Assembly: GCF_000507245.1 (NCBI RefSeq)
Contig: NC_023035.1
Coordinates: 1,067,001-1,131,000 of the forward strand
Length of the DNA stretch: 64,000 bases
Direction: 5' to 3'
From: Salinispira pacifica
GTDB lineage: Bacteria > Spirochaetota > Spirochaetia > DSM-27196 > Salinispiraceae
In this document: piece after piece, positions 1-64,000 of the stretch
How the letters are laid out: every line of letters starts with the position of its first letter
Position numbering within the stretch: the stretch's first letter is position 1
Notes under the pieces: model-generated
Database searches by the model: none
What the model was told of the DNA's origin: nothing
Seen by the model: only the letters and a program-made list of their open reading frames with translations
Position numbers and translations under genes: made by a program

Positions 1-2
1 GG

Positions 3-3000
3 GTGAACGGAGAGGCGGTGCAGCCCGATTCGGTGGAGCTTTCCGGTTCCTATGTACGGTTCACCGTCCCCTCTGCGGCCCCCGGAGACGTGGTCAGGAT
101 TTCGGTGCCTCCGGTTATTCAGGATGTGTTTGACCGAAACCTGAGCAATCCCGGAGAGGCCGGTCCCCATACCATTCCCAGACCCCGTCCTTTTGTGAAT
201 TTTCCCGGACGGAGCAGCCGGAACCTGGTGCTCCGCCATCTGGAATCAGCATTTGATCCCCTCATCCTCTTCAGTTTCCGGAATCAGCAGGAGTTTTTAC
301 TGGGAAGCTCGGAATATGATCCGGAAGAACGCATATCTTCCCAGCTTTCGGGGATCTCCATGAGGCAACTGGACCTTTCCCGGATCCCGGAAGATACGGT
401 ACGCTTCGAGACCGTTGATCTTTCCCCCTATCTGAATGAGCAGGGACGGGGAACCGCCCTCATCAGCTGGATGGCCCGGGATGACCGTGAGTTTAATGCC
501 GCCAATGAGGTAAGCAGCAGCGATAATCTCATGGTGACCGTCACCAATATCGGCATCACCTCCAGGGTGTCCTATAACAGTGTACTGGTCTGGCTGAACA
601 GTCTCAGCGACGGATATCCCCTTGAAGGGGCTTCTGTCCGGCTGGTACAGGACGGTATCGTTCTTGCGGAAGGCAGAAGCGACGGACAGGGCCTGGCGGT
701 GATCGGTCAGGAGGACGGCTATGGCTACCGGGACCGGGAAGGGCTTTCCATCCAGGTGGTGCATGAAAATGACCGGGCAGAGCTTCCGTTCAGAAACACC
801 CATAATGCCTGGCGGTTCGGTGTCAACGCCGTCTACGATCCGAAATTCATCCTGGAGGATCGCTCCCGGGTGCATCTGTTCACCGACCGGGGACTGTATA
901 AGGGAGGCGAAGAGCTCGCCCTCCGGGGAATTCACTGGATACAGGATGAAAACGGCTACCGCAGCGCAGACACCCCCTACCGTATCCGGGGTATTTCCAA
1001 AAACGGCGGTGAGGAGATCTGGTCCGCCTCGGGAAGAACCTCCGGCAGCGGAGGGTTTCATCACCGCTTCACCCTGCCGGAAAACCTGGATTCGGGAGAT
1101 TACCGCATACAGTACGAACTGGATGGGCGCAGCATCGCCTCGGCTGATTTTTACGTCAGCGATTTTCAGCGGGCGTCGTTTCAGGTTACCAGCAGCATTG
1201 CCGAAGAAACAGAGCTGTTGGCCGGTGAATCCATGAATGCCCGGGTATCTGCATCCTATCTTGCCGGAGGATCTCTGGCGTCCGGGGAATACAACTATGT
1301 GTGGACCCGGAAACCGGTGACCTTCCGCCCGGATTCCCCCCGGTGGGAGCATTGGAGCTTCGGCACCACACAGTGGAGTGGGGAGAAAATTGTCAGCAGC
1401 GGAGCAGGATCCCTGGCATCCGACGGTTCGGCCAGGATTGCCGTGCAGACCGGAGACGAAGAAATCCCCTGGAAGCCGTATCTGTACAACCTGGAAGTAC
1501 GGGTGAGCGATCTTGACCGCCGGGAGATCAGTTCCCGGACCCAGCGCATTGTTCATCCCGACGATCTGTATATTGCAGCCCGCTTCGGTTCTTCCACCGC
1601 CCGAGGCTGGTGGTCCCGTTTCATTCCCACCGGAGATTCAGCCGATGCACAGTTCCGTCTGGTGACTATTGAAGGAGATACGGCGGATGCATCGGGAGAA
1701 CTGGAGTACGGGATTATCAGGAAAGTGTGGAAATCGGTTCAGCAGCAGGGGATGTACGGCAGACTCAACACCCGCTGGGAACTGGTGGATGAACCGGTTG
1801 AAGAGGGGCGTCTTGCAGTTGAGCAGGGAGGGGCAGCCCTTCAGTTTTCTGTCCCCGACTCCGGCCGCCATGTGCTCTACGTTCAGAGAACCGGTGAAGA
1901 CGGAAGGCAGAACCGAACCGAAATTCCCTTCTACGCCAGCGGAAGCGGCTGGGTGCAGACCGCATCCCAAACCCCGTCGGATATTGAGCTGGTTGTGGAT
2001 AAAAACCTGTACAGTCCCGGGGAAACCGCCCGAATTCTTGTCCAAAGCCCCGTCCCCCAGGGCCGTTACCTACTCACCCTGGAGCGGGAAGGAATCTTTG
2101 AGCAGCGGGTGCTGGACCTGGACAGCGGCACTGAAGTGATCGAAGTGGAAATATCGGAAGAACACCTGCCGGTGGTATACGCTGCCATAACCGGGTTCAC
2201 TCCCCGGGGTGAGATCCCCCGGGAGTACGGCGAGCCGGATCTGGGAAAACCCAGAAGCCTCTTCGGAGTGACGGAAATCCGGGTAAGCAGAGATGCGGTC
2301 CGGCTGGATGTGGAAATTCAGGAGAATCAGGGTGTTCGGAGCCCGGGCAGTAAGGCGGATATTTCGTTGCGGGTAACCAAAGACGGCGAGCCGGTTCCCG
2401 GTGCCGAGGTGACCCTGCTTGCGGTGGATCGGGGCGTGCTGGACCTTATTGATTACCGCATTCCCGACCCCCTGGAATATTTCTATAACCCGGCCAAATT
2501 TCCCCTGGCGGTGATGGGGGATGACAGCCGGCGTCTGCTCCTGGATCCGGTAACCTACGATATCTCCACCCTTCAAGGGGGCGACGGAAGCAAGATCGAA
2601 GAGCGGGAGGATTTTAACCCCCTGGCTCTGTTTGAGCCTGCGGTGATCACCGATGAGGAGGGCTACGCCCGGGTGGACTTTCAGCTCCCGGATACCCTCA
2701 CCACATACCGGATCACCGCTCTGGCCATGGATGGTACCCGTCTGGGAATGGATGAGTCGGAAATGATGGTGCAGAACCCCATTAATATGCGCAGCGCTCT
2801 TCCCCTGCAGCTGCGAACCCGTGATACGGCCGCAGCAGGAGTTATTCTGAATAATCTCAGCGGAGAAGAGGTGGAAGTGTCGGTTACTGCAGAATCGGAC
2901 CTTCTCTCCATATCCGGAGAGAGTACCCGGAAGCTGACCATTCCGGCGGAAACGGTGGTGGAACTGCCCTTTGTATTTCAGGCCCTGAAGGAGGGCCGGG

Positions 3001-4832
3001 GATCGGTGCATTTCACCCTGGAAAGCGCTCTGCTGAATGAGCGGCTTACGGAGGAAATCCGGGTGGAACGTCCCTTATTGAAAGAGGCGTTCACCACAAT
3101 GGCAACCATATCGGAAAGAAGCTCCGGCAATGGAGGCGGCGGGGGATCTGCAGCTCTGGAAGGTCTGGTAATTCCCTCGGCCATTGCCGAAGGCTATGGA
3201 AGTCTTCAGGTGAATCTCTCCTCCTCACTCCGTACAATGGTGATGCCTGCGGCGGAAGAACTGCTCATCCCGCTGTGGCATGGGGAAGACCGTCACTCGG
3301 TATTCGCCCGGCTCTTCGACCTGAACGCCAGGATGCTGGGGTATGGAAGGGGAGATGGAGGCGCCCCGGGCGGGGTTGAACTGCCCCGGATCAATATTCT
3401 TTCCCGGCTGGATGAGTATCAGTTTCAGGAGGGCGGCATCGGTCTGCGCTCACCCAGGGATCCCTGGACCAGGCCGAATAGGTTTCTCTCAATCCTCACC
3501 GCCCACAGCCTCCAGCTGGCGGATGAACGGGGAATATCAATTGAACATGATATTGACCGGAGATTACTGATGCGCTATTTGAGCATGCAGATCCGCGGCG
3601 AGAAGTTTCTCAGTGATTCACCGGTTCTTGCATCATGGCTGGCGCAGATTCTGGCCCGGGAGGGGCTGGCGGATGAAGAACTGCTGGATGCGGTTGCGGC
3701 CCGTGAAGATGAGCTGGGGATCGCCGGGTACAATATGCTTGCCGAAGCCTATGCAATTCTGGGCAGTGATGAGCAGGCCCGACAGCTCCATCGCCGAAGC
3801 AGGAATTTCGTGAACATCGGCACCCAATCCCTTGATGTACGTCAAAGCTATGAGCGGCGCAGCTACTTTTCATCCATGGAGATGGAAACTGCCGCCCTGC
3901 TGCGCACCGGAGCCATTCTGGAGGATGATCCCGACTATCTGCTCCGACTGGCCAATACCCTGGCCCGAACAAGAAATTCCCGGAGATTTCACTCGGCCAT
4001 GGACAGCTACTGGCTGCTGTACGGCTTCTCCCCCCTTCTGCAGCGTGAACAACCGGGACGCAGCATGAGCGCAGAGCTTTTGGTGAACGATCAGTCCCTC
4101 TATTCCGGGTCTCTCACTGATCAAACAGAGACAGATGAACACCGGGTTTCCCTGGAGCTGGAGCTGTTCGAACCTCCCCTGGGTGAACTTAAACGGGATG
4201 TGCTGCATGAACTGAGCATACGCAAGAATGGTGGGGGACCTCTCTATTATACCGGAACTCTCCGCTATGCCCTTCCCGGAGAAACGGCCCTGCCCCGGGA
4301 TGAAGGAATTGAAGTTCGTACCCAGATCGAGACCCTGGAGGGGGATGTGCTCACAGAAGACGTGCTCACACCGGGAACCACCTACCGGATGCGGGTGTTT
4401 CTCAGCACCCTCCGGCGACTGAGTTATCTGAACCTGGATGTGCCCATACCCTCCGGGGCCCAGGTCCTGGATCCTAATCTGGAGATTACCGGCTCCTACA
4501 CCGATGCCGGAGGATTGCAGAGCGAGGAGTATGTACGGGAAACCCAGTACGGCGATACCGCCGGATTTCTGGGGGACGGCTTTGTGAACACCGCAACCTG
4601 GAATTTCTGGTTCTACCGGCCCGTCCAGCGCTACTATGCGGGAATGATCAGCTACAGCTGGGAAGACTTTTATGCCGGCGAACGGGAAGTGAGCTTCCTG
4701 TTCCGGGCCGCCACTCCGGGGATTTACCCCACACCAGGGGCTCAGGCCTCCCTGGAATTTGAGCCTGAGATATTCGGACGCTCAGCGGGACGTCTGGTGG
4801 TAATCCCCTCGGATGGGACCGATTCCAGATGA
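3..4832 (+). CDS. Alpha-2-macroglobulin-like protein, 5' end outside the window
   Basis: Large bacterial alpha-2-macroglobulin homologue, expected on the periplasmic face of the cell envelope. In known families such proteins trap proteases and are often paired with PBP1C. The 1,609 visible residues begin inside an Ig-like domain; no signal peptide is present, so the GTG at base 3 is not taken as the true start. Visible family landmarks are LLAVDRGVLDL near residue 805, and the A2M-domain stretch with FEPAVITDEEGYARVDF and LPDTLTTYRI near residues 875-900. At the position of the thioester motif (usual PYGCxEQ, here about residues 1080-1100) the sequence reads LLIPLWHGEDRHSVF. There is thus no Cys-Gln thioester, as in the E. 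coli YfaS type. The stop overlaps the pbpC start by 4 bp (ATGA), so the two are co-transcribed. Family call is firm; protease trapping is inferred. Confidence 0.85.
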   Translation: MNGEAVQPDSVELSGSYVRFTVPSAAPGDVVRISVPPVIQDVFDRNLSNPGEAGPHTIPRPRPFVNFPGRSSRNLVLRHLESAFDPLILFSFRNQQEFLLGSSEYDPEERISSQLSGISMRQLDLSRIPEDTVRFETVDLSPYLNEQGRGTALISWMARDDREFNAANEVSSSDNLMVTVTNIGITSRVSYNSVLVWLNSLSDGYPLEGASVRLVQDGIVLAEGRSDGQGLAVIGQEDGYGYRDREGLSIQVVHENDRAELPFRNTHNAWRFGVNAVYDPKFILEDRSRVHLFTDRGLYKGGEELALRGIHWIQDENGYRSADTPYRIRGISKNGGEEIWSASGRTSGSGGFHHRFTLPENLDSGDYRIQYELDGRSIASADFYVSDFQRASFQVTSSIAEETELLAGESMNARVSASYLAGGSLASGEYNYVWTRKPVTFRPDSPRWEHWSFGTTQWSGEKIVSSGAGSLASDGSARIAVQTGDEEIPWKPYLYNLEVRVSDLDRREISSRTQRIVHPDDLYIAARFGSSTARGWWSRFIPTGDSADAQFRLVTIEGDTADASGELEYGIIRKVWKSVQQQGMYGRLNTRWELVDEPVEEGRLAVEQGGAALQFSVPDSGRHVLYVQRTGEDGRQNRTEIPFYASGSGWVQTASQTPSDIELVVDKNLYSPGETARILVQSPVPQGRYLLTLEREGIFEQRVLDLDSGTEVIEVEISEEHLPVVYAAITGFTPRGEIPREYGEPDLGKPRSLFGVTEIRVSRDAVRLDVEIQENQGVRSPGSKADISLRVTKDGEPVPGAEVTLLAVDRGVLDLIDYRIPDPLEYFYNPAKFPLAVMGDDSRRLLLDPVTYDISTLQGGDGSKIEEREDFNPLALFEPAVITDEEGYARVDFQLPDTLTTYRITALAMDGTRLGMDESEMMVQNPINMRSALPLQLRTRDTAAAGVILNNLSGEEVEVSVTAESDLLSISGESTRKLTIPAETVVELPFVFQALKEGRGSVHFTLESALLNERLTEEIRVERPLLKEAFTTMATISERSSGNGGGGGSAALEGLVIPSAIAEGYGSLQVNLSSSLRTMVMPAAEELLIPLWHGEDRHSVFARLFDLNARMLGYGRGDGGAPGGVELPRINILSRLDEYQFQEGGIGLRSPRDPWTRPNRFLSILTAHSLQLADERGISIEHDIDRRLLMRYLSMQIRGEKFLSDSPVLASWLAQILAREGLADEELLDAVAAREDELGIAGYNMLAEAYAILGSDEQARQLHRRSRNFVNIGTQSLDVRQSYERRSYFSSMEMETAALLRTGAILEDDPDYLLRLANTLARTRNSRRFHSAMDSYWLLYGFSPLLQREQPGRSMSAELLVNDQSLYSGSLTDQTETDEHRVSLELELFEPPLGELKRDVLHELSIRKNGGGPLYYTGTLRYALPGETALPRDEGIEVRTQIETLEGDVLTEDVLTPGTTYRMRVFLSTLRRLSYLNLDVPIPSGAQVLDPNLEITGSYTDAGGLQSEEYVRETQYGDTAGFLGDGFVNTATWNFWFYRPVQRYYAGMISYSWEDFYAGEREVSFLFRAATPGIYPTPGAQASLEFEPEIFGRSAGRLVVIPSDGTDSR

Positions 4833-7237
4833 GTTGGAAGCACCTTCCCCGTCGGCTCAGGACAGGTCTGGCGGTACTCCTTCTGCTCCTGATCGGGTGG
4901 GGGGGGATCCGCCTGATTCTCAGAATCGCTCCCTATGCCGGGAATGAGGCCCTTGCCGATCTGCGCTTTTCCCGGGTGTATCTGGACAGGCGGGGCGGCG
5001 AGCTTGCCATTCTCCCGGTGGATGATCAGGGGCTCAGGCGGATATTTGTTCCCTTTGAGCAGTTCCCCCCGGAGCTTGAGGGGCTGGTTCTTGCTGCGGA
5101 GGATTCACGCTTCCGGTGGCATGCAGGAGTCGATATTCCTTCTCTGGCTGCTGCAGCCGCGGGCTATTTCGCCGGAGGTGAAGAGGTACGGGGCGCAAGC
5201 ACCATCAGCATGCAGCTCTCCAGTCTTCTGCACCCCAGGCCCGGGACGGTGGGGGGCAAGATCCGGGAAATGCTGGATGCCATGCAGCTTGAAACCCGTC
5301 TCAGCAAAGATGAAATTCTTGAACTTTATATTAATCTTGTTCCAATGGGGTTCAACGTGGAAGGCTATCCTGCGGCTTCCCGGCGCTTTTACCGGAAGAA
5401 GCTTGCACAACTCTCGGTGGAAGAGATGGCGGTTCTGGCGGCGGTCCCCCGAAGCCCCGCCTCATTCAATCCGGTGAATTCCCTCTCCGCCGCCGTCTCC
5501 TCCGCCGAAGGTATTCTTCAGGCAGCCCGAATGAACCCCACCCACCGGGAGTTCAGCCGGATCAGTGCATACGAACGTCCGGAATGGCCCCGCCGGGCTC
5601 CTCATTTTGTCCGTTATGTGAATGCGCGCATCTCTTTGCAGCTGAGCGGCAGCCACGTACCGGGGATTACTATCCCCAGAGGCCAGATACCCAGCCACCA
5701 GGTACCAGGCGGCGGGAAAGCAGGCGGCTATGGAACCGCAGCCCGGGGATACGAACCGGTGATAACCAGCCTGGACCCCGTCCTGCAGAATGAGCTGGAA
5801 GGGGTGCTTCGCTCCTCCGTTGAGGACGCCGCAGATTTCCGCATCGGAAATGCAGCCGGCCTGGCGGTTGACCCTGAACGGGGTGAAATTCTTGCCTACG
5901 CAGGATCCTCGGATTTTTATGACCCGGCGCGTCAGGGGCAGGTGGACGGAGTTCAGATGCTCCGCCAGCCGGGCTCAACCCTGAAGCCGTTCCTCTACGC
6001 CCTGGCTCTGGAGTCGGGGTTCACCCTCTCCACTGTTCTGCCGGATATTCCCATGAGCTTCGGCAGACGGGAAGTCTATGTGCCCGGGAACTACAACAAT
6101 CAGTACAACGGTCCGGTACGACTCCGCCAGGCGCTTTCCGCCAGTCTCAACGTGCCGGCAGTGTATCTGCTGGAACGGCTCTCGGTGGGTGCCTTCAGCG
6201 ACACCCTCATCGGCCTGGGGTTTGAAAGCCTGGAGGAACAGAGCGGCAGCCTGGGGGTGAGCCTTGCCCTGGGTGGCGGCAATGTATCTCTCTATGAACT
6301 GCTTCAGGGCTACCTGAGTTTCCACGGATCGGGTAAAAACCGTCCGCTGGTTCCGTTCCTGTTCTCTGAATCCGGAGACCGGGATCAGGCCCAAGCCCAG
6401 GACCAGGACTCGGTTCGGGTGCAGGACCGGATCCAGAACAGTGACCGTGATGAAGAGAGCGGCCGTGCCTGGGAGCCGTCCACCGCCGCCATGATCCGGG
6501 ATGTACTCAGCGATAACGATGAGCGGATTATGACCTTCGGCAGAAATTCCCCCCTGAAATATGACCTCCCGGTGATGGTGAAAACCGGCACATCCAACCA
6601 GTTCAACAATATCTGGGCGGTGGGGGTTGCCGCCGATCTGGCTGCGGCTGTCTGGATGGGCAATTTCAGCGGAGAAACGGTGATCTCAGCTCCGGGGTCC
6701 AGTCTTCCCGCCGCGGCGGTGCACGATATTATCTCCCGGCATTCAGCAGGACTGCCCTTTGATCCGCCGGAAGGGCTGGTGAGCCGTGAAATCTGCACCC
6801 TCAGCGGTGAAGCCGCCGGCCCCTACTGCACAAGCACCATCCGGGAGCTGTTTCGTTTTAATGAGGTTCCCGGCGAATGCAGCTGGCATTCCATGGGAAG
6901 GGGCGGGAGAGTCGAGACCAGGTATCCCCAGCTCTACGGCTCCTGGGCAGAGGATTACGGCTACGATATCCTGCTGCAGGAGAATGCAGAGACGGCAATA
7001 CACGGTGCGGTGAATCATGCCCTGTTTTTTCTTGATGCAGGAATGCCCGCGGGGAATCAGCAGCTGCGACTCTATTTGACCGGAAGCGGGGAGGGGAGAC
7101 TCTACCGAGACGGCGAGCTGCTGTACCGGGGCAGCCTCCCCGGGGAGGTTCTGCTGATGCTTCTCCCCGGTGAACACCGCCTCGAACTCCAAAGCGGCTC
7201 CGGTACCGGGGAATTTCACTATTCGGTGGTGAGGTAA
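4829..7237 (+). CDS. pbpC: Penicillin-binding protein 1C (bifunctional glycosyltransferase/transpeptidase)
   Basis: Class A penicillin-binding protein, inner-membrane anchored. It polymerises glycan strands and has a transpeptidase domain. One membrane segment lies at about residues 12-30. The GT51 domain shows EDSRFRWHAGVD near residue 90 (catalytic Glu) and GASTISMQL near 128. The transpeptidase domain shows STLK near 382 (active-site Ser), SLN near 440, and KTGTS near 584. The C-terminal region fits the PBP1C-specific extension. At 802 residues it is close to the family length. Two low-complexity stretches look inserted: a Pro/Gly-rich one around 275-305 and an Asp/Gln/Arg-rich one around 515-545 (RDQAQAQDQD). 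It overlaps the alpha-2-macroglobulin gene by 4 bp, a common pairing. Confidence 0.95.
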   Translation: MSWKHLPRRLRTGLAVLLLLLIGWGGIRLILRIAPYAGNEALADLRFSRVYLDRRGGELAILPVDDQGLRRIFVPFEQFPPELEGLVLAAEDSRFRWHAGVDIPSLAAAAAGYFAGGEEVRGASTISMQLSSLLHPRPGTVGGKIREMLDAMQLETRLSKDEILELYINLVPMGFNVEGYPAASRRFYRKKLAQLSVEEMAVLAAVPRSPASFNPVNSLSAAVSSAEGILQAARMNPTHREFSRISAYERPEWPRRAPHFVRYVNARISLQLSGSHVPGITIPRGQIPSHQVPGGGKAGGYGTAARGYEPVITSLDPVLQNELEGVLRSSVEDAADFRIGNAAGLAVDPERGEILAYAGSSDFYDPARQGQVDGVQMLRQPGSTLKPFLYALALESGFTLSTVLPDIPMSFGRREVYVPGNYNNQYNGPVRLRQALSASLNVPAVYLLERLSVGAFSDTLIGLGFESLEEQSGSLGVSLALGGGNVSLYELLQGYLSFHGSGKNRPLVPFLFSESGDRDQAQAQDQDSVRVQDRIQNSDRDEESGRAWEPSTAAMIRDVLSDNDERIMTFGRNSPLKYDLPVMVKTGTSNQFNNIWAVGVAADLAAAVWMGNFSGETVISAPGSSLPAAAVHDIISRHSAGLPFDPPEGLVSREICTLSGEAAGPYCTSTIRELFRFNEVPGECSWHSMGRGGRVETRYPQLYGSWAEDYGYDILLQENAETAIHGAVNHALFFLDAGMPAGNQQLRLYLTGSGEGRLYRDGELLYRGSLPGEVLLMLLPGEHRLELQSGSGTGEFHYSVVR

Positions 7238-7250
7238 GGAATCTCCGTGC

Positions 7251-8291
7251 TCAGCTGCCGCCGCCGGCCAGTTCAATTGCCCCCAGGATGGTTTCCAGAT
7301 CCTTGTATCCCTGGGTAATGCTGGAAACCGGTGCTGCGGTTCCCGAGATTGCGCTGAGAAAGTCTTCGTATTCCCCGCGGTAGCCCTTGTCATCGGGGAA
7401 ATGGCGGTGTTCGCTCAATGATTCGTCGGGCATGGATTCGCTGTTTTTCAGTATGCTGATATCCACGTCGTCGATAATCATGCTGCCCCGGGTACCCATG
7501 ATTACCGCCCGCATCCCCTTCAATCCGTTGACCGAGTAATTTATATGCAGCGTTCCCCTGGCAGGAGAAATTCCTTCCCTTCCGGAGCTGGTGAACTGGG
7601 CCAGAAGGGCATCCATTTTTCCGATTTCCGGATTGGTTGACCACACCTCGGCAGCGCTAATGCTGAGATCTCCGAAAAGATCCCGCATGGCGGAAATCAC
7701 ATGCACTCCGCCGTCGGTAACAAATCCGCCTGCAAAGCTGTGGCCGGTTCTCCAGGATGTACGGGCATACTTATTGGTCTCCGGGAGCATCTGCATAATA
7801 AAATCCCATCGGATGTGCTGGATTTCGCCGATTGCCCCGGATTTCAGCATCCCCGCAGCTTCCCGGTAGACACGGCGGTAGCGAAAATTTTCCGCAACCA
7901 TCATCACCAGTTCGGGATGATCCTCTTCCAGCTTGAGCATCTTCCTGCCTTCCTCAAGGTTGGCAGCCAGGGGTTTTTCCACCAACACATGCTTTCCCGC
8001 CTCCACCGCAGAGCGGGTTACCCGGTAATTCAAATCCACCGGCAGGAGTACGGCAACGGCATCCACGTCCTCCCGCGCCAGAAGCTCCGTGTAATCGGTG
8101 AACCATGGAGTCTCCTGTCCGTAGAGCCGGTCCGCCCGGGCTGCCAGACGCCGGGCTTTCTCCGGACTCCGGTTGCATACTGCGCTGATTCTGATCTTGT
8201 CCTGAAGTTTCTCGATTGCCGGAACGTGCAGATCGTTGGCGGCAATTCCCGCACCGATGATTCCCAGCCTCAGGTGTTGTGCTTGTGACAT
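7251..8291 (-). CDS. Gfo/Idh/MocA-family NAD(P)-dependent oxidoreductase
   Basis: Predicted cytosolic NAD(P)-dependent dehydrogenase of the Gfo/Idh/MocA family, acting on an unknown sugar or polyol-like substrate. The N-terminal Rossmann fold shows LGIIGAGIAANDLH, and EKPLAAN (the family EKP motif with its conserved Lys) follows about 95 residues in. The C-terminal half is the usual alpha/beta substrate domain. The start was placed at 8291 because GAGGAG lies six bases upstream; the longer frame from 8321 adds ten residues without family similarity. It converges on pbpC (13-bp gap). The 124 bp upstream contains a 7-bp-arm hairpin (AGCAGGC/GCCTGCT) without a T-run. Substrate cannot be told from the sequence. 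Confidence 0.8.
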   Translation of the reverse strand: MSQAQHLRLGIIGAGIAANDLHVPAIEKLQDKIRISAVCNRSPEKARRLAARADRLYGQETPWFTDYTELLAREDVDAVAVLLPVDLNYRVTRSAVEAGKHVLVEKPLAANLEEGRKMLKLEEDHPELVMMVAENFRYRRVYREAAGMLKSGAIGEIQHIRWDFIMQMLPETNKYARTSWRTGHSFAGGFVTDGGVHVISAMRDLFGDLSISAAEVWSTNPEIGKMDALLAQFTSSGREGISPARGTLHINYSVNGLKGMRAVIMGTRGSMIIDDVDISILKNSESMPDESLSEHRHFPDDKGYRGEYEDFLSAISGTAAPVSSITQGYKDLETILGAIELAGGGS

Positions 8292-8415
8292 ATCATGCTC
8301 CTCATGGTTGGCAGGCCCCATAGATATCTGCCCTCATAGGTATCAGTCTTCGTAGTTATCAGAATATAACAGCCCGATGAAAGGGACAATGGAGGCAGCA
8401 GGCTGTACGGCCTGC

Positions 8416-9576
8416 TTATGAGTCTGCACCCCCCTCAGATATGAGTGTTCCCCGGGCGAAAACCTGCAGCGGTTTCAGGCTCTGCTGATCCAGGATCACC
8501 AGATCAGCGTCGTTACCCGCCTGCAGGCGGCCTTTGCCCTGAAGCTTCAGCCGTTTCGCTGGGTTTTCTGTGACCGGTGCAAGGGCGGTGGGAAGATCCA
8601 GGCCTTCCACATGTACCGCCAGCCTCACTTCATCCAGGAGACTGGTGCAGCTACCCACTGTCATGCCCTGATATTCGCCCTGCTCATTAAAATCCGGCAG
8701 GCTTCCTCCGGCATCCGAACTGAAGCTGATGCGGTCCAGGGGCACGCCGTTATCCAGAAGCATGTTCAGTGCGCTGCTGCAGCGGATCTCCCCCTCATCC
8801 AGGAACTGCTGCACCGTGCAGGCGGTGAAATCCACATAACCTCCGGCCAGCGCCCAGGAAATTCCCTGGTTCAGCAGTGCCTGATCTCTGCCCATGTGGG
8901 TGGGTACAAATTGAGTCCGGGGAATTTCGCTTCCGGCAACCGCTTCTTCCAGAAGGGAAATGCCTTCCGTCCCTGCGCCGACATGGATGTTTAGCGTTCC
9001 CGCCTTCCCGGAAAGCAGGCCTCCCACCCGGGCCTGGGAAGCAAGCCGGGTCAGTTCAGCAGGGCTGGGCTGGCTGGAGCGGTGGTCGGCAATTGCAACC
9101 TCTCCCGCTCCGATAATCTCTTCTATGAGAACAATGTCGTCGGTGAGGTTTCCGGTTACCGTACGCAGGGGAAGCTGATAGTTTCCGCTGTAGCACCAGG
9201 CGGATATTCCCTGTTCTCTCAGGGCTTTCACCTTGGCCAGAAGATTATTCATGCTGCGGGTGGAGGCATCGGTGCCCAGAGTACCCACCACCGAGGTGAC
9301 TCCGGCTGCGGCGATCCGGCTGAACTCCATTTCGGGAGTGCGGCTGGTAAAGCCCCCTTCGCCGCCTCCGCCGGTGATGTGCAGATGGTTGTCCACCAGT
9401 CCGGGAATGGCAATTGAGCCGCTGCCGTCGATCACTCTGACCCTTCCCCGGGGCAGACTGGAGACCAGTGCTTCAAGACTCTCTTCAATGGCAAGAATTT
9501 GTGTTCCGCCGACGAGGATGTCTTTTCTTCCCAGGGCTGCGGGAGCATAGATATCGATATTTTTGATGATGTACAT
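8416..9576 (-). CDS. iadA: Isoaspartyl (beta-aspartyl) dipeptidase-like amidohydrolase
   Basis: Binuclear-metal amidohydrolase resembling IadA, which removes beta-aspartyl residues from isoaspartyl dipeptides in the cytosol. Visible are the HxH metal motif in VDNHLHITGGGGEGGF, a second ligand region around ADHRSSQPS, THMGRD, and SFSSDAGGS (catalytic Asp region). The family C-terminus (NPAKRLKL, GNDADLVILD) is present. I chose the start at 9576 because the frame reads MYIIKNIDIY there, like the family N-terminus, and GGAGG lies four bases upstream; the longer version from 9612 is not supported. It follows the Lrp-type regulator and alanine dehydrogenase on the same strand, so a role in using peptide-derived amino acids is plausible. 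Substrate preference is inferred. Confidence 0.8.
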   Translation of the reverse strand: MYIIKNIDIYAPAALGRKDILVGGTQILAIEESLEALVSSLPRGRVRVIDGSGSIAIPGLVDNHLHITGGGGEGGFTSRTPEMEFSRIAAAGVTSVVGTLGTDASTRSMNNLLAKVKALREQGISAWCYSGNYQLPLRTVTGNLTDDIVLIEEIIGAGEVAIADHRSSQPSPAELTRLASQARVGGLLSGKAGTLNIHVGAGTEGISLLEEAVAGSEIPRTQFVPTHMGRDQALLNQGISWALAGGYVDFTACTVQQFLDEGEIRCSSALNMLLDNGVPLDRISFSSDAGGSLPDFNEQGEYQGMTVGSCTSLLDEVRLAVHVEGLDLPTALAPVTENPAKRLKLQGKGRLQAGNDADLVILDQQSLKPLQVFARGTLISEGGADS

Positions 9577-9670
9577 GGGGCCTCCGAACAGATGCATGGA
9601 AACTTCGGTCATACTGATATGAGCCGTCTTCCACGGGATTAAGCCGTCTTTTACGGACTTGAGGGTACGC

Positions 9671-10114
9671 TCAGACGAAGCGGTGAAAGCTCTTGAGCAT
9701 CAGAAACGTTTCGCTGGAGATCACCCCGTCTACAGTAGACAACTGTCTGGTAAGAAAATCAACCAGCCCCTGGTTGGAATCTACCAGCACTTCGGCCATC
9801 ACATCGAAGCGGCCTGAAACGATGGATGCGGATAGCACATGCTGCAGATCCCCGATCTCCCGGGCTTTGTTCTCCAGGGTTCTGCTGTCGCCAAGGTTGA
9901 TACCGATGATGGCCAGCTGCTGCCGGGGGAGAATATCCGGGTTGATCTGCCCCCGCACCCTGAGAATATCCGCATCTTTCAGACGCTTAATCCGCTGACG
10001 CACCGTGCCCTCGGAAATGTTCAGCTCCCGGGCGACGGCATTATTGCTCATCGCCCCGGAGCGTAAAAGATCGATGATGTTCCAGTCCACATCATCGGGC
10101 TGGAAACTGTTCAC
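9671..10114 (-). CDS. Lrp/AsnC-family transcriptional regulator
   Basis: Feast/famine-type regulator of 147 residues, the usual length. The N-terminal helix-turn-helix is seen in DDVDWNIIDLLRSGAMSNNAVARELNISEGTVRQRIKRL. The C-terminal RAM ligand-binding domain includes VSGRFDVMAEVLV and VDGVISSETFLML. The start is GTG, overlapping the alanine dehydrogenase stop by 4 bp (GTGA), so the two genes are translationally coupled. Family members sense amino acids. Its position makes it a candidate regulator of alanine dehydrogenase and the thiolase genes; the effector (alanine or another amino acid) is inference. Confidence 0.9.
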   Translation of the reverse strand: MNSFQPDDVDWNIIDLLRSGAMSNNAVARELNISEGTVRQRIKRLKDADILRVRGQINPDILPRQQLAIIGINLGDSRTLENKAREIGDLQHVLSASIVSGRFDVMAEVLVDSNQGLVDFLTRQLSTVDGVISSETFLMLKSFHRFV

Positions 10115-11223
10115 AGGATGCTGTCCGGATCAGTGTATTCCAGATCGAATGCGTCCGCCACACCCTTGTAGGTGATTTTTCCGTTATAGAGATTCAGCCC
10201 CAGCTTCAGCGCATTGTCTTCCTTGCAGGCTTTTTCCACACCCTTCCCGGCGATTGCCAAGCCGTAGGAGAGGGTGGTGCTGGTGAGGGCAAGGGTGGAT
10301 GTCCGGGAAACCGCCCCGGGCATGTTGGCCACGCAGTAATGCTGAATGCCGTCCACGGTATACACCGGATCGTCGTGGGTGGTGGGCTTGGATGTTTCGA
10401 AGCATCCTCCCTGGTCGATGGCTACATCCACCAGCAGGGCGCCGGTTTTCATTTTCGAAAGATCCTCCCGGCGGATCAGACGGGGGGCCTTTGCTCCCGG
10501 AATCAGCACTGCGCCGATAATCAGATCGCTTTCTTCCAGAACCTTATCGATATTGGCCTGGGTGGAGTAGAGGGTGCTCAGCTGACCGTGATACAGCTGA
10601 TCCAGCTCTTCAAGTCTGCCGGCGTTGATATCCAGAATGGTTACCTCTGCTCCCATTCCCATGGCAATCTGGGCGGCATTGGTTCCAACAACCCCTCCTC
10701 CCAGGATGGCCACTTTGCCCCGTGCAACTCCCGGAACACCGCCCAGCAGCACTCCCCGGCCGCCGAAGGGTTTTTCCAGATACTTGGCTCCCTCCTGGGC
10801 ACTGAGCCGGCCGGCAATCTCGCTCATGGGTTTGAGACAGGGAAGCAGACCCTTCTGAGGTTCAATGGTTTCGTAGGCAATGGCTTTTACCCCCTTCTTC
10901 ATCAGTCCCCTGGTCTGGGCTTCGTCGGCTGCAAGATGCAGATATGTGTAGAGAATCTGATCCTTGCGGAGCATTTCTATCTCGACGGGCTGTGGCTCTT
11001 TCACCTTCACAATCATGTCCGCAGCTTTGAACACTTCTGCGGCACCGTCGATCAGCTGTGCTCCCGCTTCCAGATACTCTTCATTGGTGAATCCCGCTCC
11101 AAGACCTGCGTCCTTTTCAACCAGAACCGAATGACCTCTCCCGATGTATGCCTGTACGCATTGGGGGGTGAGCCCGATCCGGTATTCATGCCGTTTAATC
11201 TCCCGCACTGTTCCTACAACCAT
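10111..11223 (-). CDS. ald: Alanine dehydrogenase
   Basis: NAD-dependent alanine dehydrogenase: L-alanine + NAD+ + H2O to pyruvate + ammonia + NADH, cytosolic. At 370 residues it has the family length. Visible landmarks: REIKRHEYRIGLTP at the N-terminus, VKVKEP with the substrate-contacting Lys, YTYLHLAAD with the catalytic His, a nucleotide-binding GGGVVGTNAAQIA, and PGAVSRTSTLALT. The start at 11223 has GGAGG five bases upstream; the longer frame from 11235 would read through that ribosome site. Next to ortB it would oxidise the alanine released by the thiolase. It shares an operon with the Lrp-type gene downstream. Confidence 0.95.
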   Translation of the reverse strand: MVVGTVREIKRHEYRIGLTPQCVQAYIGRGHSVLVEKDAGLGAGFTNEEYLEAGAQLIDGAAEVFKAADMIVKVKEPQPVEIEMLRKDQILYTYLHLAADEAQTRGLMKKGVKAIAYETIEPQKGLLPCLKPMSEIAGRLSAQEGAKYLEKPFGGRGVLLGGVPGVARGKVAILGGGVVGTNAAQIAMGMGAEVTILDINAGRLEELDQLYHGQLSTLYSTQANIDKVLEESDLIIGAVLIPGAKAPRLIRREDLSKMKTGALLVDVAIDQGGCFETSKPTTHDDPVYTVDGIQHYCVANMPGAVSRTSTLALTSTTLSYGLAIAGKGVEKACKEDNALKLGLNLYNGKITYKGVADAFDLEYTDPDSIL

Positions 11224-11297
11224 CTGAACCTCCATTCCTTTGGTTTGAGATTATCACGAATTACGTAAAATGAGAAATAATATATACGAAAATCGCA

Positions 11298-12716
11298 TTA
11301 TTCATGGGATATTATCTCCAGAGCATCCATCAGCCCGGCCTGATCCAGCCGGGTTTCGGCCATGAGAAAGTCAATATCCTGGGTTTCAAGTTCCCTTCCC
11401 GCCGTATTAATATCTGTTCCTTCCAGGGCGTGTTTCAGGTAGCTGTGCTGAAGCCGGGATATGGGAATATCCCTTACCTGGATCTGCCGGGGATCGGCGG
11501 GGATGACAATGCGCCGGCCGGGCAGGTTTTCTTCAGGGTTCCCCCGGTACACTTCTATTCCCATGGATTTTGCCAGATTGAGCTGGGCAATGGGATGTTT
11601 TCCCGCCCCGGTGTACTCCGTCTCCTGGACCACCAGAATTTCATCTTCGGGGATCTGCTGAGCCATGGCGAAAGCCGCCGCCAGAGATGTATTTCCCGCA
11701 GGACCCCGCTCCATCCCCTCCATCTCCGCCAGAGCCTGGGTCATGTAAAACACTTCCCCCTGACTCACGGTGACGAAACGGTCCATGTAGCGCAAAGGGC
11801 GGGCTGCGCTCCGGGGAACATCCGATCTGTCGGGCCAGGTGGTGAAGGGGATGGAAAACCCCGTGTGGCCCGTTGTGAACGACTTCCGGTTGAAATCCCT
11901 GTCCGAGGCCATGTGCAGCCCCTGGAGATCCACGCTTGCCCCCACGATGCTGCATTCTTCCGCACCGGCGGCCTTCAGCCCCCGGGCGGTACCGGTGAGA
12001 TTGCCTCCGCCGGCGTTGGTGGCGATCACCGTATGGGGCCGCTTCCCGGTGAGTTCCTCCACCTGCTCCACAATCTCCCAGCCCAGACTTTCCACACCAA
12101 GAATGGCCTGGGGGGTGTAGAGGGATGCGTTGTAGTACCCTGTCTCTTCCAGGGCCAGCAGAAACTGATAAAACAGCTCCGGGCCCACCGAGAGGCGCAG
12201 CACTTCCGCCCCGTAGGACTCGCAGGCCCGGGTCTTCTCTGCAATTTCCGGCTGCTCAATTCCCCGGGAGTCGAAACTCTCCTGGACAATAATGCTTCCC
12301 AGACCGTACTTGCAGGCCTGGCTTGCCACTGCGGCGCCGTAATTGCCGCTGGAAGCCGCCGCAATCCCGGGGTAGCCCAGGCGGCAGGCCTCATAGGCGG
12401 ACATGGATGCTCGTCGGTCCTTGTATGACCCAGAGGGGTTGGCCGCTTCATCCTTCACAAAGATCCGTGCGCCCATTCCCGGCCGGGCCAGGGAGCGGGC
12501 GATTGCACTCAGGTTCTTCAATTCCACCAAGGGAGTATTTCCCACAGCCACCTGGCGCTGAATTCTGCGGATATCATCAATTGCATACCCCGTATCAGCC
12601 AGCATCCCTTCGTAGTCGAAGGCCAGACGTCCCCGGGCGTACTTCCCGTAATCGATGCCCACCGAGCTGCGCATGATTTCACTCTTCCGGGCCATCACTT
12701 CCTGGTAGCTGTTCAT
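11298..12716 (-). CDS. ortB: 2-amino-4-oxopentanoate thiolase, beta subunit (PLP-dependent)
   Basis: PLP fold-type II protein of 472 residues, at first glance threonine-synthase-like. Its size and its ATGA overlap with a small OrtA-like gene identify it as OrtB. With OrtA it cleaves 2-amino-4-oxopentanoate with CoA to alanine and acetyl-CoA, the last step of oxidative ornithine fermentation. The PLP lysine lies in NPSGSYKDRRASM near residue 108. The phosphate-binding glycine loop is NAGGGNLTG. A Shine-Dalgarno AAGGAGGAG sits just before the start. The ald gene, 75 bp downstream on the same strand, uses one product. Confidence 0.88.
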   Translation of the reverse strand: MNSYQEVMARKSEIMRSSVGIDYGKYARGRLAFDYEGMLADTGYAIDDIRRIQRQVAVGNTPLVELKNLSAIARSLARPGMGARIFVKDEAANPSGSYKDRRASMSAYEACRLGYPGIAAASSGNYGAAVASQACKYGLGSIIVQESFDSRGIEQPEIAEKTRACESYGAEVLRLSVGPELFYQFLLALEETGYYNASLYTPQAILGVESLGWEIVEQVEELTGKRPHTVIATNAGGGNLTGTARGLKAAGAEECSIVGASVDLQGLHMASDRDFNRKSFTTGHTGFSIPFTTWPDRSDVPRSAARPLRYMDRFVTVSQGEVFYMTQALAEMEGMERGPAGNTSLAAAFAMAQQIPEDEILVVQETEYTGAGKHPIAQLNLAKSMGIEVYRGNPEENLPGRRIVIPADPRQIQVRDIPISRLQHSYLKHALEGTDINTAGRELETQDIDFLMAETRLDQAGLMDALEIISHE

Positions 12717-13024
12717 TTCTCCTCCTTTCGGAGTTGGGCAAGCCGCTCTCTCAGCTGGGGACCTACATGACCGAGTTCGGGAACGGGTGCACCGAAACCG
12801 TGACTGTATTCGGGGTTTACCGCCGTCAGGGTTCCCTCCATAGTTCTCCCGGCCGCCGTACGGATCCGGACAATGGAGCCCTTCTCGCCATCATGGAGAA
12901 GTTCGCCCTTCACCTTCATTTCCAGGTCAACCGCTGCCGTATCTTCCGGCACCCGTGGAGCTCGCTGCCCCCGGGGAAGAAGAACCATATGGATATCAAC
13001 CAGGGTTCCGGCCTTAACTGTCAT
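12713..13024 (-). CDS. ortA: 2-amino-4-oxopentanoate thiolase, alpha subunit
   Basis: Small protein of about 103 residues matching OrtA by size and content. It begins MTVKAGTLVDIHMVLLPRGQ and includes VNPEYSHGFGAPVPEL; the family is the small partner of OrtB. The frame opens at 13117, but a clear AGGAG lies seven bases before ATG 13024 (or four before the adjacent ATG 13027), and the upstream part overlaps promoter and operator DNA, so the short start is preferred. The stop overlaps ortB by 4 bp. It is transcribed divergently from arcA across a 137-bp region holding two copies of the TTACTA-N6-TAGTAA palindrome. Confidence 0.85.
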   Translation of the reverse strand: MTVKAGTLVDIHMVLLPRGQRAPRVPEDTAAVDLEMKVKGELLHDGEKGSIVRIRTAAGRTMEGTLTAVNPEYSHGFGAPVPELGHVGPQLRERLAQLRKEEK

Positions 13025-13067
13025 CATATTTCTCCTTTTCCCTTGGGATCTCACCTGTATTCTATCA

Positions 13068-13085
13068 TAACTACTTCGATAGTAA
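13068..13085. promoter_or_regulatory. Putative operator palindrome, ortA side
   Basis: TAACTACTTCGATAGTAA: arms TAACTA and TAGTAA around a 6-bp spacer, one mismatch from the perfect palindrome at ord/arcC. Read on the minus strand it is followed three bases later by TAGAAT, a -10 candidate for ortA, so binding here would overlap the promoter. Confidence 0.6.
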
Positions 13086-13119
13086 TAAAACAAATTTGCA
13101 GGTAAAGCGCTTTTCACTG

Positions 13120-13137
13120 TTACTATTTCAGTGGTAA
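13120..13137. promoter_or_regulatory. Putative operator palindrome, arcA side
   Basis: TTACTATTTCAGTGGTAA has the same TTACTA-N6-TAGTAA layout with one mismatch. It abuts a TATAAT at 13138-13143, the -10 candidate for arcA, so the site fills the -35/-10 spacer. The arcA ATG is 17 bp beyond the -10. Confidence 0.6.
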
Positions 13138-13160
13138 TATAATCTCCATTGGAGAACGGT

Positions 13161-14396
13161 ATGAGTAACAGATCACATCCCCTGCTTCAAATCCGGTCGG
13201 AAATTGATCCTCTGAAGACCATTCTGCTTCACCGTCCCAGCAGGGAGCTGGAGCAGCTGATCCCCAAGTATCTGGATGAAATGCTTTTTGAGGATATTCC
13301 CTACCTGGAGCAAATGCAGAAGGAACACGATGAATTCGCCCTGCAGCTCACAAGCAGAGGCATCGAAGTGCTCTACTTCGAGAATCTGCTGAAAGAAACC
13401 CTGGCCCAGCAGGATGCCCGGGTACAGATCGTCAATACGGTAATTGATGAGCTGCACGTGAACTCCGCATCATTAAAAGAAGATATCCGCCAGCTCCTGC
13501 TCTCCCGCTCCTCCGGGGAATTGGCCCAAACCCTGCTCGCAGGTCTGAGCAAGAATGAAGTTCCCCATTCCGCCGATGAAAAACGCCTATCGTTTTATAT
13601 TAAGGAAGGATTTCCCTTCTACCTGGACCCTCTGCCGAACCTCTATTTCTCCCGGGATTACGGCACGGTGATCGGAAACCGGCTTTCGGTGAACACCATG
13701 AAGGCCCGGGCCCGGAAACGGGAAAGTATGCTCCTTGAGCAGATCGCCAGATATCATCGCCGCTTCACCTCTGCCGGGGTGGATCTCTGGCATCATTATA
13801 ATGAAAAAGACAGCATAGAGGGCGGGGATATTCTCATTCTCAGCCCGGAAGTAATAGCCATCGGCTGCAGCGCCCGGACAAGTCCCGAGGGAATAGAAGA
13901 ACTGGCAGAGCGGATCTTTGAAAAAGATACAGGGTTCCGGGAAGTTCTGGTTCTTCAAATCCCCTTCGCCCGGGCATACATGCATCTGGATACGGTGTTC
14001 ACCATGGTTGACCGGGATAAATTCAGCATATTTCCGGGGATCGCCGAACACATCAAGGTGTTCTCCATTAAACCCGGTTCCAAGGGCGGGCTCAGCATCA
14101 TCCCCCGGGAAAACCTGAAAAAAACCCTGAGTGAAAGCCTGGGGCTCAGGGGCATACAGCTCATCGAGACCGGCGGCGGGGACCTGCTCACCGCCGAACG
14201 GGAACAGTGGAACGACGGAACCAACACCCTGGCGATTTCCCCGGGCTGTGTGGTCACCTACCGCCGGAATACCGTGTCCAACGACATCCTCAGGAAACAC
14301 AACATCGAGGTGGTGGAAATTCCAGGCTCGGAACTGGTGAGAGGGCGGGGCGGTCCCCGCTGCATGAGCATGCCCCTGTACCGGGAAACGGAATAG
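13161..14396 (+). CDS. arcA: Arginine deiminase
   Basis: Hydrolyses L-arginine to L-citrulline and ammonia in the cytosol, the first step of the arginine deiminase route. At 411 residues it has the family length. Visible motifs: SEIDPLKTILLHRPSREL at the N-terminus, IEGGDILIL, YMHLDTVFTMVD (catalytic His with adjacent Asp), and the C-terminal GRGGPRCMSMP loop with the nucleophilic Cys about 11 residues from the end. ATG 13161 is chosen over TTG 13149, as GGAG lies six bases upstream. Divergent from ortA; followed 172 bp later by the carbamoyltransferase gene. Confidence 0.95.
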   Translation: MSNRSHPLLQIRSEIDPLKTILLHRPSRELEQLIPKYLDEMLFEDIPYLEQMQKEHDEFALQLTSRGIEVLYFENLLKETLAQQDARVQIVNTVIDELHVNSASLKEDIRQLLLSRSSGELAQTLLAGLSKNEVPHSADEKRLSFYIKEGFPFYLDPLPNLYFSRDYGTVIGNRLSVNTMKARARKRESMLLEQIARYHRRFTSAGVDLWHHYNEKDSIEGGDILILSPEVIAIGCSARTSPEGIEELAERIFEKDTGFREVLVLQIPFARAYMHLDTVFTMVDRDKFSIFPGIAEHIKVFSIKPGSKGGLSIIPRENLKKTLSESLGLRGIQLIETGGGDLLTAEREQWNDGTNTLAISPGCVVTYRRNTVSNDILRKHNIEVVEIPGSELVRGRGGPRCMSMPLYRETE

Positions 14397-14568
14397 CCCG
14401 TTTTCTCCCTGTCCACCAGGGTAAAGACGGCCGTTTTTAAAGCAGTCTGTGATGATACATTCATAAAGTTCCGATAGAATATGGAACCGGGACCGGGAGT
14501 CCCGGATGAAAATACAGATATCAGATGCAATGCTCAGATATCAATTGAAACAGCCCGAAGGAGACAGC

Positions 14569-15564
14569 ATGCCGATCAATGTAAAAGGAAGACATTTCCT
14601 CACCCTCAAGGATTTCAGCCCAGCCGAAATAGAATACCTGCTTATGCTCAGCCGGGACCTGAAGAATAAAAAACGCTCAGGTATCCGGGGGAATCTGCTG
14701 GATGGAAAGAACATCGTCCTCCTTTTTGAAAAAACATCCACCCGCACCAGAGCGGCCTTTGAAACCGCCGCCTTCGATGAAGGGGGACGGGTAACCTTTC
14801 TCAGCAACAGCCAGATGGGGAAAAAGGAATCCATTGAAGATACCGCCAGAGTTCTTGGAAGATACTATGACGGCATAGAATTCCGGGGCTTCAAACAGGA
14901 AACCGTGGATGAACTGGCCCGATATGCGGGAGTACCGGTGTGGAACGGTCTTACTGATATGTATCATCCGACTCAGGTGCTGGCGGATCTTCTCACCATC
15001 CAGGAGCATTGCGAAAAGCCCCTGAACCAGGTGAAGTTTGTGTTCGTGGGGGACGCCCGGAACAACATGGGGAACAGCCTGATGATCGGAGCGGTGAAAA
15101 TGGGCATGCATTTCACCGCCGTTGCCCCTAAACAGCTCCACCCCCAGGAATCCCTGGTGGCGGAAATGAAGGAACTTGCAAAGGAAACCGGGGCAGTGAT
15201 CGAACTCACCGATGACGTACAAGCAGGGGTGAAGGATGCCGATGCAATTTATTCCGATGTATGGGTTTCCATGGGTGAAGAAGATCAGTTTGAAGAGCGC
15301 ATTAAACTTCTCAAGCCCTACCAGGTAAACATGGATATGATCAGGGGCACCGGAAACGATCAGGTGCTGTTCCTCCATTGCCTGCCCTCCTTCCACGATA
15401 CCAAAACTCAGATCGGTCAGGAGATTTACGAGAAATTCGGGCTGAAAGAGATGGAAGTGACCGATGAGGTGTTCCGAAGCAGGCACTCTGTGGTGTTCGA
15501 CGAGGCGGAAAACCGTCTTCACACCATTAAAGCGGTGATGGTGGCCACCATCGGGGACCTTTAA
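14569..15564 (+). CDS. arcB: Ornithine carbamoyltransferase (catabolic direction likely)
   Basis: Transcarbamylase converting citrulline + phosphate to ornithine + carbamoyl phosphate when it works in arginine breakdown. The carbamoyl-phosphate motif STRTRAAFE is near residue 57, followed by [24 protein letters not shown], and HCLPSFHD (ornithine-site Cys). The length is 331 residues. The start at 14569 is set by AGGAG five bases upstream; the frame extends to 14506 but that part has no family similarity. The direction of catalysis is inferred from arcA upstream and from arcC and the ornithine-fermentation genes in the window; the sequence does not distinguish ArcB from anabolic ArgF. Confidence 0.92.
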
Positions 15565-15884
15565 AACCAGAGCTTGCCCATACCCCCCGGGAGCCGGCGC
15601 CTGCACCCGGGATCTGCGCCTCCTGCCGGCCCTGCGCCCGGAATGGGCGCCCCCTGCCGGCTGGGGCGGCACATATGCGGGAGCGGTTTGAAACCACCCA
15701 TGCCCACAGATTCTCACGTATAATAAATTACTTTTATTACGTGATGCTTTTTCCGGAGTGAGGCTGATGTTCGAACTTCCGCAATTTGTTCGCCGGGGTG
15801 CGGTGGGGTGGGGTCATCAGCTGGGTCGTAGATGAGATTTTGAAATGACAGGTTCAGGAGATAGTAATGATAACGCTATATCTA
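15565..15884. other. Intergenic region between arcB and the CRISPR array
   Basis: 320 bp without a convincing gene. The first part is GC-rich with imperfect repeats of a CCTGCGCCCGG-like unit (15598-15665). At 15714-15744 there is an AT-rich inverted repeat, TCACGTATAATAAA against TTTATTACGTGA, with one bulged base. It could be an operator or a weak terminator. No T-run makes a standard terminator for arcB. The last 40 bp before the first repeat are AT-richer but have no obvious leader motif. Confidence 0.5.
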
Positions 15885-17877
15885 ATAGTGGCTTGAATCA
15901 GATCTTTGAAATGGTAGAATCCGACCGGCGGCGCTTAGACGGGTTGCCTGTTGTGGCTTGAATCAGATCTTTGAAATGGTAGAATTCTCGAAAGTGGGTC
16001 ATTCCCAAAGAGTCTGTTGTGGCTTGAATCAGATCTTTGAAATGGTAGAATTTATAGTACAGATCAATTTGCAGATCTTGTGTTGTGGCTTGAATCAGAT
16101 CTTTGAAATGGTAGAATCGGTGTTGACATCATGCGATGGGTGTTTGTGTTGTGGCTTGAATCAGATCTTTGAAATGGTAGAATTGTTGTTATAGCTAATG
16201 ATTCTTATAGTGGGTTGTGGCTTGAATCAGATCTTTGAAATGGTAGAATCTGTGCTGAAAAGAATTAAATCTATTAGTCGTTGTGGCTTAAATCAGATCT
16301 TTGAAATGGTAGAATTATGCTTCAGGTCCATGCTCAGGCCGTACTGTTGTGGCTTGAATCAGATCTTTGAAATGGTAGAATATCCCATTCTAAAAGAGGA
16401 AAGTCATGATTGTTGTGGCTTGAATCAGATCTTTGAAATGGTAGAATCGTCAGCGATATCATAACCAGGAGTGAGTGGTTGTGGCTTGAATCAGATCTTT
16501 GAAATGGTAGAATGCGCATCAGCCCGTCCTTCCCCGGTCTTGAGTTGTGGCTTGAATCAGATCTTTGAAATGGTAGAATTTTTAGGAGGACACAATCAAC
16601 TGGCGGATAGTTGTGGCTTGAATCAGATCTTTGAAATGGTAGAATGCGTTTTATTGAAAGTGGGACACCTATCCCGTTGTGGCTTGAATCAGATCTTTGA
16701 AATGGTAGAATGCAGAAAACATCGTATCGTCGCTTTCGGTTGTTGTGGCTTGAATCAGATCTTTGAAATGGTAGAATTTTCAACGGTATTCACTATGTCC
16801 ACCACTTGTTGTGGCTTGAATCAGATCTTTGAAATGGTAGAATGAAACAGAAATTTTTTACTTTCTGATGGGTGTTGTGGCTTGAATCAGATCTTTGAAA
16901 TGGTAGAATCAGCATTGATATATCATAAATAATGTCAGTGTTGTGGCTTGAATCAGATCTTTGAAATGGTAGAATATAACCGAAGCAGACATAAATCGGT
17001 TGGCCGTTGTGGCTTGAATCAGATCTTTGAAATGGTAGAATATATTCTTCGTACCAGCTGTTCAGCATTTCGTTGTGGCTTGAATCAGATCTTTGAAATG
17101 GTAGAATCCGACCCGAACGACCAGGGAAACAACTTGAGTTGTGGCTTGAATCAGATCTTTGAAATGGTAGAATCATAACCTCCTCTTTGCTGTAAAGGCC
17201 AGAGTTGTGGCTTGAATCAGATCTTTGAAATGGTAGAATCGGCTTCGTTTCGGCTTTCTCCGGTCTCAAGTTGTGGCTTGAATCAGATCTTTGAAATGGT
17301 AGAATAATCGGATTCAGCCCTTAAGCTGCGGCGGAGTTGTGGCTTGAATCAGATCTTTGAAATGGTAGAATTGGACACCGCCGGTGATATTCTCGTAGAT
17401 AGTTGTGGCTTGAATCAGATCTTTGAAATGGTAGAATTGTCAATATCTATCCCTATTTGCTTCGGGTGTTGTGGCTTGAATCAGATCTTTGAAATGGTAG
17501 AATAGAGTGGATAGAAATTAAACAGCCCTGCCGGTTGTGGCTTGAATCAGATCTTTGAAATGGTAGAATTCAGCCGGGGCGCATCCGGTCAGAGGGGCAG
17601 TTGTGGCTTGAATCAGATCTTTGAAATGGTAGAATGATAGACGAATTAAAGAAGCCAGGGCGGTAGTTGTGGCTTGAATCAGATCTTTGAAATGGTAGAA
17701 TGCTCCATTAGCTTATTAGCAGACCACAGCGGTTGTGGCTTGAATCAGATCTTTGAAATGGTAGAATTGACATCACACGATATAAGGTTTCCCGTTGGTT
17801 GTGGCTTGAATCAGATCTTTGAAATGGTAGAATTGGGGTTATTATTTTCATAAACCCTGTTGAGTTGTGGCTTGAAT
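15885..17877 (+). CRISPR. CRISPR array, first segment (30 full repeats plus the 5' part of repeat 31)
   Basis: Direct repeats of 36 bp starting GTTGTGGCTTGAATC and ending GAAATGGTAGAAT, with 30-bp spacers (29 bp for the first); repeat starts run 15950, 16016 and so on at a strict 66-bp period to 17798. The first copy (15885) has substitutions at repeat positions 1 and 3, and the copy at 16280 has G to A at position 11; the others read identical. The ends (GTTGTGG.../...AAT) match the layout of Neisseria-type II-C repeats, which sets the crRNA sense to the plus strand. Repeat 31 is cut after 14 bases by the IS66 element. Confidence 0.98.
17870..17877. repeat. IS66 target-site duplication, left copy
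   Basis: GCTTGAAT, identical to 20232-20239. These eight bases are part of the CRISPR repeat itself. Eight-bp duplications are characteristic of IS66-family transposition. Confidence 0.92.
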
Positions 17878-17948
17878 GTAACCGTCAATTTACCAGGCCC
17901 TGCACAACCTGAGCTTTAGATGGAATAATTCTTCCACATGGAGGAATT

Positions 17949-18251
17949 ATGGATAAAAAAGTAGAGAAATGGAAGGCTATCACCGATCAATGGCGGGAAA
18001 GTGGACAAACCCAAAAGGAGTTCTGCCGAAATCACGAAATCAAGCTTTCAACGCTACATTACTGGATGAAGCGGGTTAAGAATTCCATGACCAGTGAATC
18101 TCCAAATCGGGATCTGGTCCACATTGAACCGAAGGGGCGCATGGCTTCTTCCAATGATATAGTAATAGAGATTGATCGAAGGTTTCGCATCATGGTGCCG
18201 GATAGAATCTCCTCCGAACGTCTGCAAGCAGTTTTGGCGGCATTCCGGTGA
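17949..18251 (+). CDS. tnpA: IS66 accessory protein TnpA
   Basis: Protein of 100 residues with an N-terminal helix-turn-helix of the IS66 TnpA/orfA type: WRESGQTQKEFCRNHEIKLSTLHYWMKR. It is a small accessory protein needed with TnpB for IS66 transposition; its precise role is not settled. The stop overlaps the tnpB GTG start by 4 bp. Only 71 bp separate it from the left end. Confidence 0.92.
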   Translation: MDKKVEKWKAITDQWRESGQTQKEFCRNHEIKLSTLHYWMKRVKNSMTSESPNRDLVHIEPKGRMASSNDIVIEIDRRFRIMVPDRISSERLQAVLAAFR

Positions 18252-18595
18252 TTCCTGATCTGTCCCAACTGGATATTTATGTCCGTCCAGGTGTTACTGA
18301 TATGCGCAAGCAGGTGAACGGTTTATCGGAAATTGTCGAGCAGAAGATGAACCACTTGGCCATGTCTGGATCCTTGTTTCTGTTCTGCAATCGGAACCGG
18401 AGATTACTCAAATGTATCTGGTGGGACCGCAACGGGTTCTGTCTGTGGCTCAAGCGGTTGGAAAAAGACCGCTTTCCCTGGCCGGACACCGAGGAACAGG
18501 CAAAGCAGATCACCACAGCCCAACTACAGATGATTCTGGACGGCATTGATTTTTGGCACGCCCATAAGGCAATTGAGTATGTCGAATGTAACTGA
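18248..18595 (+). CDS. tnpB: IS66 accessory protein TnpB
   Basis: Protein of 115 residues matching IS66 Orf2/TnpB. It shows VRPGVTDMRKQVNGLS, LFLFCNRNRRLLKCIWWDRNGFCLWLKRLE and a C-terminal DGIDFWHAHK. The GTG start overlaps tnpA, so the pair is translationally coupled. Full family length, with no frameshift. Confidence 0.93.
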   Translation: MIPDLSQLDIYVRPGVTDMRKQVNGLSEIVEQKMNHLAMSGSLFLFCNRNRRLLKCIWWDRNGFCLWLKRLEKDRFPWPDTEEQAKQITTAQLQMILDGIDFWHAHKAIEYVECN

Positions 18596-18638
18596 AATGA
18601 CTTCCCTCAACTGCTGAGTCCATGCTAGAATTTAGATC

Positions 18639-20219
18639 ATGTTGAGCGCAGCGGAGATTGAACAGTTACCAGACGCAGTCAAGACCCATATAACCGCACT
18701 GGACTCCCGACTTGCTGAGCGCGAACTAGAAATCGAAGACCTTCAGGAACAACTTAAACTGGCCCGGTTTCGAAAGTTCGCCCGCACCAGCGAGTCCGCT
18801 TCTGACCTACTGCAGACGATGCTGTTTGAAGAGTCGCAGGTCGCCTCGACACCGGCAGATGATACGGATGCCACAGACACAGTTACAACAGTCACGTCTC
18901 ATACCCGAAAGAAACGGGGGCGAAAACCATTATCCGATGACCTACCGAGGGTCGATGTCATCCACGACATCCCGGAAGACGAGAAGCACTGTGGATGCGG
19001 TCATGAGCTCTCCAAAATCGACGAAGAAGTCAGTGAAAAACTGAAAACCATCCCCGAACAGTTTTTCGTCGAACGGCATATACGGCCCAAATATGCCTGC
19101 CGTAAATGTGAAGGTTCCGGGGACGAAGACAAACCGGTGTTCCGTATTGCTCCGGTTCCTCCGTCCATCATCCCTAAGAGTATTGTCACCCCGGAGCTTC
19201 TGGCATTCATTATTCAGAACAAGTTTGTCGATCATCTACCCTTTTACCGGCAGGAAAAGCGCTTTGAACGGGTTGGAGCGAGAATCAGCCGGCAGGATAT
19301 GTCAAATTGGCAACAGAAAGCGTACGAGCTACTGAAACCCTTTAAAACCCTCATGAAAGCGCAGATTCTGTCCGGATCGGTCGTTCAGATGGATGAAACC
19401 ACCGTCCAGGTCATGAATGAAGAGGAAAAATCCAATACCAGTAAATCGTATATGTGGCTCGCAAGAGGAGGCCCGCCTGATAAAAAGGTGGTGGATTATG
19501 AATATCACCGAAGCCGCGGGTCAGACTATGCAAAAAATTACCTCAAAGAATTCTCAGGCTACTTACAAACCGACGGGTATGTTGGATACGAAACAGCTCT
19601 CAAGAACCGGAACGATATCGTACATGTTGGCTGTATGGCTCATATTCGCCGGAAATTCTTCGAAGCAGGCAAGTCATCAAAGAAAGCCGGAAGCGCTCAT
19701 GAGGCGGTTTCGAAAATCGCCAAGTTTTACCGTATAGAGAAAGAACTGCGTAGCCTTGATCTGTTAGATGAAGAATTTATCTCTGAACGCAAGGCACGAA
19801 TTGCACCGGTAGCCAAAGATTTCAAAGCATGGCTCGACAAGAAAGCCCTGAGCATTCGCCCCACCAGTGCCACTGGTCAGGCAGTAAGTTATGCGCTCTC
19901 GCAGTGGGACAAGATCATGAAATATCTCGAACATCCTCAGCTCACCCCGGACAACAACAGTTCGGAAAATGCTATTCGTCCTTTTGTGCTTGGACGCAAG
20001 AACTGGCTATTCAGCGGGAGCCCACAGGGGGCAGAATCCTCCTGTTTCATGTTCTCGCTCATCGAGACTGCCAGACAGAATGGTTTGAACCCCTACGGCT
20101 ATCTGGTTCATGTATTCACCCGTGCACCAGAGATTGCCCTTTCTGGAAAATGGGAAGAATTACTGCCCTGGAACATTAAGGACGAACTCTTGGAAATGAA
20201 GTCGATTTTACAGGCTTAA
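18639..20219 (+). CDS. tnpC: IS66 transposase TnpC (DDE)
   Basis: Transposase of 526 residues. An N-terminal coiled coil (ALDSRLAERELEIEDLQEQL) leads to an RKFARTSES region. A zinc-binding stretch follows with CGCGHELSKI and YACRKCEG. The catalytic core has Asp in VQMDETTVQV (about 250), Asp in LQTDGYVGYE (about 310) and Glu in NNSSENAIRPF (about 441). The family C-terminus (GRKNWLFSGSPQGAESS) is present. It ends 12 bp before the right end of the element and is intact. Confidence 0.96.
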   Translation: MLSAAEIEQLPDAVKTHITALDSRLAERELEIEDLQEQLKLARFRKFARTSESASDLLQTMLFEESQVASTPADDTDATDTVTTVTSHTRKKRGRKPLSDDLPRVDVIHDIPEDEKHCGCGHELSKIDEEVSEKLKTIPEQFFVERHIRPKYACRKCEGSGDEDKPVFRIAPVPPSIIPKSIVTPELLAFIIQNKFVDHLPFYRQEKRFERVGARISRQDMSNWQQKAYELLKPFKTLMKAQILSGSVVQMDETTVQVMNEEEKSNTSKSYMWLARGGPPDKKVVDYEYHRSRGSDYAKNYLKEFSGYLQTDGYVGYETALKNRNDIVHVGCMAHIRRKFFEAGKSSKKAGSAHEAVSKIAKFYRIEKELRSLDLLDEEFISERKARIAPVAKDFKAWLDKKALSIRPTSATGQAVSYALSQWDKIMKYLEHPQLTPDNNSSENAIRPFVLGRKNWLFSGSPQGAESSCFMFSLIETARQNGLNPYGYLVHVFTRAPEIALSGKWEELLPWNIKDELLEMKSILQA

Positions 20220-20231
20220 ATTTACGCTTAC

Positions 20232-20239
20232 GCTTGAAT
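20232..20239. repeat. IS66 target-site duplication, right copy
   Basis: GCTTGAAT, matching 17870-17877. It restores the 30-nt 3' portion of CRISPR repeat 31, including its -35-like and -10-like elements. Confidence 0.92.
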
Positions 20240-20853
20240 CAGATCTTTGAAATGGTAGAATCTCTACTTGCCATCTGTCAATCATTTCTTTGTTGTGGCT
20301 TGAATCAGATCTTTGAAATGGTAGAATAAATCTGGTGAAAAAAGTAGCCGGAAAGGAGTTGTGGCTTGAATCAGATCTTTGAAATGGTAGAATGCGGAGG
20401 TAATAGTTATTAAGACCCAGATAGTTGTGGCTTGAATCAGATCTTTGAAATGGTAGAATTTTTGGAAAGTATTCATAAATAGAGTCTTCGTTGTGGCTTG
20501 AATCAGATCTTTGAAATGGTAGAATCAGGAATCAGTAAACCCATGTCTCCGGTACGTTGTGGCTTGAATCAGATCTTTGAAATGGTAGAATAAGGGGGAA
20601 ATTTATGCCGATTAATGTTAAGTTGTGGCTTGAATCAGATCTTTGAAATGGTAGAATCCTTGCCGTTGACGGAAGCACGACGACACGTTGTGGCTTGAAT
20701 CAGATCTTTGAAATGGTAGAATTAATTATAATGATTATATAGGTGGTCCTAGTTGTGGCTTGAATCAGATCTTTGAAATGGTAGAATTTGGCTTTTTGAA
20801 AGGTTCCCCGGCCTTGCGTTGTGGCTTGAATCAGATCTTTGAAATGGTAGAAT
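20232..20853 (+). CRISPR. CRISPR array, second segment (3' part of repeat 31 plus repeats 32-40)
   Basis: Continuation of the array after IS66. The 3' part of repeat 31 ends at 20261. Full repeats start at 20292, 20358, 20424, 20490, 20556, 20622, 20687, 20752 and 20818. Spacers are 30 bp, except two of 29. All nine full repeats match the consensus, including the last one (20818-20853), so no terminal degeneration is seen at this cas-proximal end. Total for the locus is 40 repeats and 39 spacers. Confidence 0.97.
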
Positions 20854-20904
20854 ACATGGTTCGCAAACTACTTGGGCACAAAGAATTAAAGCTGATCCAT
20901 TTCA

Positions 20905-20956
20905 TTTTTTTTGGCAATTGCATTGAATTTTTATTAGTGTGATTGCCATTTTTTTT
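20905..20956. terminator. Bidirectional terminator between CRISPR array and cas2
   Basis: TGGCAAT (20912-20918) pairs with ATTGCCA (20942-20948) across a 23-base loop. T-runs lie on both outer sides (TTTTTTTT at 20949-20956 and 20906-20912). It could end array transcripts from the left and the cas9-cas1-cas2 transcript from the right. Confidence 0.6.
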
Positions 20957-20958
20957 CA

Positions 20959-21297
20959 TTAAAACATCTCCAATTGGGAAGGGGTTTGGGGCATGGACGT
21001 GGCTGCTTTCCCTGTAAAATTTTCGATAGCAGAGTACTGCTTATCGGTTAAACTAAAAATACTCACCTGCCCGGAGCCCGGCAACATTGCCGAAATACGA
21101 CTTTTATGAACTTCAACCGATTCATTGCTTGTGCAAGCTCTCATATATACAGAATACTGAAACATGGTGAATCCATCACGCAGCAAGTCTTTTCGAAAAT
21201 CACTGGCCACTTTCCGTTCCTGCTTTGTATTCGTGGGTAAATCAAAGAATACTACTATCCACATAATTCTATAGGCACTGATTGCCCCATGTCCCAT
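20959..21297 (-). CDS. cas2: CRISPR-associated endonuclease Cas2
   Basis: Cas2, 112 residues, scaffold of the Cas1-Cas2 spacer-integration complex. The ferredoxin-fold start WIVVFFDLPTNT carries the conserved Asp. Next come the R-K-D helix (FRKDLLRDGFTMFQYSVYMR) and the C-terminal GQVSIFSLTDKQY typical of type II Cas2. The start at 21297 lies two bases after the cas1 stop with AAGAAG upstream. It is the last gene of the cas9-cas1-cas2 operon. No csn2 or cas4 follows, which fits subtype II-C. Confidence 0.95.
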   Translation of the reverse strand: MGHGAISAYRIMWIVVFFDLPTNTKQERKVASDFRKDLLRDGFTMFQYSVYMRACTSNESVEVHKSRISAMLPGSGQVSIFSLTDKQYSAIENFTGKAATSMPQTPSQLEMF

Positions 21298-21299
21298 GG

Positions 21300-22202
21300 C
21301 TATAGCTTCTTGAATTTTGGAAACATCGGCTTCATTGTTTTGTCAGTGAAATGTCGTGCAATAGATGCCGTTGTCAGGCTCAGACCATTGCTTAAAGGAC
21401 GTTTCTTTTCAGGAAAATATACATCCCGGGTAAGGGCATTTAACATATCAGCTTTGTCCTCCTTTGTAAGATCAGCCTTATTCAATAATCGGTCCGGTGT
21501 AGTTGTTTGAAGTACTTGTGCATCTACGAATGGACGATAGGGTTCCATAATGTCATCAGCCAGTGCAAAACTGTTATATTGATTCCTATGGTGAATACCA
21601 ATAGTAGGAAGAAGTCCGGATCCGCTAAGCGAACGGGCTACTGCTGCCCGCAGAATTGCATAGCCATAATTCAGTTTTTTGTTAGCTAACAAGTCCCTGT
21701 TTGAACGCGTGTATCCCTCCGGCATCACAGTCTTCCAGTAGGATTTAGCAGCAACCGCTTCTCTATTGGTTGAATCATCGCTCTTTACCTCTTTGCTGCA
21801 TGCACGGAGTAGCTCTGGTATTTGAAGCTTGCTAAATTCAGCCACGGCTATCTGATTGCGGATTTTTCTCTCGACTATGTGTTTCCATAATGCCTTCTTT
21901 ACCGGTTGCTTTACTTCGATCTGTGATCGCTGTAATTCATGTTGAAGATGGTGTGAATCCAGGTTTAATACCATTCCGGTTGGCATGTGTTTACTATTGC
22001 AGTAGATGATAGCCGCATTATTTTCCAAAAGGGTTGCAACAAGTGATTGGGAGTATGCAATTTGTGGGTTATCCAGGACTAGGAAGCCGATATCTTCAAT
22101 GGGTGCTGAAGTGATCAGCTCATGGTCTGAAAATGCCTCAAGTTGATTATTGGCCTGCTTGAGGTATACAGGTTTGCTGAAGTAGAGGGTTCGTTTGATC
22201 AT
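21300..22202 (-). CDS. cas1: CRISPR-associated integrase Cas1
   Basis: Type II Cas1 of 300 residues that integrates new spacers with Cas2. The N-terminal beta domain begins MIKRTLYFSKP. Metal ligands are visible as Glu in NREAVAAKSYWKTV, His in GIHHRNQYNSFALADD, and the following Asp/Glu in DDIMEPYRPFVD. The ATG at 22202 overlaps the cas9 stop (ATGA), with GGAGG ten bases upstream inside cas9; the longer frame from 22262 lies wholly within cas9 coding DNA and is rejected. Intact. Confidence 0.96.
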   Translation of the reverse strand: MIKRTLYFSKPVYLKQANNQLEAFSDHELITSAPIEDIGFLVLDNPQIAYSQSLVATLLENNAAIIYCNSKHMPTGMVLNLDSHHLQHELQRSQIEVKQPVKKALWKHIVERKIRNQIAVAEFSKLQIPELLRACSKEVKSDDSTNREAVAAKSYWKTVMPEGYTRSNRDLLANKKLNYGYAILRAAVARSLSGSGLLPTIGIHHRNQYNSFALADDIMEPYRPFVDAQVLQTTTPDRLLNKADLTKEDKADMLNALTRDVYFPEKKRPLSNGLSLTTASIARHFTDKTMKPMFPKFKKL

Positions 22203-25200
22203 TCTAAATTCACCTCCCCGGTGGTGGCTACCTTGACTCTTAACGGATTTTGTTCCTTCCAAGCTTTGAAGCTTTGTATCCCGAGGTAGTACGGCTCAAA
22301 ATCTCGATCCAATGTGCTTTCTGTATGAAGGCGGAAGCAGTAATACATTGAAGACAACTTCTGTACCCGGTATAGATGCCGTGAGACAAGCTCCTGGGGA
22401 AGATCTCCCTGCAGCTGCTCATCACCTAATCCAAGCAAAAACGTATCGTTTATGTGAAGGGTGGTAATAATCTTACCGGGTTCCGGAAGCTGATAAACGC
22501 TTTTCCCAGCAAGTCTTGCCTGAACAGCATCCCAGAAAGTAACCGGGTGTTCTTTATAGTTGCCGTCTGAATCACGGTATATGATGAATGCGTAGTTATT
22601 GCGTGGGTTCACGTACTGGTTTATACCTGTATGCCATTGCACTGCATTACCCAGGTTCTCCCTGATTCTCACCTTCTTTATTGGATTTCCGGGCTTACCG
22701 GAGCTTGGCATTATAACCTGGTAATCATTACCCTTTGTAAACCATTCACCTTTTACTTTTTCTTTCTCATCAATGGAGTAACCATTTTCTTCGACGAACG
22801 TTCGAAGAATTTCATGTGTGCCAGCATCAGCAATTTTACTCAGAGAAGTCAAATCTGTTATTTGCTTTCGAACGTGGTATCCCGGTTCATCACTTCCCGG
22901 TATATAGTGCTTACCGTAAACAGTGTCCTTGTGCAGTTGACCCCGCACACTCATGCCTTGGGATACATATGTGCGTCCATTAAGTCTTGTGTTCTTTTTT
23001 ATTCTCTTGATTATTTCCCTATTTTGGCGATGAACCACCAGAATGCTGTTAATTGAATTTAATGCATCGGCTCGAAAGTTGTCCCAGGGTAACGGGAACT
23101 GTGGCTTAGGAGCGCTGTAGCGCTGTCTTTTCTTGATCTTTAAAAAATATCCGCTAAGTTCCCGCAACTGCCCCGTATTCAGTAGGGCTATTGTCAGAGC
23201 ATCTATGGCGTGATGTCGATGATCCATACGGTTTTTTCCGGGGTTAAATACAAGACTCCCGTCTTCCTGGAACACAAAACCGGAAAGGACATTTTTTCCC
23301 TTTCCGTTTTTAGGTTTTATGTTCTTTTTCGGATAAAAACGCATATCCCGTGGTTCACAGTTAGCTATAGCGAATGCGGGGCCGGATGGGGTTCCTTCAG
23401 GAGCATCCAAAGCTATTCTGAAATTGCTTTCCGCGGTAAATCTGTAGCTTTGGTCAATTTTACCCTTAATGAGGAACTGATGTTCCGCTATTGCAGGAGT
23501 AGGTGTAAACATCCGCACGACCTGAAGTATCTCCTGAAGGTCTAATGGGATAATCAAAGCAGATTTATTATCTTGAGGGGGGATATCGAACAGACACTTT
23601 CGTTTGTCGATAAAAGCTTCAACTTTTCCATCCCTATGCTTGGTTCGTTTAATCAATAGCTCATTTTTACCCGGCTTTTCCCCTCTCTTCTCCCAACGAA
23701 GTTCTCCATTCACGGGTATATTCACCCAATATGGGGCATTATCATCATATTCTCCAGGGGGAAGCATCAGTTTAACAGGCAAGGAATTCAACATGAGAGA
23801 TGGTGACTCGCGATCTTTTACCTGAGCACGGCCTTTCAGCCAGATGGATTTGGTATCTTGTGAGGGTAGTTTTGAGAATAAAGGGAGATATTTTTCAACT
23901 GATAATAGTGAGTAAACCATCCACCCGGGAGAATCGTATGTACGATGCTCTACACTTACTTCTCGTGTTTGGCTTTGCCCTGTAAATTTACGATCAACTT
24001 TGAATATGCCGTTTTTCATTTCTCCACTTATAAGGATATCAGATGCCCGTATCGCTGGAGGAGGGAGTTCCTGTTCGCTTAGTTCGATAATGACCCCGTC
24101 GTCATTCATTACCGCCCAATACATTCCTGCATTTCCTTCGAAATTGGTTTTGATTGGAGGTGATAGTATTGAGTTTAGCCCCCACATTCTTCTGACTTTT
24201 GCTGTCAAGCTGCCCGGGAAAACATAGACTTGATCACAAATTGTGGAAAGATAATCCCGTGCAGCCTTGCTGATGTAGCGAGTATCATTGAGCTGTCTCT
24301 GTAAAAATGCTTCTGGCTCGTAATCACGGGTGGATACAAATCGCTTTGCTTTTTCGTAAGGTAGAAGTGTAAAGGCTCTTGCCTTCACTACTTCCCAGTG
24401 ATCGGGATCAGATTTATAAAACTGGTACGGCGTTTTCTCTCCTTTTTTTCCATTTTCTTCGGCGATGCAAAGGGTTTTATTGCTCAGGCTGTCGTCCAGG
24501 GAAATACTATATGGGATTATGTGCTCTACTTGAACCTTGTTGTCGTTACCAAATACATCGGTTATAGCCAAGGATTGACCTGTGTAGGGGCATTGAACAC
24601 TTTGACCTTGAACGCTGTTCTGTATCTCCTTGTAAAGAATATACTTTTGGATATTTTCACGGCTGGGTGAAAGACCGAATTTTTGCAGTTCAATTTTTGC
24701 ATCGTTGTTTCGCTCTGCCCGCTGATTATTCTCCCAATGCATTCGTCTGCGCACATCTCTCGGGAGCTTCAATTCCCGGGCAAGTTCCACTTTGATTTTA
24801 CTGAATTGCTCTCCGTCAGGGAGATATTGCTCTACGAGAGTGTTAACGAGTGTTCGCAGTTCCTGCAATGCTTGCTGTACAATAGGGTTGCGAAGGTTTG
24901 GTAGTTCACTGAGATAGTAACGATTGTTCTGGACACTCATCTCCTGACTGTGATGGTACAACTTATACGTCTGATTCATGGAAATGTTGAATGTCTGCAT
25001 AACATATTCCCGAAGCGCATCAGTGAAACTTTGGTTCACATCCCGGTTATTTTTTTCTTTCAATTTGGAAACGTGTGAAATGATTTCATCAGCATTTGCA
25101 TCAAATGATTTTTCACCTATCACACGCCTGATTCCGGCAAATATTACTGCGTCATTGTAAAGCATCCCCATCTGAAGAAATGGATTGATATTTCGTACCG

Positions 25201-26575
25201 CCTTCAGAGAGAGTGAGCTGTAATCGGTGTTTATCTTGTATTTGTTAAGCTGCTCAATGGAAACATCAATGTTATAGCTTCTTTGAAACTTCTCTTTGAG
25301 TTTTTCGCTTTTATCGTAGAACACGAGATCGTTCCAGATAGAATGGAAAAGTTCCCAATCAATATTTTCAACGTTAGAAGTGTCCGTCACCTTGGAAATA
25401 AAGGCAGTTGTCGGGCTGCCGGGAACTTTATGATCATCTGCATAATTGAATTGCACTCCAGTTTTTTGAATCTTCTTTTTTAAATCGCTCATCTTAACTG
25501 CTTTATCTTTTGAGAGAAGAAGAATGATTACATCTTTGCGATCAGTCTCGTTTAGTTTTTCCCCCGCTCCGTACTCGATTTGATTGGCAAATTGCATAGC
25601 TCTGTAGTATTCAAACTCAGGGTGAGATATCTGGCATACTGACTTTCTTTTCTCGTAGCGGCATTTGCTCAGGAGATGCTTTTGCGATTTCAATGGTTTC
25701 TGGTAGAAAAGAATTCCTTTGTCTGGATTGCCAAGGTAATCCTTCAAGCTCACAGTTTGTTCGCGGCAGATAAAATCACCCTCGATTTCGAACGAAATTC
25801 CAGCCTTTTTATATGCTTGAAGCTTGCGCCTGTGTTCACTGCTCCCGGCTGGTCCGTAGTACCGCTTGTTTCTGCTATGTACAGTCTCATTTTCAAGTCC
25901 AAGCTTTCCTGCCTGACGTTCCCAAATTTTATTGAATTCGTCTACATACCAGTTGCGGAGGGTGTAACGCCCTCGTAATCGTTCATTGCCATCAGACTTA
26001 ATCCGGAGTGAATTCAAGTACTCACCAAGGGTTGCATATTGTTGAAGAAGATTTTTTGTCTCATCTACACCGACGGTGTCTTCATTCCCTTTGTATAGAG
26101 CACCATCTTCATTACTTTTACGTCCGGTTTTGAACCCCCTATGATGAATTATGTGATAGAGGATTCTTCCAAACTCGAACCGGGAAATGTCTTCATGCAA
26201 TGCCCTATCTCTCAACTCGTATGGATTTAGTTTTAACCAAGAATTAAATTCGGATGAGGATGGAAATTCTTGTTTCTTTCCTTTCCGGTATTTTGCATAA
26301 CTTTCAAGTTCATCTTTGCTCAAGGGACACATTTTGAAGTCTACGAGTGTTCTCAATAAGACTATTCGACGCTGCTTTCTCCTGAGTGTCTGTCTCCGAG
26401 CCTGGCGGGATAAACGGCGATCCTGGTTCTTATATGATTCCTTCCCGGTTCCAATATCCGTGGCAGCACCAGGGAAAACTCTCACTCCGGTCTTGATTAT
26501 GTTCTGTTGTTCTTCATCCACCAGCGCCCAACCAAGGGAGCTGCTACCTAAATCCAATCCAAGGGTGTAAGGCAT
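22199..26575 (-). CDS. cas9: CRISPR RNA-guided endonuclease Cas9 (large, II-C-like)
   Basis: Cas9 of 1,458 residues from ATG 26575, where AGAGG lies six bases upstream (the adjacent ATG at 26578 is possible). RuvC-I is YTLGLDLGSSSLGWA with the catalytic Asp at residue 8. The Arg-rich bridge helix is near 50-75 (RRLSRQARRQTLRRKQRR). RuvC-II is KVELARELKLPRD near 597. HNH is VQVEHIIPYSISLDDSLSNKTL near 680 (catalytic His and Asn). RuvC-III is HRHHAIDALTIAL near 1122. The C-terminal region has VRGQLHKDTVYG, as in II-C proteins. It is far longer than the 1,000-1,100 residues common in II-C but near the length of large Bacteroidota proteins. All nuclease residues are present. The gene is visibly AT-richer than its metabolic neighbours. 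Confidence 0.97.
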   Translation of the reverse strand: MPYTLGLDLGSSSLGWALVDEEQQNIIKTGVRVFPGAATDIGTGKESYKNQDRRLSRQARRQTLRRKQRRIVLLRTLVDFKMCPLSKDELESYAKYRKGKKQEFPSSSEFNSWLKLNPYELRDRALHEDISRFEFGRILYHIIHHRGFKTGRKSNEDGALYKGNEDTVGVDETKNLLQQYATLGEYLNSLRIKSDGNERLRGRYTLRNWYVDEFNKIWERQAGKLGLENETVHSRNKRYYGPAGSSEHRRKLQAYKKAGISFEIEGDFICREQTVSLKDYLGNPDKGILFYQKPLKSQKHLLSKCRYEKRKSVCQISHPEFEYYRAMQFANQIEYGAGEKLNETDRKDVIILLLSKDKAVKMSDLKKKIQKTGVQFNYADDHKVPGSPTTAFISKVTDTSNVENIDWELFHSIWNDLVFYDKSEKLKEKFQRSYNIDVSIEQLNKYKINTDYSSLSLKAVRNINPFLQMGMLYNDAVIFAGIRRVIGEKSFDANADEIISHVSKLKEKNNRDVNQSFTDALREYVMQTFNISMNQTYKLYHHSQEMSVQNNRYYLSELPNLRNPIVQQALQELRTLVNTLVEQYLPDGEQFSKIKVELARELKLPRDVRRRMHWENNQRAERNNDAKIELQKFGLSPSRENIQKYILYKEIQNSVQGQSVQCPYTGQSLAITDVFGNDNKVQVEHIIPYSISLDDSLSNKTLCIAEENGKKGEKTPYQFYKSDPDHWEVVKARAFTLLPYEKAKRFVSTRDYEPEAFLQRQLNDTRYISKAARDYLSTICDQVYVFPGSLTAKVRRMWGLNSILSPPIKTNFEGNAGMYWAVMNDDGVIIELSEQELPPPAIRASDILISGEMKNGIFKVDRKFTGQSQTREVSVEHRTYDSPGWMVYSLLSVEKYLPLFSKLPSQDTKSIWLKGRAQVKDRESPSLMLNSLPVKLMLPPGEYDDNAPYWVNIPVNGELRWEKRGEKPGKNELLIKRTKHRDGKVEAFIDKRKCLFDIPPQDNKSALIIPLDLQEILQVVRMFTPTPAIAEHQFLIKGKIDQSYRFTAESNFRIALDAPEGTPSGPAFAIANCEPRDMRFYPKKNIKPKNGKGKNVLSGFVFQEDGSLVFNPGKNRMDHRHHAIDALTIALLNTGQLRELSGYFLKIKKRQRYSAPKPQFPLPWDNFRADALNSINSILVVHRQNREIIKRIKKNTRLNGRTYVSQGMSVRGQLHKDTVYGKHYIPGSDEPGYHVRKQITDLTSLSKIADAGTHEILRTFVEENGYSIDEKEKVKGEWFTKGNDYQVIMPSSGKPGNPIKKVRIRENLGNAVQWHTGINQYVNPRNNYAFIIYRDSDGNYKEHPVTFWDAVQARLAGKSVYQLPEPGKIITTLHINDTFLLGLGDEQLQGDLPQELVSRHLYRVQKLSSMYYCFRLHTESTLDRDFEPYYLGIQSFKAWKEQNPLRVKVATTGEVNLE

Positions 26576-26591
26576 CATTTACCTCTCATAG

Positions 26592-26619
26592 TTGACAAAA
26601 TATCTAAATGTATTATAAT
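26592..26619 (+). promoter_or_regulatory. tracrRNA promoter
   Basis: TTGACA (26592-26597) and TATAAT (26614-26619) are separated by 16 bp, both perfect consensus, giving a start near 26626. The -10 lies in the palindrome ATTATAAT (26612-26619), so the minus strand also reads TATAAT (26617-26612) as a candidate cas9 -10. In that direction TGGAAA (26640-26635) would be a 4-of-6 -35 at 17 bp. Confidence 0.8.
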
Positions 26620-26625
26620 TCAAAT

Positions 26626-26703
26626 ATCTGATTCTTTCCACAATAAGGCTATACGCCGAAGTGCGGAAAGCACTATTGCCCTGCCTAGGCAGGGCGTTTT
26701 TTT
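26626..26703 (+). ncRNA. tracrRNA
   Basis: Trans-activating CRISPR RNA predicted from pairing. The plus strand at 26621-26644 is an anti-repeat, complementary to repeat positions 1-24: 1-7 pair (one G-U), 8-10 form a 3x3 internal loop, 11-19 pair, 20 mismatches and 21-24 pair. The probable transcription start (about 26626) trims the outermost five bases. Downstream follow AATAAGGC as in Neisseria-type tracrRNA, a small GGC/GCC hairpin, a hairpin AGTGC/GCACT (26660-26673), and terminator GCCCTGCC-TA-GGCAGGGC (26678-26695) with seven Ts. Divergent from cas9. Ends are inferred. Confidence 0.88.
26678..26703 (+). terminator. Rho-independent terminator of tracrRNA
   Basis: Perfect 8-bp stem GCCCTGCC/GGCAGGGC with a two-base TA loop, followed by G and TTTTTTT. 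It forms the 3' hairpin of the tracrRNA. The remaining 127 bp to the stop of the racemase gene (26704-26830) is AT-rich and holds no gene I can support. Confidence 0.85.
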
Positions 26704-26830
26704 CTATTCCCTAAAAAACGAGTCACTTGATCTTTATTTTTGTGAATAAGTGAATAAAAAAGAAAAACTATTCCTGAATAGAGCAATGTGATCATACTAT
26801 AGATAAAATAAAACCCAATTCTCTATCTTT

Positions 26831-28663
26831 CTATTCATCAGGCTCAGAGATCACCGGCAGTATCCGTTTACCCAGGGCCGACAGCAGGAAGCGGGGCATG
26901 TTTGCGCTTGCCTCCCTGCTGGAGCGGATGTAGGCCGAGTCAAGGCTGGCTTCGTCCGGTTCGTCGTCGTCAATTTCCAGAACCCTCAGGGTGTTGTATG
27001 CCGCCGTCATTTCCATGACCAGGTGGGTTTCCCGGTTGGTGAGCCCGTCATTGCCGTTGTCCGCAACCCTTCCGCTGAACTTCAGGTAGAGCCCCTCGGT
27101 TCCCATGGAGGTTCGCTTCAGGGACTGGCGGATGATTTCACGCATGGGGATGAGGGAGATCTCCTCCATGGTGAACACCTGGATGTTCAGAGACCTGATA
27201 ATCTGGGCCGCATCTTCTTCTATCTCCCGGACCCCCAGCAGAACAATGTTGCTCAGATCCAGACTTCTGCTGATCTGTTCATTGTCCCTGCCCAGCACCC
27301 GGCTCAGTTCCTCGCTCCGGATGGTGGAGTCCACCCACAGCAGGCCGAACTGGTTCATGCTTGCGGCAGCGGCTTCAAGCCCGGTAACGCACAGTTCCCG
27401 CCCCCCGAGAACGGGAATGGCTCCCGGTTCTATCTCCCCGGCCAGCTCCTCAACCCCGAGTCCTGCTTCGGTTCTCCGGAACCGGTAGTTGAGTCTTTCC
27501 AGCCTGGTTTCAAGCTCCCGGCCGTAGCGTTCGTTCTGAAAGAGCCGTCCCACCAGTAACACAGAGCGGCGGCGGGGGTGTCTCAGATGTTCCGGGAGAA
27601 TCACCCGTTTTCCCACATAGGCGCTGGTCATGCAGGCCAGCAGGGCCGAATAGTTGGGGATAAATTCCACGCTTTCACCCAGCCCGGGCTCGGTTTCCAG
27701 GGAATTGATATCAACAAGAAGATGATCAGACGAGGCTCCGAGAATGGATATACGGGGATTCGCAGGTTCAAGCCCTTCCACATCCACATCTTCCCGGCCG
27801 ATATTCAGGATGCCTCTGAGAATATTGCCCCGGTCCTGAAACACCGGCGTTGCTCCGAAGGCATCCTGTCCGGTGATCCCGATGGGAACCGAGGGTTTTC
27901 GTTTTTTTTCGATAATTTCAGCGCTCAACAGAAAGGCTTTCTGGCTGGTGCCCGGCCAGGCCCGTCGTTCAACGGTTTCCCGACCCAGAAGGATGGCTTC
28001 GCCGATCCGCAGATTGTTCACCTTCCGGGGAACGCCCCCCTCTGCCAGCAGATTCAGGGAGCTGGAGTTCCCACCGGATATGATGGGCAGGGGGATGCCG
28101 AAGCGGTTTTCTATTTCATCCGCGTAGCCCGCCAGCCTGCCGAGGTTTTCCTCACTGGGAATCACGCCCCCGTAACAGGTCAGATTTGTACCGATGCCCC
28201 GGATCCGCACCCCTTCCATCTCCATAACCCGGGATGCTGTCTCCATAAGATCCTCGGGCCAGATACCCTCCCGCAGATCACCAAGATCCACCATGAGAAT
28301 AATATCGTGCACGGTACCCACTGAGAGGGCCACATCGCTGAGACGCTGGATCACCGAAAGTTCGGAGTTCAGGCTGAGATCCACACTGCGTACGATCTCC
28401 TCCGCCGCCGAAAGGGGGGGGATGCGCAGCAGCATGATGGGAGCGGAAATGCCTCCCGCCCTCAGACGGTGGATGTTCTCCAGCCGGCTTTCTCCGATCA
28501 TGGTGACTCCGCCCCGGAGCATGGCTTTGGCAACCTGGGGCATGCCGCAGCTTGCCTTGGTGACTCCGGTTACTTCTATGCCGTGCTGTGTGCAGAGTTC
28601 GACAATGACCCGGGTGTTTTCCTCTATCCGGGCAACATCGACCATCACTTCCGGTCCGCTCAT
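26831..28663 (-). CDS. orr: Ornithine racemase fused to a degenerate arginase-like domain
   Basis: Residues 1-355 are a PLP-dependent amino-acid racemase of the ornithine racemase type. The PLP Lys is in VTKASCG (Lys36); later come GTNLTCYGG, ISGGNSSSL and NNLRIGEAILLG. It would convert L-ornithine to the D-ornithine used by the aminomutase. Residues about 366-575 follow the ureohydrolase (arginase) fold: GGREL where arginases have GGDHS (420), WVDSTIR for WVDAHTD (443), LLGVREIEEDAAQIIRSLNI for the GxRDxD region (475), KFSGR for SFDVD (528), and DGLTNRETH for GGLTYRE (539). Five of six metal ligands are lost, so this half should not hydrolyse arginine. Usual racemases are about 350 residues. 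The start overlaps the GlmL-like gene by 4 bp; last gene of the ord-ora operon. Confidence 0.85.
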   Translation of the reverse strand: MSGPEVMVDVARIEENTRVIVELCTQHGIEVTGVTKASCGMPQVAKAMLRGGVTMIGESRLENIHRLRAGGISAPIMLLRIPPLSAAEEIVRSVDLSLNSELSVIQRLSDVALSVGTVHDIILMVDLGDLREGIWPEDLMETASRVMEMEGVRIRGIGTNLTCYGGVIPSEENLGRLAGYADEIENRFGIPLPIISGGNSSSLNLLAEGGVPRKVNNLRIGEAILLGRETVERRAWPGTSQKAFLLSAEIIEKKRKPSVPIGITGQDAFGATPVFQDRGNILRGILNIGREDVDVEGLEPANPRISILGASSDHLLVDINSLETEPGLGESVEFIPNYSALLACMTSAYVGKRVILPEHLRHPRRRSVLLVGRLFQNERYGRELETRLERLNYRFRRTEAGLGVEELAGEIEPGAIPVLGGRELCVTGLEAAAASMNQFGLLWVDSTIRSEELSRVLGRDNEQISRSLDLSNIVLLGVREIEEDAAQIIRSLNIQVFTMEEISLIPMREIIRQSLKRTSMGTEGLYLKFSGRVADNGNDGLTNRETHLVMEMTAAYNTLRVLEIDDDEPDEASLDSAYIRSSREASANMPRFLLSALGKRILPVISEPDE

Positions 28664-30105
28664 GAAGGTTCCCTCCCTGCCTGTTTCTGGCCGGTCTGCT
28701 CCGGCGGCAGTTCCATGCCCAGGCTTTCAGCCAGAAGTTCAAGAACCGCCTCCGGATACTCTTCCGCCAGTACGCCCAGGCTGGACATAATGTAGCGGGT
28801 ATCAAGCACAATGGCAGCCTCCGGCGGGGGGAACAATTCCACCCCCCGTGCGGATTCCAGCACCCGGCTGAGTATTTCCCTTCCGCCGGGCAGACGGGTC
28901 AGTGCTCCCCCGGTGCCGATCACCGTCCGTACGGCGCTGAGATCCTTTCCCTGGGCCAGCTGCTGCTTCCCGGAGATAGTATACATGCTCCTCAGCCTTC
29001 CGGCATGCCGCTGTAGAGCCCTTTTTGCGGCATGGAAGCAGAGGGTTTCTGCGATCCTCAGTTCATCGGGGTTCCGGGGAACCGGTGGCAGGGCATCCAC
29101 CCCCGCCTCCAGGGCTTCAACTGATTCACCCAGACTCTCTGCAATTTTCTGTGATCCTGCCAGCTTGAGAACCTGGTGGCGGTTCAGGTAAAGCCCCAGA
29201 TCCCCCTCCACGGTGCGTTTCCCCCGGGGTTCCGGGGCGATGAGGATCCGTTCAATTTCCGGTGAGGCGTCGCACACCGAGTGAAGGTCCGTGGTTGCTC
29301 CGCCCACATCGAACACCAGAAGGTTGCCGATTCGCCTGTTCAGGGCCATGGCGCTGCGCATTACCGCCCCGGGCACGGGCATGATCTGAGCGTCTATCAA
29401 ATCCCGGATATGCTCCATCCCCGGTGCATGGACGATGTGCTCTTCAAACACCTTTTGAATGATATTCCGGGCGGGCTCAATTACCAGCTCATCGATTCGG
29501 GGATATACGTTGTCACAGATATGAAGGGGCAGGGGAGTGTTGTCGAAGAGGGTGCGGATCTGCCGGTGATTCTCACAGTTCCCCGCATAAATGACCGGGA
29601 CGCTTCGCCCCTCACAGATCAGCGCCGATACAATGGCCCGTGCGTTGTGCAGGGCCGTATCGCGCTCACCGTAATCCACTCCCCCGGCGATCATGATGAT
29701 GTTGGGCAGGGCATCCAGCATGCTCCGGATATCCTCAGAGCGCATTTTCCCGGCAGTAATCAGGGAGATATTGGCGCCGGCCCCCAGGGCGGCTTCCCGG
29801 GCGGCCTTCACCGTCATATCGTAGGCCAGGCCGTGTACGCTCATTTTCAGGCCGCCTGCGGCTGAGGATGATGCAAAGAACCGGCCCCACCGAAGCTCCG
29901 GTACACCCAGGCTTTTCTTGAGCTCTTCAACGGCCTGCTCCAGGCCGATGCGTACATCCCCCTGCTGAACCGAGCTGGGAGCTGCTCCCTGGCCCAGAAA
30001 GCGGGGCCGGGGAGAGCGGGCCGCCCGGGGGGAATCCATGCCGGAAAACGCGCTCACAACGGTGGTGGTGCTTCCGATCTCCGCAGAGAGGATATCAACC
30101 TGCAT
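28660..30105 (-). CDS. GlmL/MutL-like ASKHA ATPase of ornithine degradation
   Basis: Protein of 481 residues related to GlmL/MutL, the ATPase encoded beside B12-dependent glutamate mutase; it is not the mismatch-repair MutL. Sugar-kinase/actin-fold nucleotide motifs are visible: ILSAEIGSTTTVVSAF at the N-terminus, LVFDVGGATTDLHSV (phosphate loop) near 265, and VIGTGGALTRLPGG near 390. It sits directly between oraE and the racemase, overlapping one base at its start and 4 bp at its end. The likely role is maintaining or reactivating the adenosylcobalamin-dependent aminomutase; this comes from context and relatives and is not shown by the sequence. Confidence 0.75.
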   Translation of the reverse strand: MQVDILSAEIGSTTTVVSAFSGMDSPRAARSPRPRFLGQGAAPSSVQQGDVRIGLEQAVEELKKSLGVPELRWGRFFASSSAAGGLKMSVHGLAYDMTVKAAREAALGAGANISLITAGKMRSEDIRSMLDALPNIIMIAGGVDYGERDTALHNARAIVSALICEGRSVPVIYAGNCENHRQIRTLFDNTPLPLHICDNVYPRIDELVIEPARNIIQKVFEEHIVHAPGMEHIRDLIDAQIMPVPGAVMRSAMALNRRIGNLLVFDVGGATTDLHSVCDASPEIERILIAPEPRGKRTVEGDLGLYLNRHQVLKLAGSQKIAESLGESVEALEAGVDALPPVPRNPDELRIAETLCFHAAKRALQRHAGRLRSMYTISGKQQLAQGKDLSAVRTVIGTGGALTRLPGGREILSRVLESARGVELFPPPEAAIVLDTRYIMSSLGVLAEEYPEAVLELLAESLGMELPPEQTGQKQAGREPS

Positions 30106-32354
30106 CAGCTCTTCCTGTTTTCCACCAGGAAGGTGGCCACGTGTATTCCCTTGGTTCCCCGGCCGAATCCCGCATCCACGCCCTGCTTCACCGCAAGGTC
30201 GGGGGTCACCTGGGTGCCGCCTGCGATAATCAGAATGTTATCGCGCACGCCTTTCTCAACCGCCAGATCATGGACCCGTTTCATATTTTTGTAATGAATT
30301 TCGTCATGGCTGATAATCGTGGAAACCAGGATGGCCTGGGCGTTGATCTCAATTGCCGCATCCACCAGCTTTTCAACAGGTACGCTGGTTCCCAGATAGT
30401 GGCATTCAATTCCGTAGCCCTCAATTCCGCCGTGTTTGATATCGATGATCTCCCGCAGGCCCACCGAATGCTCGTCCTCGCCCACCGTACCAGCCACGAT
30501 GGCCATGGGCCGGGCCTTGATCTCTGCCCTGATCTCCTCTTCGCTGAGTACCTTGGGCTCCGGGGGAATTTCCAGTTTGGAGGTATCGATGGTGAAGGCA
30601 ACCTTCCCCTTCAGTTCAATGCGGGTTCCTTCCGCCGGATGCATCACCTCCGCGTGAATCACCTCGGCTTCGGAAAGGTTCATGTTCTTTGCAGCCTCCA
30701 GGGCCGCAAAGCGGGCGGTCCGCTGGTCGGTGGGCAGAAACATGGTGAGAAGCACCGTGCCGTCCCCCTGCCATTCCATCTCCGGTTTGATGATGGATGA
30801 GTTGCGTAAATGGGCGGTTTCGGCCATCCGGACCGCCACATTATCGTTTTCATCCAGCTCATCAATAAACACAATTTTCTCGGGCTTTTCGAAGGTGCAG
30901 CCGTCAATGAGACTGGAGGGGTTTTTCTCGGCCTCTGTTCCGTAGGGGGCAAGATTGTTGTAACCGAAATGCGCGGTCACCGGAGCCATGTAATCATCGT
31001 CCCGGGGATATACGGTTCCCGCACCCACGCCCCCGTCACGTTTGCGTACAATGGGATCCCCGTTGCGCTCCGGGTACTTTCCCGAGTCCACAAACATTCC
31101 CGCTTCCACCGCATCGAAATATCCCCCCAGCTCCAGCATCTCTTCCATGTAGAGAACCGCCCGCTCCTTCAGTTCCCGGACATTCTCAGCCAGTTCCCCT
31201 TCGTCCCGCCGCAGGGAGACCATCTCCATCAGGCCGTCCATGCCGTTGAACGCCTGCTTGGCGGTATCGGTGCCCTCCACGTTGTAAATATGCCAGGGAA
31301 CATTCCGCCCTTCGTCGGGGGTGATGGTGGACTGGATTTCAGCCCGGGTGAACTGACTGATCAGGAGGTTCAGGGTATGGGTGACCGTGGCCTCCCTGGC
31401 CGATGACGTCATGTACTTGGTGTTCTGCTGGGCCCGCATCTTGTAATCCCGGAACAGTTCTCTCAGAGCCACGGCATAGGGCAGATCCAGCCGCATGGCC
31501 GGAGCGGGAGGTGCGCTGGGGGGTACTGTTGAGAGGCAAATATCCTCGGGCTTCATTCCCGCTTTCACGGAGAACATGGAGTTCAGTGCGTGCTGAACCA
31601 TCAGCTCGGGCATTACCTTCCAGGCCTGCCGGGCGGTGGCGTTGGCATTATGGGCGCCGTCAATCTGGGCGATCCCCGCCCATGCCATTACCCTCTTGGC
31701 AACCGCAGCATCCACAAAGGAGCGCACCATATTCACGTTCCGGTACAGCACGTTGTACTGGGGATCCTGGTGGGCGCCGTTCACCCCTTCTTCAGCGAAG
31801 AGAACCGCCATCTCGGGTCCGGCCACGCCGCTCACGTAGGAATGGTAGTTTATGGGCCGCCCCACCTCATCTTCTATGAGATCCAGGGCCTTTCTCTGGG
31901 CCCTCAGCTGCTTCCTGGTAATGGCAACCCCGCCGATCCCCTGGGGGCTGCCTTCCAGAAGACCGTCCATATGACTCTGCCCGGCGGTGCGGATCACCAT
32001 CAGATGATCGGCTCCGTGCCAGGCTGCCATCCGCATCCGCCGAATATCGTCCTCAAAGCGGCCGGAGGCGATCTCGGTGGTGATAGTGCTCACCGGCTGG
32101 GGATCAATATCGCCGAAGTAGTGGGCGGCGGGGAGGGGGACGGAATGGGAAAGGTTTTCGGTGGTCTGATAATACTCGAAGGGGCCGATCTGCCGCTTCT
32201 GTCCGCCGCCTTTGCGCCAGAACCAGCCCCGCCTCCGGGGATGATAATGCTCAAGATCCTCCAGGATCCGTTCCACATCCAGTTTTTCATTGGGATTCAG
32301 CTGCATGTGAGCTGATTTCCCTGTTTTATTGGGGTTTTCGGTGTTCATGTCCAT
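30105..32354 (-). CDS. oraE: D-ornithine 4,5-aminomutase, large subunit (B12/PLP)
   Basis: Large subunit of the adenosylcobalamin- and PLP-dependent mutase that converts D-ornithine to 2,4-diaminopentanoate. It has 749 residues, the family length. A TIM-barrel catalytic region occupies most of the protein (SHSVPLPAAHYFGDIDPQP near the start). The C-terminal Rossmann B12 domain shows DEHSVG near residue 628, matching DxHxxG with the base-off cobalt-ligand His, and later IIAGGTQVTPDLAVKQGVDAGFGRG. The start overlaps the oraS end by 10 bp, with GGAGG ten bases upstream. Confidence 0.95.
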   Translation of the reverse strand: MDMNTENPNKTGKSAHMQLNPNEKLDVERILEDLEHYHPRRRGWFWRKGGGQKRQIGPFEYYQTTENLSHSVPLPAAHYFGDIDPQPVSTITTEIASGRFEDDIRRMRMAAWHGADHLMVIRTAGQSHMDGLLEGSPQGIGGVAITRKQLRAQRKALDLIEDEVGRPINYHSYVSGVAGPEMAVLFAEEGVNGAHQDPQYNVLYRNVNMVRSFVDAAVAKRVMAWAGIAQIDGAHNANATARQAWKVMPELMVQHALNSMFSVKAGMKPEDICLSTVPPSAPPAPAMRLDLPYAVALRELFRDYKMRAQQNTKYMTSSAREATVTHTLNLLISQFTRAEIQSTITPDEGRNVPWHIYNVEGTDTAKQAFNGMDGLMEMVSLRRDEGELAENVRELKERAVLYMEEMLELGGYFDAVEAGMFVDSGKYPERNGDPIVRKRDGGVGAGTVYPRDDDYMAPVTAHFGYNNLAPYGTEAEKNPSSLIDGCTFEKPEKIVFIDELDENDNVAVRMAETAHLRNSSIIKPEMEWQGDGTVLLTMFLPTDQRTARFAALEAAKNMNLSEAEVIHAEVMHPAEGTRIELKGKVAFTIDTSKLEIPPEPKVLSEEEIRAEIKARPMAIVAGTVGEDEHSVGLREIIDIKHGGIEGYGIECHYLGTSVPVEKLVDAAIEINAQAILVSTIISHDEIHYKNMKRVHDLAVEKGVRDNILIIAGGTQVTPDLAVKQGVDAGFGRGTKGIHVATFLVENRKS

Positions 32355-32701
32355 ATGGCCCGGGCCTCCTTCCAGAATTTTCCTTCGGCCAGGGCCGCCG
32401 CAGCTTCGCCGATTGAGATGCCCTGATCTGCTGCGATGCGGTACACGATATGCCCTGCGCCTTTGCCCAGAAGTTCGTGGTCCAGGGCTTTTTCCACAAT
32501 TGCCGCCGCCTCAAGGCTGGAAATTCCCATCCGCAGCAGCACCGACCGTTCAATGGAGGGGCTGGTGTGATGGTAGGCCGTATCTATCAGCGGCTGGGTG
32601 AGGGCGTCGGCGAGCTGCCAGAACCGTTCCTCCAGCTGTTTTTCGCTCAAATCTGCCAGATGTTTTCTCCTGACCTGAAAATCATCCTTTCGCTCCTGCA
32701 T
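32345..32701 (-). CDS. oraS: D-ornithine 4,5-aminomutase, small subunit
   Basis: OraS, 118 residues (family about 120), the small partner needed to form the active OraE heterodimer. It is helical and soluble: DFQVRRKHLADLSEKQLEERFWQLADALTQPLIDTAYHHTSPSIERSVLLRMG, then a C-terminal GISIGEAAAALAEGKFWKEA. AAGGAG lies five bases before the ATG. It overlaps oraE by 10 bp. The 93 bp separating it from ord show no promoter I can defend, so it is probably read from the ord promoter. Confidence 0.93.
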   Translation of the reverse strand: MQERKDDFQVRRKHLADLSEKQLEERFWQLADALTQPLIDTAYHHTSPSIERSVLLRMGISSLEAAAIVEKALDHELLGKGAGHIVYRIAADQGISIGEAAAALAEGKFWKEARAIWT

Positions 32702-32794
32702 ATCTGCTCCTTATTCTGCTTGTTCGGTTTTGTAATGCCCAATCCCGGGCCCGGGCAGGGGCCGGACCGGGGCCTGGGCCGTGCCCGGGTGCTC

Positions 32795-33898
32795 CTATTG
32801 GTGAATCATCTCCCGCATATCTCCCAGAATAGCTCGGGGAACCGGCAGATCCAGCATGGTTTTCAGTCCAGGAGATGCGTTAATTACATGGGGAATCATG
32901 TTGATGCACATGGCGATGGTGCCGATGCCGCCGGGAACCTCGGGTTTGATCTGGAGGTTGATATTCGGAGTGCCCTTGATTCTGATGTAATCTCCGGTTT
33001 CGATTCCTTCGGCCTCCGGCTCGATCTGCTGGGGGTGAAGCATTTCGATTCTGGTAACGCCGTCCACCTCACCGTGGCCTTCCATGCGGCATCCGGCCAC
33101 ATCTCCGGGCTCAACAGACGCGTACTCGGTCCTCCGGGGAACGCCGGTGACGATGGCTTCCATGCTCTGGCGGATTGGTGCGCTGAGCTTCCACCCCAGG
33201 GCGTCGGCGATCATGCCGATGCTCTCTTGGAAGCCCACATGCCCGGCCAGGCTGCCGTCCTGTGCGCCCCGGCGGAACTCTTCGGGGCTCAGTCCCACTC
33301 CCTGCTCCTCCATTACCGCTGGTCCGAAGGGGGAGAGGCTGTTCACCCGTTCCGCCTGAATATGGTCGATATCCAGACAGGCGCCGGTCATCATCACCAC
33401 CAGAAGGTCCATGATCAGTCCCGGGTTGATTCCCGTCCCCAGCACCGTGACGCCGGCCTTCGCTGCATTCTCATGGATTTTTCCGGCCAGTTCCGGTTCT
33501 CCGGCGGCGGGGTAGGCCATCTCTTCGGCGGTGGATATTATATTGTAGCCGGCCTCAATGAGGGTGATGATCTTTTCATAGGCCTTCCTGGTAAATGAGT
33601 CGGTGGCCAGAAGAGCGATGGATGCATCCCGGGCGTCTTCCATGGCTTCCTCGATGGATTCCCTGATCACCACGTCCCGTGGGTAGCCCGGTCCGGCGCT
33701 GCCTCCGGTCCCAGCTCCGGCGCTGTCAGCTCCGCCGGAGTTCATCTTCAGAACCTCCAGCATGCTTTTGCCCCGCCGTTGGGGATGCATGTCGCAGATC
33801 CCGGATATTTCTACGCCGGTTTTCCCCAGCAATGCCCTGGCCATGCCGCTTCCCATGGCTCCGAATCCCCAAATCAGCACTTTCACCGTATCGCTCAT
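32795..33898 (-). CDS. ord: 2,4-diaminopentanoate dehydrogenase
   Basis: NAD(P)-dependent oxidative deaminase converting 2,4-diaminopentanoate to 2-amino-4-oxopentanoate and ammonia. The Rossmann start VLIWGFGAMGSGMARALL and the dihydrodipicolinate-reductase-like layout (LGTGINPGLIMDLLVV, NINLQIKPEVPGGIGT) match Ord. At 367 residues it is about 15-20 longer than usual, because a Gly/Ala/Ser stretch near 54-75 (SGGADSAGAGTGGSAGPG) interrupts an otherwise conserved loop. First gene of the ord-oraS-oraE-glmL-orr operon; divergent from arcC with two copies of the 18-bp palindrome between them. Confidence 0.92.
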   Translation of the reverse strand: MSDTVKVLIWGFGAMGSGMARALLGKTGVEISGICDMHPQRRGKSMLEVLKMNSGGADSAGAGTGGSAGPGYPRDVVIRESIEEAMEDARDASIALLATDSFTRKAYEKIITLIEAGYNIISTAEEMAYPAAGEPELAGKIHENAAKAGVTVLGTGINPGLIMDLLVVMMTGACLDIDHIQAERVNSLSPFGPAVMEEQGVGLSPEEFRRGAQDGSLAGHVGFQESIGMIADALGWKLSAPIRQSMEAIVTGVPRRTEYASVEPGDVAGCRMEGHGEVDGVTRIEMLHPQQIEPEAEGIETGDYIRIKGTPNINLQIKPEVPGGIGTIAMCINMIPHVINASPGLKTMLDLPVPRAILGDMREMIHQ

Positions 33899-33932
33899 AT
33901 ACCCGTCCCTGGTCCGGTCCTGCCGGTTGCAT

Positions 33933-33950
33933 TTACTATTATAGTAGTAA
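33933..33950. promoter_or_regulatory. Putative operator palindrome, ord side
   Basis: TTACTATTATAGTAGTAA, perfect arms TTACTA/TAGTAA with a 6-bp spacer, identical to 34047-34064. It lies at the start point of the ord promoter, consistent with repression. Confidence 0.7.
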
Positions 33951-33977
33951 GTATACTCCGTCCCATACTGCTGTCAA
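33950..33977 (-). promoter_or_regulatory. ord promoter
   Basis: On the minus strand TTGACA (33977-33972), 16-bp spacer, TATACT (33955-33950). The -35 is perfect and the -10 matches 5 of 6. The operator starts at the last base of the -10 and covers the presumed start site. Confidence 0.7.
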
Positions 33978-34003
33978 GGAAAGAATCCCTGCTGTAAATT
34001 TCC

Positions 34004-34032
34004 TTGACGGGGGACTGCGGGAGGTCTAAGAT
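34004..34032 (+). promoter_or_regulatory. arcC promoter
   Basis: TTGACG (34004-34009), 17-bp spacer, TAAGAT (34027-34032): -35 5 of 6, -10 4 of 6. The second palindrome lies 15-32 bp downstream, in the early transcribed region, where a bound protein could block elongation. Confidence 0.5.
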
Positions 34033-34046
34033 CAACTTCCGGCATT

Positions 34047-34064
34047 TTACTATTATAGTAGTAA
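34047..34064. promoter_or_regulatory. Putative operator palindrome, arcC side
   Basis: TTACTATTATAGTAGTAA, an exact copy of 33933-33950, 52 bp before the arcC start. Four sites of this class exist in the window, all at arginine/ornithine catabolic promoters. Confidence 0.7.
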
Positions 34065-34115
34065 TGTTGATGTCTGCTGATATATGGAAGACCACAGCCC
34101 AGCGAGGAGTCGAGG

Positions 34116-35078
34116 ATGGATGAGAGAAAACTGGCGGTAGTTGCCCTGGGAGGTAACGCAATTCTGGATAAGAAACGGGGAACGGATATCCACGCCCAGT
34201 TCCAGGCCACACGGCTTTCCATGGAGGGGGTGGTGGAGCTCTTGAAGCAGGAGTATAAGCTGCTCCTAACCCACGGCAACGGACCGCAGGTGGGAAATAT
34301 CATGCTGATGGTGGAATGCTCGAAAACCAGCCTTCCGGAAACACCCCTGGGGGTTGCAGACGCCATGACCTGCGGCTCAATCGGCTACATGATTGAACAG
34401 AGCCTTCAAAACACCATGATCCGCCACGGCATATGGAGGAATGTGGTCACCATTCCGGCCCAGGTGGTGGTGGACCGCTTCGACCCGGCACTGGATGAGC
34501 CCACCAAACCCATCGGCCCGTTTTACAGCGCAGAAGAAGCAAAGAAACTGGAAGAAGAACAGGGCTGGGTGGTCCGGGATGATGCAGGCAGAGGCTACCG
34601 CCGCTATGTGGCATCCCCCTATCCCCTGGACATCGTGGAGAAGGAATCCATACGCCACCTGATCGATGAAAACTACCTGGTTATAACCGGCGGGGGCGGA
34701 GGCATCCCGGTCTATTATCAGGAAGACGGAACCATAGAAGGAATGGACTGCGTAATCGATAAGGACCTTGCAAGCATGAAACTGGCCCTGTCGGTGGGAG
34801 CCCATGAACTGATCATTATTACCGGTGTGCCCCAGGTGAGTATCAACTTTGGAACTCCCCAGCAGCAGGATCTCAGCAGAATTACCCTGGCACAGGCCCG
34901 GCATTATCAGCGTCAGGGACATTTTCCGGCGGGATCCATGGGGCCGAAAATTGCAGCTGCCATAGAATTCGTACAGGCGGATCCGGAGAATCGGGTGATC
35001 ATTACCGACGTAGAGAGTCTTCCAGCGGCGATTCGCGGGGAGGCGGGAACGGTCATCCAGTCCCATTTCACGGCCTGA
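34116..35078 (+). CDS. arcC: Carbamate kinase
   Basis: Transfers phosphate from carbamoyl phosphate to ADP, giving ATP, CO2 and ammonia: the energy-yielding step of the arginine deiminase route. It has 320 residues. The amino-acid-kinase fold shows VVALGGNAILDKKRG at the N-terminus, LTHGNGPQVGNI near 50, GGGGIPVYY near 192, VIDKDLAS near 215 and GSMGPKIAAAIEF near 275. GAGGAG lies just upstream. It is about 18 kb from arcA/arcB, with the CRISPR-Cas locus between, but carries the same operator type. It converges on the TrmB-type regulator. Confidence 0.96.
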   Translation: MDERKLAVVALGGNAILDKKRGTDIHAQFQATRLSMEGVVELLKQEYKLLLTHGNGPQVGNIMLMVECSKTSLPETPLGVADAMTCGSIGYMIEQSLQNTMIRHGIWRNVVTIPAQVVVDRFDPALDEPTKPIGPFYSAEEAKKLEEEQGWVVRDDAGRGYRRYVASPYPLDIVEKESIRHLIDENYLVITGGGGGIPVYYQEDGTIEGMDCVIDKDLASMKLALSVGAHELIIITGVPQVSINFGTPQQQDLSRITLAQARHYQRQGHFPAGSMGPKIAAAIEFVQADPENRVIITDVESLPAAIRGEAGTVIQSHFTA

Positions 35079-35198
35079 GGGAATTCCAGCACACAAGGGC
35101 CGGGTCCGGATTCGGCGGGGCGATAGCTCGGCTATGAGCGGCCCGGCGGCTTTCTGGACCGGGTGTTAGGGGTTCGGGTGTTGCGGGTTCGGAGCCGG

Positions 35199-36011
35199 TC
35201 AATGCCGTCTGTTGAACTTGTCCCGAAGCTTGGAAAGGTTTTTTCCGAAATGTTCAACCATTACTTGGTTTCCCATCACCTCAACCAACTCCGCCAGGTA
35301 AAAATCATGGATAATGTAGCCCTCTATGGAGTGCACCAGGCCGATATTCCGGGTCCACACCATTTCGGTTTTTCCCGGCTCACCCAGAATGCCTGAAAGA
35401 CAGATCTCCCTGTCCGCAGCCAGGTCGATGCTCCGCCCCTGGTCGAAAATATCCTCGAGATGATCCCGGTCATGAAAGTACGCCTCGCCGAAATCCACGT
35501 CAATATGGCCGTATATCAACATGAACACATCCACGCCCCGCTGATCGGCCTTCCTAAGCTCTTCCCTCAGAAGTTCGAACTCCTCGCTCCAGAGACCGAT
35601 GTATATTGATGTTTTCGCCTGGGCGATGATTTCCCGGGTCTTGGACAGGGCCTCCTCCCGGCTCTGGATATTCCATACCGGATCAAAGTCCGAAGAAAAG
35701 GAGATGGAGTGGAGGCTGTTGTTCAATTTTCTGGTAAGGGTGTCGTTGTCCCGCTGGATTTTATCGATCAGTTCATCCGGCGAGAGGGGAGAAAATGTCT
35801 CCGGATTGGTGCCGGTAGATACCGCATAGCCCTTCTTTTTCAGACGCCGGCAGATATCGTATACCCGGGAGTGGGGGACGCCGGAGTTCTGTGAGATGGT
35901 GTATGCACTGGCCGGGTGGGCCTGGAGAAGGGAGAGGTACACTTTGGCCTCGTACTCGATAAAACCCGCATCCATGAGATCACGGATTATGGAATCAACA
36001 TCCTGTTTCAT
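35199..36011 (-). CDS. TrmB-family transcriptional regulator
   Basis: Regulator of 270 residues. The N-terminal winged helix-turn-helix of the TrmB type reads DAGFIEYEAKVYLSLLQAHPASAYTISQNSGVPHSRVYDICRRLKKKG. After a coiled linker (about 85-110) comes the TrmB C-terminal sensor domain of the phospholipase-D-like fold (SREEALSKTREIIAQAKTSIYIGLWSEEFE). TrmB proteins usually sense small metabolites. It ends the arginine/ornithine region and converges on arcC. It is the best in-window candidate to bind the TTACTA-N6-TAGTAA sites; the Lrp-type protein is the alternative. Upstream at 36029-36042 a half site (TAGTAA) sits beside ACTGCAGT, hinting at autoregulation. Confidence 0.85.
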   Translation of the reverse strand: MKQDVDSIIRDLMDAGFIEYEAKVYLSLLQAHPASAYTISQNSGVPHSRVYDICRRLKKKGYAVSTGTNPETFSPLSPDELIDKIQRDNDTLTRKLNNSLHSISFSSDFDPVWNIQSREEALSKTREIIAQAKTSIYIGLWSEEFELLREELRKADQRGVDVFMLIYGHIDVDFGEAYFHDRDHLEDIFDQGRSIDLAADREICLSGILGEPGKTEMVWTRNIGLVHSIEGYIIHDFYLAELVEVMGNQVMVEHFGKNLSKLRDKFNRRH

Positions 36012-36127
36012 GGGATTAAATATATCATAACTGCAGTAGTAACACTATACGTTTCTCCCGGCGACATTATGCTCAACCGTTCCCTGTCCTTCTTGCTGAG
36101 CCGGATGGATTCACCTATCATGGTCTC

Positions 36128-36874
36128 ATGGCAGACGAAAAATACTCCAACAAGGAACTTGAGCGAATCCTGAAAAAGGCCATAGAAATCCAGGCCAGGG
36201 AAACATCAGCTTCGGGCACGGCATCCGGAGACTCGGGAATGGATCTTGAAGAAGTCATGAACGTCGGCGGCGAACTGGGAATCTCACGGGACGCAATCAA
36301 CCGGGCGATGATGGAACTGGACAGCGGGGGCAGCACCTCCAGCCGCATTCTCGGCGGCGATATAGAGTGGCGCAGGCGGGGCGATTTTCCGGTATCGGCA
36401 GATCAGGAAACCCTGGAACGGCTGGGGGTGATCATCGCAAGAGAAGCGGGCATTCACGGCAACCTCTCTATAACACGAAATCAGCTGTTCTGGAAAAGCA
36501 GTCAGATGATCAACGGCGACAACTCATGGAATCTGCAGATATCCGTGCACAGCGGCAAAAAATCAACCTCGGTTGATATTCAGAACCGTCAGGAGCTCCT
36601 GGCCGGAGGTCTGTTCGGCGGCCTGGTGGGTGGCCTTGGAATGGGAGTGGGATTCGGTGTGGGTTTCGGCGTCGGCCTTGGAGCCCTTCAATCTGGGCTG
36701 TTCACCGCCCTCTTCGTTCCCGCTGCACTGGCGGGCAGTTTCCTCCTCGCCCGGAGTATATTCTCGGCGGTCAGCTCACGGCGCCGGAAGAAACTTGATA
36801 ATCTATACCGACAGATCAGCCGGACCCTCGGGGAGGAATCGGACAATGGGCCGCACGATCCTGACAACGCCTGA
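36128..36874 (+). CDS. Uncharacterised membrane protein with Gly-rich transmembrane hairpin
   Basis: Protein of 248 residues that I do not recognise. The N-terminal 60 residues are charged and helical (SNKELERILKKAIEIQARE, then EEVMNVGGELGISRDAINRAMMEL), similar to small domains that precede membrane segments in SHOCT-like proteins. The middle (70-155) is beta-rich and soluble. Residues about 158-215 form two membrane segments, the first extremely Gly-rich (GGLFGGLVGGLGMGVGFGVG). The C-terminus is basic (SSRRRKKLDNLYRQISR). Divergent from the TrmB-type gene; no operon partner is clear. Confidence 0.65.
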   Translation: MADEKYSNKELERILKKAIEIQARETSASGTASGDSGMDLEEVMNVGGELGISRDAINRAMMELDSGGSTSSRILGGDIEWRRRGDFPVSADQETLERLGVIIAREAGIHGNLSITRNQLFWKSSQMINGDNSWNLQISVHSGKKSTSVDIQNRQELLAGGLFGGLVGGLGMGVGFGVGFGVGLGALQSGLFTALFVPAALAGSFLLARSIFSAVSSRRRKKLDNLYRQISRTLGEESDNGPHDPDNA

Positions 36875-36937
36875 CAACAACTGACAACGCCTGAGAGCGG
36901 ATCCCCCCCCGATTTCCCGTATGGTGGACAGTGTTTC

Positions 36938-36961
36938 TAATATAGTATAAACACTATATTA
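36938..36961. promoter_or_regulatory. 24-bp inverted repeat upstream of the transporter
   Basis: TAATATAGT and ACTATATTA, perfect 9-bp arms around ATAAAC, 27 bp before the transporter ATG. It is AT-rich, without a T-tail suited to a terminator for the upstream gene, so an operator is likelier. It differs from the TTACTA-type site. Confidence 0.5.
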
Positions 36962-36988
36962 AAAAAAATAACTATACGGAGTTAGGAT

Positions 36989-37998
36989 ATGTGGCAGTTT
37001 CTTGGAGCGGTAAAAAAACATCTGAGTTGGGCAATAGCCGCCTCTATGGCGGCGGGATTCCTGTTCGGCCTTGCAGCCGGGGATCTCACGTTCCTCAAGT
37101 CATGGATTATGCCGGTAACTATAATGATGATACTTCCCATGATGGTAACCTTCCCTATCAGCGGCTTAATTCGCCAGCCCCGAAACCGGGACTTGTGACG
37201 GGAAATCTTCTGATCAATTTTTTGTTGATACCGGCATTGAGCCTGGGAATAGGAAGAGTTTTCTTTCCATCGGAACCGGGACTCTTTCTCGGCATGCTGA
37301 TGATCGGGCTCATCCCGACCAGCGGTATGACGGTCTCATGGACAGGTTTTGCCGGAGGGAACATCAAGGCCGCAGTGAGTCTGATGGTAATCGGCCTTCT
37401 TGCCGGAGCCCTGCTGGCTCCTCTGTATCTGGTTCCCTTCATGGGCGGCCGTGCTGATATCAATCTCAGTGGTATACTCAGGCAGATTCTGCTTGTGGTG
37501 TTTGTTCCCATGTTTGCCGGTGCGGGTATCCGATGGTATCTCATTCGACGAAGCTCGGAGAGCCGCTTTCAGGAATATTGGAAACCCCGCATACCTTCAC
37601 TCTCAACCCTGGGCGTGCTGGGCATAGTTTTTCTGGCCACTGCGTTGAAAGCCCGCCAGCTTGCAGCATCTCCCGGGCAATTGTTGTATCTTCTGGTGCC
37701 GGTTCTTCTTTTTTACGGGCTGCTCTATGCAGGGGTGAGTGGTATCGGACGCCGCTTTTTTTCCAGGGAAGATGGTGTTGCTCTGCTCTTTTCAACGGTA
37801 ATGCGGAACCTGTCTCTCTCCCTTGCAATTGCGGTTACAGCTTTCCCTTCCATCGGGTCTCAGGCTGCGCTTCTGCTGGCCCTTGCATATGTCATTCAGG
37901 TGCAAAGCGCATCCGTGTTTATTCGTTTTGCAAAGAGACCTCATGAGCGGCAGCATGCTGTGGGGGTGAACTCACCTGCCCTGCAGGAAGGGGACTGA
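36989..37998 (+). pseudogene. BASS/ACR3-like ten-helix transporter, interrupted by a -1 frameshift
   Basis: Secondary transporter of the bile acid:sodium symporter/arsenite permease superfamily. Frame one from ATG 36989 (GGAG upstream) reads MWQFLGAVKKHLSWAIAASM to ISGLIRQPRNRDL and stops at 37196. The frame one base back continues without a stop from there as VTGNLLINFLLIPALSLG to 37998, giving about 336 residues if joined. Membrane segments continue across the junction, and the family motif region IPTSGMTVSWTGFAGGN is in the second part. The junction CGGGACTTGTGA has no slippery heptamer. Either one base is missing (real or an assembly error) or the gene is dead. Its own RBS and an upstream inverted repeat suggest recent function. 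Substrate unknown. Confidence 0.75.
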
Positions 37999-38021
37999 GC
38001 GGATACATCATTCGGGTATGC

Positions 38022-38063
38022 AAAAAAAGGCCGGCTGATGCGATGCACAGCCGGCCCTTTTTC
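38022..38063. terminator. Bidirectional terminator between transporter and peroxiredoxin genes
   Basis: GGCCGGCTG (38029-38037) pairs perfectly with CAGCCGGCC (38048-38056). A-run on the left and T-run on the right make it work for both converging genes. Confidence 0.85.
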
Positions 38064-38132
38064 TGAAGCATTCAGTGAACTGTGTCAGCTGATACAGAAC
38101 CTGCCTGTATCCGGCCTGACTCAGATGTTTCT

Positions 38133-38780
38133 TTAGAGTGATTTGTGACAGAACCACCAGTCATATCCGTCATAGCTGTCCAGACGTGTTTCCGCATCTT
38201 TCTGACTCTGGGGAGGAGGAATGATCACCTTATCACCGATCAGGTCATTTTTCGGCCAGTCTGCCGGTACCGCAACCTTGTTTTCATCCGAAAGCTTGAG
38301 GGCCTTCACCGCCCTGACCACTTCATCCATATTCCGTCCGATTTCCTGAGGATAGTACAAAGTAAGGCGTACCTTTCCCTGGGGATCCAGAATAAACACG
38401 GCACGTACCGTATTGGTGCCTTTTCCCGGATGAAGCATTCCCAGTTTGTTGGCAATCGTATCGTTGGCGGCGATCACGGGAAAGCTGATATCGATATCCA
38501 GTTTCTCGCCGATCCATTCGATCCATTTGATGTGGCTGAAAATCTGATCTACCGACATGCCGATCAGTTTGACACCCAGTTCATTGAACTGATCAATCCG
38601 TTTCTCAAAGCTCACAAACTCAGTGGTGCAGACCGGGGTGAAATCCGCAGGGTGGCTGAAAATTACCGCCCAGTTGCCTTTCAGATCTCCCGGCAGGTTC
38701 ATGGGACCGTGGGTGGTTGAAACTGACATCTCAGGAAAATCATCGCCCAGCAGGGGCATGTTTACATTATGTTCTTCCAT
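38133..38780 (-). CDS. Peroxiredoxin, Prx6/archaeal type
   Basis: Thiol peroxidase of 215 residues that reduces hydrogen peroxide and organic peroxides in the cytosol. The peroxidatic Cys is in [13 protein letters not shown] near residue 50. The long C-terminal dimerisation arm of the Prx6 group follows ([34 protein letters not shown]). A second Cys is in WWFCHK five residues from the end and may act as resolving Cys, as in archaeal members. AAGGAG lies upstream. A sigma-54 promoter lies 35-50 bp before the start, and a sigma-54 activator gene is divergent. Confidence 0.95.
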
Positions 38781-38814
38781 TTCAAAACTCCTTATATGTG
38801 TTTATCCATATTAA

Positions 38815-38829
38815 GCAAGTATCGTGCCA
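38815..38829 (-). promoter_or_regulatory. Sigma-54 (-24/-12) promoter of the peroxiredoxin gene
   Basis: On the minus strand: TGGCACGATACTTGC. The GG and GC dinucleotides are exactly 10 bases apart, matching TGGCAC-N5-TTGC. The expected start is near 38803, about 23 bases before the ATG. Confidence 0.85.
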
Positions 38830-38925
38830 GCAGTATGGAAGTTGGAGTGGGAATATTTAAATATATATTATACAACAAATTATAACCGAAATAATCTCAC
38901 GGTACATAAACTGTTATTCAATAAT

Positions 38926-38939
38926 ACCGATATTCCGGT
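38926..38939. promoter_or_regulatory. Putative activator site 1 (ACCG-N6-CGGT)
   Basis: ACCGATATTCCGGT, near-palindrome centred 24 bp from site 2. It lies about 100 bp upstream of the sigma-54 promoter, a usual enhancer position. Confidence 0.6.
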
Positions 38940-38949
38940 GTTGTAATCC

Positions 38950-38963
38950 ACCGAAATTTCGGT
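38950..38963. promoter_or_regulatory. Putative activator site 2 (perfect palindrome)
   Basis: ACCGAAATTTCGGT, a perfect 14-bp palindrome about 30 bp before the activator's start codon. Besides enhancer function it could allow the activator to regulate itself. A weaker, longer-spaced ACCG...CGGT occurs at 38885-38903. Confidence 0.65.
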
Positions 38964-38993
38964 AATACTGATATATCCGTGAAGGAGACCGGA

Positions 38994-40505
38994 ATGAAAA
39001 CAGATATTCTTAAGTATAATGGAGATCAGCTGTTGGAGATTATTCTCGAAGCTGTCCGGGATGTTGTTGATTTTGAACTGGCGGTAATTCTCAGGCTCCA
39101 CAGGCAGGATCGCCTGGTTGTGAGTAAGGCCAGCGGACCCCTTGCGGGGAAGGAATTTGACGAATTTCAGATTGATCTGCGTCAGCGGGGAGATATCGCC
39201 CGTCTGCTGAAAACCAGCGAGCCTTATCTTTTTGATGAAGAAGAAGATCACATCGATACATATGAAGGGGTTATCGATCTACCGGAGGGTCACAGTTGCC
39301 TGGTTGCACCTCTGTATGTAAAAGATGACCCGGTGGGACTCATGACATTTGACCACCGGGCTTGCGGAAAGTTCACTCCGGCAGTGGTGAAATTTATCGC
39401 TACGGTTTCCCGACTCATTGCCATTATCCTTGCACAATACGATTCCGGAAAATATCTGGATGGAATACGCAAGCATCTGATCAGAGAACGCAATATTCTC
39501 CTGGGAGAGCGTATCCGGGTTTTTGATACTCTCATCGGCGAAAGCAGCTCATGGAGGCAGGTGATTGAGCAGGTAAGAACTGTGGCTCCTTCGGTTTTAC
39601 CGGTGCTGATAAATGGTGAGACGGGGACCGGGAAAGAACGGGTAGCTCAGGCGATCCATGAGCTGAGCGATCGGAAAGACGGTCCCTTTATTCCCCTGAA
39701 CTGCTCAGCTCTCAATGCCGGACTGGTGGAAAGCGAACTGTTCGGACATGAAAAAGGAGCCTTTACCTCGGCGGAGGGCTTGAGAAGAGGCCGTTTTGAG
39801 ATGGCCCACAGGGGCACACTGTTTTTGGACGAAATTGCCGATCTGCCTGGGGAAATTCAGCCCAAACTGCTTCGTACACTCCAGGAAGGAACATTCGAGC
39901 GGGTAGGGGGCGAAAAAACACTATCCAGTGATGTTCGGATCGTTGCGGCCAGCAACAAGGATCTACGGGAGGAAGTTCGTGCCGGCCGGTTCCGGGAAGA
40001 TTTGTTCTATCGTTTGAGTGTAGTTCCGGTGAATCTTCCTCCTCTGAGAGAACGGGAACACGATGTTCTGCTTCTGGCAGAATACTTTCTCTCAAAACTC
40101 AGAAACACCCGGGGGTACGGAGACCTGTATCTCAGTGAGGAAGCGGTTGAGGGAATGCTTGAATATCCCTGGCGGGGTAATGTACGGGAACTGGAAAATA
40201 TCATCAGCCGGGCCGCGCTCTTTGTCAGGGACGGAAGAATTGCCTGCCGGCACCTGGGCTTAAAGAGCTTCGGGGACCTGCTTCCCCGCAGCTTCAATGA
40301 ACCGGATACCCCCCGGTCTTCTGACGCCGCCTTTCCCACCCTTCGCCAAATGGAGGCATCCCACATCGCTGCCGGTCTTGACCGCTGCAGGGGAAAGATT
40401 TACGGAGAAGACGGGGCCGCAGTGCTTCTGGGACTGAAACCCAGCACGCTCCAAAGCCGAATGAAAAAACTCGGAATCACCCGCATGAATTTTATGCAAG
40501 TTTGA
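38994..40505 (+). CDS. Sigma-54-dependent transcriptional activator with GAF sensor (NorR-like)
   Basis: Bacterial enhancer-binding protein of 503 residues. An N-terminal GAF domain (about 1-170) leads to the AAA+ domain, with Walker A GETGTGKER near 208, GAFTSA near 254 (sigma-54 contact), Walker B LFLDEIADLP near 275 and the arginine-finger region. The C-terminal Fis-type HTH is HIAAGLDRCRGKIYGEDGAAVLLGLKPSTLQSRMKKLGI. The layout is that of NorR, whose GAF senses nitric oxide; the signal here is unknown. ATG 38994 follows AAGGAG by six bases; the frame opens with a GTG at 38979. The divergent sigma-54 promoter makes the peroxiredoxin its clear target. Confidence 0.93.
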   Translation: MKTDILKYNGDQLLEIILEAVRDVVDFELAVILRLHRQDRLVVSKASGPLAGKEFDEFQIDLRQRGDIARLLKTSEPYLFDEEEDHIDTYEGVIDLPEGHSCLVAPLYVKDDPVGLMTFDHRACGKFTPAVVKFIATVSRLIAIILAQYDSGKYLDGIRKHLIRERNILLGERIRVFDTLIGESSSWRQVIEQVRTVAPSVLPVLINGETGTGKERVAQAIHELSDRKDGPFIPLNCSALNAGLVESELFGHEKGAFTSAEGLRRGRFEMAHRGTLFLDEIADLPGEIQPKLLRTLQEGTFERVGGEKTLSSDVRIVAASNKDLREEVRAGRFREDLFYRLSVVPVNLPPLREREHDVLLLAEYFLSKLRNTRGYGDLYLSEEAVEGMLEYPWRGNVRELENIISRAALFVRDGRIACRHLGLKSFGDLLPRSFNEPDTPRSSDAAFPTLRQMEASHIAAGLDRCRGKIYGEDGAAVLLGLKPSTLQSRMKKLGITRMNFMQV

Positions 40506-40515
40506 TTTGAATCAA
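40502..40515. promoter_or_regulatory. FNR-type box upstream of the metal ATPase operon
   Basis: TTGATTTGAATCAA is a perfect TTGAT-N4-ATCAA site. It overlaps the stop codon of the upstream activator gene and lies 89 bp before the HMA gene. The operon's last gene encodes a Crp/Fnr protein with the matching ExxSR recognition helix. Confidence 0.75.
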
Positions 40516-40603
40516 AGCGCCGCATTTCTTTTCAGCGTATTCTCCGGGTATATCACGGCGGGATCCTGTCCACGCCGGAAATATCCGTGAAGGAGGTCGC
40601 TGA

Positions 40604-40819
40604 ATGACCGTAAAAACATATCAATTGGAAACTGTATCCTGTCCCAGCTGTGTTGCCAAAATAGAGGGCATGTTGAAGAAAACAGGAGGTGTCACGGAAG
40701 CTGAGGTATTGTTTAACTCGTCCCGGGTCCGGGTCCGGTTCAACGAGGCCGAAGTGGACTCCCGAACCTTACAGTCCAGGATTACGGCTTTAGGATATCC
40801 TGTGAAGGGTGAACGCTAG
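40604..40819 (+). CDS. Small heavy-metal-associated (HMA) domain protein
   Basis: Single ferredoxin-like HMA domain of 71 residues with the metal-binding CxxC in SCPSCVAKIEGML. The beta-alpha-beta-beta-alpha-beta pattern is complete. It is a probable cytosolic metallochaperone or detached N-terminal metal-binding domain for the P-type ATPase encoded 19 bp downstream, which lacks such a domain itself. AAGGAG lies eight bases before the ATG. The metal is not determined; Cu(I) or Zn(II) are usual for this motif. Confidence 0.9.
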   Translation: MTVKTYQLETVSCPSCVAKIEGMLKKTGGVTEAEVLFNSSRVRVRFNEAEVDSRTLQSRITALGYPVKGER

Positions 40820-40838
40820 GACGGGCAAGGGAGGGGCT

Positions 40839-42785
40839 ATGCGGATTCTACAAATTTCAAAGATACAGCGTCTCGTCCTTTCTGCTGCTCTTATTACCCT
40901 TGCTTTTGCAGTCAGGGAGCTGTGGCAGCTTCAGCTGGTTTTCGCCTGGTTCATGATGGCTGCCGGAATTTCCGCAGGGTATCCGATCTTCACGAAGGCC
41001 TTCTCCGCCCTGCGCTATAAAATTCTCGGGATCGACGCCCTGGTAACCATCGCTGTTATCGGGGCGGTGATCATCGGGGAATACTGGGAAGCCGCTGCGG
41101 TAACATTTCTGTTTTCCCTGGGTGATTATCTTGAATCCCGAAGTATTGAGAAAACCAGGTCCTCCATTAAGGCGCTGCTGGACCTTGCTCCGGTAACCGC
41201 CCGGGTTCTCAGGGACGGGCAGGAACAGGTTATGTCTGCCGAAGGGGTGGAACAGAATGATTTGATTGTGGTTAAGCCCGGAGAAAAGGTTTCCGTGGAC
41301 GGCATTGTAACCCAAGGCTACGGGGCGCTAAATCAAGCCGCCATTACCGGAGAGCCCCTGCCTGTAGAGGCGCAATCCGGCAGCGAGGTATTCTCGGGAA
41401 GTATTCTCGAATCCGGATACCTGATAATCCGGGCCCGAAGGGTGGGGGAGGAAACCACCTTTGCCAGGATTCTGCACATGGTGGAGGATGCTCAGGATAA
41501 AAAAGCCCAGACTCAGAAATTCCTGGAAAAATTCAGCCGCTACTACACGCCGGGAATTATTGTTTTGGCGGTGATCCTGTTTGTCCTGACACGGGATGTG
41601 ACCCTTGCTCTCACATTGCTGGTCATTGCCTGTCCGGGAGCCCTGGTGATCTCTACCCCGGTTTCCATTGTAGCCGGGATAGGAACCGGGGCGCGCCGGG
41701 GTATCCTCATAAAGGGCGGTGATATTATGGAGCGGTTGGGGACTGTTAAGGCAGTCGCCTTGGATAAAACCGGCACCCTGACCCAGGGAAGGCCCCGGGT
41801 ATCGGAACTGATTACCCTGGGCGGTCACGATCCGGATGAGCTTATGAGAATTGCCGCCACGGGAGAAACCTACTCCGAGCATCCCCTGGGGACTGCGGTG
41901 GTCAACTATGCGGAAACCCGGTTCGGGGTTACCGGCCTGAGAAAACCGGATGAGTCCCGGATTATTCCCGGTCAGGGCATTGAGTTTTCCCTGCAGGGTG
42001 ACCGGTATTTCATCGGAAACCGGAGACTCTTCGCGGACATGGAAATTACCCTGGACGGGGAAACTGAAGCCCGTCTTGCTGCCCAGGAGCAGCTGGGAAG
42101 AACGGGAGTGCTTGTGGGAACCCCCCGGGGATTTTTAGGAATAATTGCCATCGAAGACAGCCTGCGTCAGGGGGTGCAGGAGCTGGTTCAGGAACTCAGG
42201 AACCAGGGAGTGCGGCATATCGCCATGCTCACAGGGGATGGAGTACGGACCGCCCGGGCTGTAGCCGGGAGCCTCGGGTTGGACAGCGTTCATTCCGGAC
42301 TTCTTCCCGAAGACAAGGTGCGGGTTTTGAAAGAACTTCAGGACAGGTACGGACAGACCGCCATGGTGGGAGACGGGGTGAATGATGCACCGGCTCTGGC
42401 AGCTGCCGACCTTGGTATTGCCCTTGGCGGTGCGGGAAAAGACATAGCCATGGAGACCGCCGATGTTGTTCTGCTCTCCTCCCGCATTCAGAAGCTCAGC
42501 ACTGCCCTGTCATTAAGTCGGGCTACGCTGCGGAATGTGAAGCAGAATATTATCTTTGCCCTGGGCGTTGCCGGTGTATTGTTGGCGGGGGTTCTCATAA
42601 AGACGGTAAACCTTTCATTTGGTATGCTTATACATGAGCTGTCGGTACTGCTGGTGATTCTCAATGCCCTGAGGCTGATGTATTTCAAGCCGCCGGGGAA
42701 TAGGGGCCGGTTTCTTTCCCGGTGGCTTGCGAACCTTTCCTGGAGGAAGCGGGGAAGGAAGAAACCCGGGATAGAGGTGGTATGA
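40839..42785 (+). CDS. P1B-type heavy-metal-transporting ATPase with a CPG motif
   Basis: Inner-membrane metal-exporting ATPase of 648 residues. There is no N-terminal HMA domain. The actuator domain has TGEPLPV near 170. The transmembrane metal motif reads ACPGALVISTP near 264: CPG in place of the usual CPC or SPC. The phosphorylation site is DKTGTLTQG near 308, GETYSEHPLG holds the family SEHP motif, and GDGVNDAPAL near 510 is the hinge. ATG 40839 is preferred (GGAGG four bases upstream) over GTG 40809, which overlaps the HMA gene. Metal specificity cannot be assigned from the unusual motif. It overlaps the next gene by 4 bp. Confidence 0.93.
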   Translation: MRILQISKIQRLVLSAALITLAFAVRELWQLQLVFAWFMMAAGISAGYPIFTKAFSALRYKILGIDALVTIAVIGAVIIGEYWEAAAVTFLFSLGDYLESRSIEKTRSSIKALLDLAPVTARVLRDGQEQVMSAEGVEQNDLIVVKPGEKVSVDGIVTQGYGALNQAAITGEPLPVEAQSGSEVFSGSILESGYLIIRARRVGEETTFARILHMVEDAQDKKAQTQKFLEKFSRYYTPGIIVLAVILFVLTRDVTLALTLLVIACPGALVISTPVSIVAGIGTGARRGILIKGGDIMERLGTVKAVALDKTGTLTQGRPRVSELITLGGHDPDELMRIAATGETYSEHPLGTAVVNYAETRFGVTGLRKPDESRIIPGQGIEFSLQGDRYFIGNRRLFADMEITLDGETEARLAAQEQLGRTGVLVGTPRGFLGIIAIEDSLRQGVQELVQELRNQGVRHIAMLTGDGVRTARAVAGSLGLDSVHSGLLPEDKVRVLKELQDRYGQTAMVGDGVNDAPALAAADLGIALGGAGKDIAMETADVVLLSSRIQKLSTALSLSRATLRNVKQNIIFALGVAGVLLAGVLIKTVNLSFGMLIHELSVLLVILNALRLMYFKPPGNRGRFLSRWLANLSWRKRGRKKPGIEVV

Positions 42786-43462
42786 CCGTGTCGATTCATG
42801 AGGATTATGATCCAGGATGTATTTCCCTGGTGCCGATTTTTTCTGATCTCTCCCTCCAGGAAATGGGGGAGGTGGCGGCCATCACCCGGGAACGCCACGT
42901 ATCAAAGGGCGAAACAGTATATTTTGCCGGAAAAGTAAGCAAAGAACTCTTTGTTGTCCATCAGGGGCGGGTCAAGATTTCCCGGATTACCGAATCCGGA
43001 AAGTCCCAGGTCCTCCGGGTTATCGGCCCGGGGGAATTTACGGGGGAGATGAGTGTTCTCCATGAAATGCCCCGTACCGATTTTGCCGAGGCCCTCCAGG
43101 ATTCCACTATGTGTGTAATTCCCGGAGACGCCTTGAAAAGCCTCATGAAGCGTTTCCCTTCCATTGCCTTAAAGGTTCTGGAAGAATTAAGCACCCGGGT
43201 GGAGCAGCTTCAAGCCCGGCTGGAGCAGAATCAGCACAGCTCCCCTGAATACCGGACAGCCCGGGCCATTCTGGATTTGTCCGGGGGCAGCTCGGAGCTA
43301 ACCCTTCCCATGACCAAGGGCGACCTGGCAAGCCAGCTTGGGATGACCCAGGAAACCCTCTCCCGAAAACTCTCCTTGCTCCAGGAACAGGGGGTAATCT
43401 ATCAGCCCGGTCCAGGAGTTATACACATTGTGGATCGGCCCGGTTTGGAAGCAGTGAATTAA
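42782..43462 (+). CDS. Crp/Fnr-family transcriptional regulator
   Basis: Regulator of 226 residues. The cyclic-nucleotide-binding fold includes HVSKGETVYFAGKVSKELFVVHQGRVKI and GPGEFTGEMSVLHEM. A dimer helix follows, then the HTH MTKGDLASQLGMTQETLSRKLSLLQEQG. The recognition helix ETLSR fits the ExxSR pattern of FNR, which reads TTGAT. The N-terminal Cys cluster of oxygen-sensing FNR is absent (Cys only at about 13 and 112), so the signal is not an FNR-type Fe-S cluster. The ATG overlaps the ATPase stop; the longer frame from 42722 lies in ATPase coding DNA. A perfect TTGAT-N4-ATCAA box before the operon suggests autoregulation. Confidence 0.92.
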   Translation: MTVSIHEDYDPGCISLVPIFSDLSLQEMGEVAAITRERHVSKGETVYFAGKVSKELFVVHQGRVKISRITESGKSQVLRVIGPGEFTGEMSVLHEMPRTDFAEALQDSTMCVIPGDALKSLMKRFPSIALKVLEELSTRVEQLQARLEQNQHSSPEYRTARAILDLSGGSSELTLPMTKGDLASQLGMTQETLSRKLSLLQEQGVIYQPGPGVIHIVDRPGLEAVN

Positions 43463-43600
43463 GAATGATATGAATAAGTAAGAATAAAGATACTCACGGA
43501 AGTGCCATATGTAATGCCTCAGATATTCACGCCCCTGGTATTTGTCCTGCAGATCTGTGAGCTGTTCTGCCGTATGTATTCACCAAAGTCGCCTGAAAAC

Positions 43601-43654
43601 TAGGCCCCCTCTTGAATGTGACCACCTGGTCAAATTAGCCGGGGGCTGTTTTTT
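43601..43654 (+). terminator. Terminator after the metal ATPase operon
   Basis: AGGCCCCC (43602-43609) pairs with GGGGGCT (43641-43647) with one bulge. An inner GACCA/TGGTC hairpin lies in the loop, and TTTTTT follows. The 140 bp between the Crp/Fnr stop and this hairpin holds no gene. Confidence 0.65.
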
Positions 43655-44046
43655 ATGCCGCCGCCGCTGGCCGGTGGCTGCGCCACCTGCACGCGGATGC
43701 ATCCTGTCAGAATCATCACTGATGTCAGTCGCTCTTCATGGCAAAAAATAAAAAGCCCCGAACCGAAGTCCAGGGCTTTTTATTCATGCCGCCGATGCCT
43801 GGTCGCAACGCTCCGTGTTGCTGCTCGGCTATGCATCCAGACAGAATCGAACAACAGTCAATCTTCACAGCAACAAAAAAAGACCAAACACCCGAGGGTA
43901 TTTGGTCTTTTTTTGCCGCCGATCTACCCGGCGTGTTCCTCGCCGTTCCGGCTGCGGTACACGCCTGTTTGCATCGAACAACAGTTCGCTCTTCAATGAC
44001 GGAGTGAATAAAAAAACCCGGACGCGAGGTCCGGGTTTTTTATTCA
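43655..44046. repeat. Three tandem ~130-bp units, each starting GCCGCC and ending in a terminator hairpin
   Basis: Units begin at 43657, 43788 and 43915 with GCCGCC(GAT), exactly as the plus-strand copy of the tRNA-Phe 3' end does at 44048; spacings are 131, 127 and 133 bp. Each holds a related core (GCATC..., AGAATCGAACAACAGT-like, CTCTTCA) and ends in a hairpin with A/T runs on both sides (43750-43781, 43875-43914, 44011-44041). The core resembles the complement of the tRNA T-arm (AGAATCGAAC). No protein gene is supported here; open frames merely run through the hairpins. Confidence 0.6.
44011..44041 (-). terminator. Terminator of tRNA-Phe
   Basis: AAAAAACCCGGAC and GTCCGGGTTTTTT form a 13-bp stem around GCGAG. 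On the minus strand this lies six bases after the tRNA 3' end. Confidence 0.85.
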
Positions 44047-44119
44047 TGCCGCCGATCAGAATCGAACTGATGACACAGGGATTTTCAGTCCCTTGCTCTA
44101 CCGACTGAGCTACAGCGGC
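44047..44119 (-). tRNA. tRNA-Phe (GAA)
   Basis: Reads 5'-GCCGCTG...CGGCGGC-A on the minus strand. The 7-bp acceptor stem has one G-T pair. The D arm is AGCTCAGTCGGTAGAGC, the anticodon stem AGGGA/TCCCT with loop CTGAAAA gives GAA, and the T arm holds GTTCGATTC. Length 73 without CCA, which is not encoded. Promoter upstream and terminator downstream are both clear. Confidence 0.97.
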
Positions 44120-44144
44120 ATCCACGTTTTACAACGTGAGGGTA

Positions 44145-44173
44145 GTTATAATAAAGACGGAAATTATTGTCAA
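44145..44173 (-). promoter_or_regulatory. tRNA-Phe promoter
   Basis: On the minus strand TTGACA (44173-44168), 17-bp spacer, TATAAC (44150-44145). The start would fall near 44138, about 19 bases before the mature tRNA. The rest of the 275-bp gap to fliG shows no gene. Confidence 0.85.
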
Positions 44174-44394
44174 CCTGAAATGGAGAAAAAACACGGCTTC
44201 ACGAGGGCAGTGCACCGAAGCTTGTGAAAATCAACAGATTACGTTGGTCATACAGAAACCGGCGCTCCTTGTGGAGGTGCTGCCTGGACACGGCTCTATA
44301 TCTGAACCGGTTTTTGGGGAAAGCGCTGTTTTACAAGCTTCTGAGCACTCCCATTATTGACCGGAGGCGGTGAGGCCATCTATTCTGTGTACAG

Positions 44395-45687
44395 ATGAAA
44401 TTAAACAAGCACATCCAAAATGCATACGGCAAAGGCGGAAAATCCAAGGCATCCCCGCCCTCTTCCGCCTCTTCCGGAACATCCGGCCCTGCCGACACAT
44501 CCGGGCCTTCCGCCCCAGGCGGAAAAAAGGGCATACCCCGTCCGGTGGAGGACGGCTCTTCGGATTCACCTGCAAGGTCCCGGGACCGCTCCGGGGGAAC
44601 GTCCCGGGCTCGGCCTCCGGGGAAATCAGGTCTGGTGAAAACCGGCCTGAGCGGCGATGACTTTCTCAAAATTATCAGCCGCAGCGCGCCGGAAGAAAAG
44701 CCCAGCATACGGGAAATTGCCGGTCTTCTCATGCTCATGGGCACCGAACAGGCGTCCCGGATTCTTGCACTGCTCCCCGACGACATGGTGGAAAAAATTT
44801 CCCTTGAGATAAGCCGGATCCGGGTACTCAAACCCGAAGAGAGCAAGGCGATCATCGAAAAGTTTCAGATCGCCGCCGGCAGGGAGCAGGAGCGCCTCAG
44901 GGGCGGTAAGGATGTGGCCCGGGATATTCTCGAGCGTTCCATCGGGCGGAGAAAGGCCGTGGATATTCTTGCCAGGACGTCCAGTTCCCCGGGATTCGAC
45001 CAGCTTGATTTTTTGAATGAACTGGAACCGGGGCAGCTGAAGCAGCTCCTTAAGGATGAACCGCCCCGTCTCATTGGAATCATTCTTTCCCATCTTGAAC
45101 CCGGCCGGGCGGCGGGATTGCTGAAGGATCTGCCGGCGGAAAAGAAGCCCCGGATTATCCGGAGCATGGGTGAGAAGGTGAAGCTTTCCCAGGATGTGCT
45201 TCATAATATCGCCAAGGCAATTAAGGGAAAGATCCGGAGAATCGGAACCCAGCAGACCAATGAACTGGACGGAGCTCAGGTTCTTGCGGAGATTCTCCGC
45301 AGCATGGATGCCAGCAGCGAGCGGAATATCCTTGAAGATCTGGGCATCGAGGCTCCTGATGTGGAGTCCCGCATAAAAGAGAGACTTTTTACCATTGATC
45401 GGGTGTTGCATATACGGGATACCGATCTCCAGAGAATTCTTGCCGATATGGCGGATGAAGATATTGCCCTTCTTATGAAGGGAAAGGATGAAAACATCCG
45501 GGTGCGCTTTTTGAAAAATGTCAGCAGTCAGCGCAGTATTGCAATCAGCGAGAACTATCATTATCTTGGACCGGTTCCCCGGAAAGATGTGGATGAAAGC
45601 ACCCGGGATTTCATCCTGAAACTGCGCCGTATGGAAGAACGCGGCGATATTGTCATACCCCGGAATGATGAACCCATGGTGGAGTAA
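44395..45687 (+). CDS. fliG1: Divergent flagellar motor switch protein FliG (spirochaete FliG1-like)
   Basis: FliG homologue of 430 residues. Residues about 12-75 are a Ser/Pro/Gly-rich disordered stretch absent from typical FliG. The FliG-N region starts near 90 (IREIAGLLMLMGTEQASRILALLPDDMVEKISLEI). The middle-domain EHPQ motif is replaced by DEPP in LKDEPPRLIGIILSHLEPGRAAGLL. The C-terminal domain ends with ISENYHYLGPVPRKDVDESTRDFILKLRRMEERGDI, where a typical FliG has a charged torque helix. Spirochaetes carry two FliG proteins and FliG1 is the divergent one; assignment is by this divergence and the lack of flagellar neighbours. No strong ribosome site precedes the ATG. Confidence 0.85.
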   Translation: MKLNKHIQNAYGKGGKSKASPPSSASSGTSGPADTSGPSAPGGKKGIPRPVEDGSSDSPARSRDRSGGTSRARPPGKSGLVKTGLSGDDFLKIISRSAPEEKPSIREIAGLLMLMGTEQASRILALLPDDMVEKISLEISRIRVLKPEESKAIIEKFQIAAGREQERLRGGKDVARDILERSIGRRKAVDILARTSSSPGFDQLDFLNELEPGQLKQLLKDEPPRLIGIILSHLEPGRAAGLLKDLPAEKKPRIIRSMGEKVKLSQDVLHNIAKAIKGKIRRIGTQQTNELDGAQVLAEILRSMDASSERNILEDLGIEAPDVESRIKERLFTIDRVLHIRDTDLQRILADMADEDIALLMKGKDENIRVRFLKNVSSQRSIAISENYHYLGPVPRKDVDESTRDFILKLRRMEERGDIVIPRNDEPMVE

Positions 45688-45738
45688 CAACCTCCTGGTG
45701 GGGCAGTGGAACAGTAAAGCAGAAAACAGGAGTGCAGT

Positions 45739-46293
45739 TTGGGCAGAAAGCGTTTAGGTGATTCGTATCTTTTATGTATGCTGGGGTTTTTGGGACCTGC
45801 GGGAATTCACCGCTTCTACCTGGGGAAACCGGTTTCAGGTCTCTTTTACCTCTTTACCTACGGATTTTTCGGGCTGGGGACCATCATCGATTTGTTTAAA
45901 ATGCCCCGGATGGTGGAAGAGGCCAACAGACGGCTCTACATTGAGCGGGCTCTGGATGATGATGAGTATGACCGCTACCGCAATTATCCCCCCAGGCGCC
46001 TGGGTGAATACGATTCTTCTCCCCGCTCATCGGTCTCATCCGATGCTCCAAAGAGGCCGGAGGCCAAGAGTCTTGAGCATCTCATCTTTATTCTTGCCCA
46101 GGAAAACAAGGGAGTTCTCACTGCCGCACAGCTTGCCCTGGAGTCGGGCATCCCGGCTGACCAGGCCCAGCACAATCTTGAGCTGATGGTCGCCAAGCAG
46201 TATGCACGGGAAGGAATGCGCCATAACGGTCTGAAAGTGTTTGTATTTGAAGAATTTCTCAGCGATTCGGTGCGGGCTCAGCTGAAATTCTGA
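45739..46293 (+). CDS. TM2-domain membrane protein with C-terminal winged helix
   Basis: Protein of 184 residues. The TM2 domain at 5-60 has the signature GPAGIHRFYLGKPVSGLFYLFTYGFFGLGTIIDLFKMP (two membrane helices joined by a short turn). An acidic/Tyr/Arg linker follows (DDDEYDRYRNYPPRR), then a winged-helix-like region EHLIFILAQENKGVLTAAQLALESGIPADQAQHNLELM. The start is TTG 45739 with AGGAG five bases upstream. Function unknown. Confidence 0.8.
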   Translation: MGRKRLGDSYLLCMLGFLGPAGIHRFYLGKPVSGLFYLFTYGFFGLGTIIDLFKMPRMVEEANRRLYIERALDDDEYDRYRNYPPRRLGEYDSSPRSSVSSDAPKRPEAKSLEHLIFILAQENKGVLTAAQLALESGIPADQAQHNLELMVAKQYAREGMRHNGLKVFVFEEFLSDSVRAQLKF

Positions 46294-46352
46294 ATCGGCG
46301 GGATGCGCGTATAACTGTACATCTCAGATTGAAATCAGTATAATATCCCACT

Positions 46353-48143
46353 ATGACAGCCAAAGAACTGAAACAGAAATATATTGAATTTTTTACAAGC
46401 AAGAACCACACGGAAATTTCCGGTAAGAGTCTGATTCCCGAGAACGATCCCACGGTGCTGTTCACCACTGCGGGGATGCACCCTCTGGTCCCCTATATTC
46501 TGGGGGAAGAACACCCCGGGGGAACCCGGCTGGTGAATGTCCAGAAGTGTATTCGTACAGGTGATATCGACGAAGTGGGCGACTCCTCCCATCTTACGTT
46601 TTTTGAAATGCTGGGGAACTGGAGTCTGGGTGATTATTTCAAGGAAGAAGCAATCAGCATGAGCTGGGAGTTTCTCACTTCTCCCCGGTGGCTGGGCATT
46701 GACCCCGGCCAGCTGGCGGTAACTGTTTTTCAGGGAGATGATGATTCCCCCAGGGACGAAACCAGTGCCGCTTTGTGGAAGAAACTGGGAATTCCCGAAG
46801 ACCGCATTTACTACCTTCCCAAGGAAGACAACTGGTGGGGCCCCCCGGGACAGACCGGGCCCTGCGGACCCGACACCGAGATGTTCATCGACACCGGCAT
46901 TCCCGGCACGGAAAAGAGCCGGCCGGGTATTTCCGACGGAAAGTGGCTTGAAATCTGGAACGACGTATTCATGCAGTACCGGAAAACCGAAGACGGAAGC
47001 TTCGAGAACATGGATCGGAAATGCGTGGATACGGGCATGGGTGTTGAGCGCACAGTGGCTATTCTCCAGGGAAAAAAATCGGTTTACGAAACCGAACTCT
47101 TTCAGCCCATTATTGCCGCCATCGAGAAACTGTCAGGCAGAAGCTATGCCTCAAGCGAAGATGAAGGAGACCGGTCAATTCGGGTGATCACCGATCATGT
47201 ACGAACCGCAACGTTCATTCTGGGTGATGATGCCGCCGTAAGCCCCTCCAACCTGGGCCAGGGCTACATTCTGCGCCGGCTCATCCGCCGGGCCATCCGC
47301 CACGGAATGAAACTGGGGCTGGAAAAGGCGTTCATGGCTGAGCTCAGCTCAATTGTCATCGACGTATACAAGGATTTTTATCCTGAACTGGCTGACCGCC
47401 GGGAGAAGATTCAGCATGAACTGATCATGGAAGAGGAAAAGTTCCTGAAAACCTTGAGAAAGGGCGAGCATGAGTTTGAAAAGATGCTTCCCAATCTTCT
47501 CAAGGGCAGCAAGAGGATCATTCCCGGACGTCTGGCCTTTAAGCTTTACGATACCTACGGATTTCCTCTGGAGCTCACCCGGGAACTTGCCGGTGAACAC
47601 GGCTTCGATGTTGATGTTGAAGGCTTTGATGAGGCGTTTAAAAAACATCAGGAAAAATCCAAGATGGATACCAATGCTTCCTTCAAAGGCGGGCTTGCCG
47701 ATCATGGAGAGGCCACCACGGCACTTCATACGGCAACCCATCTGCTGCATACAGCCCTCCGACAGGTGCTGGGCGAACATGTGGCTCAGAAGGGAAGCAA
47801 TATCACCACCGAACGGCTGAGGTTTGATTTTTCCCATCCTGAAAAGATGTCTCCCGAAGAAATTGCAAAAGTTGAAGAGATAGTTAACCGGCAGATCGAG
47901 CGCGACCTGCCCATAAGCTACACCAGCATGACCCTTGAAGAAGCCCGGAATTCCGGCGCGATTGCCCTGTTCGGCGATAAATACGATGAGGTTGTGAAGG
48001 TGTACAGTATCGGCGACTTCTCCAAAGAAGTGTGCGGCGGTCCCCATGTGGAGCATACCGGGGCTCTCGGCCGGTTCAAGATAAAAAAGGAACAGTCCAG
48101 TTCCCAGGGCGTACGTCGGATCAAGGCGGTTCTCATCCGATAG
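46353..48143 (+). CDS. alaS: Alanyl-tRNA synthetase, short spirochaete-type
   Basis: Charges tRNA-Ala with alanine. The class II catalytic core is at 1-440 (FFTSKNHTEISGKSLIPENDPTVLFTTAGMHPLV, GDIDEVGDSSHLTFFEMLGNWSLGDYFK). The editing domain has TATHLLHTALRQ near 459 (HxxxH) and CGGPHVEHTGALG near 565 for the remaining zinc ligands. At 596 residues it lacks the C-terminal coiled-coil/DHHA1 extension of the usual 850-900-residue enzyme. Short AlaRS of this size is a known spirochaete trait, so it is not a truncation: the editing domain is complete and the end matches. Confidence 0.96.
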   Translation: MTAKELKQKYIEFFTSKNHTEISGKSLIPENDPTVLFTTAGMHPLVPYILGEEHPGGTRLVNVQKCIRTGDIDEVGDSSHLTFFEMLGNWSLGDYFKEEAISMSWEFLTSPRWLGIDPGQLAVTVFQGDDDSPRDETSAALWKKLGIPEDRIYYLPKEDNWWGPPGQTGPCGPDTEMFIDTGIPGTEKSRPGISDGKWLEIWNDVFMQYRKTEDGSFENMDRKCVDTGMGVERTVAILQGKKSVYETELFQPIIAAIEKLSGRSYASSEDEGDRSIRVITDHVRTATFILGDDAAVSPSNLGQGYILRRLIRRAIRHGMKLGLEKAFMAELSSIVIDVYKDFYPELADRREKIQHELIMEEEKFLKTLRKGEHEFEKMLPNLLKGSKRIIPGRLAFKLYDTYGFPLELTRELAGEHGFDVDVEGFDEAFKKHQEKSKMDTNASFKGGLADHGEATTALHTATHLLHTALRQVLGEHVAQKGSNITTERLRFDFSHPEKMSPEEIAKVEEIVNRQIERDLPISYTSMTLEEARNSGAIALFGDKYDEVVKVYSIGDFSKEVCGGPHVEHTGALGRFKIKKEQSSSQGVRRIKAVLIR

Positions 48144-48266
48144 GCTTTTCCGGGAAGCGGAGGTTTTGCCGCCGCTTCCGTCGTCCTCTGTCTGCTGCCG
48201 TCGTCCAGTATCTGGCAGTCCGCAGCCGCCCATCGGCGGCGGGCGGACAGCGGGCTATGAGCCCGG
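48144..48266. other. GC-rich convergent intergenic region with hairpins
   Basis: Between alaS and the TPR gene. GGAAGCGG/CCGCTTCC (48153-48179) and a GCCGCC...GGCGGC hairpin (48224-48241) could act as weak convergent terminators, but no T-run follows either. No gene is seen. Confidence 0.4.
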
Positions 48267-49487
48267 TTATATGCCCAGATCCCGCTGATAATCCTGCATG
48301 AGCTTCTGCACATTCTGATGTACGCCCCGAATCCGTGAGAAACGCTGCATCAAATCCCGGGCGGAATGCTGGTCTTTCAGCTGGACGTAACACTCCATCA
48401 GCTCGGGGTAGATCCGGAATATCCGGGTCTCGTTCTTCAAAAGACCTTCAAGACTCCGGGCGGCATCTTCATAGCGGCCACGGTGCTTGTTCACCGTAGC
48501 CAGCCCAAGGACTGCGTAGGTGTCATATTCAATGTTCAGCGCCCGGTGATAATAGTTTTCCGCTTCATCAAGGTTGCCCTGTTTGCGGTATGCATCGCCG
48601 GCACGGGTGAGTATCACCTTGTTTTCCGGATCCTTATCCAGAATTCTATTCCAGTAGTTCAGACTTCGGTGGGGCTCATTCATTCCCCGATGGCAGTCAG
48701 CCAGACCGAAGAGGGCATAAAAGTTTTTCGGTTCTTTCTCCAGGGCCTTTTCAAAGTATAGGGATCCTTCATCGAACTGTTTCAGCTTTCTGTGACAGTT
48801 TCCGATGCTGGTAAGCACCCGTATGTCCACCCTGTCTCCCTGAATATCATGCATCCGCATCCAATAGGAGAGGGCCTTCTCAAAATTTTTGAAGTCATAG
48901 TGGAGATGTCCCAGGCCGATGAGGGCGTATGCGTTGTCCGCTTCCATCTCCAGTACCTGAAGATAGATCGCCTCGGAGCGCTCCAGGTTTTTCACCTTCC
49001 TGTATGCATCGGCGACCCTTGTGAGCACGGTGACATTTCTGTCGTCCAGTTTCAGGTAGCGCTCCCACACTGATATGGCCCGGTGAAACTGTTTCAGACT
49101 GCGGTAGCAGTCCGCCAGACCGAAGAGGGCATAGTTATTTTCCGGGTAGTAATCCAGACAGCGCTGGTAGTACTGGGTGGCTTCCTGGAAGCGCCGCTTT
49201 TTCCGGTACGAATCACCGATCCCCACCAGGGCATAATTATTCCTGGGGTCAGTTTCAATGATTTCCCGAAAACAGGAAATTGCCTCTGAACTCTGCCCCT
49301 TTTTCAGCAGCTGATACCCCTGCCGTGAGAGATTGGCGATCTCTGCATATTCATCCTCATCCTGATCGGCCGAATGGCAGGCAGAGGTTTCTTTTACATC
49401 GATTTCCAAATGATCATTGTGAAGGGAAGAGGATTTACCGTCATCCGCCCCATGATCTTCTTTTACATCTGTCCTGAAACCTGACAT
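48267..49487 (-). CDS. Tetratricopeptide-repeat protein
   Basis: Protein of 406 residues, soluble, with about nine TPR units from residue 45 to 395. Repeats carry a regular core of the form NYALFGLADCYRSLKQFHRAISVWERYLKLD, spaced by about 34-37 residues. The first 40 residues are acidic and polar. TPR arrays mediate protein contacts; no catalytic part is visible. AAAGGA lies five bases before the ATG. Its partner cannot be inferred from the neighbourhood. Confidence 0.88.
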   Translation of the reverse strand: MSGFRTDVKEDHGADDGKSSSLHNDHLEIDVKETSACHSADQDEDEYAEIANLSRQGYQLLKKGQSSEAISCFREIIETDPRNNYALVGIGDSYRKKRRFQEATQYYQRCLDYYPENNYALFGLADCYRSLKQFHRAISVWERYLKLDDRNVTVLTRVADAYRKVKNLERSEAIYLQVLEMEADNAYALIGLGHLHYDFKNFEKALSYWMRMHDIQGDRVDIRVLTSIGNCHRKLKQFDEGSLYFEKALEKEPKNFYALFGLADCHRGMNEPHRSLNYWNRILDKDPENKVILTRAGDAYRKQGNLDEAENYYHRALNIEYDTYAVLGLATVNKHRGRYEDAARSLEGLLKNETRIFRIYPELMECYVQLKDQHSARDLMQRFSRIRGVHQNVQKLMQDYQRDLGI

Positions 49488-49583
49488 ACAAATCCTTTTT
49501 TATATGTGCGGCATTCAGCTACCGCGCTTTTTACCTGATCGTGGTCAGAGACCACAAGATAGTGCAAATATTATAGCTAATAT

Positions 49584-49910
49584 CTATGATTCTGCTAACC
49601 AGTTTTGAACGATACGGGACATTTTTTCAACGATTTGTTCACGTTTGCGATTTTCCGGGGCAATTATGTACATCTGCAGCGCCTGAAGAAAGCGGTTCTG
49701 TTTATAGTAGTGATCCCCGATGCGGATTAGACCGTCGGTATAGTGAACGGTGAGAAACACCCGTTTGGCCTGTTCGATATTGCCGGAATTGTACAGCTCA
49801 TTACCCTTGCGGATCAGTGCCGACCTCTTCTCCCTGCTGAGGGCTGCAGTTTTGGGCGGGGCCGTTTTTATGAGCCCTTCGCCGGGAAATTTGAGCTTAT
49901 CAATATCCAT
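49584..49910 (-). CDS. Short TPR-like protein
   Basis: Protein of 108 residues. After a 30-residue tail, two helical hairpins of TPR character are seen: IRKGNELYNSGNIEQAKRVFLTVHYTDGLIRIGDHYYKQNRFLQALQMYIIAP. The C-terminus is RKREQIVEKMSRIVQNWLAES. Start taken at ATG 49910, four codons inside the TTG-initiated frame; the ribosome site (GGGA) is weak. It lies between hisB and the large TPR gene. Function unknown. Confidence 0.65.
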   Translation of the reverse strand: MDIDKLKFPGEGLIKTAPPKTAALSREKRSALIRKGNELYNSGNIEQAKRVFLTVHYTDGLIRIGDHYYKQNRFLQALQMYIIAPENRKREQIVEKMSRIVQNWLAES

Positions 49911-49964
49911 AACAGGTCCCAAAGTTAAGTGTAGCCCCCCTTTCCGTATATATCAACAGAGACA

Positions 49965-50555
49965 TTACAGGGCTTCTTTGGTTGACATATCGGCCCGGGC
50001 TCCGGGAACCGGAGTATAGGCCTGTGCCAGGGCCTTCCCCAGGGCTTTAAAGAGGGCTTCAATCATATGGTGCGAATTGTCGCCGTAATGACAGATCAGA
50101 TGAACGTTCAGTCTGCCGTTATGAGCTAATGCGTAGAAGAACTCCCGGAACAGACTCATGTCGAAGCTGCCGCTGTAGGGCTGGGGAAAATCCGCCTTGT
50201 AGACCAGAAAGGGTCTGTTTGCCGCATCGATCACCGCTTCGCTCAATGCATCGTCCATGGGGATGCGGCGCTCACCGTAGCGCTGTACAGCCTGCTCACC
50301 CAGAAGACGCTGAAAGGCATCTCCCAGAACAATGCCCACATCCTCCACCAAATGGTGGGGGTCCACTTCAACATCGCCGGCTGCCTGAATCTTCAGTCCG
50401 AACCCGCCGTGCCAGGCCATTGCGGTAAGCATGTGGGAGAAGAAGGGCAGGGGGGTGTCAATTTCCGGCCGGAATTTGCTGTCCAGATCCAGACTCAGCC
50501 TTATTCGGGTCTCGGCGGTGTTCCGTTCTATATCTACTTTTCGTGATTCACTCAT
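49965..50555 (-). CDS. hisB: Imidazoleglycerol-phosphate dehydratase
   Basis: Dehydrates imidazole glycerol phosphate to imidazole acetol phosphate in histidine synthesis; monofunctional form of 196 residues. Manganese-ligand motifs: FFSHMLTAMAWHGGF, EVDPHHLVEDVGIVLGDA, and DNSHHMIEALFKALGKAL. ATG 50555 is chosen because the protein then begins MSESRKVDIERNTAET as in the family, overlapping hisG by 8 bp; the frame from 50633 lies in hisG. Last gene of the long minus-strand operon. Confidence 0.96.
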   Translation of the reverse strand: MSESRKVDIERNTAETRIRLSLDLDSKFRPEIDTPLPFFSHMLTAMAWHGGFGLKIQAAGDVEVDPHHLVEDVGIVLGDAFQRLLGEQAVQRYGERRIPMDDALSEAVIDAANRPFLVYKADFPQPYSGSFDMSLFREFFYALAHNGRLNVHLICHYGDNSHHMIEALFKALGKALAQAYTPVPGARADMSTKEAL

Positions 50556-51180
50556 CTCCCGCAGCCTCCAGAATTTCAAGGAAATGTTCAATTTCCCGGT
50601 AATGATACTTGTAATAGGCGGGATTTGCCACAAGATGCACCCGAATGCTGCTCAATTCCTGGAGCACTTCCAGATTATTGGCTTTCAGGGTTCCTCCGGT
50701 CTCAACCAGGTCCACAATATAGGGGGTAAGGCCCAGCACCGGAGCGAGTTCCACCGAGCCGTTGAGTTTCACCATCTCCACGGGAATATTCTGATTATGG
50801 AAGTAATCCCGGGTGAACCGGGTAAACTTGGTGGCTACTTTCAGCCCCTGTTCACTCACATCGATGGATGCGCCTTTGGGGCCGGCCAGACACATGCGGG
50901 TACTTCCAAAGGGCAGCTCCTTCAGCCGGTGAAGCGGCACTCCTGCCTCATACAGCACATCTTCCCCGCACACACCAAGTCCGGCGATTCCGTGATGCAC
51001 ATATGTGGGCAGATCGGCGTTCTTCACCAGGAAGATTTCAAGGCGTTTATCCTTATCCCGGGCCACAAGTTTCCGCTTTTCAAAGTGATATTCAATTCCC
51101 GCTTTCGCGAAATGTTCCCGTACCTGTTCTTCCAGCCTGCCTTTGGGCAGGGCCAGGGTAAGAGGGGTATCTACAGACAT
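50548..51180 (-). CDS. hisG: ATP phosphoribosyltransferase, short form
   Basis: First enzyme of histidine synthesis: ATP + PRPP to phosphoribosyl-ATP. It has 210 residues, the short HisG(S) form without the C-terminal regulatory domain, and so needs HisZ. Landmarks are LTLALPKGRLEEQV at the start, HHGIAGLGVCGEDVLYEAG, and VDLVETGGTLKANNLEVL (PRPP-binding loop). It overlaps hisZ by 10 bp, which fits a 1:1 complex. Confidence 0.95.
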   Translation of the reverse strand: MSVDTPLTLALPKGRLEEQVREHFAKAGIEYHFEKRKLVARDKDKRLEIFLVKNADLPTYVHHGIAGLGVCGEDVLYEAGVPLHRLKELPFGSTRMCLAGPKGASIDVSEQGLKVATKFTRFTRDYFHNQNIPVEMVKLNGSVELAPVLGLTPYIVDLVETGGTLKANNLEVLQELSSIRVHLVANPAYYKYHYREIEHFLEILEAAGDE

Positions 51181-52328
51181 ACGCTGCCTCCATTTTTCCG
51201 CATTTCCCGGGCCTTCTCGTATCGGCTGCGGAAGTTCATTTCAGGTTCTTCCCGTGACAGGCGCCGGGGCTCTGAAGGGTTCCCCTGGGGATTCATCCCT
51301 CCAAGGGCGCTGAGCATAATGCTGAAACCCACGGCCCCGCTGCTCATTCCCATCTCTTCAATCAGGTCATCATAGCGCCCCCCCGAGGCGATCCCGTAGG
51401 GGATTCCACTGGCGTACACCTGAAACACCATTCCCGAGTAATAATGACGCTGGCCGATCTCCGACAGATCAACCCGGAACTGCATCCGGGGAAAGTATTC
51501 GGATACCGTGGAACACAGTTCTCCCAGATAGCTGATATCACCGCTGATTCCCGGGGCCAGCTGTGCGATCCGGGGATCCTCGGCAAGACTCATCAGCTCC
51601 TTGAGTCGGTCCTTTTCCGCTTCGCTGCCCGTTTCCCCTGAATTGCCCGGGGGGCTGTGAATGTCGCTGATCATGGAAAACAGCCGGCCGATGGTGCGGG
51701 CGGTTTCGGCATCGAAAATATCGGAAGTCAGAGGCTCCACGGCCTTCCAGTCCCGTTCCAGTATGGCCGCTTCAATTTCCCGCAGAAGGGATCGCGATTC
51801 GATCTCCTTGAATATCTGGTTGAATATCCGTCTGCTGCCGATGTGTACCGCCGGACGTTCAAGTCCCAGGGCATTCAGCTGTTCGCTGAGCATGAGAAGG
51901 ATTTCAAGATCCGAGTCCATGATTTCACCGCCGATCAGTTCGGCGCCGCTCTGGTAATGTTCGTTCCGGGATATATCGATGCTGTCCTCATGACGGAGAA
52001 TGCTGTCGCTGTAGGCCAGACGGACGGGGAATTCCGCACCCTTCAGCAGACTCTGAAAATGCTTCAGCAGAAAGATGGTGATATCCGAGCGGAGCATCAG
52101 AACTTCCCCGTCGCGTCCGATAAGACGGTAGAGCCTGCTCTGCTCCGCTGCAGTAAGCATATGGCTGTGGGCGTCAAAAAAGTCCACCATGGGGGTCTGG
52201 ACAATGGTGTATCCCCATTGGGAGTACAATCTGTTGGTCACATCAATGGCCTGTTGGTGTCGTGCCGCTTCTTCCAGAAAGAGCCCGGCTGATCCGGGGG
52301 GAAGCTGCAGCATTGCCTTGGTATTCAC
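51171..52328 (-). CDS. hisZ: ATP phosphoribosyltransferase regulatory subunit HisZ
   Basis: Paralogue of histidyl-tRNA synthetase without aminoacylation function; it binds short HisG and gives histidine feedback. It has 385 residues. Class-II-synthetase motif 1 region PPGSAGLFLEEAARHQQAIDVTNRLYSQWGYTIVQTPMVDFFDA and motif 2 region RLIGRDGEVLMLRSDITIFLLK are visible. The C-terminal anticodon domain of real HisRS is missing. The N-terminal phrase LPPGSAGLF matches HisZ (full HisRS usually reads RGTxD). Overlaps rsmD and hisG. Confidence 0.9.
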   Translation of the reverse strand: MNTKAMLQLPPGSAGLFLEEAARHQQAIDVTNRLYSQWGYTIVQTPMVDFFDAHSHMLTAAEQSRLYRLIGRDGEVLMLRSDITIFLLKHFQSLLKGAEFPVRLAYSDSILRHEDSIDISRNEHYQSGAELIGGEIMDSDLEILLMLSEQLNALGLERPAVHIGSRRIFNQIFKEIESRSLLREIEAAILERDWKAVEPLTSDIFDAETARTIGRLFSMISDIHSPPGNSGETGSEAEKDRLKELMSLAEDPRIAQLAPGISGDISYLGELCSTVSEYFPRMQFRVDLSEIGQRHYYSGMVFQVYASGIPYGIASGGRYDDLIEEMGMSSGAVGFSIMLSALGGMNPQGNPSEPRRLSREEPEMNFRSRYEKAREMRKNGGSVCL

Positions 52329-52900
52329 GGTACCTCCTGTTGGGCCTGGGGCCGCATCACCCGGAAATAATAGACCCGGGAACGGCCGAATTTTTTTTCT
52401 TTTTCAAATACGAGCGATTTCTGCCCGTCTGTGTCCTGGAATTCCGAGCGGATCCGATCCTCTGCAGGAAAATGCATCAGCACACGAGTTTCCGGACCGA
52501 CCAGGGCTGAATTGATCAGTTTTTTCAGCAGGTCGTTTTTATGCTTGTAGGGGAAGGGGGGATCCAGAAATATAATATCAAACCGTTCCTGCCGGGTCAT
52601 GATGAACCGTTCCACCGCCCCCAGGGTGAAGCTGCAATGATCCCCGGCAATGCCAAGGTTTTCCTTCAGCATATCCTTTTTCCGGCGGTCCCGCTCCACC
52701 GAATGTACCCGGGACGCTCCCCTGCTAGCAGCCTCAAGGGCGATGATTCCCGATCCGCTGAACAGATCCAGGAACGTAAGCCCGTTGAGAGGCCCCAGGG
52801 ATGAAAACACCGCTTCCCTCATCCGGTCCATCGCAGGCCGGATGGTGCCCGGAGGACAATGGATTCTGCGTCCGGCAAACTCTCCTCCGGTTATTCTCAT
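52325..52900 (-). CDS. rsmD: 16S rRNA (guanine-966-N2)-methyltransferase
   Basis: SAM-dependent methyltransferase of 191 residues acting on G966 of 16S rRNA during small-subunit assembly. Landmarks are MRITGGEFAGRRIHCPPG, the SAM motif FLDLFSGSGIIALEAASRGA near 42, and the catalytic IIFLDPPFPYK (DPPF) near 115. ATGA overlaps with recG and hisZ on either side. Confidence 0.95.
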   Translation of the reverse strand: MRITGGEFAGRRIHCPPGTIRPAMDRMREAVFSSLGPLNGLTFLDLFSGSGIIALEAASRGASRVHSVERDRRKKDMLKENLGIAGDHCSFTLGAVERFIMTRQERFDIIFLDPPFPYKHKNDLLKKLINSALVGPETRVLMHFPAEDRIRSEFQDTDGQKSLVFEKEKKFGRSRVYYFRVMRPQAQQEVP

Positions 52901-55116
52901 GAAAAACTCCTTGCCGCCGCCTCTATGAGGTCGCGGTCGCCGTACAGCGAAGCGTATTCCAGGTCAAGATACCCGGATTGCTCCACTCCCGCAATATTTC
53001 CCGGTCCGCGGATCTGCAGATCCTCCTCTGCTATGACGAATCCGTCGGTATGTTCCTTCATGATCCGCAGCCGCTTCTTTCCATCCGTTGTGAGCCGATG
53101 ATCATACACCAGATAACAGTAAGATTGAAGGGCTCCTCTTCCCACCCTTCCCCGAAGCTGATGGAGGGCCGCAAGACCGAATCGCTCTGCATGCTCGATC
53201 ACCATAGCGGTTGCTTCCGGCACATCCAGCCCCACCTCCACCACGCTTGTGGCCACAAGGATCCGGTGCACCCCCTCCTGGAAGGATTCCATCTCCTTTT
53301 GGCGGGTGAGCATATCCTGGCGGCCGTGAACCAGCCCCACAGAAACACCCGGGAAGCGGCGTTTCAGCTGCTCATACATCTCTTCAGCGGATTTCAGGCC
53401 CTGCTCATGTTCATTGCCGTCGGACTCGATGCGCGGGTACACGAAGTATGCCCGTTCGCCCCGGGCCAGAAGCTCTCCGACGGCGCGGTACACTTTCTCT
53501 TCCTTGCCCATTACCGCAAGGTGGGTGTGAATCGGTTTTCTTCCTCCGGGCATGCTCCGGATGGTCCACAGCCTCATATTGTTGAAAAGGGTCATGGTGA
53601 GGGTCCGGGGGATGGGAGTTGCGCTGAGCATGAGCACGTGAGGGTTCTCGGCCTTTCTGCTCAGTTCCCCCCGCTGGGCAACGCCGAAACGGTGCTGCTC
53701 ATCGATAATCACCAGCTTCAGAGACTGAAACGACACGTTCCGGGAGAAGAGGCTGTGGGTGCCGATCACCAGCCCGGCACCGCCTTCTTCCATTTCCCGG
53801 CGGCAGGTTTCTTTTTCTTCCTCCGGCATATCGGCAATGTAGAGGCGGGGACTCAGGTAAGAGTCCTCCAGCCCGGCACGGGCGAACAGCCTGCGTGTGG
53901 ATTGCAGATGCTGCCGGGCAAGAATTTCCGTGGGTACCATAAAGGCCGCCTGTCCCCCCGCCTCCATAATATCCAGCGCCGCCAGCAGGGCCACCAGGGT
54001 TTTACCGCTTCCCACATCACCCTGAAGAAGGTGGGTCTCCGGGGAGCGGAGGAACGCATCCGCCAGCCCTGCATACACCGACAGCTGGTCGGCTGTCAGG
54101 GAAAAGGGCAGGGAACTCATGAGTTTTTGGCTGCAGCCGCCGCCGGGGCGCGTGCCGGGTCCCGGGTGTCCGGGGCTGCGGCCGGTGTCTGGGTGTCCGG
54201 GGCGCGTGCCGAGAACCGGACCGGGGCGCAGGCCGGTGTCTGGGTGTCCGGAGCGGGGGCCGGTGTCTGGGCGTCCGGGGCCGCGGGCCCGGACGGGCCT
54301 TGAAGTACCGGGCCCGGGCCCGGGCTCGGGTGCGGTGCCGCCGCCCTCCCCGGATCCGGGCGCAGCGCTTTTGTTGCGCTGGAAGTACAGGGCTTTCAGC
54401 TCGGCATATGCCAGGCGGCGTCTGCCCCTGGAGGGCTGGTTAACGGTTTCCGGCCGGTGAAGGTATTCCAGGGCGGTGGGAAGGTCAGGAAGTTCCAGGG
54501 TTTTCAGTTCGCCGGGAAAATCTCCGGAACCGGCAAAACGGGGCTGGTCTGCAATCAGGCTGCGGCAGCGGTTCAGGGCTGCGTCATGGAGCTTGTTGAG
54601 AACCATGGCCGGTATGCCGGGAACGGCGGAATATCTGGGTTGAATCCGGAAAAAATCCGCCTGATTTTTACCCGAAACCAGTTCAAAGGAGGAGCTCTGA
54701 ATTTCACCGTGGCGGAGGTTGAAGCTGCCGCTGAGAAGCCACTCGCTTCCGGGAACGGCCTGTCGGCCCAGAAACGGACGGCCGAAACAGAGCAGGGCTC
54801 CCCGGGCGCTGCCGTCATCCACCCAGATTTTCGGAACCTTTTTTCCCCGGGCATAGAAATAATCCAGATGAAGCACGGTAATCCTGGTGTGCACCATCCC
54901 TTTGCCGGATGAGCCGTAGAGGGAGTTCAGGGGTTTTGCCGTTCTGCGGTCGGTGTAGCCTGTGGGAAGACGGAAAATGAGATCCAGCTGGTCGTGAATG
55001 TTCCGCTTTTCCAGAGCCTCCAGACGCTTTTTCCCCACCCCCGGAAGTTCTTCCAGGGAGGGGACTGCCGGAGCATTCAGCATCCCGCCGGCTGCTGTGA
55101 GAATTTCCAGGGACAT
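52897..55116 (-). CDS. recG: ATP-dependent DNA helicase RecG with a repeat-rich insertion
   Basis: Branch-migrating helicase that remodels stalled forks and Holliday junctions. The wedge/OB domain is near 60-160 and Walker A GDVGSGKT near 368. The DEQH box IIDEQHRFG is near 471. The C-terminal helicase half holds LVHGRQDMLTRQKEME and HQLRGRVGRG. At 739 residues it exceeds the usual 680-700. The excess is a Gly/Pro-rich segment at about 250-335 (GHPDTGLRPG and similar) inserted between the wedge and the first helicase domain. Its DNA holds imperfect tandem repeats (54181, 54232, 54260). Overlaps rsmD by 4 bp. Confidence 0.95.
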   Translation of the reverse strand: MSLEILTAAGGMLNAPAVPSLEELPGVGKKRLEALEKRNIHDQLDLIFRLPTGYTDRRTAKPLNSLYGSSGKGMVHTRITVLHLDYFYARGKKVPKIWVDDGSARGALLCFGRPFLGRQAVPGSEWLLSGSFNLRHGEIQSSSFELVSGKNQADFFRIQPRYSAVPGIPAMVLNKLHDAALNRCRSLIADQPRFAGSGDFPGELKTLELPDLPTALEYLHRPETVNQPSRGRRRLAYAELKALYFQRNKSAAPGSGEGGGTAPEPGPGPGTSRPVRARGPGRPDTGPRSGHPDTGLRPGPVLGTRPGHPDTGRSPGHPGPGTRPGGGCSQKLMSSLPFSLTADQLSVYAGLADAFLRSPETHLLQGDVGSGKTLVALLAALDIMEAGGQAAFMVPTEILARQHLQSTRRLFARAGLEDSYLSPRLYIADMPEEEKETCRREMEEGGAGLVIGTHSLFSRNVSFQSLKLVIIDEQHRFGVAQRGELSRKAENPHVLMLSATPIPRTLTMTLFNNMRLWTIRSMPGGRKPIHTHLAVMGKEEKVYRAVGELLARGERAYFVYPRIESDGNEHEQGLKSAEEMYEQLKRRFPGVSVGLVHGRQDMLTRQKEMESFQEGVHRILVATSVVEVGLDVPEATAMVIEHAERFGLAALHQLRGRVGRGALQSYCYLVYDHRLTTDGKKRLRIMKEHTDGFVIAEEDLQIRGPGNIAGVEQSGYLDLEYASLYGDRDLIEAAARSFS
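54170..54300. repeat. Minisatellite-like repeats within recG
   Basis: GCCGGTGTCTGGGTGTCCGG occurs at 54181-54200 and 54232-54251, and with one change at 54260-54279, among further GTCCGGGGC-like variants. They encode the Gly/Pro-rich insertion on the minus strand. Confidence 0.8.
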
Positions 55117-55119
55117 GTA

Positions 55120-55710
55120 TTAAAAGGGAATGCGTTGAATCAGTCCGATAATCGGTCCCGCCGCCACTCTGAGAAGAATGCTCACCACAAAACAAAGGGC
55201 AAGAAACAGACCCAGGGCGGTCCCCCAGGGAAGAGATCTGCCGGGAAGGAGTTTCGCGAATATCCGGGAGATCAGAGGCTGGAGAAAACTGTCCAAACGG
55301 TACCACAGGGTATCCACACTGCTTGCATGGATAAACAGCCCCACCACCCTGATCAGGGCGATGATGGCAAACAGAGTGATAATGGAACTGACTCCGTAAA
55401 ATACGGTTTGCACCAGTACCGCCAGGGTTACAGACACGGCGATAAGCCCGCTGGCGTATGTCTTAAACAGATTGGAGACGAATATCAAAAAAAAGATTCC
55501 CAGAAGGGGGCTGAAATCGATGAAACCCACCCGGAGAAATCCTGCGCCCCGGAACAGATTCAGATAGGGATCGGTTACCCGTCTGAGCAGATCCACTCCC
55601 GGCATCTGCAGATCTCCTGCAAACCAGGAAAGGATGATCCGCAGGGAGATTATCAGCAAATAAAAATCTATGAGGTAGCTTGCAAATTCAAACACGCGAT
55701 AGGGATTCAT
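55120..55710 (-). CDS. YggT-family membrane protein
   Basis: Integral membrane protein of 196 residues with two YggT modules. Each is a hydrophobic hairpin: first YLIDFYLLIISLRIILSWFAGD, then SSIITLFAIIALIRVVGLFIH, with an amphipathic motif (DLLRRVTDPYLNLFR) between. The C-terminus has WGTALGLFLALCFVVSILLRVAAG. Members have poorly known roles in envelope or osmotic homeostasis. ATG 55710 with AAGGAG six bases upstream overlaps the 3' end of dnaE by 23 bp; recG begins 3 bp after its stop. Confidence 0.88.
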   Translation of the reverse strand: MNPYRVFEFASYLIDFYLLIISLRIILSWFAGDLQMPGVDLLRRVTDPYLNLFRGAGFLRVGFIDFSPLLGIFFLIFVSNLFKTYASGLIAVSVTLAVLVQTVFYGVSSIITLFAIIALIRVVGLFIHASSVDTLWYRLDSFLQPLISRIFAKLLPGRSLPWGTALGLFLALCFVVSILLRVAAGPIIGLIQRIPF

Positions 55711-58700
55711 GGTCCGCTCCTTCTTCAGTTTCCGGATGTGCTTCCGGCAGGGCCTGTCCCGTTCCGGAGGCTTCATGCAGGTCTTCTATGGTGGTTTCAA
55801 GATACTCTTTCCAGACCCGCTCAACAAGGGGGTGTGTTTCGAGTGCCGCTGCACCGGGGCTGCTGATTTGAAGGTGACTGGTGGCCCGAATGATCCGTTC
55901 GCCGTCCCCTGCGGGAACATGAATGAGCACGGGACAGTTGCCGGGGCTGTCGTTTATCAGTTCCCTCAAGGAAAGCAGGTCATTCTCTTGTTCGGGTACG
56001 GTTTTCAATTTTATATGAATGCTTCCGTTATCCTTCCTGTCCATATCAGCGGGAAGACGGATCTCTTTCACCACCATTTGAGGTTTGTCACGGCTGAGAT
56101 CCACCTCGCCCATCATCCCCAGCACTGCATCGGGCTGCACCATTTCGCTGAACGATGCAAATGTTTCAGGGAAGAGGACGAAATCAATTTCACCCCGATA
56201 GTCCTCCAGGGTGCCGAAACTCATCCTGTTTCCACGTTTGGTCATCACCGCCCGGTACTGGGTTATCAGCCCCACCACCGCGTATATCTCCCCCGCCCGG
56301 GCACGGGTCAGCTGGGCGAGATCCAGGGTGCTGGACTGCACCCATTCATTTTTGTAACTGTCCATGGGATGGCCGCTGAAATAATACCCGATCAGCTCCC
56401 GCTCCCAGCCCAGACGGTCCGCCAGGTCATACTCCATGCTGTCATCAAGCACCAGCTCAGGATACGCTTCGGCGGGGGAATCATCGAACAGACCGGTCTG
56501 TCCGAAGCGCTTTCCGTCCTTCTTGCTCACGGCAATTTCCAGAAGCTCTTCTATCTTTTCAAGAATTCCCTTCCTGGAGGGGAACACCCGGTCGAAAACC
56601 CCGCACTGAACCATGGTTTCGATTACCCGCCGGTTCACCGTCTTCAAATCCACCCGTTCCAGGAAATTATCCATGGAGGTGAAGGAACCGTTCTCTTCCC
56701 GTTCTCTGAGGATTTCATCCACTGCGGAGGATCCCACCCCTTTGATACCCATGAGACCGAATACGATATTTCCGTCCACTACGGTGAAATACTTGTCCGA
56801 GTCATTTACATCGGGAGGAAGAATATCAATTCCCATAATCCGGGCCTCGCCCAGGTAATCGGCGAATTTGTCCGGGTGGTCAATCTCATTGGTAAGGTTG
56901 GCGGCCATGAACTGGGCGGGGTAATTTGCCTTAAGATATGCGGTCTTATACGCCAGCACAGAGTAGGCTGCGGCATGGCTTTTGTTGAAACCGTAGCCGG
57001 CAAAGGGCTTGAGCAGCTCGAAGATGCCGTCGGCTGTCTGCTCGTCAATTCCCTTCTCTTTTGCACCCTCCATGTACTCAACCCGCATCCGGGCCATATC
57101 CTTCTCTTTCTTCTTCCCCATTGCCCGGCGGAGAATATCCGCTTTACCCAGGCTGAATCCCCCGATAATCCGTACCGTCTCCATTACCTGTTCCTGGTAG
57201 ACAATAACTCCGTAGGTTTCTTTCAGCACTGCTTCCAGGTTTTCATGGGGATAGATAATGGCGGTTCGGCCCCACTTGGACTCGATGAACTGGGGAATAT
57301 TATCCATGGGACCGGGCCGGTAGAGGGCGTTCAGGGCGATAAGGTCCTCTATGCAGTTGGGTTTGGCTTCCTTGAGAATGTTCTGCATCCCTTCGGATTC
57401 AAACTGGAACACCGCGGAACTCAGTCCTTCCCCCAGCAGTTTGTAGGTGGCCTCATCATCCTCGGGAATAGTTGCGGTATCCACTTCCACCCCGGTCTGT
57501 GCGATCAGTTTTTCGGTGTTCCGGATCAGGGTGAGGGTTTTCAGCCCCAGAAAGTCCATCTTTACCAGCCCGTTGTCCTCCAGCTGATCCATTGTGTACT
57601 GGGTGGAGATGGCTCCGGTTTTGGGGTCCCGAAACAGGGGAACGTACTCGGTGAGTTCGTCTTTTCCGATGACGATACCCGCCGCATGGGTGGACGCATG
57701 GCGGTTCAGTTTCTGAAGCCGCTTGGAAACATCGATCAGTTCCCGGTAGCCGCCGCCGGAGTCGTAGAGCTCCTGGAGCTTGGGTTCCTCTTCCAGGGCC
57801 TTTTCTATGGTGATTTTGGGCCCGTCGGGGATCAGTTTGGCGATCCGGTCCGCTTCATCGTAGGAGAAGTCCAGCACCCGGGCCACATCCCGGATCACCG
57901 CCTTGGGTTTGAGGGTTCCGAAGGTGATGATCTGCCCCACTTTCTCGGTGCCGTATTTCCTGGTGACGTAGTCGATCACCTCCTGACGCCGTTCAAAGCA
58001 GAAGTCGATATCGAAGTCGGGCATGCTCACACGCTCGGGATTGAGAAACCGCTCGAACAGCAGACCGTACTTCAAGGGGTCTATGTCGGTAATCTCGAGA
58101 CAGTAGGCGATAATGCTTCCTGCACCCGAACCCCGCCCGGGCCCCACGGGAATGTCATGATCCTTGGCGTAGCGGATGAAGTCCCACACAATGAGAAAAT
58201 AGCCGGTGAATCCCATGCTGATGATAATATCCAGCTCGTAATCCAGCCGCTTGCGCATCTCATCGGTAATCTCTTCATAGCGGTTTTTCAGCCCCTCATT
58301 GGAGAGATGTCTGAGATAATTATCCGGTCCTTCAAATTCCTGGGGAATATCGTAATCCGGCAGGAGGGGACCGGGTAGCTCCATCTGGATGTCGATCATC
58401 TCATTGATCTTCATGGTATTTGTCAGAGCCTGGGGATGTTCTCCGAATATCCGCCACATCTCTTCCGGGGATTTCAGGTAAAACTGGTCGGAGCTGAACT
58501 TGAAGCGTCCCGGCTCATTGATTTTCCGCTTGTTCCCGATGCACAGCATCACGTCGTGGGCGTGTGCGTCCTCCGGTTCCAGATAATAGCTGTCGTTGGT
58601 GGCCACCAGCGGCAGGTTCATGTCCCGGGAAAACTCAATGAGGCTGCGGTTCACCGTCTGCTGATCGGCGATACCGTGGTCTGTGAGCTCCAGATAAAAA

Positions 58701-59215
58701 TGATCCTTCCCGAAAAGGTCTGCGTACCATGCGGCGGCTTCCCGGGCCTCATCCACCCGGTTACGGGAAATGAGCTGGGGAATTTCCCCCCCCAGGCCTC
58801 CGGAAAGGGCGATGAGATCTTCATGATGAGCTTCCAGCAGCTCCTTGTCGATCCGGGGTTTATAGTAGAAACCTTCGGTGTAGCCCATGGAGGAGAGCTT
58901 GATCAGGTTCCGGTATCCTCTGTCATTTTTGGCCAGAAGAACAATTCGCTGGTAGTGCTTGGAGTTTTCACTTGCGGATTTGCTGTGACGGCTGTCCGAA
59001 GCCATGAAGAAATCACAGCCGATAATGGGATTGATCCCGGGTTCATTTCTGCATTCCTGATAAAAGCGGTATGCCCCGAACAGGTTGCCGTCGTCGGTGA
59101 GCGCAATTCCGGGCATATTCATATTCCTGGCCCTGGTCACCAGACCGCTCACCGTGGATGTGGCCCGCAGCAGACTGAAATCCGAGTGATTGTGCAGATG
59201 AACAAAATCCTTCAT
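55688..59215 (-). CDS. dnaE: DNA polymerase III alpha subunit
   Basis: Replicative polymerase, 1,175 residues. The PHP domain opens FVHLHNHSDFSLLRATS. The active-site region has GPGRGSGAGSIIAY near 360 and PDFDIDFCFERR near 400, which holds two catalytic Asp. The third Asp region is MDFLGLKTL near 550. The helix-hairpin-helix (GVGSSAVDEI) and the OB domain (YAVVGLITQYRAVMTKRGNRMSFGTLED) follow, and the C-terminal tau-binding region is reduced. Intact. Starts 22 bp after the stop of the Xdh-like FAD subunit. Confidence 0.97.
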   Translation of the reverse strand: MKDFVHLHNHSDFSLLRATSTVSGLVTRARNMNMPGIALTDDGNLFGAYRFYQECRNEPGINPIIGCDFFMASDSRHSKSASENSKHYQRIVLLAKNDRGYRNLIKLSSMGYTEGFYYKPRIDKELLEAHHEDLIALSGGLGGEIPQLISRNRVDEAREAAAWYADLFGKDHFYLELTDHGIADQQTVNRSLIEFSRDMNLPLVATNDSYYLEPEDAHAHDVMLCIGNKRKINEPGRFKFSSDQFYLKSPEEMWRIFGEHPQALTNTMKINEMIDIQMELPGPLLPDYDIPQEFEGPDNYLRHLSNEGLKNRYEEITDEMRKRLDYELDIIISMGFTGYFLIVWDFIRYAKDHDIPVGPGRGSGAGSIIAYCLEITDIDPLKYGLLFERFLNPERVSMPDFDIDFCFERRQEVIDYVTRKYGTEKVGQIITFGTLKPKAVIRDVARVLDFSYDEADRIAKLIPDGPKITIEKALEEEPKLQELYDSGGGYRELIDVSKRLQKLNRHASTHAAGIVIGKDELTEYVPLFRDPKTGAISTQYTMDQLEDNGLVKMDFLGLKTLTLIRNTEKLIAQTGVEVDTATIPEDDEATYKLLGEGLSSAVFQFESEGMQNILKEAKPNCIEDLIALNALYRPGPMDNIPQFIESKWGRTAIIYPHENLEAVLKETYGVIVYQEQVMETVRIIGGFSLGKADILRRAMGKKKEKDMARMRVEYMEGAKEKGIDEQTADGIFELLKPFAGYGFNKSHAAAYSVLAYKTAYLKANYPAQFMAANLTNEIDHPDKFADYLGEARIMGIDILPPDVNDSDKYFTVVDGNIVFGLMGIKGVGSSAVDEILREREENGSFTSMDNFLERVDLKTVNRRVIETMVQCGVFDRVFPSRKGILEKIEELLEIAVSKKDGKRFGQTGLFDDSPAEAYPELVLDDSMEYDLADRLGWERELIGYYFSGHPMDSYKNEWVQSSTLDLAQLTRARAGEIYAVVGLITQYRAVMTKRGNRMSFGTLEDYRGEIDFVLFPETFASFSEMVQPDAVLGMMGEVDLSRDKPQMVVKEIRLPADMDRKDNGSIHIKLKTVPEQENDLLSLRELINDSPGNCPVLIHVPAGDGERIIRATSHLQISSPGAAALETHPLVERVWKEYLETTIEDLHEASGTGQALPEAHPETEEGADHESLSRV

Positions 59216-59237
59216 GAACCCTCCGGGTACAGGTATA

Positions 59238-60089
59238 TCAGGATTTATTCAAACTGTGAATAAACCAGGCGGAAAGATTCCGCAGCCTGGTGTGCATTAA
59301 TTCATCGTCCAGATATTCGGGAACATGGTCGCTCCATTTATTGTTGAAACTCTTAATGTAGCTGCGGACATCCCTGTCCTGAAGAGGCAGCCGTTTGCCG
59401 GTGAGCAGAGAATCGGCGTTCCTGTTGCGCATCTGGGGCAGTTCGCTGAACACATAGGACACCCGGATCTCCTCAAGCATGCCCCGGTGCACCGATGCCA
59501 GCCCGCAGAAGCCGTACTCCATACCGTTTTCCCGGGAATCGTATTTACGGAAAATCTGGTGGCTCCACACATTAATGGGAAGCCGTACCCGGGTGAGTAT
59601 TTCCGAATTGATATTCACCTGATTTTCACTGTTGCGCAGCTTGGCAATGCTCACCCATCTGCTGCCGTTGGGACCCCGCAGTTCTGCACTCCCGTCGGAT
59701 AGACTGAAATAATAAAACGCCGACAGATACCTGGGGTTCACCAGAATATTCCCCCCCACAGTTCCAAGGCTGCGGATTCCCGGCTGGGGGATGGCCAGGA
59801 TGGTGTCCCGGAGACCTTTGGGAACAATGGCATCGTCCAGGCGGATCAGCCGCTCCAGGGTCACCATGCTACCCAGCTCCAGAAGCCGGTCGCTGCGGTA
59901 AATTCTCCGAAGCTCTTCTATATTGTGAAGGCTGAGAATATCCTGCTGAATCCGGGCCTTTCCAGCAGCGGCAGTCTGTACATGGGTTCCCCCGGCGAAT
60001 ATCCTGCATCCCGGCCGCCGTTTAATAATGGACAGGGCATCGTTGAGACTCCGGGGGCTGAATACCTTCTGATTAGCGGCGATTCGCAT
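59238..60089 (-). CDS. Xanthine dehydrogenase-like FAD-binding subunit
   Basis: FAD subunit of a molybdenum hydroxylase (CoxM/XdhB class), 283 residues. The FAD motif RIFAGGTHVQT corresponds to the usual AGGTxL. GIRSLGTVGGNILVNPRYLSAFYYF matches RNxATIGGN-type flavin contacts. The C-terminal domain has EYGFCGLASVHRG. It overlaps the Fe-S subunit by 17 bp. Electron flow would be Mo site to 2[2Fe-2S] to FAD. The substrate is unknown. Confidence 0.85.
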   Translation of the reverse strand: MRIAANQKVFSPRSLNDALSIIKRRPGCRIFAGGTHVQTAAAGKARIQQDILSLHNIEELRRIYRSDRLLELGSMVTLERLIRLDDAIVPKGLRDTILAIPQPGIRSLGTVGGNILVNPRYLSAFYYFSLSDGSAELRGPNGSRWVSIAKLRNSENQVNINSEILTRVRLPINVWSHQIFRKYDSRENGMEYGFCGLASVHRGMLEEIRVSYVFSELPQMRNRNADSLLTGKRLPLQDRDVRSYIKSFNNKWSDHVPEYLDDELMHTRLRNLSAWFIHSLNKS

Positions 60090-60567
60090 TCATCGCCCTC
60101 CGTTTCCGCCGTAAACTGTCGGCGATCTGTACTGCTTTTACAAAACTGCCCTGGGAGGTACAGCCGCACCAGTTTTCTCCCACGTAATGGAGAATGGTTT
60201 TCTCATCGGGCTGACTTTCATCTCTCCGGAGGATGGACTCAGTGAGAATGATTTTCGTGGGGGCGCAGTACTTGCACGGATAGAATCCCGCCCGGAGAAA
60301 TGCGGTTTCAATATGAGTGAACTCCTCCCGTTCAATGAGTCCGCTGAGGGTCTCAACATGACGTCCGGGCAGGTTGAATGCCGGGAGGAGGCAGGAAGGG
60401 GTGGGGTGGTCGTCAACAAGGACCGTGCACGCGCCGCAATGACCCCGTTCGCAGCCCCGGCGAATATATTTCTGCTGAAAGTGATCGCTGAGAATATCCA
60501 GAAGAGATGTCTGGGGCGGAATATCCAGATATTTTTCTTCATCGTTGAGATAAAATTCAATCGTCAT
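60073..60567 (-). CDS. Xanthine dehydrogenase-like [2Fe-2S] subunit
   Basis: Iron-sulfur subunit of 164 residues. The plant-type [2Fe-2S] motif is CERGHCGACTVL with a later Cys (PSCLLPA). The second cluster domain has CKYC near 98 and ENWCGCT near 132. All eight Cys of the family are present, so both clusters can form. The gene overlaps the Mo subunit by 11 bp and the FAD subunit by 17 bp, as expected for a stoichiometric complex. Confidence 0.9.
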   Translation of the reverse strand: MTIEFYLNDEEKYLDIPPQTSLLDILSDHFQQKYIRRGCERGHCGACTVLVDDHPTPSCLLPAFNLPGRHVETLSGLIEREEFTHIETAFLRAGFYPCKYCAPTKIILTESILRRDESQPDEKTILHYVGENWCGCTSQGSFVKAVQIADSLRRKRRAMNANRR

Positions 60568-62722
60568 CTTCCGCCTCCTCGCTCTCCCTGATGTAGTTGA
60601 AGATCACCTGACTGTCGCTGGGAATGCTGTCGAAGTATCCCCCGGTGGCCTGGGTGAGGGCCGAAAGATAGGCCGAGGGGATCAGAGCAAACGGCAGATC
60701 CCGAAAACCGTTCTGCTTGGTTCGGTCGCTTCTGGCACCCTTTCCGGGAATAAAATCTATGGTAATCTCAGGAATTTTCCGGTGTTCCAGTCCCCTGGTA
60801 AACTCGGCGCTGGGAAGCTGGAGCACCCCGTTTTTGAATTCTCTGGGATACCCCCGTATCCAGTTGAGACACTGCATGATTCCCCCCTCCAGAGCCGAGC
60901 GGGCCTGACTCACATTGAACAGGGATGGGGCATCCACCACCATCCAGATCCGCTGAATTTCGGGAATAAAGCTTACCGGATCAAGCTCAACTTCCACCGC
61001 AGCCGCACCGTAGGAACGGTACAGGAACGGATCTCCTTCCAGTTTTTCCTGATCCCATCCGGGAAGACGGGGGAAGCGGAGGGACGTTTCGATGCTGATG
61101 GGCAGGGGACTGTGGAAGCGCTGCTTCTGGATCTTTTTACAGGCCTGACGGAAGGTATCGGTGACCACGGTGAGTGAACGGGACAGGCATACCGGACCTG
61201 AATCGGGAATTTCCCGTGAATCGCTGGTGTGAAGCATCACCTTTTCACTCTCCACCCCCAGTTCCTCTTTGATGATATTTCTGATGTACACTTTGGCGGC
61301 GGAGGTTCCCGGTGCGGTATTCACATAGCCCTGGACGCTTCCGTCGGTTTCCAGGCTCACCCGTACCCTGGGCCTGATCTGCTGTTCCATTGTGCGGCTG
61401 AATCCGCTGGGCTGGAATCCGTAGGACATCCCCATCCCCCGGTATTTCTTGCCGCTGGTTTTCCGGGCAATGCTGTCCCGGGATGACCGCCTCTTGCGCA
61501 GCAGCTCGAAAGATGAGTGTTTCCGGGTGAAATCCGACACCGCGGCCAGCCGTTCCAGAATGCCCTGGCTGTCCAGGTCCTCTTTCAGCGTCCACTGGGG
61601 CGGGGCGGTATCGCCGCCTTTCAGCAGACGTTCCCTCCGCCATTCCAGGGGATCCCTGCCTTCAAGCTCCGCAATTCTGTTGGCCTGAATCTCGGCGGGA
61701 ATCTGTATGAGAGTTGCGTGAAAGCCGTGAAAAATACTCATGGGAGGCAGATTGCTCCGGTACAGATGAATGCGGACCCTCCAGCTTGGCGCCTTATACA
61801 GCCCCGGAGCGGCGGCCAGAATCTGGTTGATCATTTCCGTTGAAAACAGAGCAAAAGCCCCGGTGTTCACATCGACAATCACGTCATTCACCAGGATTTC
61901 CCTCTCCGGGGAAAATCCCACGTGCTGCTTCACATGAATGGGAGGCTGCCGGGTTCCGAATAACTGACGTTCCTCTTCGGAAAGTATCAGTTTGATATTT
62001 TTCCCGGTGAGCTCCGCAGCAACCCCGGTGTAGAGGGCGATGAGGCTTCCGTCCACCAGTAGATGATCATGGAACACTCCGGGATTGGTGGGGACAATTT
62101 CAATCCGGGGCTTCTTCCGTTTCAAAATCGAGGAAAGGCTGTCCGCAATGAGATGAGGCCAGATGGTCGGACCGATGAGGCGCAGCAGGTCGTCCTGCCC
62201 CCATTCGGCGAAACAGCCCATCACCTCCCTGCTGGTATCGCTCTGGGTGCCGATGTGGTAACTGCTCTCCACGCTTTCCACGCTCTGCTCCCACATGAGG
62301 CCTGGACTCCCGATGCTTTTTTCTGTCTGGCGGTAAATCTGCTGGGGATCGCTGAGGGTTTCCGGCAGCGGATCATACTCCTCGTACTGGATCTGGATGA
62401 GGCGCTCGCAGGAGTTCAGCAGATCCTCACTTTCCGCCACCAGCAGGGCAATCGGCTGGCCGAAGTAGTGCACCTGATTGCCCGAGAGAACCGGCAGCTC
62501 TTCACCGAAAAGACGAAAGCTGGTCTCTCCGGGAATATCCTTCTGCTGGATCAGATACGCCCCCAGGGAAATAAACTCCGGATCCACCAGTATTGAAACA
62601 ATGCTGCCCCTGAGAATGGTCGAACGGATAATTCTGCAATACCAGCCGTCCTTCAAAGGATAATCCTGAAGGAACATGCTGTTGCCCGAGAGAATATCCC
62701 GGACGCTGCGCTTATTCTTCAT
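60557..62722 (-). CDS. Divergent xanthine dehydrogenase-like molybdopterin-binding subunit
   Basis: Large subunit of a molybdenum hydroxylase, 721 residues. The N-terminal alpha/beta hammerhead has GQPIALLVAESEDLLNSCE near 95, and a Mo-cofactor region contains SREIPDSGPVCLSRSLTVVTDTFRQA near 500, resembling the family DxxxxPxxGPTxxSRxT. The substrate loop usually RGFGxPQ reads SIFHGFHATLIQ (near 325), and the catalytic GxGE near the C-terminus is replaced (NGFRDLPFALIPSAYLSAL). The base-catalyst Glu is therefore not seen. It may have altered or lost hydroxylase activity, although both partner subunits are intact. Confidence 0.75.
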   Translation of the reverse strand: MKNKRSVRDILSGNSMFLQDYPLKDGWYCRIIRSTILRGSIVSILVDPEFISLGAYLIQQKDIPGETSFRLFGEELPVLSGNQVHYFGQPIALLVAESEDLLNSCERLIQIQYEEYDPLPETLSDPQQIYRQTEKSIGSPGLMWEQSVESVESSYHIGTQSDTSREVMGCFAEWGQDDLLRLIGPTIWPHLIADSLSSILKRKKPRIEIVPTNPGVFHDHLLVDGSLIALYTGVAAELTGKNIKLILSEEERQLFGTRQPPIHVKQHVGFSPEREILVNDVIVDVNTGAFALFSTEMINQILAAAPGLYKAPSWRVRIHLYRSNLPPMSIFHGFHATLIQIPAEIQANRIAELEGRDPLEWRRERLLKGGDTAPPQWTLKEDLDSQGILERLAAVSDFTRKHSSFELLRKRRSSRDSIARKTSGKKYRGMGMSYGFQPSGFSRTMEQQIRPRVRVSLETDGSVQGYVNTAPGTSAAKVYIRNIIKEELGVESEKVMLHTSDSREIPDSGPVCLSRSLTVVTDTFRQACKKIQKQRFHSPLPISIETSLRFPRLPGWDQEKLEGDPFLYRSYGAAAVEVELDPVSFIPEIQRIWMVVDAPSLFNVSQARSALEGGIMQCLNWIRGYPREFKNGVLQLPSAEFTRGLEHRKIPEITIDFIPGKGARSDRTKQNGFRDLPFALIPSAYLSALTQATGGYFDSIPSDSQVIFNYIRESEEAEDDD

Positions 62723-64000
62723 ATGCCTCTGTAAAAAGTATCTCCGATTTTCAGAGCTTCTTCAATTATTCTCTCTGTTTCTTCCCCGCTGAGGGAGGGA
62801 AAAATGGGCAGACTGATGCTTGACTGGTACGATTCCAGGGCGTTGGGGAAGTCCCCGGGCTTCAGTCCCAGGGATTTCCCGTAGTAGCTCATCAGGTGGA
62901 GGGGAATAAAATGGACGCTGCTCCCGATTCCCTTCTCGGCCAGTCTGGCAATAAACTCATCCCTGCCGATGCTCAGTTTGTCCAGCCGCAGCCGGAGGCT
63001 GTAGATATGCCATGAGTGGGTGAACTCTCCGCCGCCGGCTTGGCCGGTTTCCATCAGGCTGTCATCACCCAGCTCAAGGAGGTCTTCCGCTCCGGGGGGC
63101 AGGCTGCACCAGTCCCGGCCTGCAAAGGCCCGGGCGTAGCGTGCTGCAATCCGCCGGCGCTTCAGCAGGAACTCATCCGCCCGCTTCAGCTGCACCCGCC
63201 CGATGGCCGCCAGAATATCCGGCAGATTGTACTTGAACCCCGGGAGCACCACATCGTACTCCCAGCCCCTTCCGGGTGTGGTGTAGCGGGACCACACCTC
63301 CCGGCTGATCCCGTGGAGACGCAGGCGCTTTACCCGTTCAAGCAGCGCTTCATCCCTGCTGATCAGCATCCCCCCCTCGCCGGTGGTTATGGTCTTGTTT
63401 GCGTAGAAGGAGTACACGCCGAAGCGGCCTCTGCTGCCCTGTATCCCGCCCGGTATCCCGGGCTGTATGCCGGGCCGGGGTCCACCCTGCATCGCCGGTT
63501 GTGTTTCGTTCCTTCTGCTGCCGCCGGGCTGCCGGGCCGGGAAGCTGTGGGCCGCATCCTCCACCAGTTCGATTCCTGCATTCCTGCAGATATCCTCTAT
63601 ATCGTCACCCCGGTGTTCATAGCCCGCAAAGTGCACGCTCATCAGCCCCCGGACCTTCCGGGAGCGCCACCGGGATGCCAGCAGGGCCTCGGCCCGGTCG
63701 GGATCCAGATGATACCCTCCCGGAGCACAGTCCACAAAGCGGGGTTTCAGCCGGTTGTACAGCACAGCATTGGCGCTGGCGGCAAAGGTGTAGGGGGACA
63801 GAAGAATTTCACTGCCTTCGGGAAGTTCCAGGGCCGCCAGTCCCAGATGCAGCCCGGCGGTTGCCGAAGAAAGTGCCACAGAAGAAAGCGCTGCCGAAGA
63901 AACTGCCACGGAAGAAGATGCCACAGAAGAAACCGGGGCCGGCCTGGACTCAGCCCTTTCAGGATCAGACCCCGCCGATTCAACATCCGCACCTGCCGGT
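62719..64000 (-). CDS. DegT/DnrJ/EryC1-family aminotransferase, 5' end outside the window
   Basis: PLP-dependent sugar-type aminotransferase. The frame stays open to the right edge, so GTG 63924 is probably internal. Landmarks are SSATAGLHLGLAAL (phosphate loop), YTFAASANAV, VEDAAHSF (PLP ring Asp), the Schiff-base Lys in FYANKTITTGEGG, and LPIFPSLSGEETERII at the end. Two repeat-like insertions disturb conserved parts: a Ser/Ala/Val tract SSSVAVSSAALSSVALSSA before the phosphate loop, and a Gly/Pro/Gln tract (GGPRPGIQPGIPGGIQG) between VEDAAHSF and the Lys motif. It overlaps the Mo subunit by 4 bp and is the most upstream visible member of the long operon. Confidence 0.88.
   Translation of the reverse strand, partial: PAGADVESAGSDPERAESRPAPVSSVASSSVAVSSAALSSVALSSATAGLHLGLAALELPEGSEILLSPYTFAASANAVLYNRLKPRFVDCAPGGYHLDPDRAEALLASRWRSRKVRGLMSVHFAGYEHRGDDIEDICRNAGIELVEDAAHSFPARQPGGSRRNETQPAMQGGPRPGIQPGIPGGIQGSRGRFGVYSFYANKTITTGEGGMLISRDEALLERVKRLRLHGISREVWSRYTTPGRGWEYDVVLPGFKYNLPDILAAIGRVQLKRADEFLLKRRRIAARYARAFAGRDWCSLPPGAEDLLELGDDSLMETGQAGGGEFTHSWHIYSLRLRLDKLSIGRDEFIARLAEKGIGSSVHFIPLHLMSYYGKSLGLKPGDFPNALESYQSSISLPIFPSLSGEETERIIEEALKIGDTFYRGI

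Follow-up and report, generated by a model that had tools for sequence, protein, structure and literature searches.

The window analysed here is a stretch of 64,000 nucleotides from the genome of Salinispira pacifica, itself a single 3.78-Mb contig, and it carries a CRISPR-Cas locus of type II. Contiguous on the minus strand are cas9 (22199-26578), encoding a protein of 1459 amino acids, a type II cas1 (21300-22262) and cas2 (20959-21297), with the array adjoining them. The cas1 reading frame opens at a TTG, and an ATG near 22202 is the more likely start. On the array side the locus borders on metabolic genes, and an arginine deiminase gene followed by one for ornithine carbamoyltransferase (13149-15564), a pair belonging to the arginine deiminase pathway, lies directly ahead of the array. 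Because neither csn2 nor cas4 adjoins the locus, it is assigned by gene content to type II-C. The Cas9 is very divergent, with a best identity within the class Spirochaetia of 33%, and a scan across phyla recovered only four distant relatives. In a tree built without named reference II-C sequences, it falls on the non-II-A side of a split with a support of 100, on a long, unresolved branch.

The array, in which 40 copies of a 36-nt repeat, GTTGTGGCTTGAATCAGATCTTTGAAATGGTAGAAT, alternate with 39 spacers 29-30 nt long, forms two blocks on the plus strand (15885-17833 and 20226-20853). The oldest part comprises 30 repeats, the first of which is mutated (ATAGTGG...), and is followed at 17834-17877 by one final spacer and a 14-nt stump (GTTGTGGCTTGAAT) of a repeat split by an IS66-family insertion element. 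This element occupies 2.35 kb of the plus strand (17878-20231), has generated an 8-bp target duplication (GCTTGAAT) and encodes on the same strand a TnpA-like protein (17949-18251), TnpB (18248-18595) and TnpC (18639-20219), the latter two confirmed by Pfam. The initial annotation of 15885-20853 makes no mention of it. The newest part holds 10 repeats and 9 spacers, and its first repeat is reconstituted at the edge of the element.

The two ends of the array are readily told apart. In the trailer, at the oldest end, a decayed repeat remnant lies in register with the array (15820-15854, plus strand; shuffle P = 0.012). The gap separating the array from the ornithine carbamoyltransferase gene also holds a weak, possible rho-independent terminator (15714-15752, plus strand), with a hairpin (TCACGTA...TACGTGA, then TGCTTTTT) that was not flagged by the terminator scan. 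The right end is intact and faces cas2 across an AT-rich (69%) leader (20854-20958, plus strand) containing a rho-independent terminator for array transcripts (20912-20948), which works on the plus strand only. Since the left end is old, as seen from its mutated first repeat and the decayed one beyond it, and the leader and its terminator lie to the right, the layout indicates that the array is transcribed toward the inferred site of spacer acquisition beside cas2. A protospacer search with all 39 spacers against phages, for the PAM and guide orientation, gave no match, nor did a search with the 3' ends of four spacers against viral contigs.

A tracrRNA is predicted on the plus strand at 26626-26703, consisting of an anti-repeat, a nexus hairpin, a second hairpin and a terminator, and is preceded by a promoter of the form TTGACA-16-TATAAT (26592-26619, plus strand). 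Its predicted co-fold with the plus-strand repeat comprises a 7-bp stem, a 3x3 loop and a 9-bp stem (-46.9 kcal/mol), and it is this pairing that identifies the plus strand as the crRNA strand. The stump ahead of the insertion element is predicted to pair only weakly with the tracrRNA (-11.8 versus -20.8 kcal/mol). An Rfam scan returned only a tRNA, with no tracrRNA or CRISPR family. In the tracrRNA region (26592-26643), similarity to the reversed repeat continues past the predicted start of the tracrRNA and into its own -10 box, as if the gene had been derived from an inverted copy of the repeat.

The 3' end of each repeat reads TGGTAGAAT; the corresponding end in Neisseria meningitidis is TGCTACAAT. 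The initial annotation had interpreted the repeat as a promoter, with TTGAAT at positions 9-14, TG at 28-29, TAGAAT at 31-36 and 16 bp between the two boxes. These positions and this spacing are borne out, the motif reading on the plus strand, as does the crRNA, and being complete in 39 of the 40 copies; the sole exception, the repeat at 16280, has TTAAAT in place of the -35. As the copies are identical, the 39 matches were counted as one sequence and one event, and their treatment as 39 independent matches was dropped. Among shuffled 36-mers of the same composition, a promoter of equal quality occurs in 1.3%, one that also has the TG in 0.15%, and only 0.02% have the TG together with a box placed precisely at the 3' terminus.

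The two halves of this motif do not carry equal weight. TTGA at 9-12 falls within the stretch of the repeat that pairs with the tracrRNA and is missing or mis-spaced in many relatives (it is present in only 19 of 32 II-C repeats from Spirochaetia), so the extended -10 appears to be the real signal and the -35 half the weaker evidence. TTGAAT is indeed present where it had been described, but its use as a key signal was rejected on these grounds. A caveat applies to the -10 as well, in that so short a box could be mimicked by an A+T-rich repeat end. At spacer positions 6-7, the predicted start, purines are not enriched among the 39 spacers, and position 8 is a purine in 72% of them; spacer sequence is dictated by the invaders from which it comes.

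Promoters of the host are sigma-70-like. A survey of upstream regions in a 400-kb sample of the same genome found 14 instances of TTGAC-N16-18-TAnnnT upstream of genes, compared with 0.8 in shuffles, and RpoD retains the stretches WWIRQAITR and VHMIE, known from E. coli to read the -10 and the extended -10 (TG), respectively.

For comparison, Cas9 loci of the class Spirochaetia were gathered and their arrays located. The II-C repeats were oriented by layout, with the 3' end toward cas2, and the II-A repeats by the cas strand; the box itself was never used for orientation, and three II-C arrays (L098, L103 and L116) were flipped post hoc, according to the similarity of their 5' GTTG to that of clade mates. 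Of the 32 distinct II-C repeats, 31 have a -10-like box in their 3' part, as do 2 of 21 II-A repeats (Fisher P 3e-11, ignoring shared ancestry, these relatives being non-independent samples); on the antisense strand it appears in 0 of 32. The repeat of L116, from the same order as the S. pacifica array, stands alone among the II-C repeats of the class in lacking a clear box (score 4.9). In one subclade (L072, L094, L097 and L098), the extended -10 lies 5 nt further in, at 23-31 (TGTTAAGAT, TGATATGAT), and because the box moves inward here, it is the box itself that is kept and not merely a fixed repeat end. Terminal repeats that have mutated mark the 5' end of II-C arrays and the 3' end of II-A arrays, in agreement with published work (PMC12080349). 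Together, these repeats show the putative promoter signal to be a property of subtype II-C that is absent from II-A. The orientation of the tracrRNA, the polarity of the array, the sigma-70-type promoters of the host and conservation among the II-C repeats of the class together lend good support to the promoter proposed in the initial annotation, on the crRNA strand, with the reservation that its -35 half is weak.

Three other explanations have to be weighed. A single promoter to the left of the oldest end could drive the whole array, with RNase III cleaving the long pre-crRNA in each repeat, which would make the likeness to a -10 irrelevant. This is the standard arrangement in type II-A, and two weak promoter-like sites (9/12, without TG) just ahead of the array, at 15840-15885, make an additional upstream start possible; no promoter exceeding the repeat's own was found between 15753 and the first repeat. 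Such an arrangement would, however, place the newest spacers furthest from their promoter and behind the insertion element, the possible terminator at 15714-15752 would stop read-through from the upstream gene, and the box has been kept in all but one of the II-C repeats of the class. We consider it unlikely that this is how the array is expressed. Somewhat less probable again is that the repeat end is conserved for integration by Cas1-Cas2 or for inverted-repeat symmetry and resembles a -10 by chance. Cas1-Cas2 does contact repeat ends, and type II repeats begin with GTT and can be symmetric, but terminal symmetry is low in II-C repeats, which have the box (3.0 of 8 positions), and high in II-A repeats, which do not (5.6 of 8), the reverse of what would be expected of an artefact. 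The inward shift of the box in one subclade also argues against this explanation, as do the repeats of Bacteroidota, described below, which carry a different element, TAnnTTTG, in its place. Minus-strand transcription from the leader, as in leader-driven arrays, is highly improbable even though the leader sits on the cas2 side, given that the tracrRNA pairs with plus-strand repeats, that no minus-strand promoter was found in the leader and that the leader terminator acts on the other strand.

The explanation we favor, and consider very probable from the sequence evidence, is that each repeat of the S. pacifica array carries a small promoter from which the guide RNA of the following spacer is initiated, with the 3' end being made by tracrRNA and RNase III. 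The sigma-70 polymerase would start some 5-8 nt inside each spacer; a start 6-7 nt in, for which the initial annotation predicted guides of about 23-24 nt, is a reasonable inference by analogy with Campylobacter jejuni, where it is at position 5. The transcript would then cross the remainder of the spacer into the next repeat, where pairing with tracrRNA and cutting by RNase III would generate the 3' end of the crRNA. Transcription would proceed from the old end of the array to the leader next to cas2, the presumed site at which new spacers are added, and array transcripts would end at the leader terminator. With a promoter in every repeat, neither new spacers nor those beyond the IS66 element would need a distant promoter, and as the motif of the repeat flanking the element (20226) is intact, the insertion need not have silenced the nine newest spacers. 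To call such crRNA production processing-independent, as had been done at the outset, overstates the case: the tracrRNA, the good dual-RNA fold and an RNase III gene encoded in the genome point to normal 3' processing, and it is the 5' ends that may need none.

Repeat promoters in the II-C array of C. jejuni were established by primary-transcript mapping with dRNA-seq (Dugar et al. 2013, PMC3656092). That system shares with S. pacifica the cas9-cas1-cas2 genes, starts inside spacers and a 3' end made with tracrRNA and RNase III, although its starts have been shown by dRNA-seq, whereas those of S. pacifica are predicted only, and S. pacifica differs in its very distant Cas9 of 1459 amino acids and in the additional -35-like TTGAAT of its repeats. 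The II-C array of N. meningitidis (Zhang et al. 2013, cited in PMC7038990) has repeats that likewise begin with GTTGT and end in an extended -10, but the Cas9 belongs to another clade and the repeats are alike only at their ends. In Clostridium cellulolyticum, as in S. pacifica, the array is transcribed in the opposite direction to the cas genes, and the last nine nucleotides of the repeat resemble an extended -10; its guides are 23-26 nt (PMC7038990), and small RNA data exist for it. II-C arrays in general have a promoter in each repeat, with spacers added at the last repeat, a mutated first repeat and sometimes an upstream terminator (Feussner et al. 2025, PMC12080349), features that the S. 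pacifica array fits, except that it is interrupted by IS66. Repeat-borne promoters have been treated as a II-C trait (PMC12080349, PMC12638026), and the signal is seen in dozens of spirochaete II-C arrays. The surprise expressed in the initial annotation at their wider use beyond Neisseria and Campylobacter is therefore misplaced; since they are already a general property of II-C (PMC3656092, PMC12080349, PMC7038990, PMC12638026), the S. pacifica array is a further example of it.

A different picture emerges from Bacteroidota, for which the II-C repeats, 44-48 nt long, were taken from loci of Bacteroidia (L019, L020 and L186-L225; n = 26). None of the 26 has a -10 box within its last 12 nt. 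Sixteen contain TAnnTTTG, the -7 element of promoters in this phylum (PMC10309648), usually at positions 23-30, against 0.4 expected from shuffles and none on the antisense strand. At most of these loci, tracrRNA pairing spans the repeat from position 2 to about 23-25, halting at the element, and a similar box can be seen by eye just upstream of many of the tracrRNAs. Some II-C repeats of spirochaetes, that of S. pacifica among them (18-25), likewise contain the string ATCTTTGA, and common descent may therefore explain part of the Bacteroidota pattern. A Flavobacterium study names only TTG as a repeat motif (PMC8092290), and within a limited literature search we found no paper that names TAnnTTTG in repeats. 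On balance, we lean slightly toward the idea that the II-C repeat promoter has been retuned to the RNA polymerase of its host, with a sigma-70 -10 in Spirochaetia and the Bacteroidota-specific -7 box TAnnTTTG at 23-30 in Bacteroidota, mostly outside the part paired with tracrRNA.

For S. pacifica, promoters within the repeats would account for the expression of both the newest spacers and those cut off by the insertion element, and with its array a very divergent lineage of Cas9 joins those II-C systems whose repeats appear to serve as promoters. Through the apparent sigma-matched swap in Bacteroidota, the idea of a repeat promoter can be put to the test, both phylogenetically and with reporters, and the swap would bear on the portability of these systems. 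If the retuning is real, the sigma specificity of the host would limit the horizontal transfer of II-C arrays.

Follow-up and report, generated by a model that had tools for sequence, protein, structure and literature searches.

The CRISPR-Cas9 locus of Salinispira pacifica L21-RPul-D2 (CP006939.1), a hypersaline-mat spirochaete, raises the question of which RNA would pair with its crRNAs for Cas9, and whether the short stretch upstream of cas9 encodes it. The genome table of the paper on this strain gives "CRISPR repeats 0" (PMC4511686), against 40 repeats found here, so the array was missed in that table. The genome consists of one contig of 3,782,798 bp; the window, meaning the whole 64-kb stretch of DNA analysed, corresponds to its bases 1067001 to 1131000, and positions are those of the window unless they are identified as genome positions. 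A preliminary description had proposed an unannotated tracrRNA gene on the plus strand. The present analysis bears this out: the plus-strand element at 26626–26703, about 78 nt from anti-repeat to terminator, is by its sequence almost certainly the tracrRNA gene of a type II-C-like CRISPR-Cas9 system, because homologues lie at the same place beside cas9, their stems covary, their anti-repeats track the repeats of their own genomes, and the genome holds a single copy (Table 1).

Table 1. Features of the S. pacifica CRISPR-Cas9 locus, in window positions.
Feature	Position	Strand	Description or basis
CRISPR array	15885–20853	+	40 full-length 36-nt repeats, 39 spacers of 29–30 nt
IS66 element	17878–20231		tnpA, tnpB and transposase by profile; inside one repeat
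cas2	20959–21297	−	112 aa, TIGR01573
cas1	21300–22262	−	320 aa, TIGR03639 type II Cas1
cas9	22199–26578	−	1459 aa; divergent from tracrRNA
Predicted tracrRNA promoter	26592–26619	+	TTGACA 26592–26597, N16, TATAAT 26614–26619; exact consensus
Possible cas9 promoter	26612–26640	−	TGGAAA-N17-TATAAT, 10/12 consensus; putative
Predicted tracrRNA gene	26626–26703	+	about 78 nt; 5′ end placed from the −10 element, 3′ end at the T-run
Predicted transcribed anti-repeat	26626–26644	+	cofold; own-repeat fit over nine genomes
Nexus-like hairpin	26647–26657	+	GGC-TATAC-GCC; fold
Second hairpin	26660–26674	+	AGTGC-GGAAA-GCACT; fold
Predicted intrinsic terminator	26677–26703	+	stem 26677–26696, T7 26697–26703; scan

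Cas9 and Associated Genes

The cas9 product matches the TIGR01865 profile at 512.7 bits (cut-off 100), with HNH_4 and RuvC_III also present, and its gene is the only place in the genome that exceeds this cut-off. Three cas genes, cas9, cas1 and cas2, were identified by profile, with neither csn2 nor cas4 in the locus, and by this gene content the locus is type II-C-like. The csn2 model has no match in the genome and likewise none in the control genomes. None of the ten flanking proteins matches PADLOC at E 1e-5, and other NCBIfam names apply to nine of them. The genome contains one RNase III gene. Its sole cas4-family gene (G000:C1:616684–617238), which scores over the curated cut-off, is located about 466 kb from the locus and could be a sign of a second CRISPR system.

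The locus is placed between genes of arginine and ornithine metabolism. Genes for arginine deiminase and ornithine carbamoyltransferase are found on one side (13149–15564), and the other side (26831–33898) encodes an ornithine racemase-like protein, a GlmL-related ornithine degradation protein, D-ornithine aminomutase OraE and 2,4-diaminopentanoate dehydrogenase. The racemase-like protein, at 429.7, stays below the cut-off of 480 and, at 610 aa, is longer than its model of 351 positions.

In a 27-row Cas9 tree, a branch (84/85, 82% of bootstrap trees) separates the Cas9 proteins that go with this tracrRNA from the rest, and the S. pacifica protein forms a long outer branch (1.59) with moderate support in this tree, which contains no typed II-A, II-B or II-C references. 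It is 30–33.5% identical to ten aligned relatives, with insertions at residues 225–278 and 804–1110. The D/E/H columns D9, H686, H1123 and D1126, which we take to be catalytic positions of Cas9, are kept and are among those invariant in the 11 aligned Cas9 proteins. The larger insertion (23249–24169, minus strand) comprises 307 residues within RuvC-III, just before the HHAIDA motif, and is absent from the ten aligned relatives. It has no match in Pfam, among 295 further phylum genomes or in viral contigs, and its matches in the PDB are at chance level; a single-sequence fold model of the insertion had a mean pLDDT of 30.8 and was discarded as worthless.

A Family of Homologous RNAs Beside cas9

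Relatives of this Cas9 were found in 8 of 100 kin genomes and, at E 1e-20, in 26 of 296 phylum genomes, both counts including S. pacifica itself, as well as at four loci in genome contigs. Besides the window, a homologous RNA adjoining cas9 and divergent from it was identified at ten loci of the phylum and in one Kapaibacterium MAG, and these 12 loci were used to build alignment A1 and covariance model R1. Within the S. pacifica genome R1 matches a single place, the site of the predicted tracrRNA gene, at 76 bits.

Across the phylum, R1 at E 0.01 matches 19 of 392 genomes, again including S. pacifica; nine of these are in the training set and ten are new. A divergent cas9, seen as the N-terminal part of a homologue on the other strand, adjoins seven of the ten new matches, these seven being partly dependent, since over the model L096 has the same sequence as L097, a training member, and L105 the same as L106. 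The remaining three (L108, L109 and L110) have no Cas9 within 1.5 kb on either side; L109 and L110 are weak matches (E 0.003 and 0.008) and were left out of alignment A2. L108 (G320:C1:153283–153351) scores 52.5 bits, has no T-run, and is perhaps the relic of a lost locus. When R1 was applied to 20 other pieces of DNA, mostly from other Cas9 branches, four weak matches were obtained (E 0.009–0.17), and candidate RNAs of other Cas9 branches (L045, L078, L088, L091 and L038) stand outside the comparative set.

Promoter, Hairpins and Terminator

The exact TTGACA-N16-TATAAT promoter that had been described upstream of the RNA was recovered and is the sole exact copy found by scanning the 64-kb window. 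With up to one mismatch allowed, two sites are present in 64 kb where 0.15 are expected by shuffling, and no shuffle gives two. In 17 of 19 tracrRNA loci compared, in a scan that left out L108 and was confined to the surroundings of the expected place, the best promoter lies at a similar distance. The spacing from the −10 element to ACAA is 15–21 nt in 17 of the 19, with outliers of 35 nt in L043 and 27 nt in L039, and the promoter score is above the 95% level of the shuffles in 13. Transcription of the S. pacifica RNA probably starts at 26626, 7 nt past the −10 element and at the first base of a 9-bp helix with the repeat. The compact scaffold of about 80 nt proposed earlier agrees with the resulting length, but such a length is not unusual, the C. 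jejuni tracrRNA transcript being 73 nt according to the available text of PMC4607530.

Downstream of the anti-repeat, both hairpins and the terminator stem of the preliminary description were found, the latter reaching 8 bp only in the scan, where a U-G pair is counted, with 7 Watson-Crick pairs in the fold. As judged from sequence, the RNA gene has its own promoter and terminator and is linked to cas9. The nexus and the 3′ hairpins are conserved by structure: in 18 distinct sequences 96.8% of 252 cells are paired, and 10 of 14 pairs change on both sides. Every nexus cell is paired in these sequences (100%), and two of its three pairs never vary; both-side changes occur in all four modelled pairs of the second hairpin and in five of the seven modelled pairs of the terminator. 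Covariation in this alignment, which was fitted to the covariance model, is 0.395 compared with 0.184 ± 0.018 in shuffles (0 of 500) and at most 0.111 with the partner slid; a plain MAFFT alignment gives double changes in 9 of 14 pairs. The AATAAGGC element, which presumably resembles the tracrRNA motif of Neisseria, had been called Neisseria-type; the element itself is there, but it is not peculiar to Neisseria, and 20 aligned family members carry (T/C)AAGG(C/T).

At the gathering score, Rfam identifies only a tRNA in the whole window, and its sub-threshold matches on the tracrRNA region are chance-like. One of these, to the Phe leader RF01859, would make the RNA a cis-acting leader of another gene, a reading that we find scarcely credible: the match reaches 22.9 bits, far below the gathering score of 55, the next long open frame (26831–28663) is on the minus strand, and the structure is accounted for by the tracrRNA family.

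Pairing with the CRISPR Repeat

The anti-repeat, which lies outside the array, is complementary to the locus's own repeat. Over 26619–26644 it shares 21 of 26 bases with the reverse-complemented repeat, and the full pairing contains a 3x3 internal loop at repeat positions 8–10, a mismatch at 20 and a G-U pair at 1. Cofolding with the repeat, which had been suggested as a check, pairs 26626–26634 with repeat positions 11–19 and 26638–26644 with positions 1–7, leaving the 3x3 loop between them. The loop and the mismatch described for pairing with repeat positions 1–24 are thus as stated, but the part that would be transcribed faces positions 1–19 only, since from a start at 26626 positions 20–24 would face promoter DNA; the claimed pairs at 21–24 and the mismatch at 20 fall in the 6-nt gap that separates the −10 element from the start. 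"Near-complete pairing" is therefore too strong for an anti-repeat of 19 nt, 16 of them paired, counted from this probable start. In the nine genomes compared, unbroken pairing stops between repeat positions 15 and 20.

Whether a better anti-repeat exists elsewhere depends on the measure. By local alignment, the site scores 34 and outranks every other place in the window apart from the array, the next reaching 29 and 60 shuffled repeats no more than 30. By raw duplex energy with repeat positions 1–24, however, places near 11638 (−25.3 kcal/mol) and 54535 (−24.3 kcal/mol) are slightly stronger than the tracrRNA site (−23.3 kcal/mol), in a scan of the window that excluded the array and was stepped every third base, so that the site would not stand out by pairing energy alone. 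Genome-wide, TCTGATTCNNNCCACAA occurs with zero mismatches in the array repeats, at the tracrRNA site and at one further place, 2546919 of the genome, which was rejected because a longer open frame covers it on the opposite strand. One-mismatch places also exist in the genome, and the three inspected, at genome positions 1025258, 1029225 and 1046241, are in a repeated stretch and by eye carry no tracrRNA-like tail. This stretch, with CACCATCCGTGACCATC...TCTGATTCGTGCTACAATT, is present in three copies in 21 kb (L010, L011 and L012).

Anti-repeats of the family follow the repeats of their own genomes. Nine of the 12 A1 loci could be compared, L082, L086 and L039 being left out for want of a clean array consensus, and own-genome pairing holds at 79 of 90 positions, with p = 5e-5 in a permutation that ignores kinship and includes three repeats, of the nine, that are alike at the scored positions. 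All nine anti-repeats fit the repeat of their own genome best or equal best; from the repeat side this is seen in seven of nine, the repeats of G100 and G348 pairing one position better with foreign anti-repeats. Related sequences inflate these figures and those for covariation, and the direction is clear.

The same observations bear on whether the small RNA is mainly regulatory, acting on host genes and not as a guide scaffold. Regulatory Cas9-associated RNAs have been reported, such as the scaRNA of N. meningitidis in the available text of PMC13431127; for the RNA described here, however, such a main role is very improbable in view of its one copy, an anti-repeat that tracks its own repeat, the nexus and hairpins, and the linkage to cas9. 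An additional second role for the tracrRNA is conceivable.

CRISPR Array and IS66 Insertion

The array is on the plus strand, opposite to the cas genes, and by sequence has promoter-like motifs in its repeats. The repeat reads GTTGTGGC-TTGAAT-N16-TAGAAT, with a TG one base before the −10-like hexamer; 37 of the 40 repeats are identical, and the promoter-like 28-nt core is intact in 39. In eight of nine repeats of the clade, a TTG hexamer stands at position 9, separated by 16 nt from the final six bases, and the repeat ends are TGn-TA(T/G)AAT in five and AATAAT in three, with AACAAC in G045 not fitting. Pieces of 3 of the 39 spacers gave no exact match in viral contigs, and no PAM was found since the search covered only these three.

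An IS66 element has inserted into one repeat, leaving the spacer at 17834 with 14 nt of its repeat. The insertion is flanked by an 8-bp duplication, GCTTGAAT, by which the repeat to the right retains its −35-like part, TTGAAT. Were every repeat to act as a promoter, spacers to the left and right of the element would therefore stay expressed; were there only one promoter, in the leader, IS66 would cut off one side of the array.

An array interrupted inside a repeat could also mean that the system is dying since IS66 cut it and that the tracrRNA is a relic. We consider this unlikely. The promoter, stems and terminator of the RNA gene are intact, cas9 is open over 1459 codons with its invariant D/E/H columns kept, cas1 and cas2 match their families, nearly all repeats are identical as noted above, and the promoter-like part of the right-hand repeat is whole despite the insertion.

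Proposed Guide RNA Processing

For a functional tracrRNA, we infer transcription, start sites, processing, Cas9 binding and DNA cleavage from the sequence. The tracrRNA would be transcribed from 26626 and form a duplex with crRNA, its 5′ 19 nt facing positions 1–19 of the repeat part of each crRNA, and the nexus, second hairpin and terminator stem would be the handle held by Cas9. Each crRNA is probably started by the promoter inside the preceding repeat, so that its 5′ end would be set by transcription. RNase III would then make one cut in the crRNA:tracrRNA duplex to create the 3′ end of the crRNA, followed by loading into Cas9. In C. jejuni, according to the available text of PMC3656092, transcription of each crRNA begins within the spacer from a promoter in the repeat, and the opposite end is produced by RNase III together with tracrRNA. 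Since the S. pacifica repeat resembles a promoter, like those mapped in C. jejuni, both crRNA and tracrRNA may be transcribed with 5′ ends that need no trimming.

A putative cas9 promoter on the other strand has the −10 of the tracrRNA promoter in common, within the palindrome ATTATAAT (26612–26619). The scan that includes this site gives 12 promoter-like sites compared with 11.9 in shuffles, which is no excess. A shared −10 as a conserved feature was rejected, the overlap being at least 4 nt in only 4 of 19 loci, with cas9 starts set by a loose rule, for which reason the 5′UTR lengths it gave were set aside. A wider proposal, in which these RNAs form a separate spirochaete tracrRNA family whose start trims the anti-repeat to about 14–20 nt, the repeat promoter sets the crRNA start, and one palindromic −10 (ATTATAAT) serves tracrRNA and cas9 in competition, is tentative and on balance doubtful. 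If true, both guide RNAs would be born with finished 5′ ends, and tracrRNA and Cas9 would be held in balance.

Comparison with Known Systems

The literature searched contains no paper that joins Salinispira with Cas9, and papers that mention both spirochaetes and tracrRNA, including PMC3936727, PMC4607530 and PMC12669027, do not describe this RNA in their available text, supplementary tables aside; it may already be listed in published surveys. The kind of RNA is well known and belongs to the usual equipment of such systems, themselves of a known kind, and understanding of the type II mechanism is unchanged. With the tracrRNA gene, the Cas9 system of a genome published with a count of zero CRISPR repeats would gain the RNA component that it lacked and be complete. 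The work also defines a tracrRNA family, open to sequence searches, that accompanies large Cas9 proteins of spirochaetes, and short guides, dual or single, can now be tested with this Cas9 and related ones.

Of the characterized systems, type II-C of C. jejuni offers several likenesses in the available text of PMC3656092 and PMC4607530: the cas genes are cas9-cas1-cas2 only, the tracrRNA has its own −10 element about 7 nt before the start, and the anti-repeat is complementary to the 5′ portion of the repeat. The C. jejuni tracrRNA, however, is found downstream of its array, with perfect pairing along 24 nt, whereas that of S. pacifica is upstream of cas9 and divergent from it, with a 3x3 loop and a transcribed anti-repeat predicted at about 19 nt. 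Three large Bacteroidota type II loci (L041, L040 and L118) and one further phylum member (L079, in G144) have weak R1 matches upstream of cas9 (E 0.009, 0.023, 0.17 and 0.12, respectively), and the alignments of L041, L040 and L079 with the S. pacifica family have CACAATAAGG and a CCG in common. These Bacteroidota loci and G144 nevertheless differ in their hairpins and repeats and belong to a separate, well supported Cas9 branch. In type II-C systems of Neisseria and Pasteurella the array is transcribed opposite to the cas genes, as given in the available text of Fonfara et al. (PMC3936727), and the orientation of the S. pacifica array would fit the same arrangement. The main text of Gasiunas et al. 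(PMC7606464), as available, names no spirochaete, treponema or Salinispira, and the sgRNAs it describes from several Cas9 clades have the same general plan, with a bulged duplex, a short nexus-like stem, two hairpins and a poly-U end.
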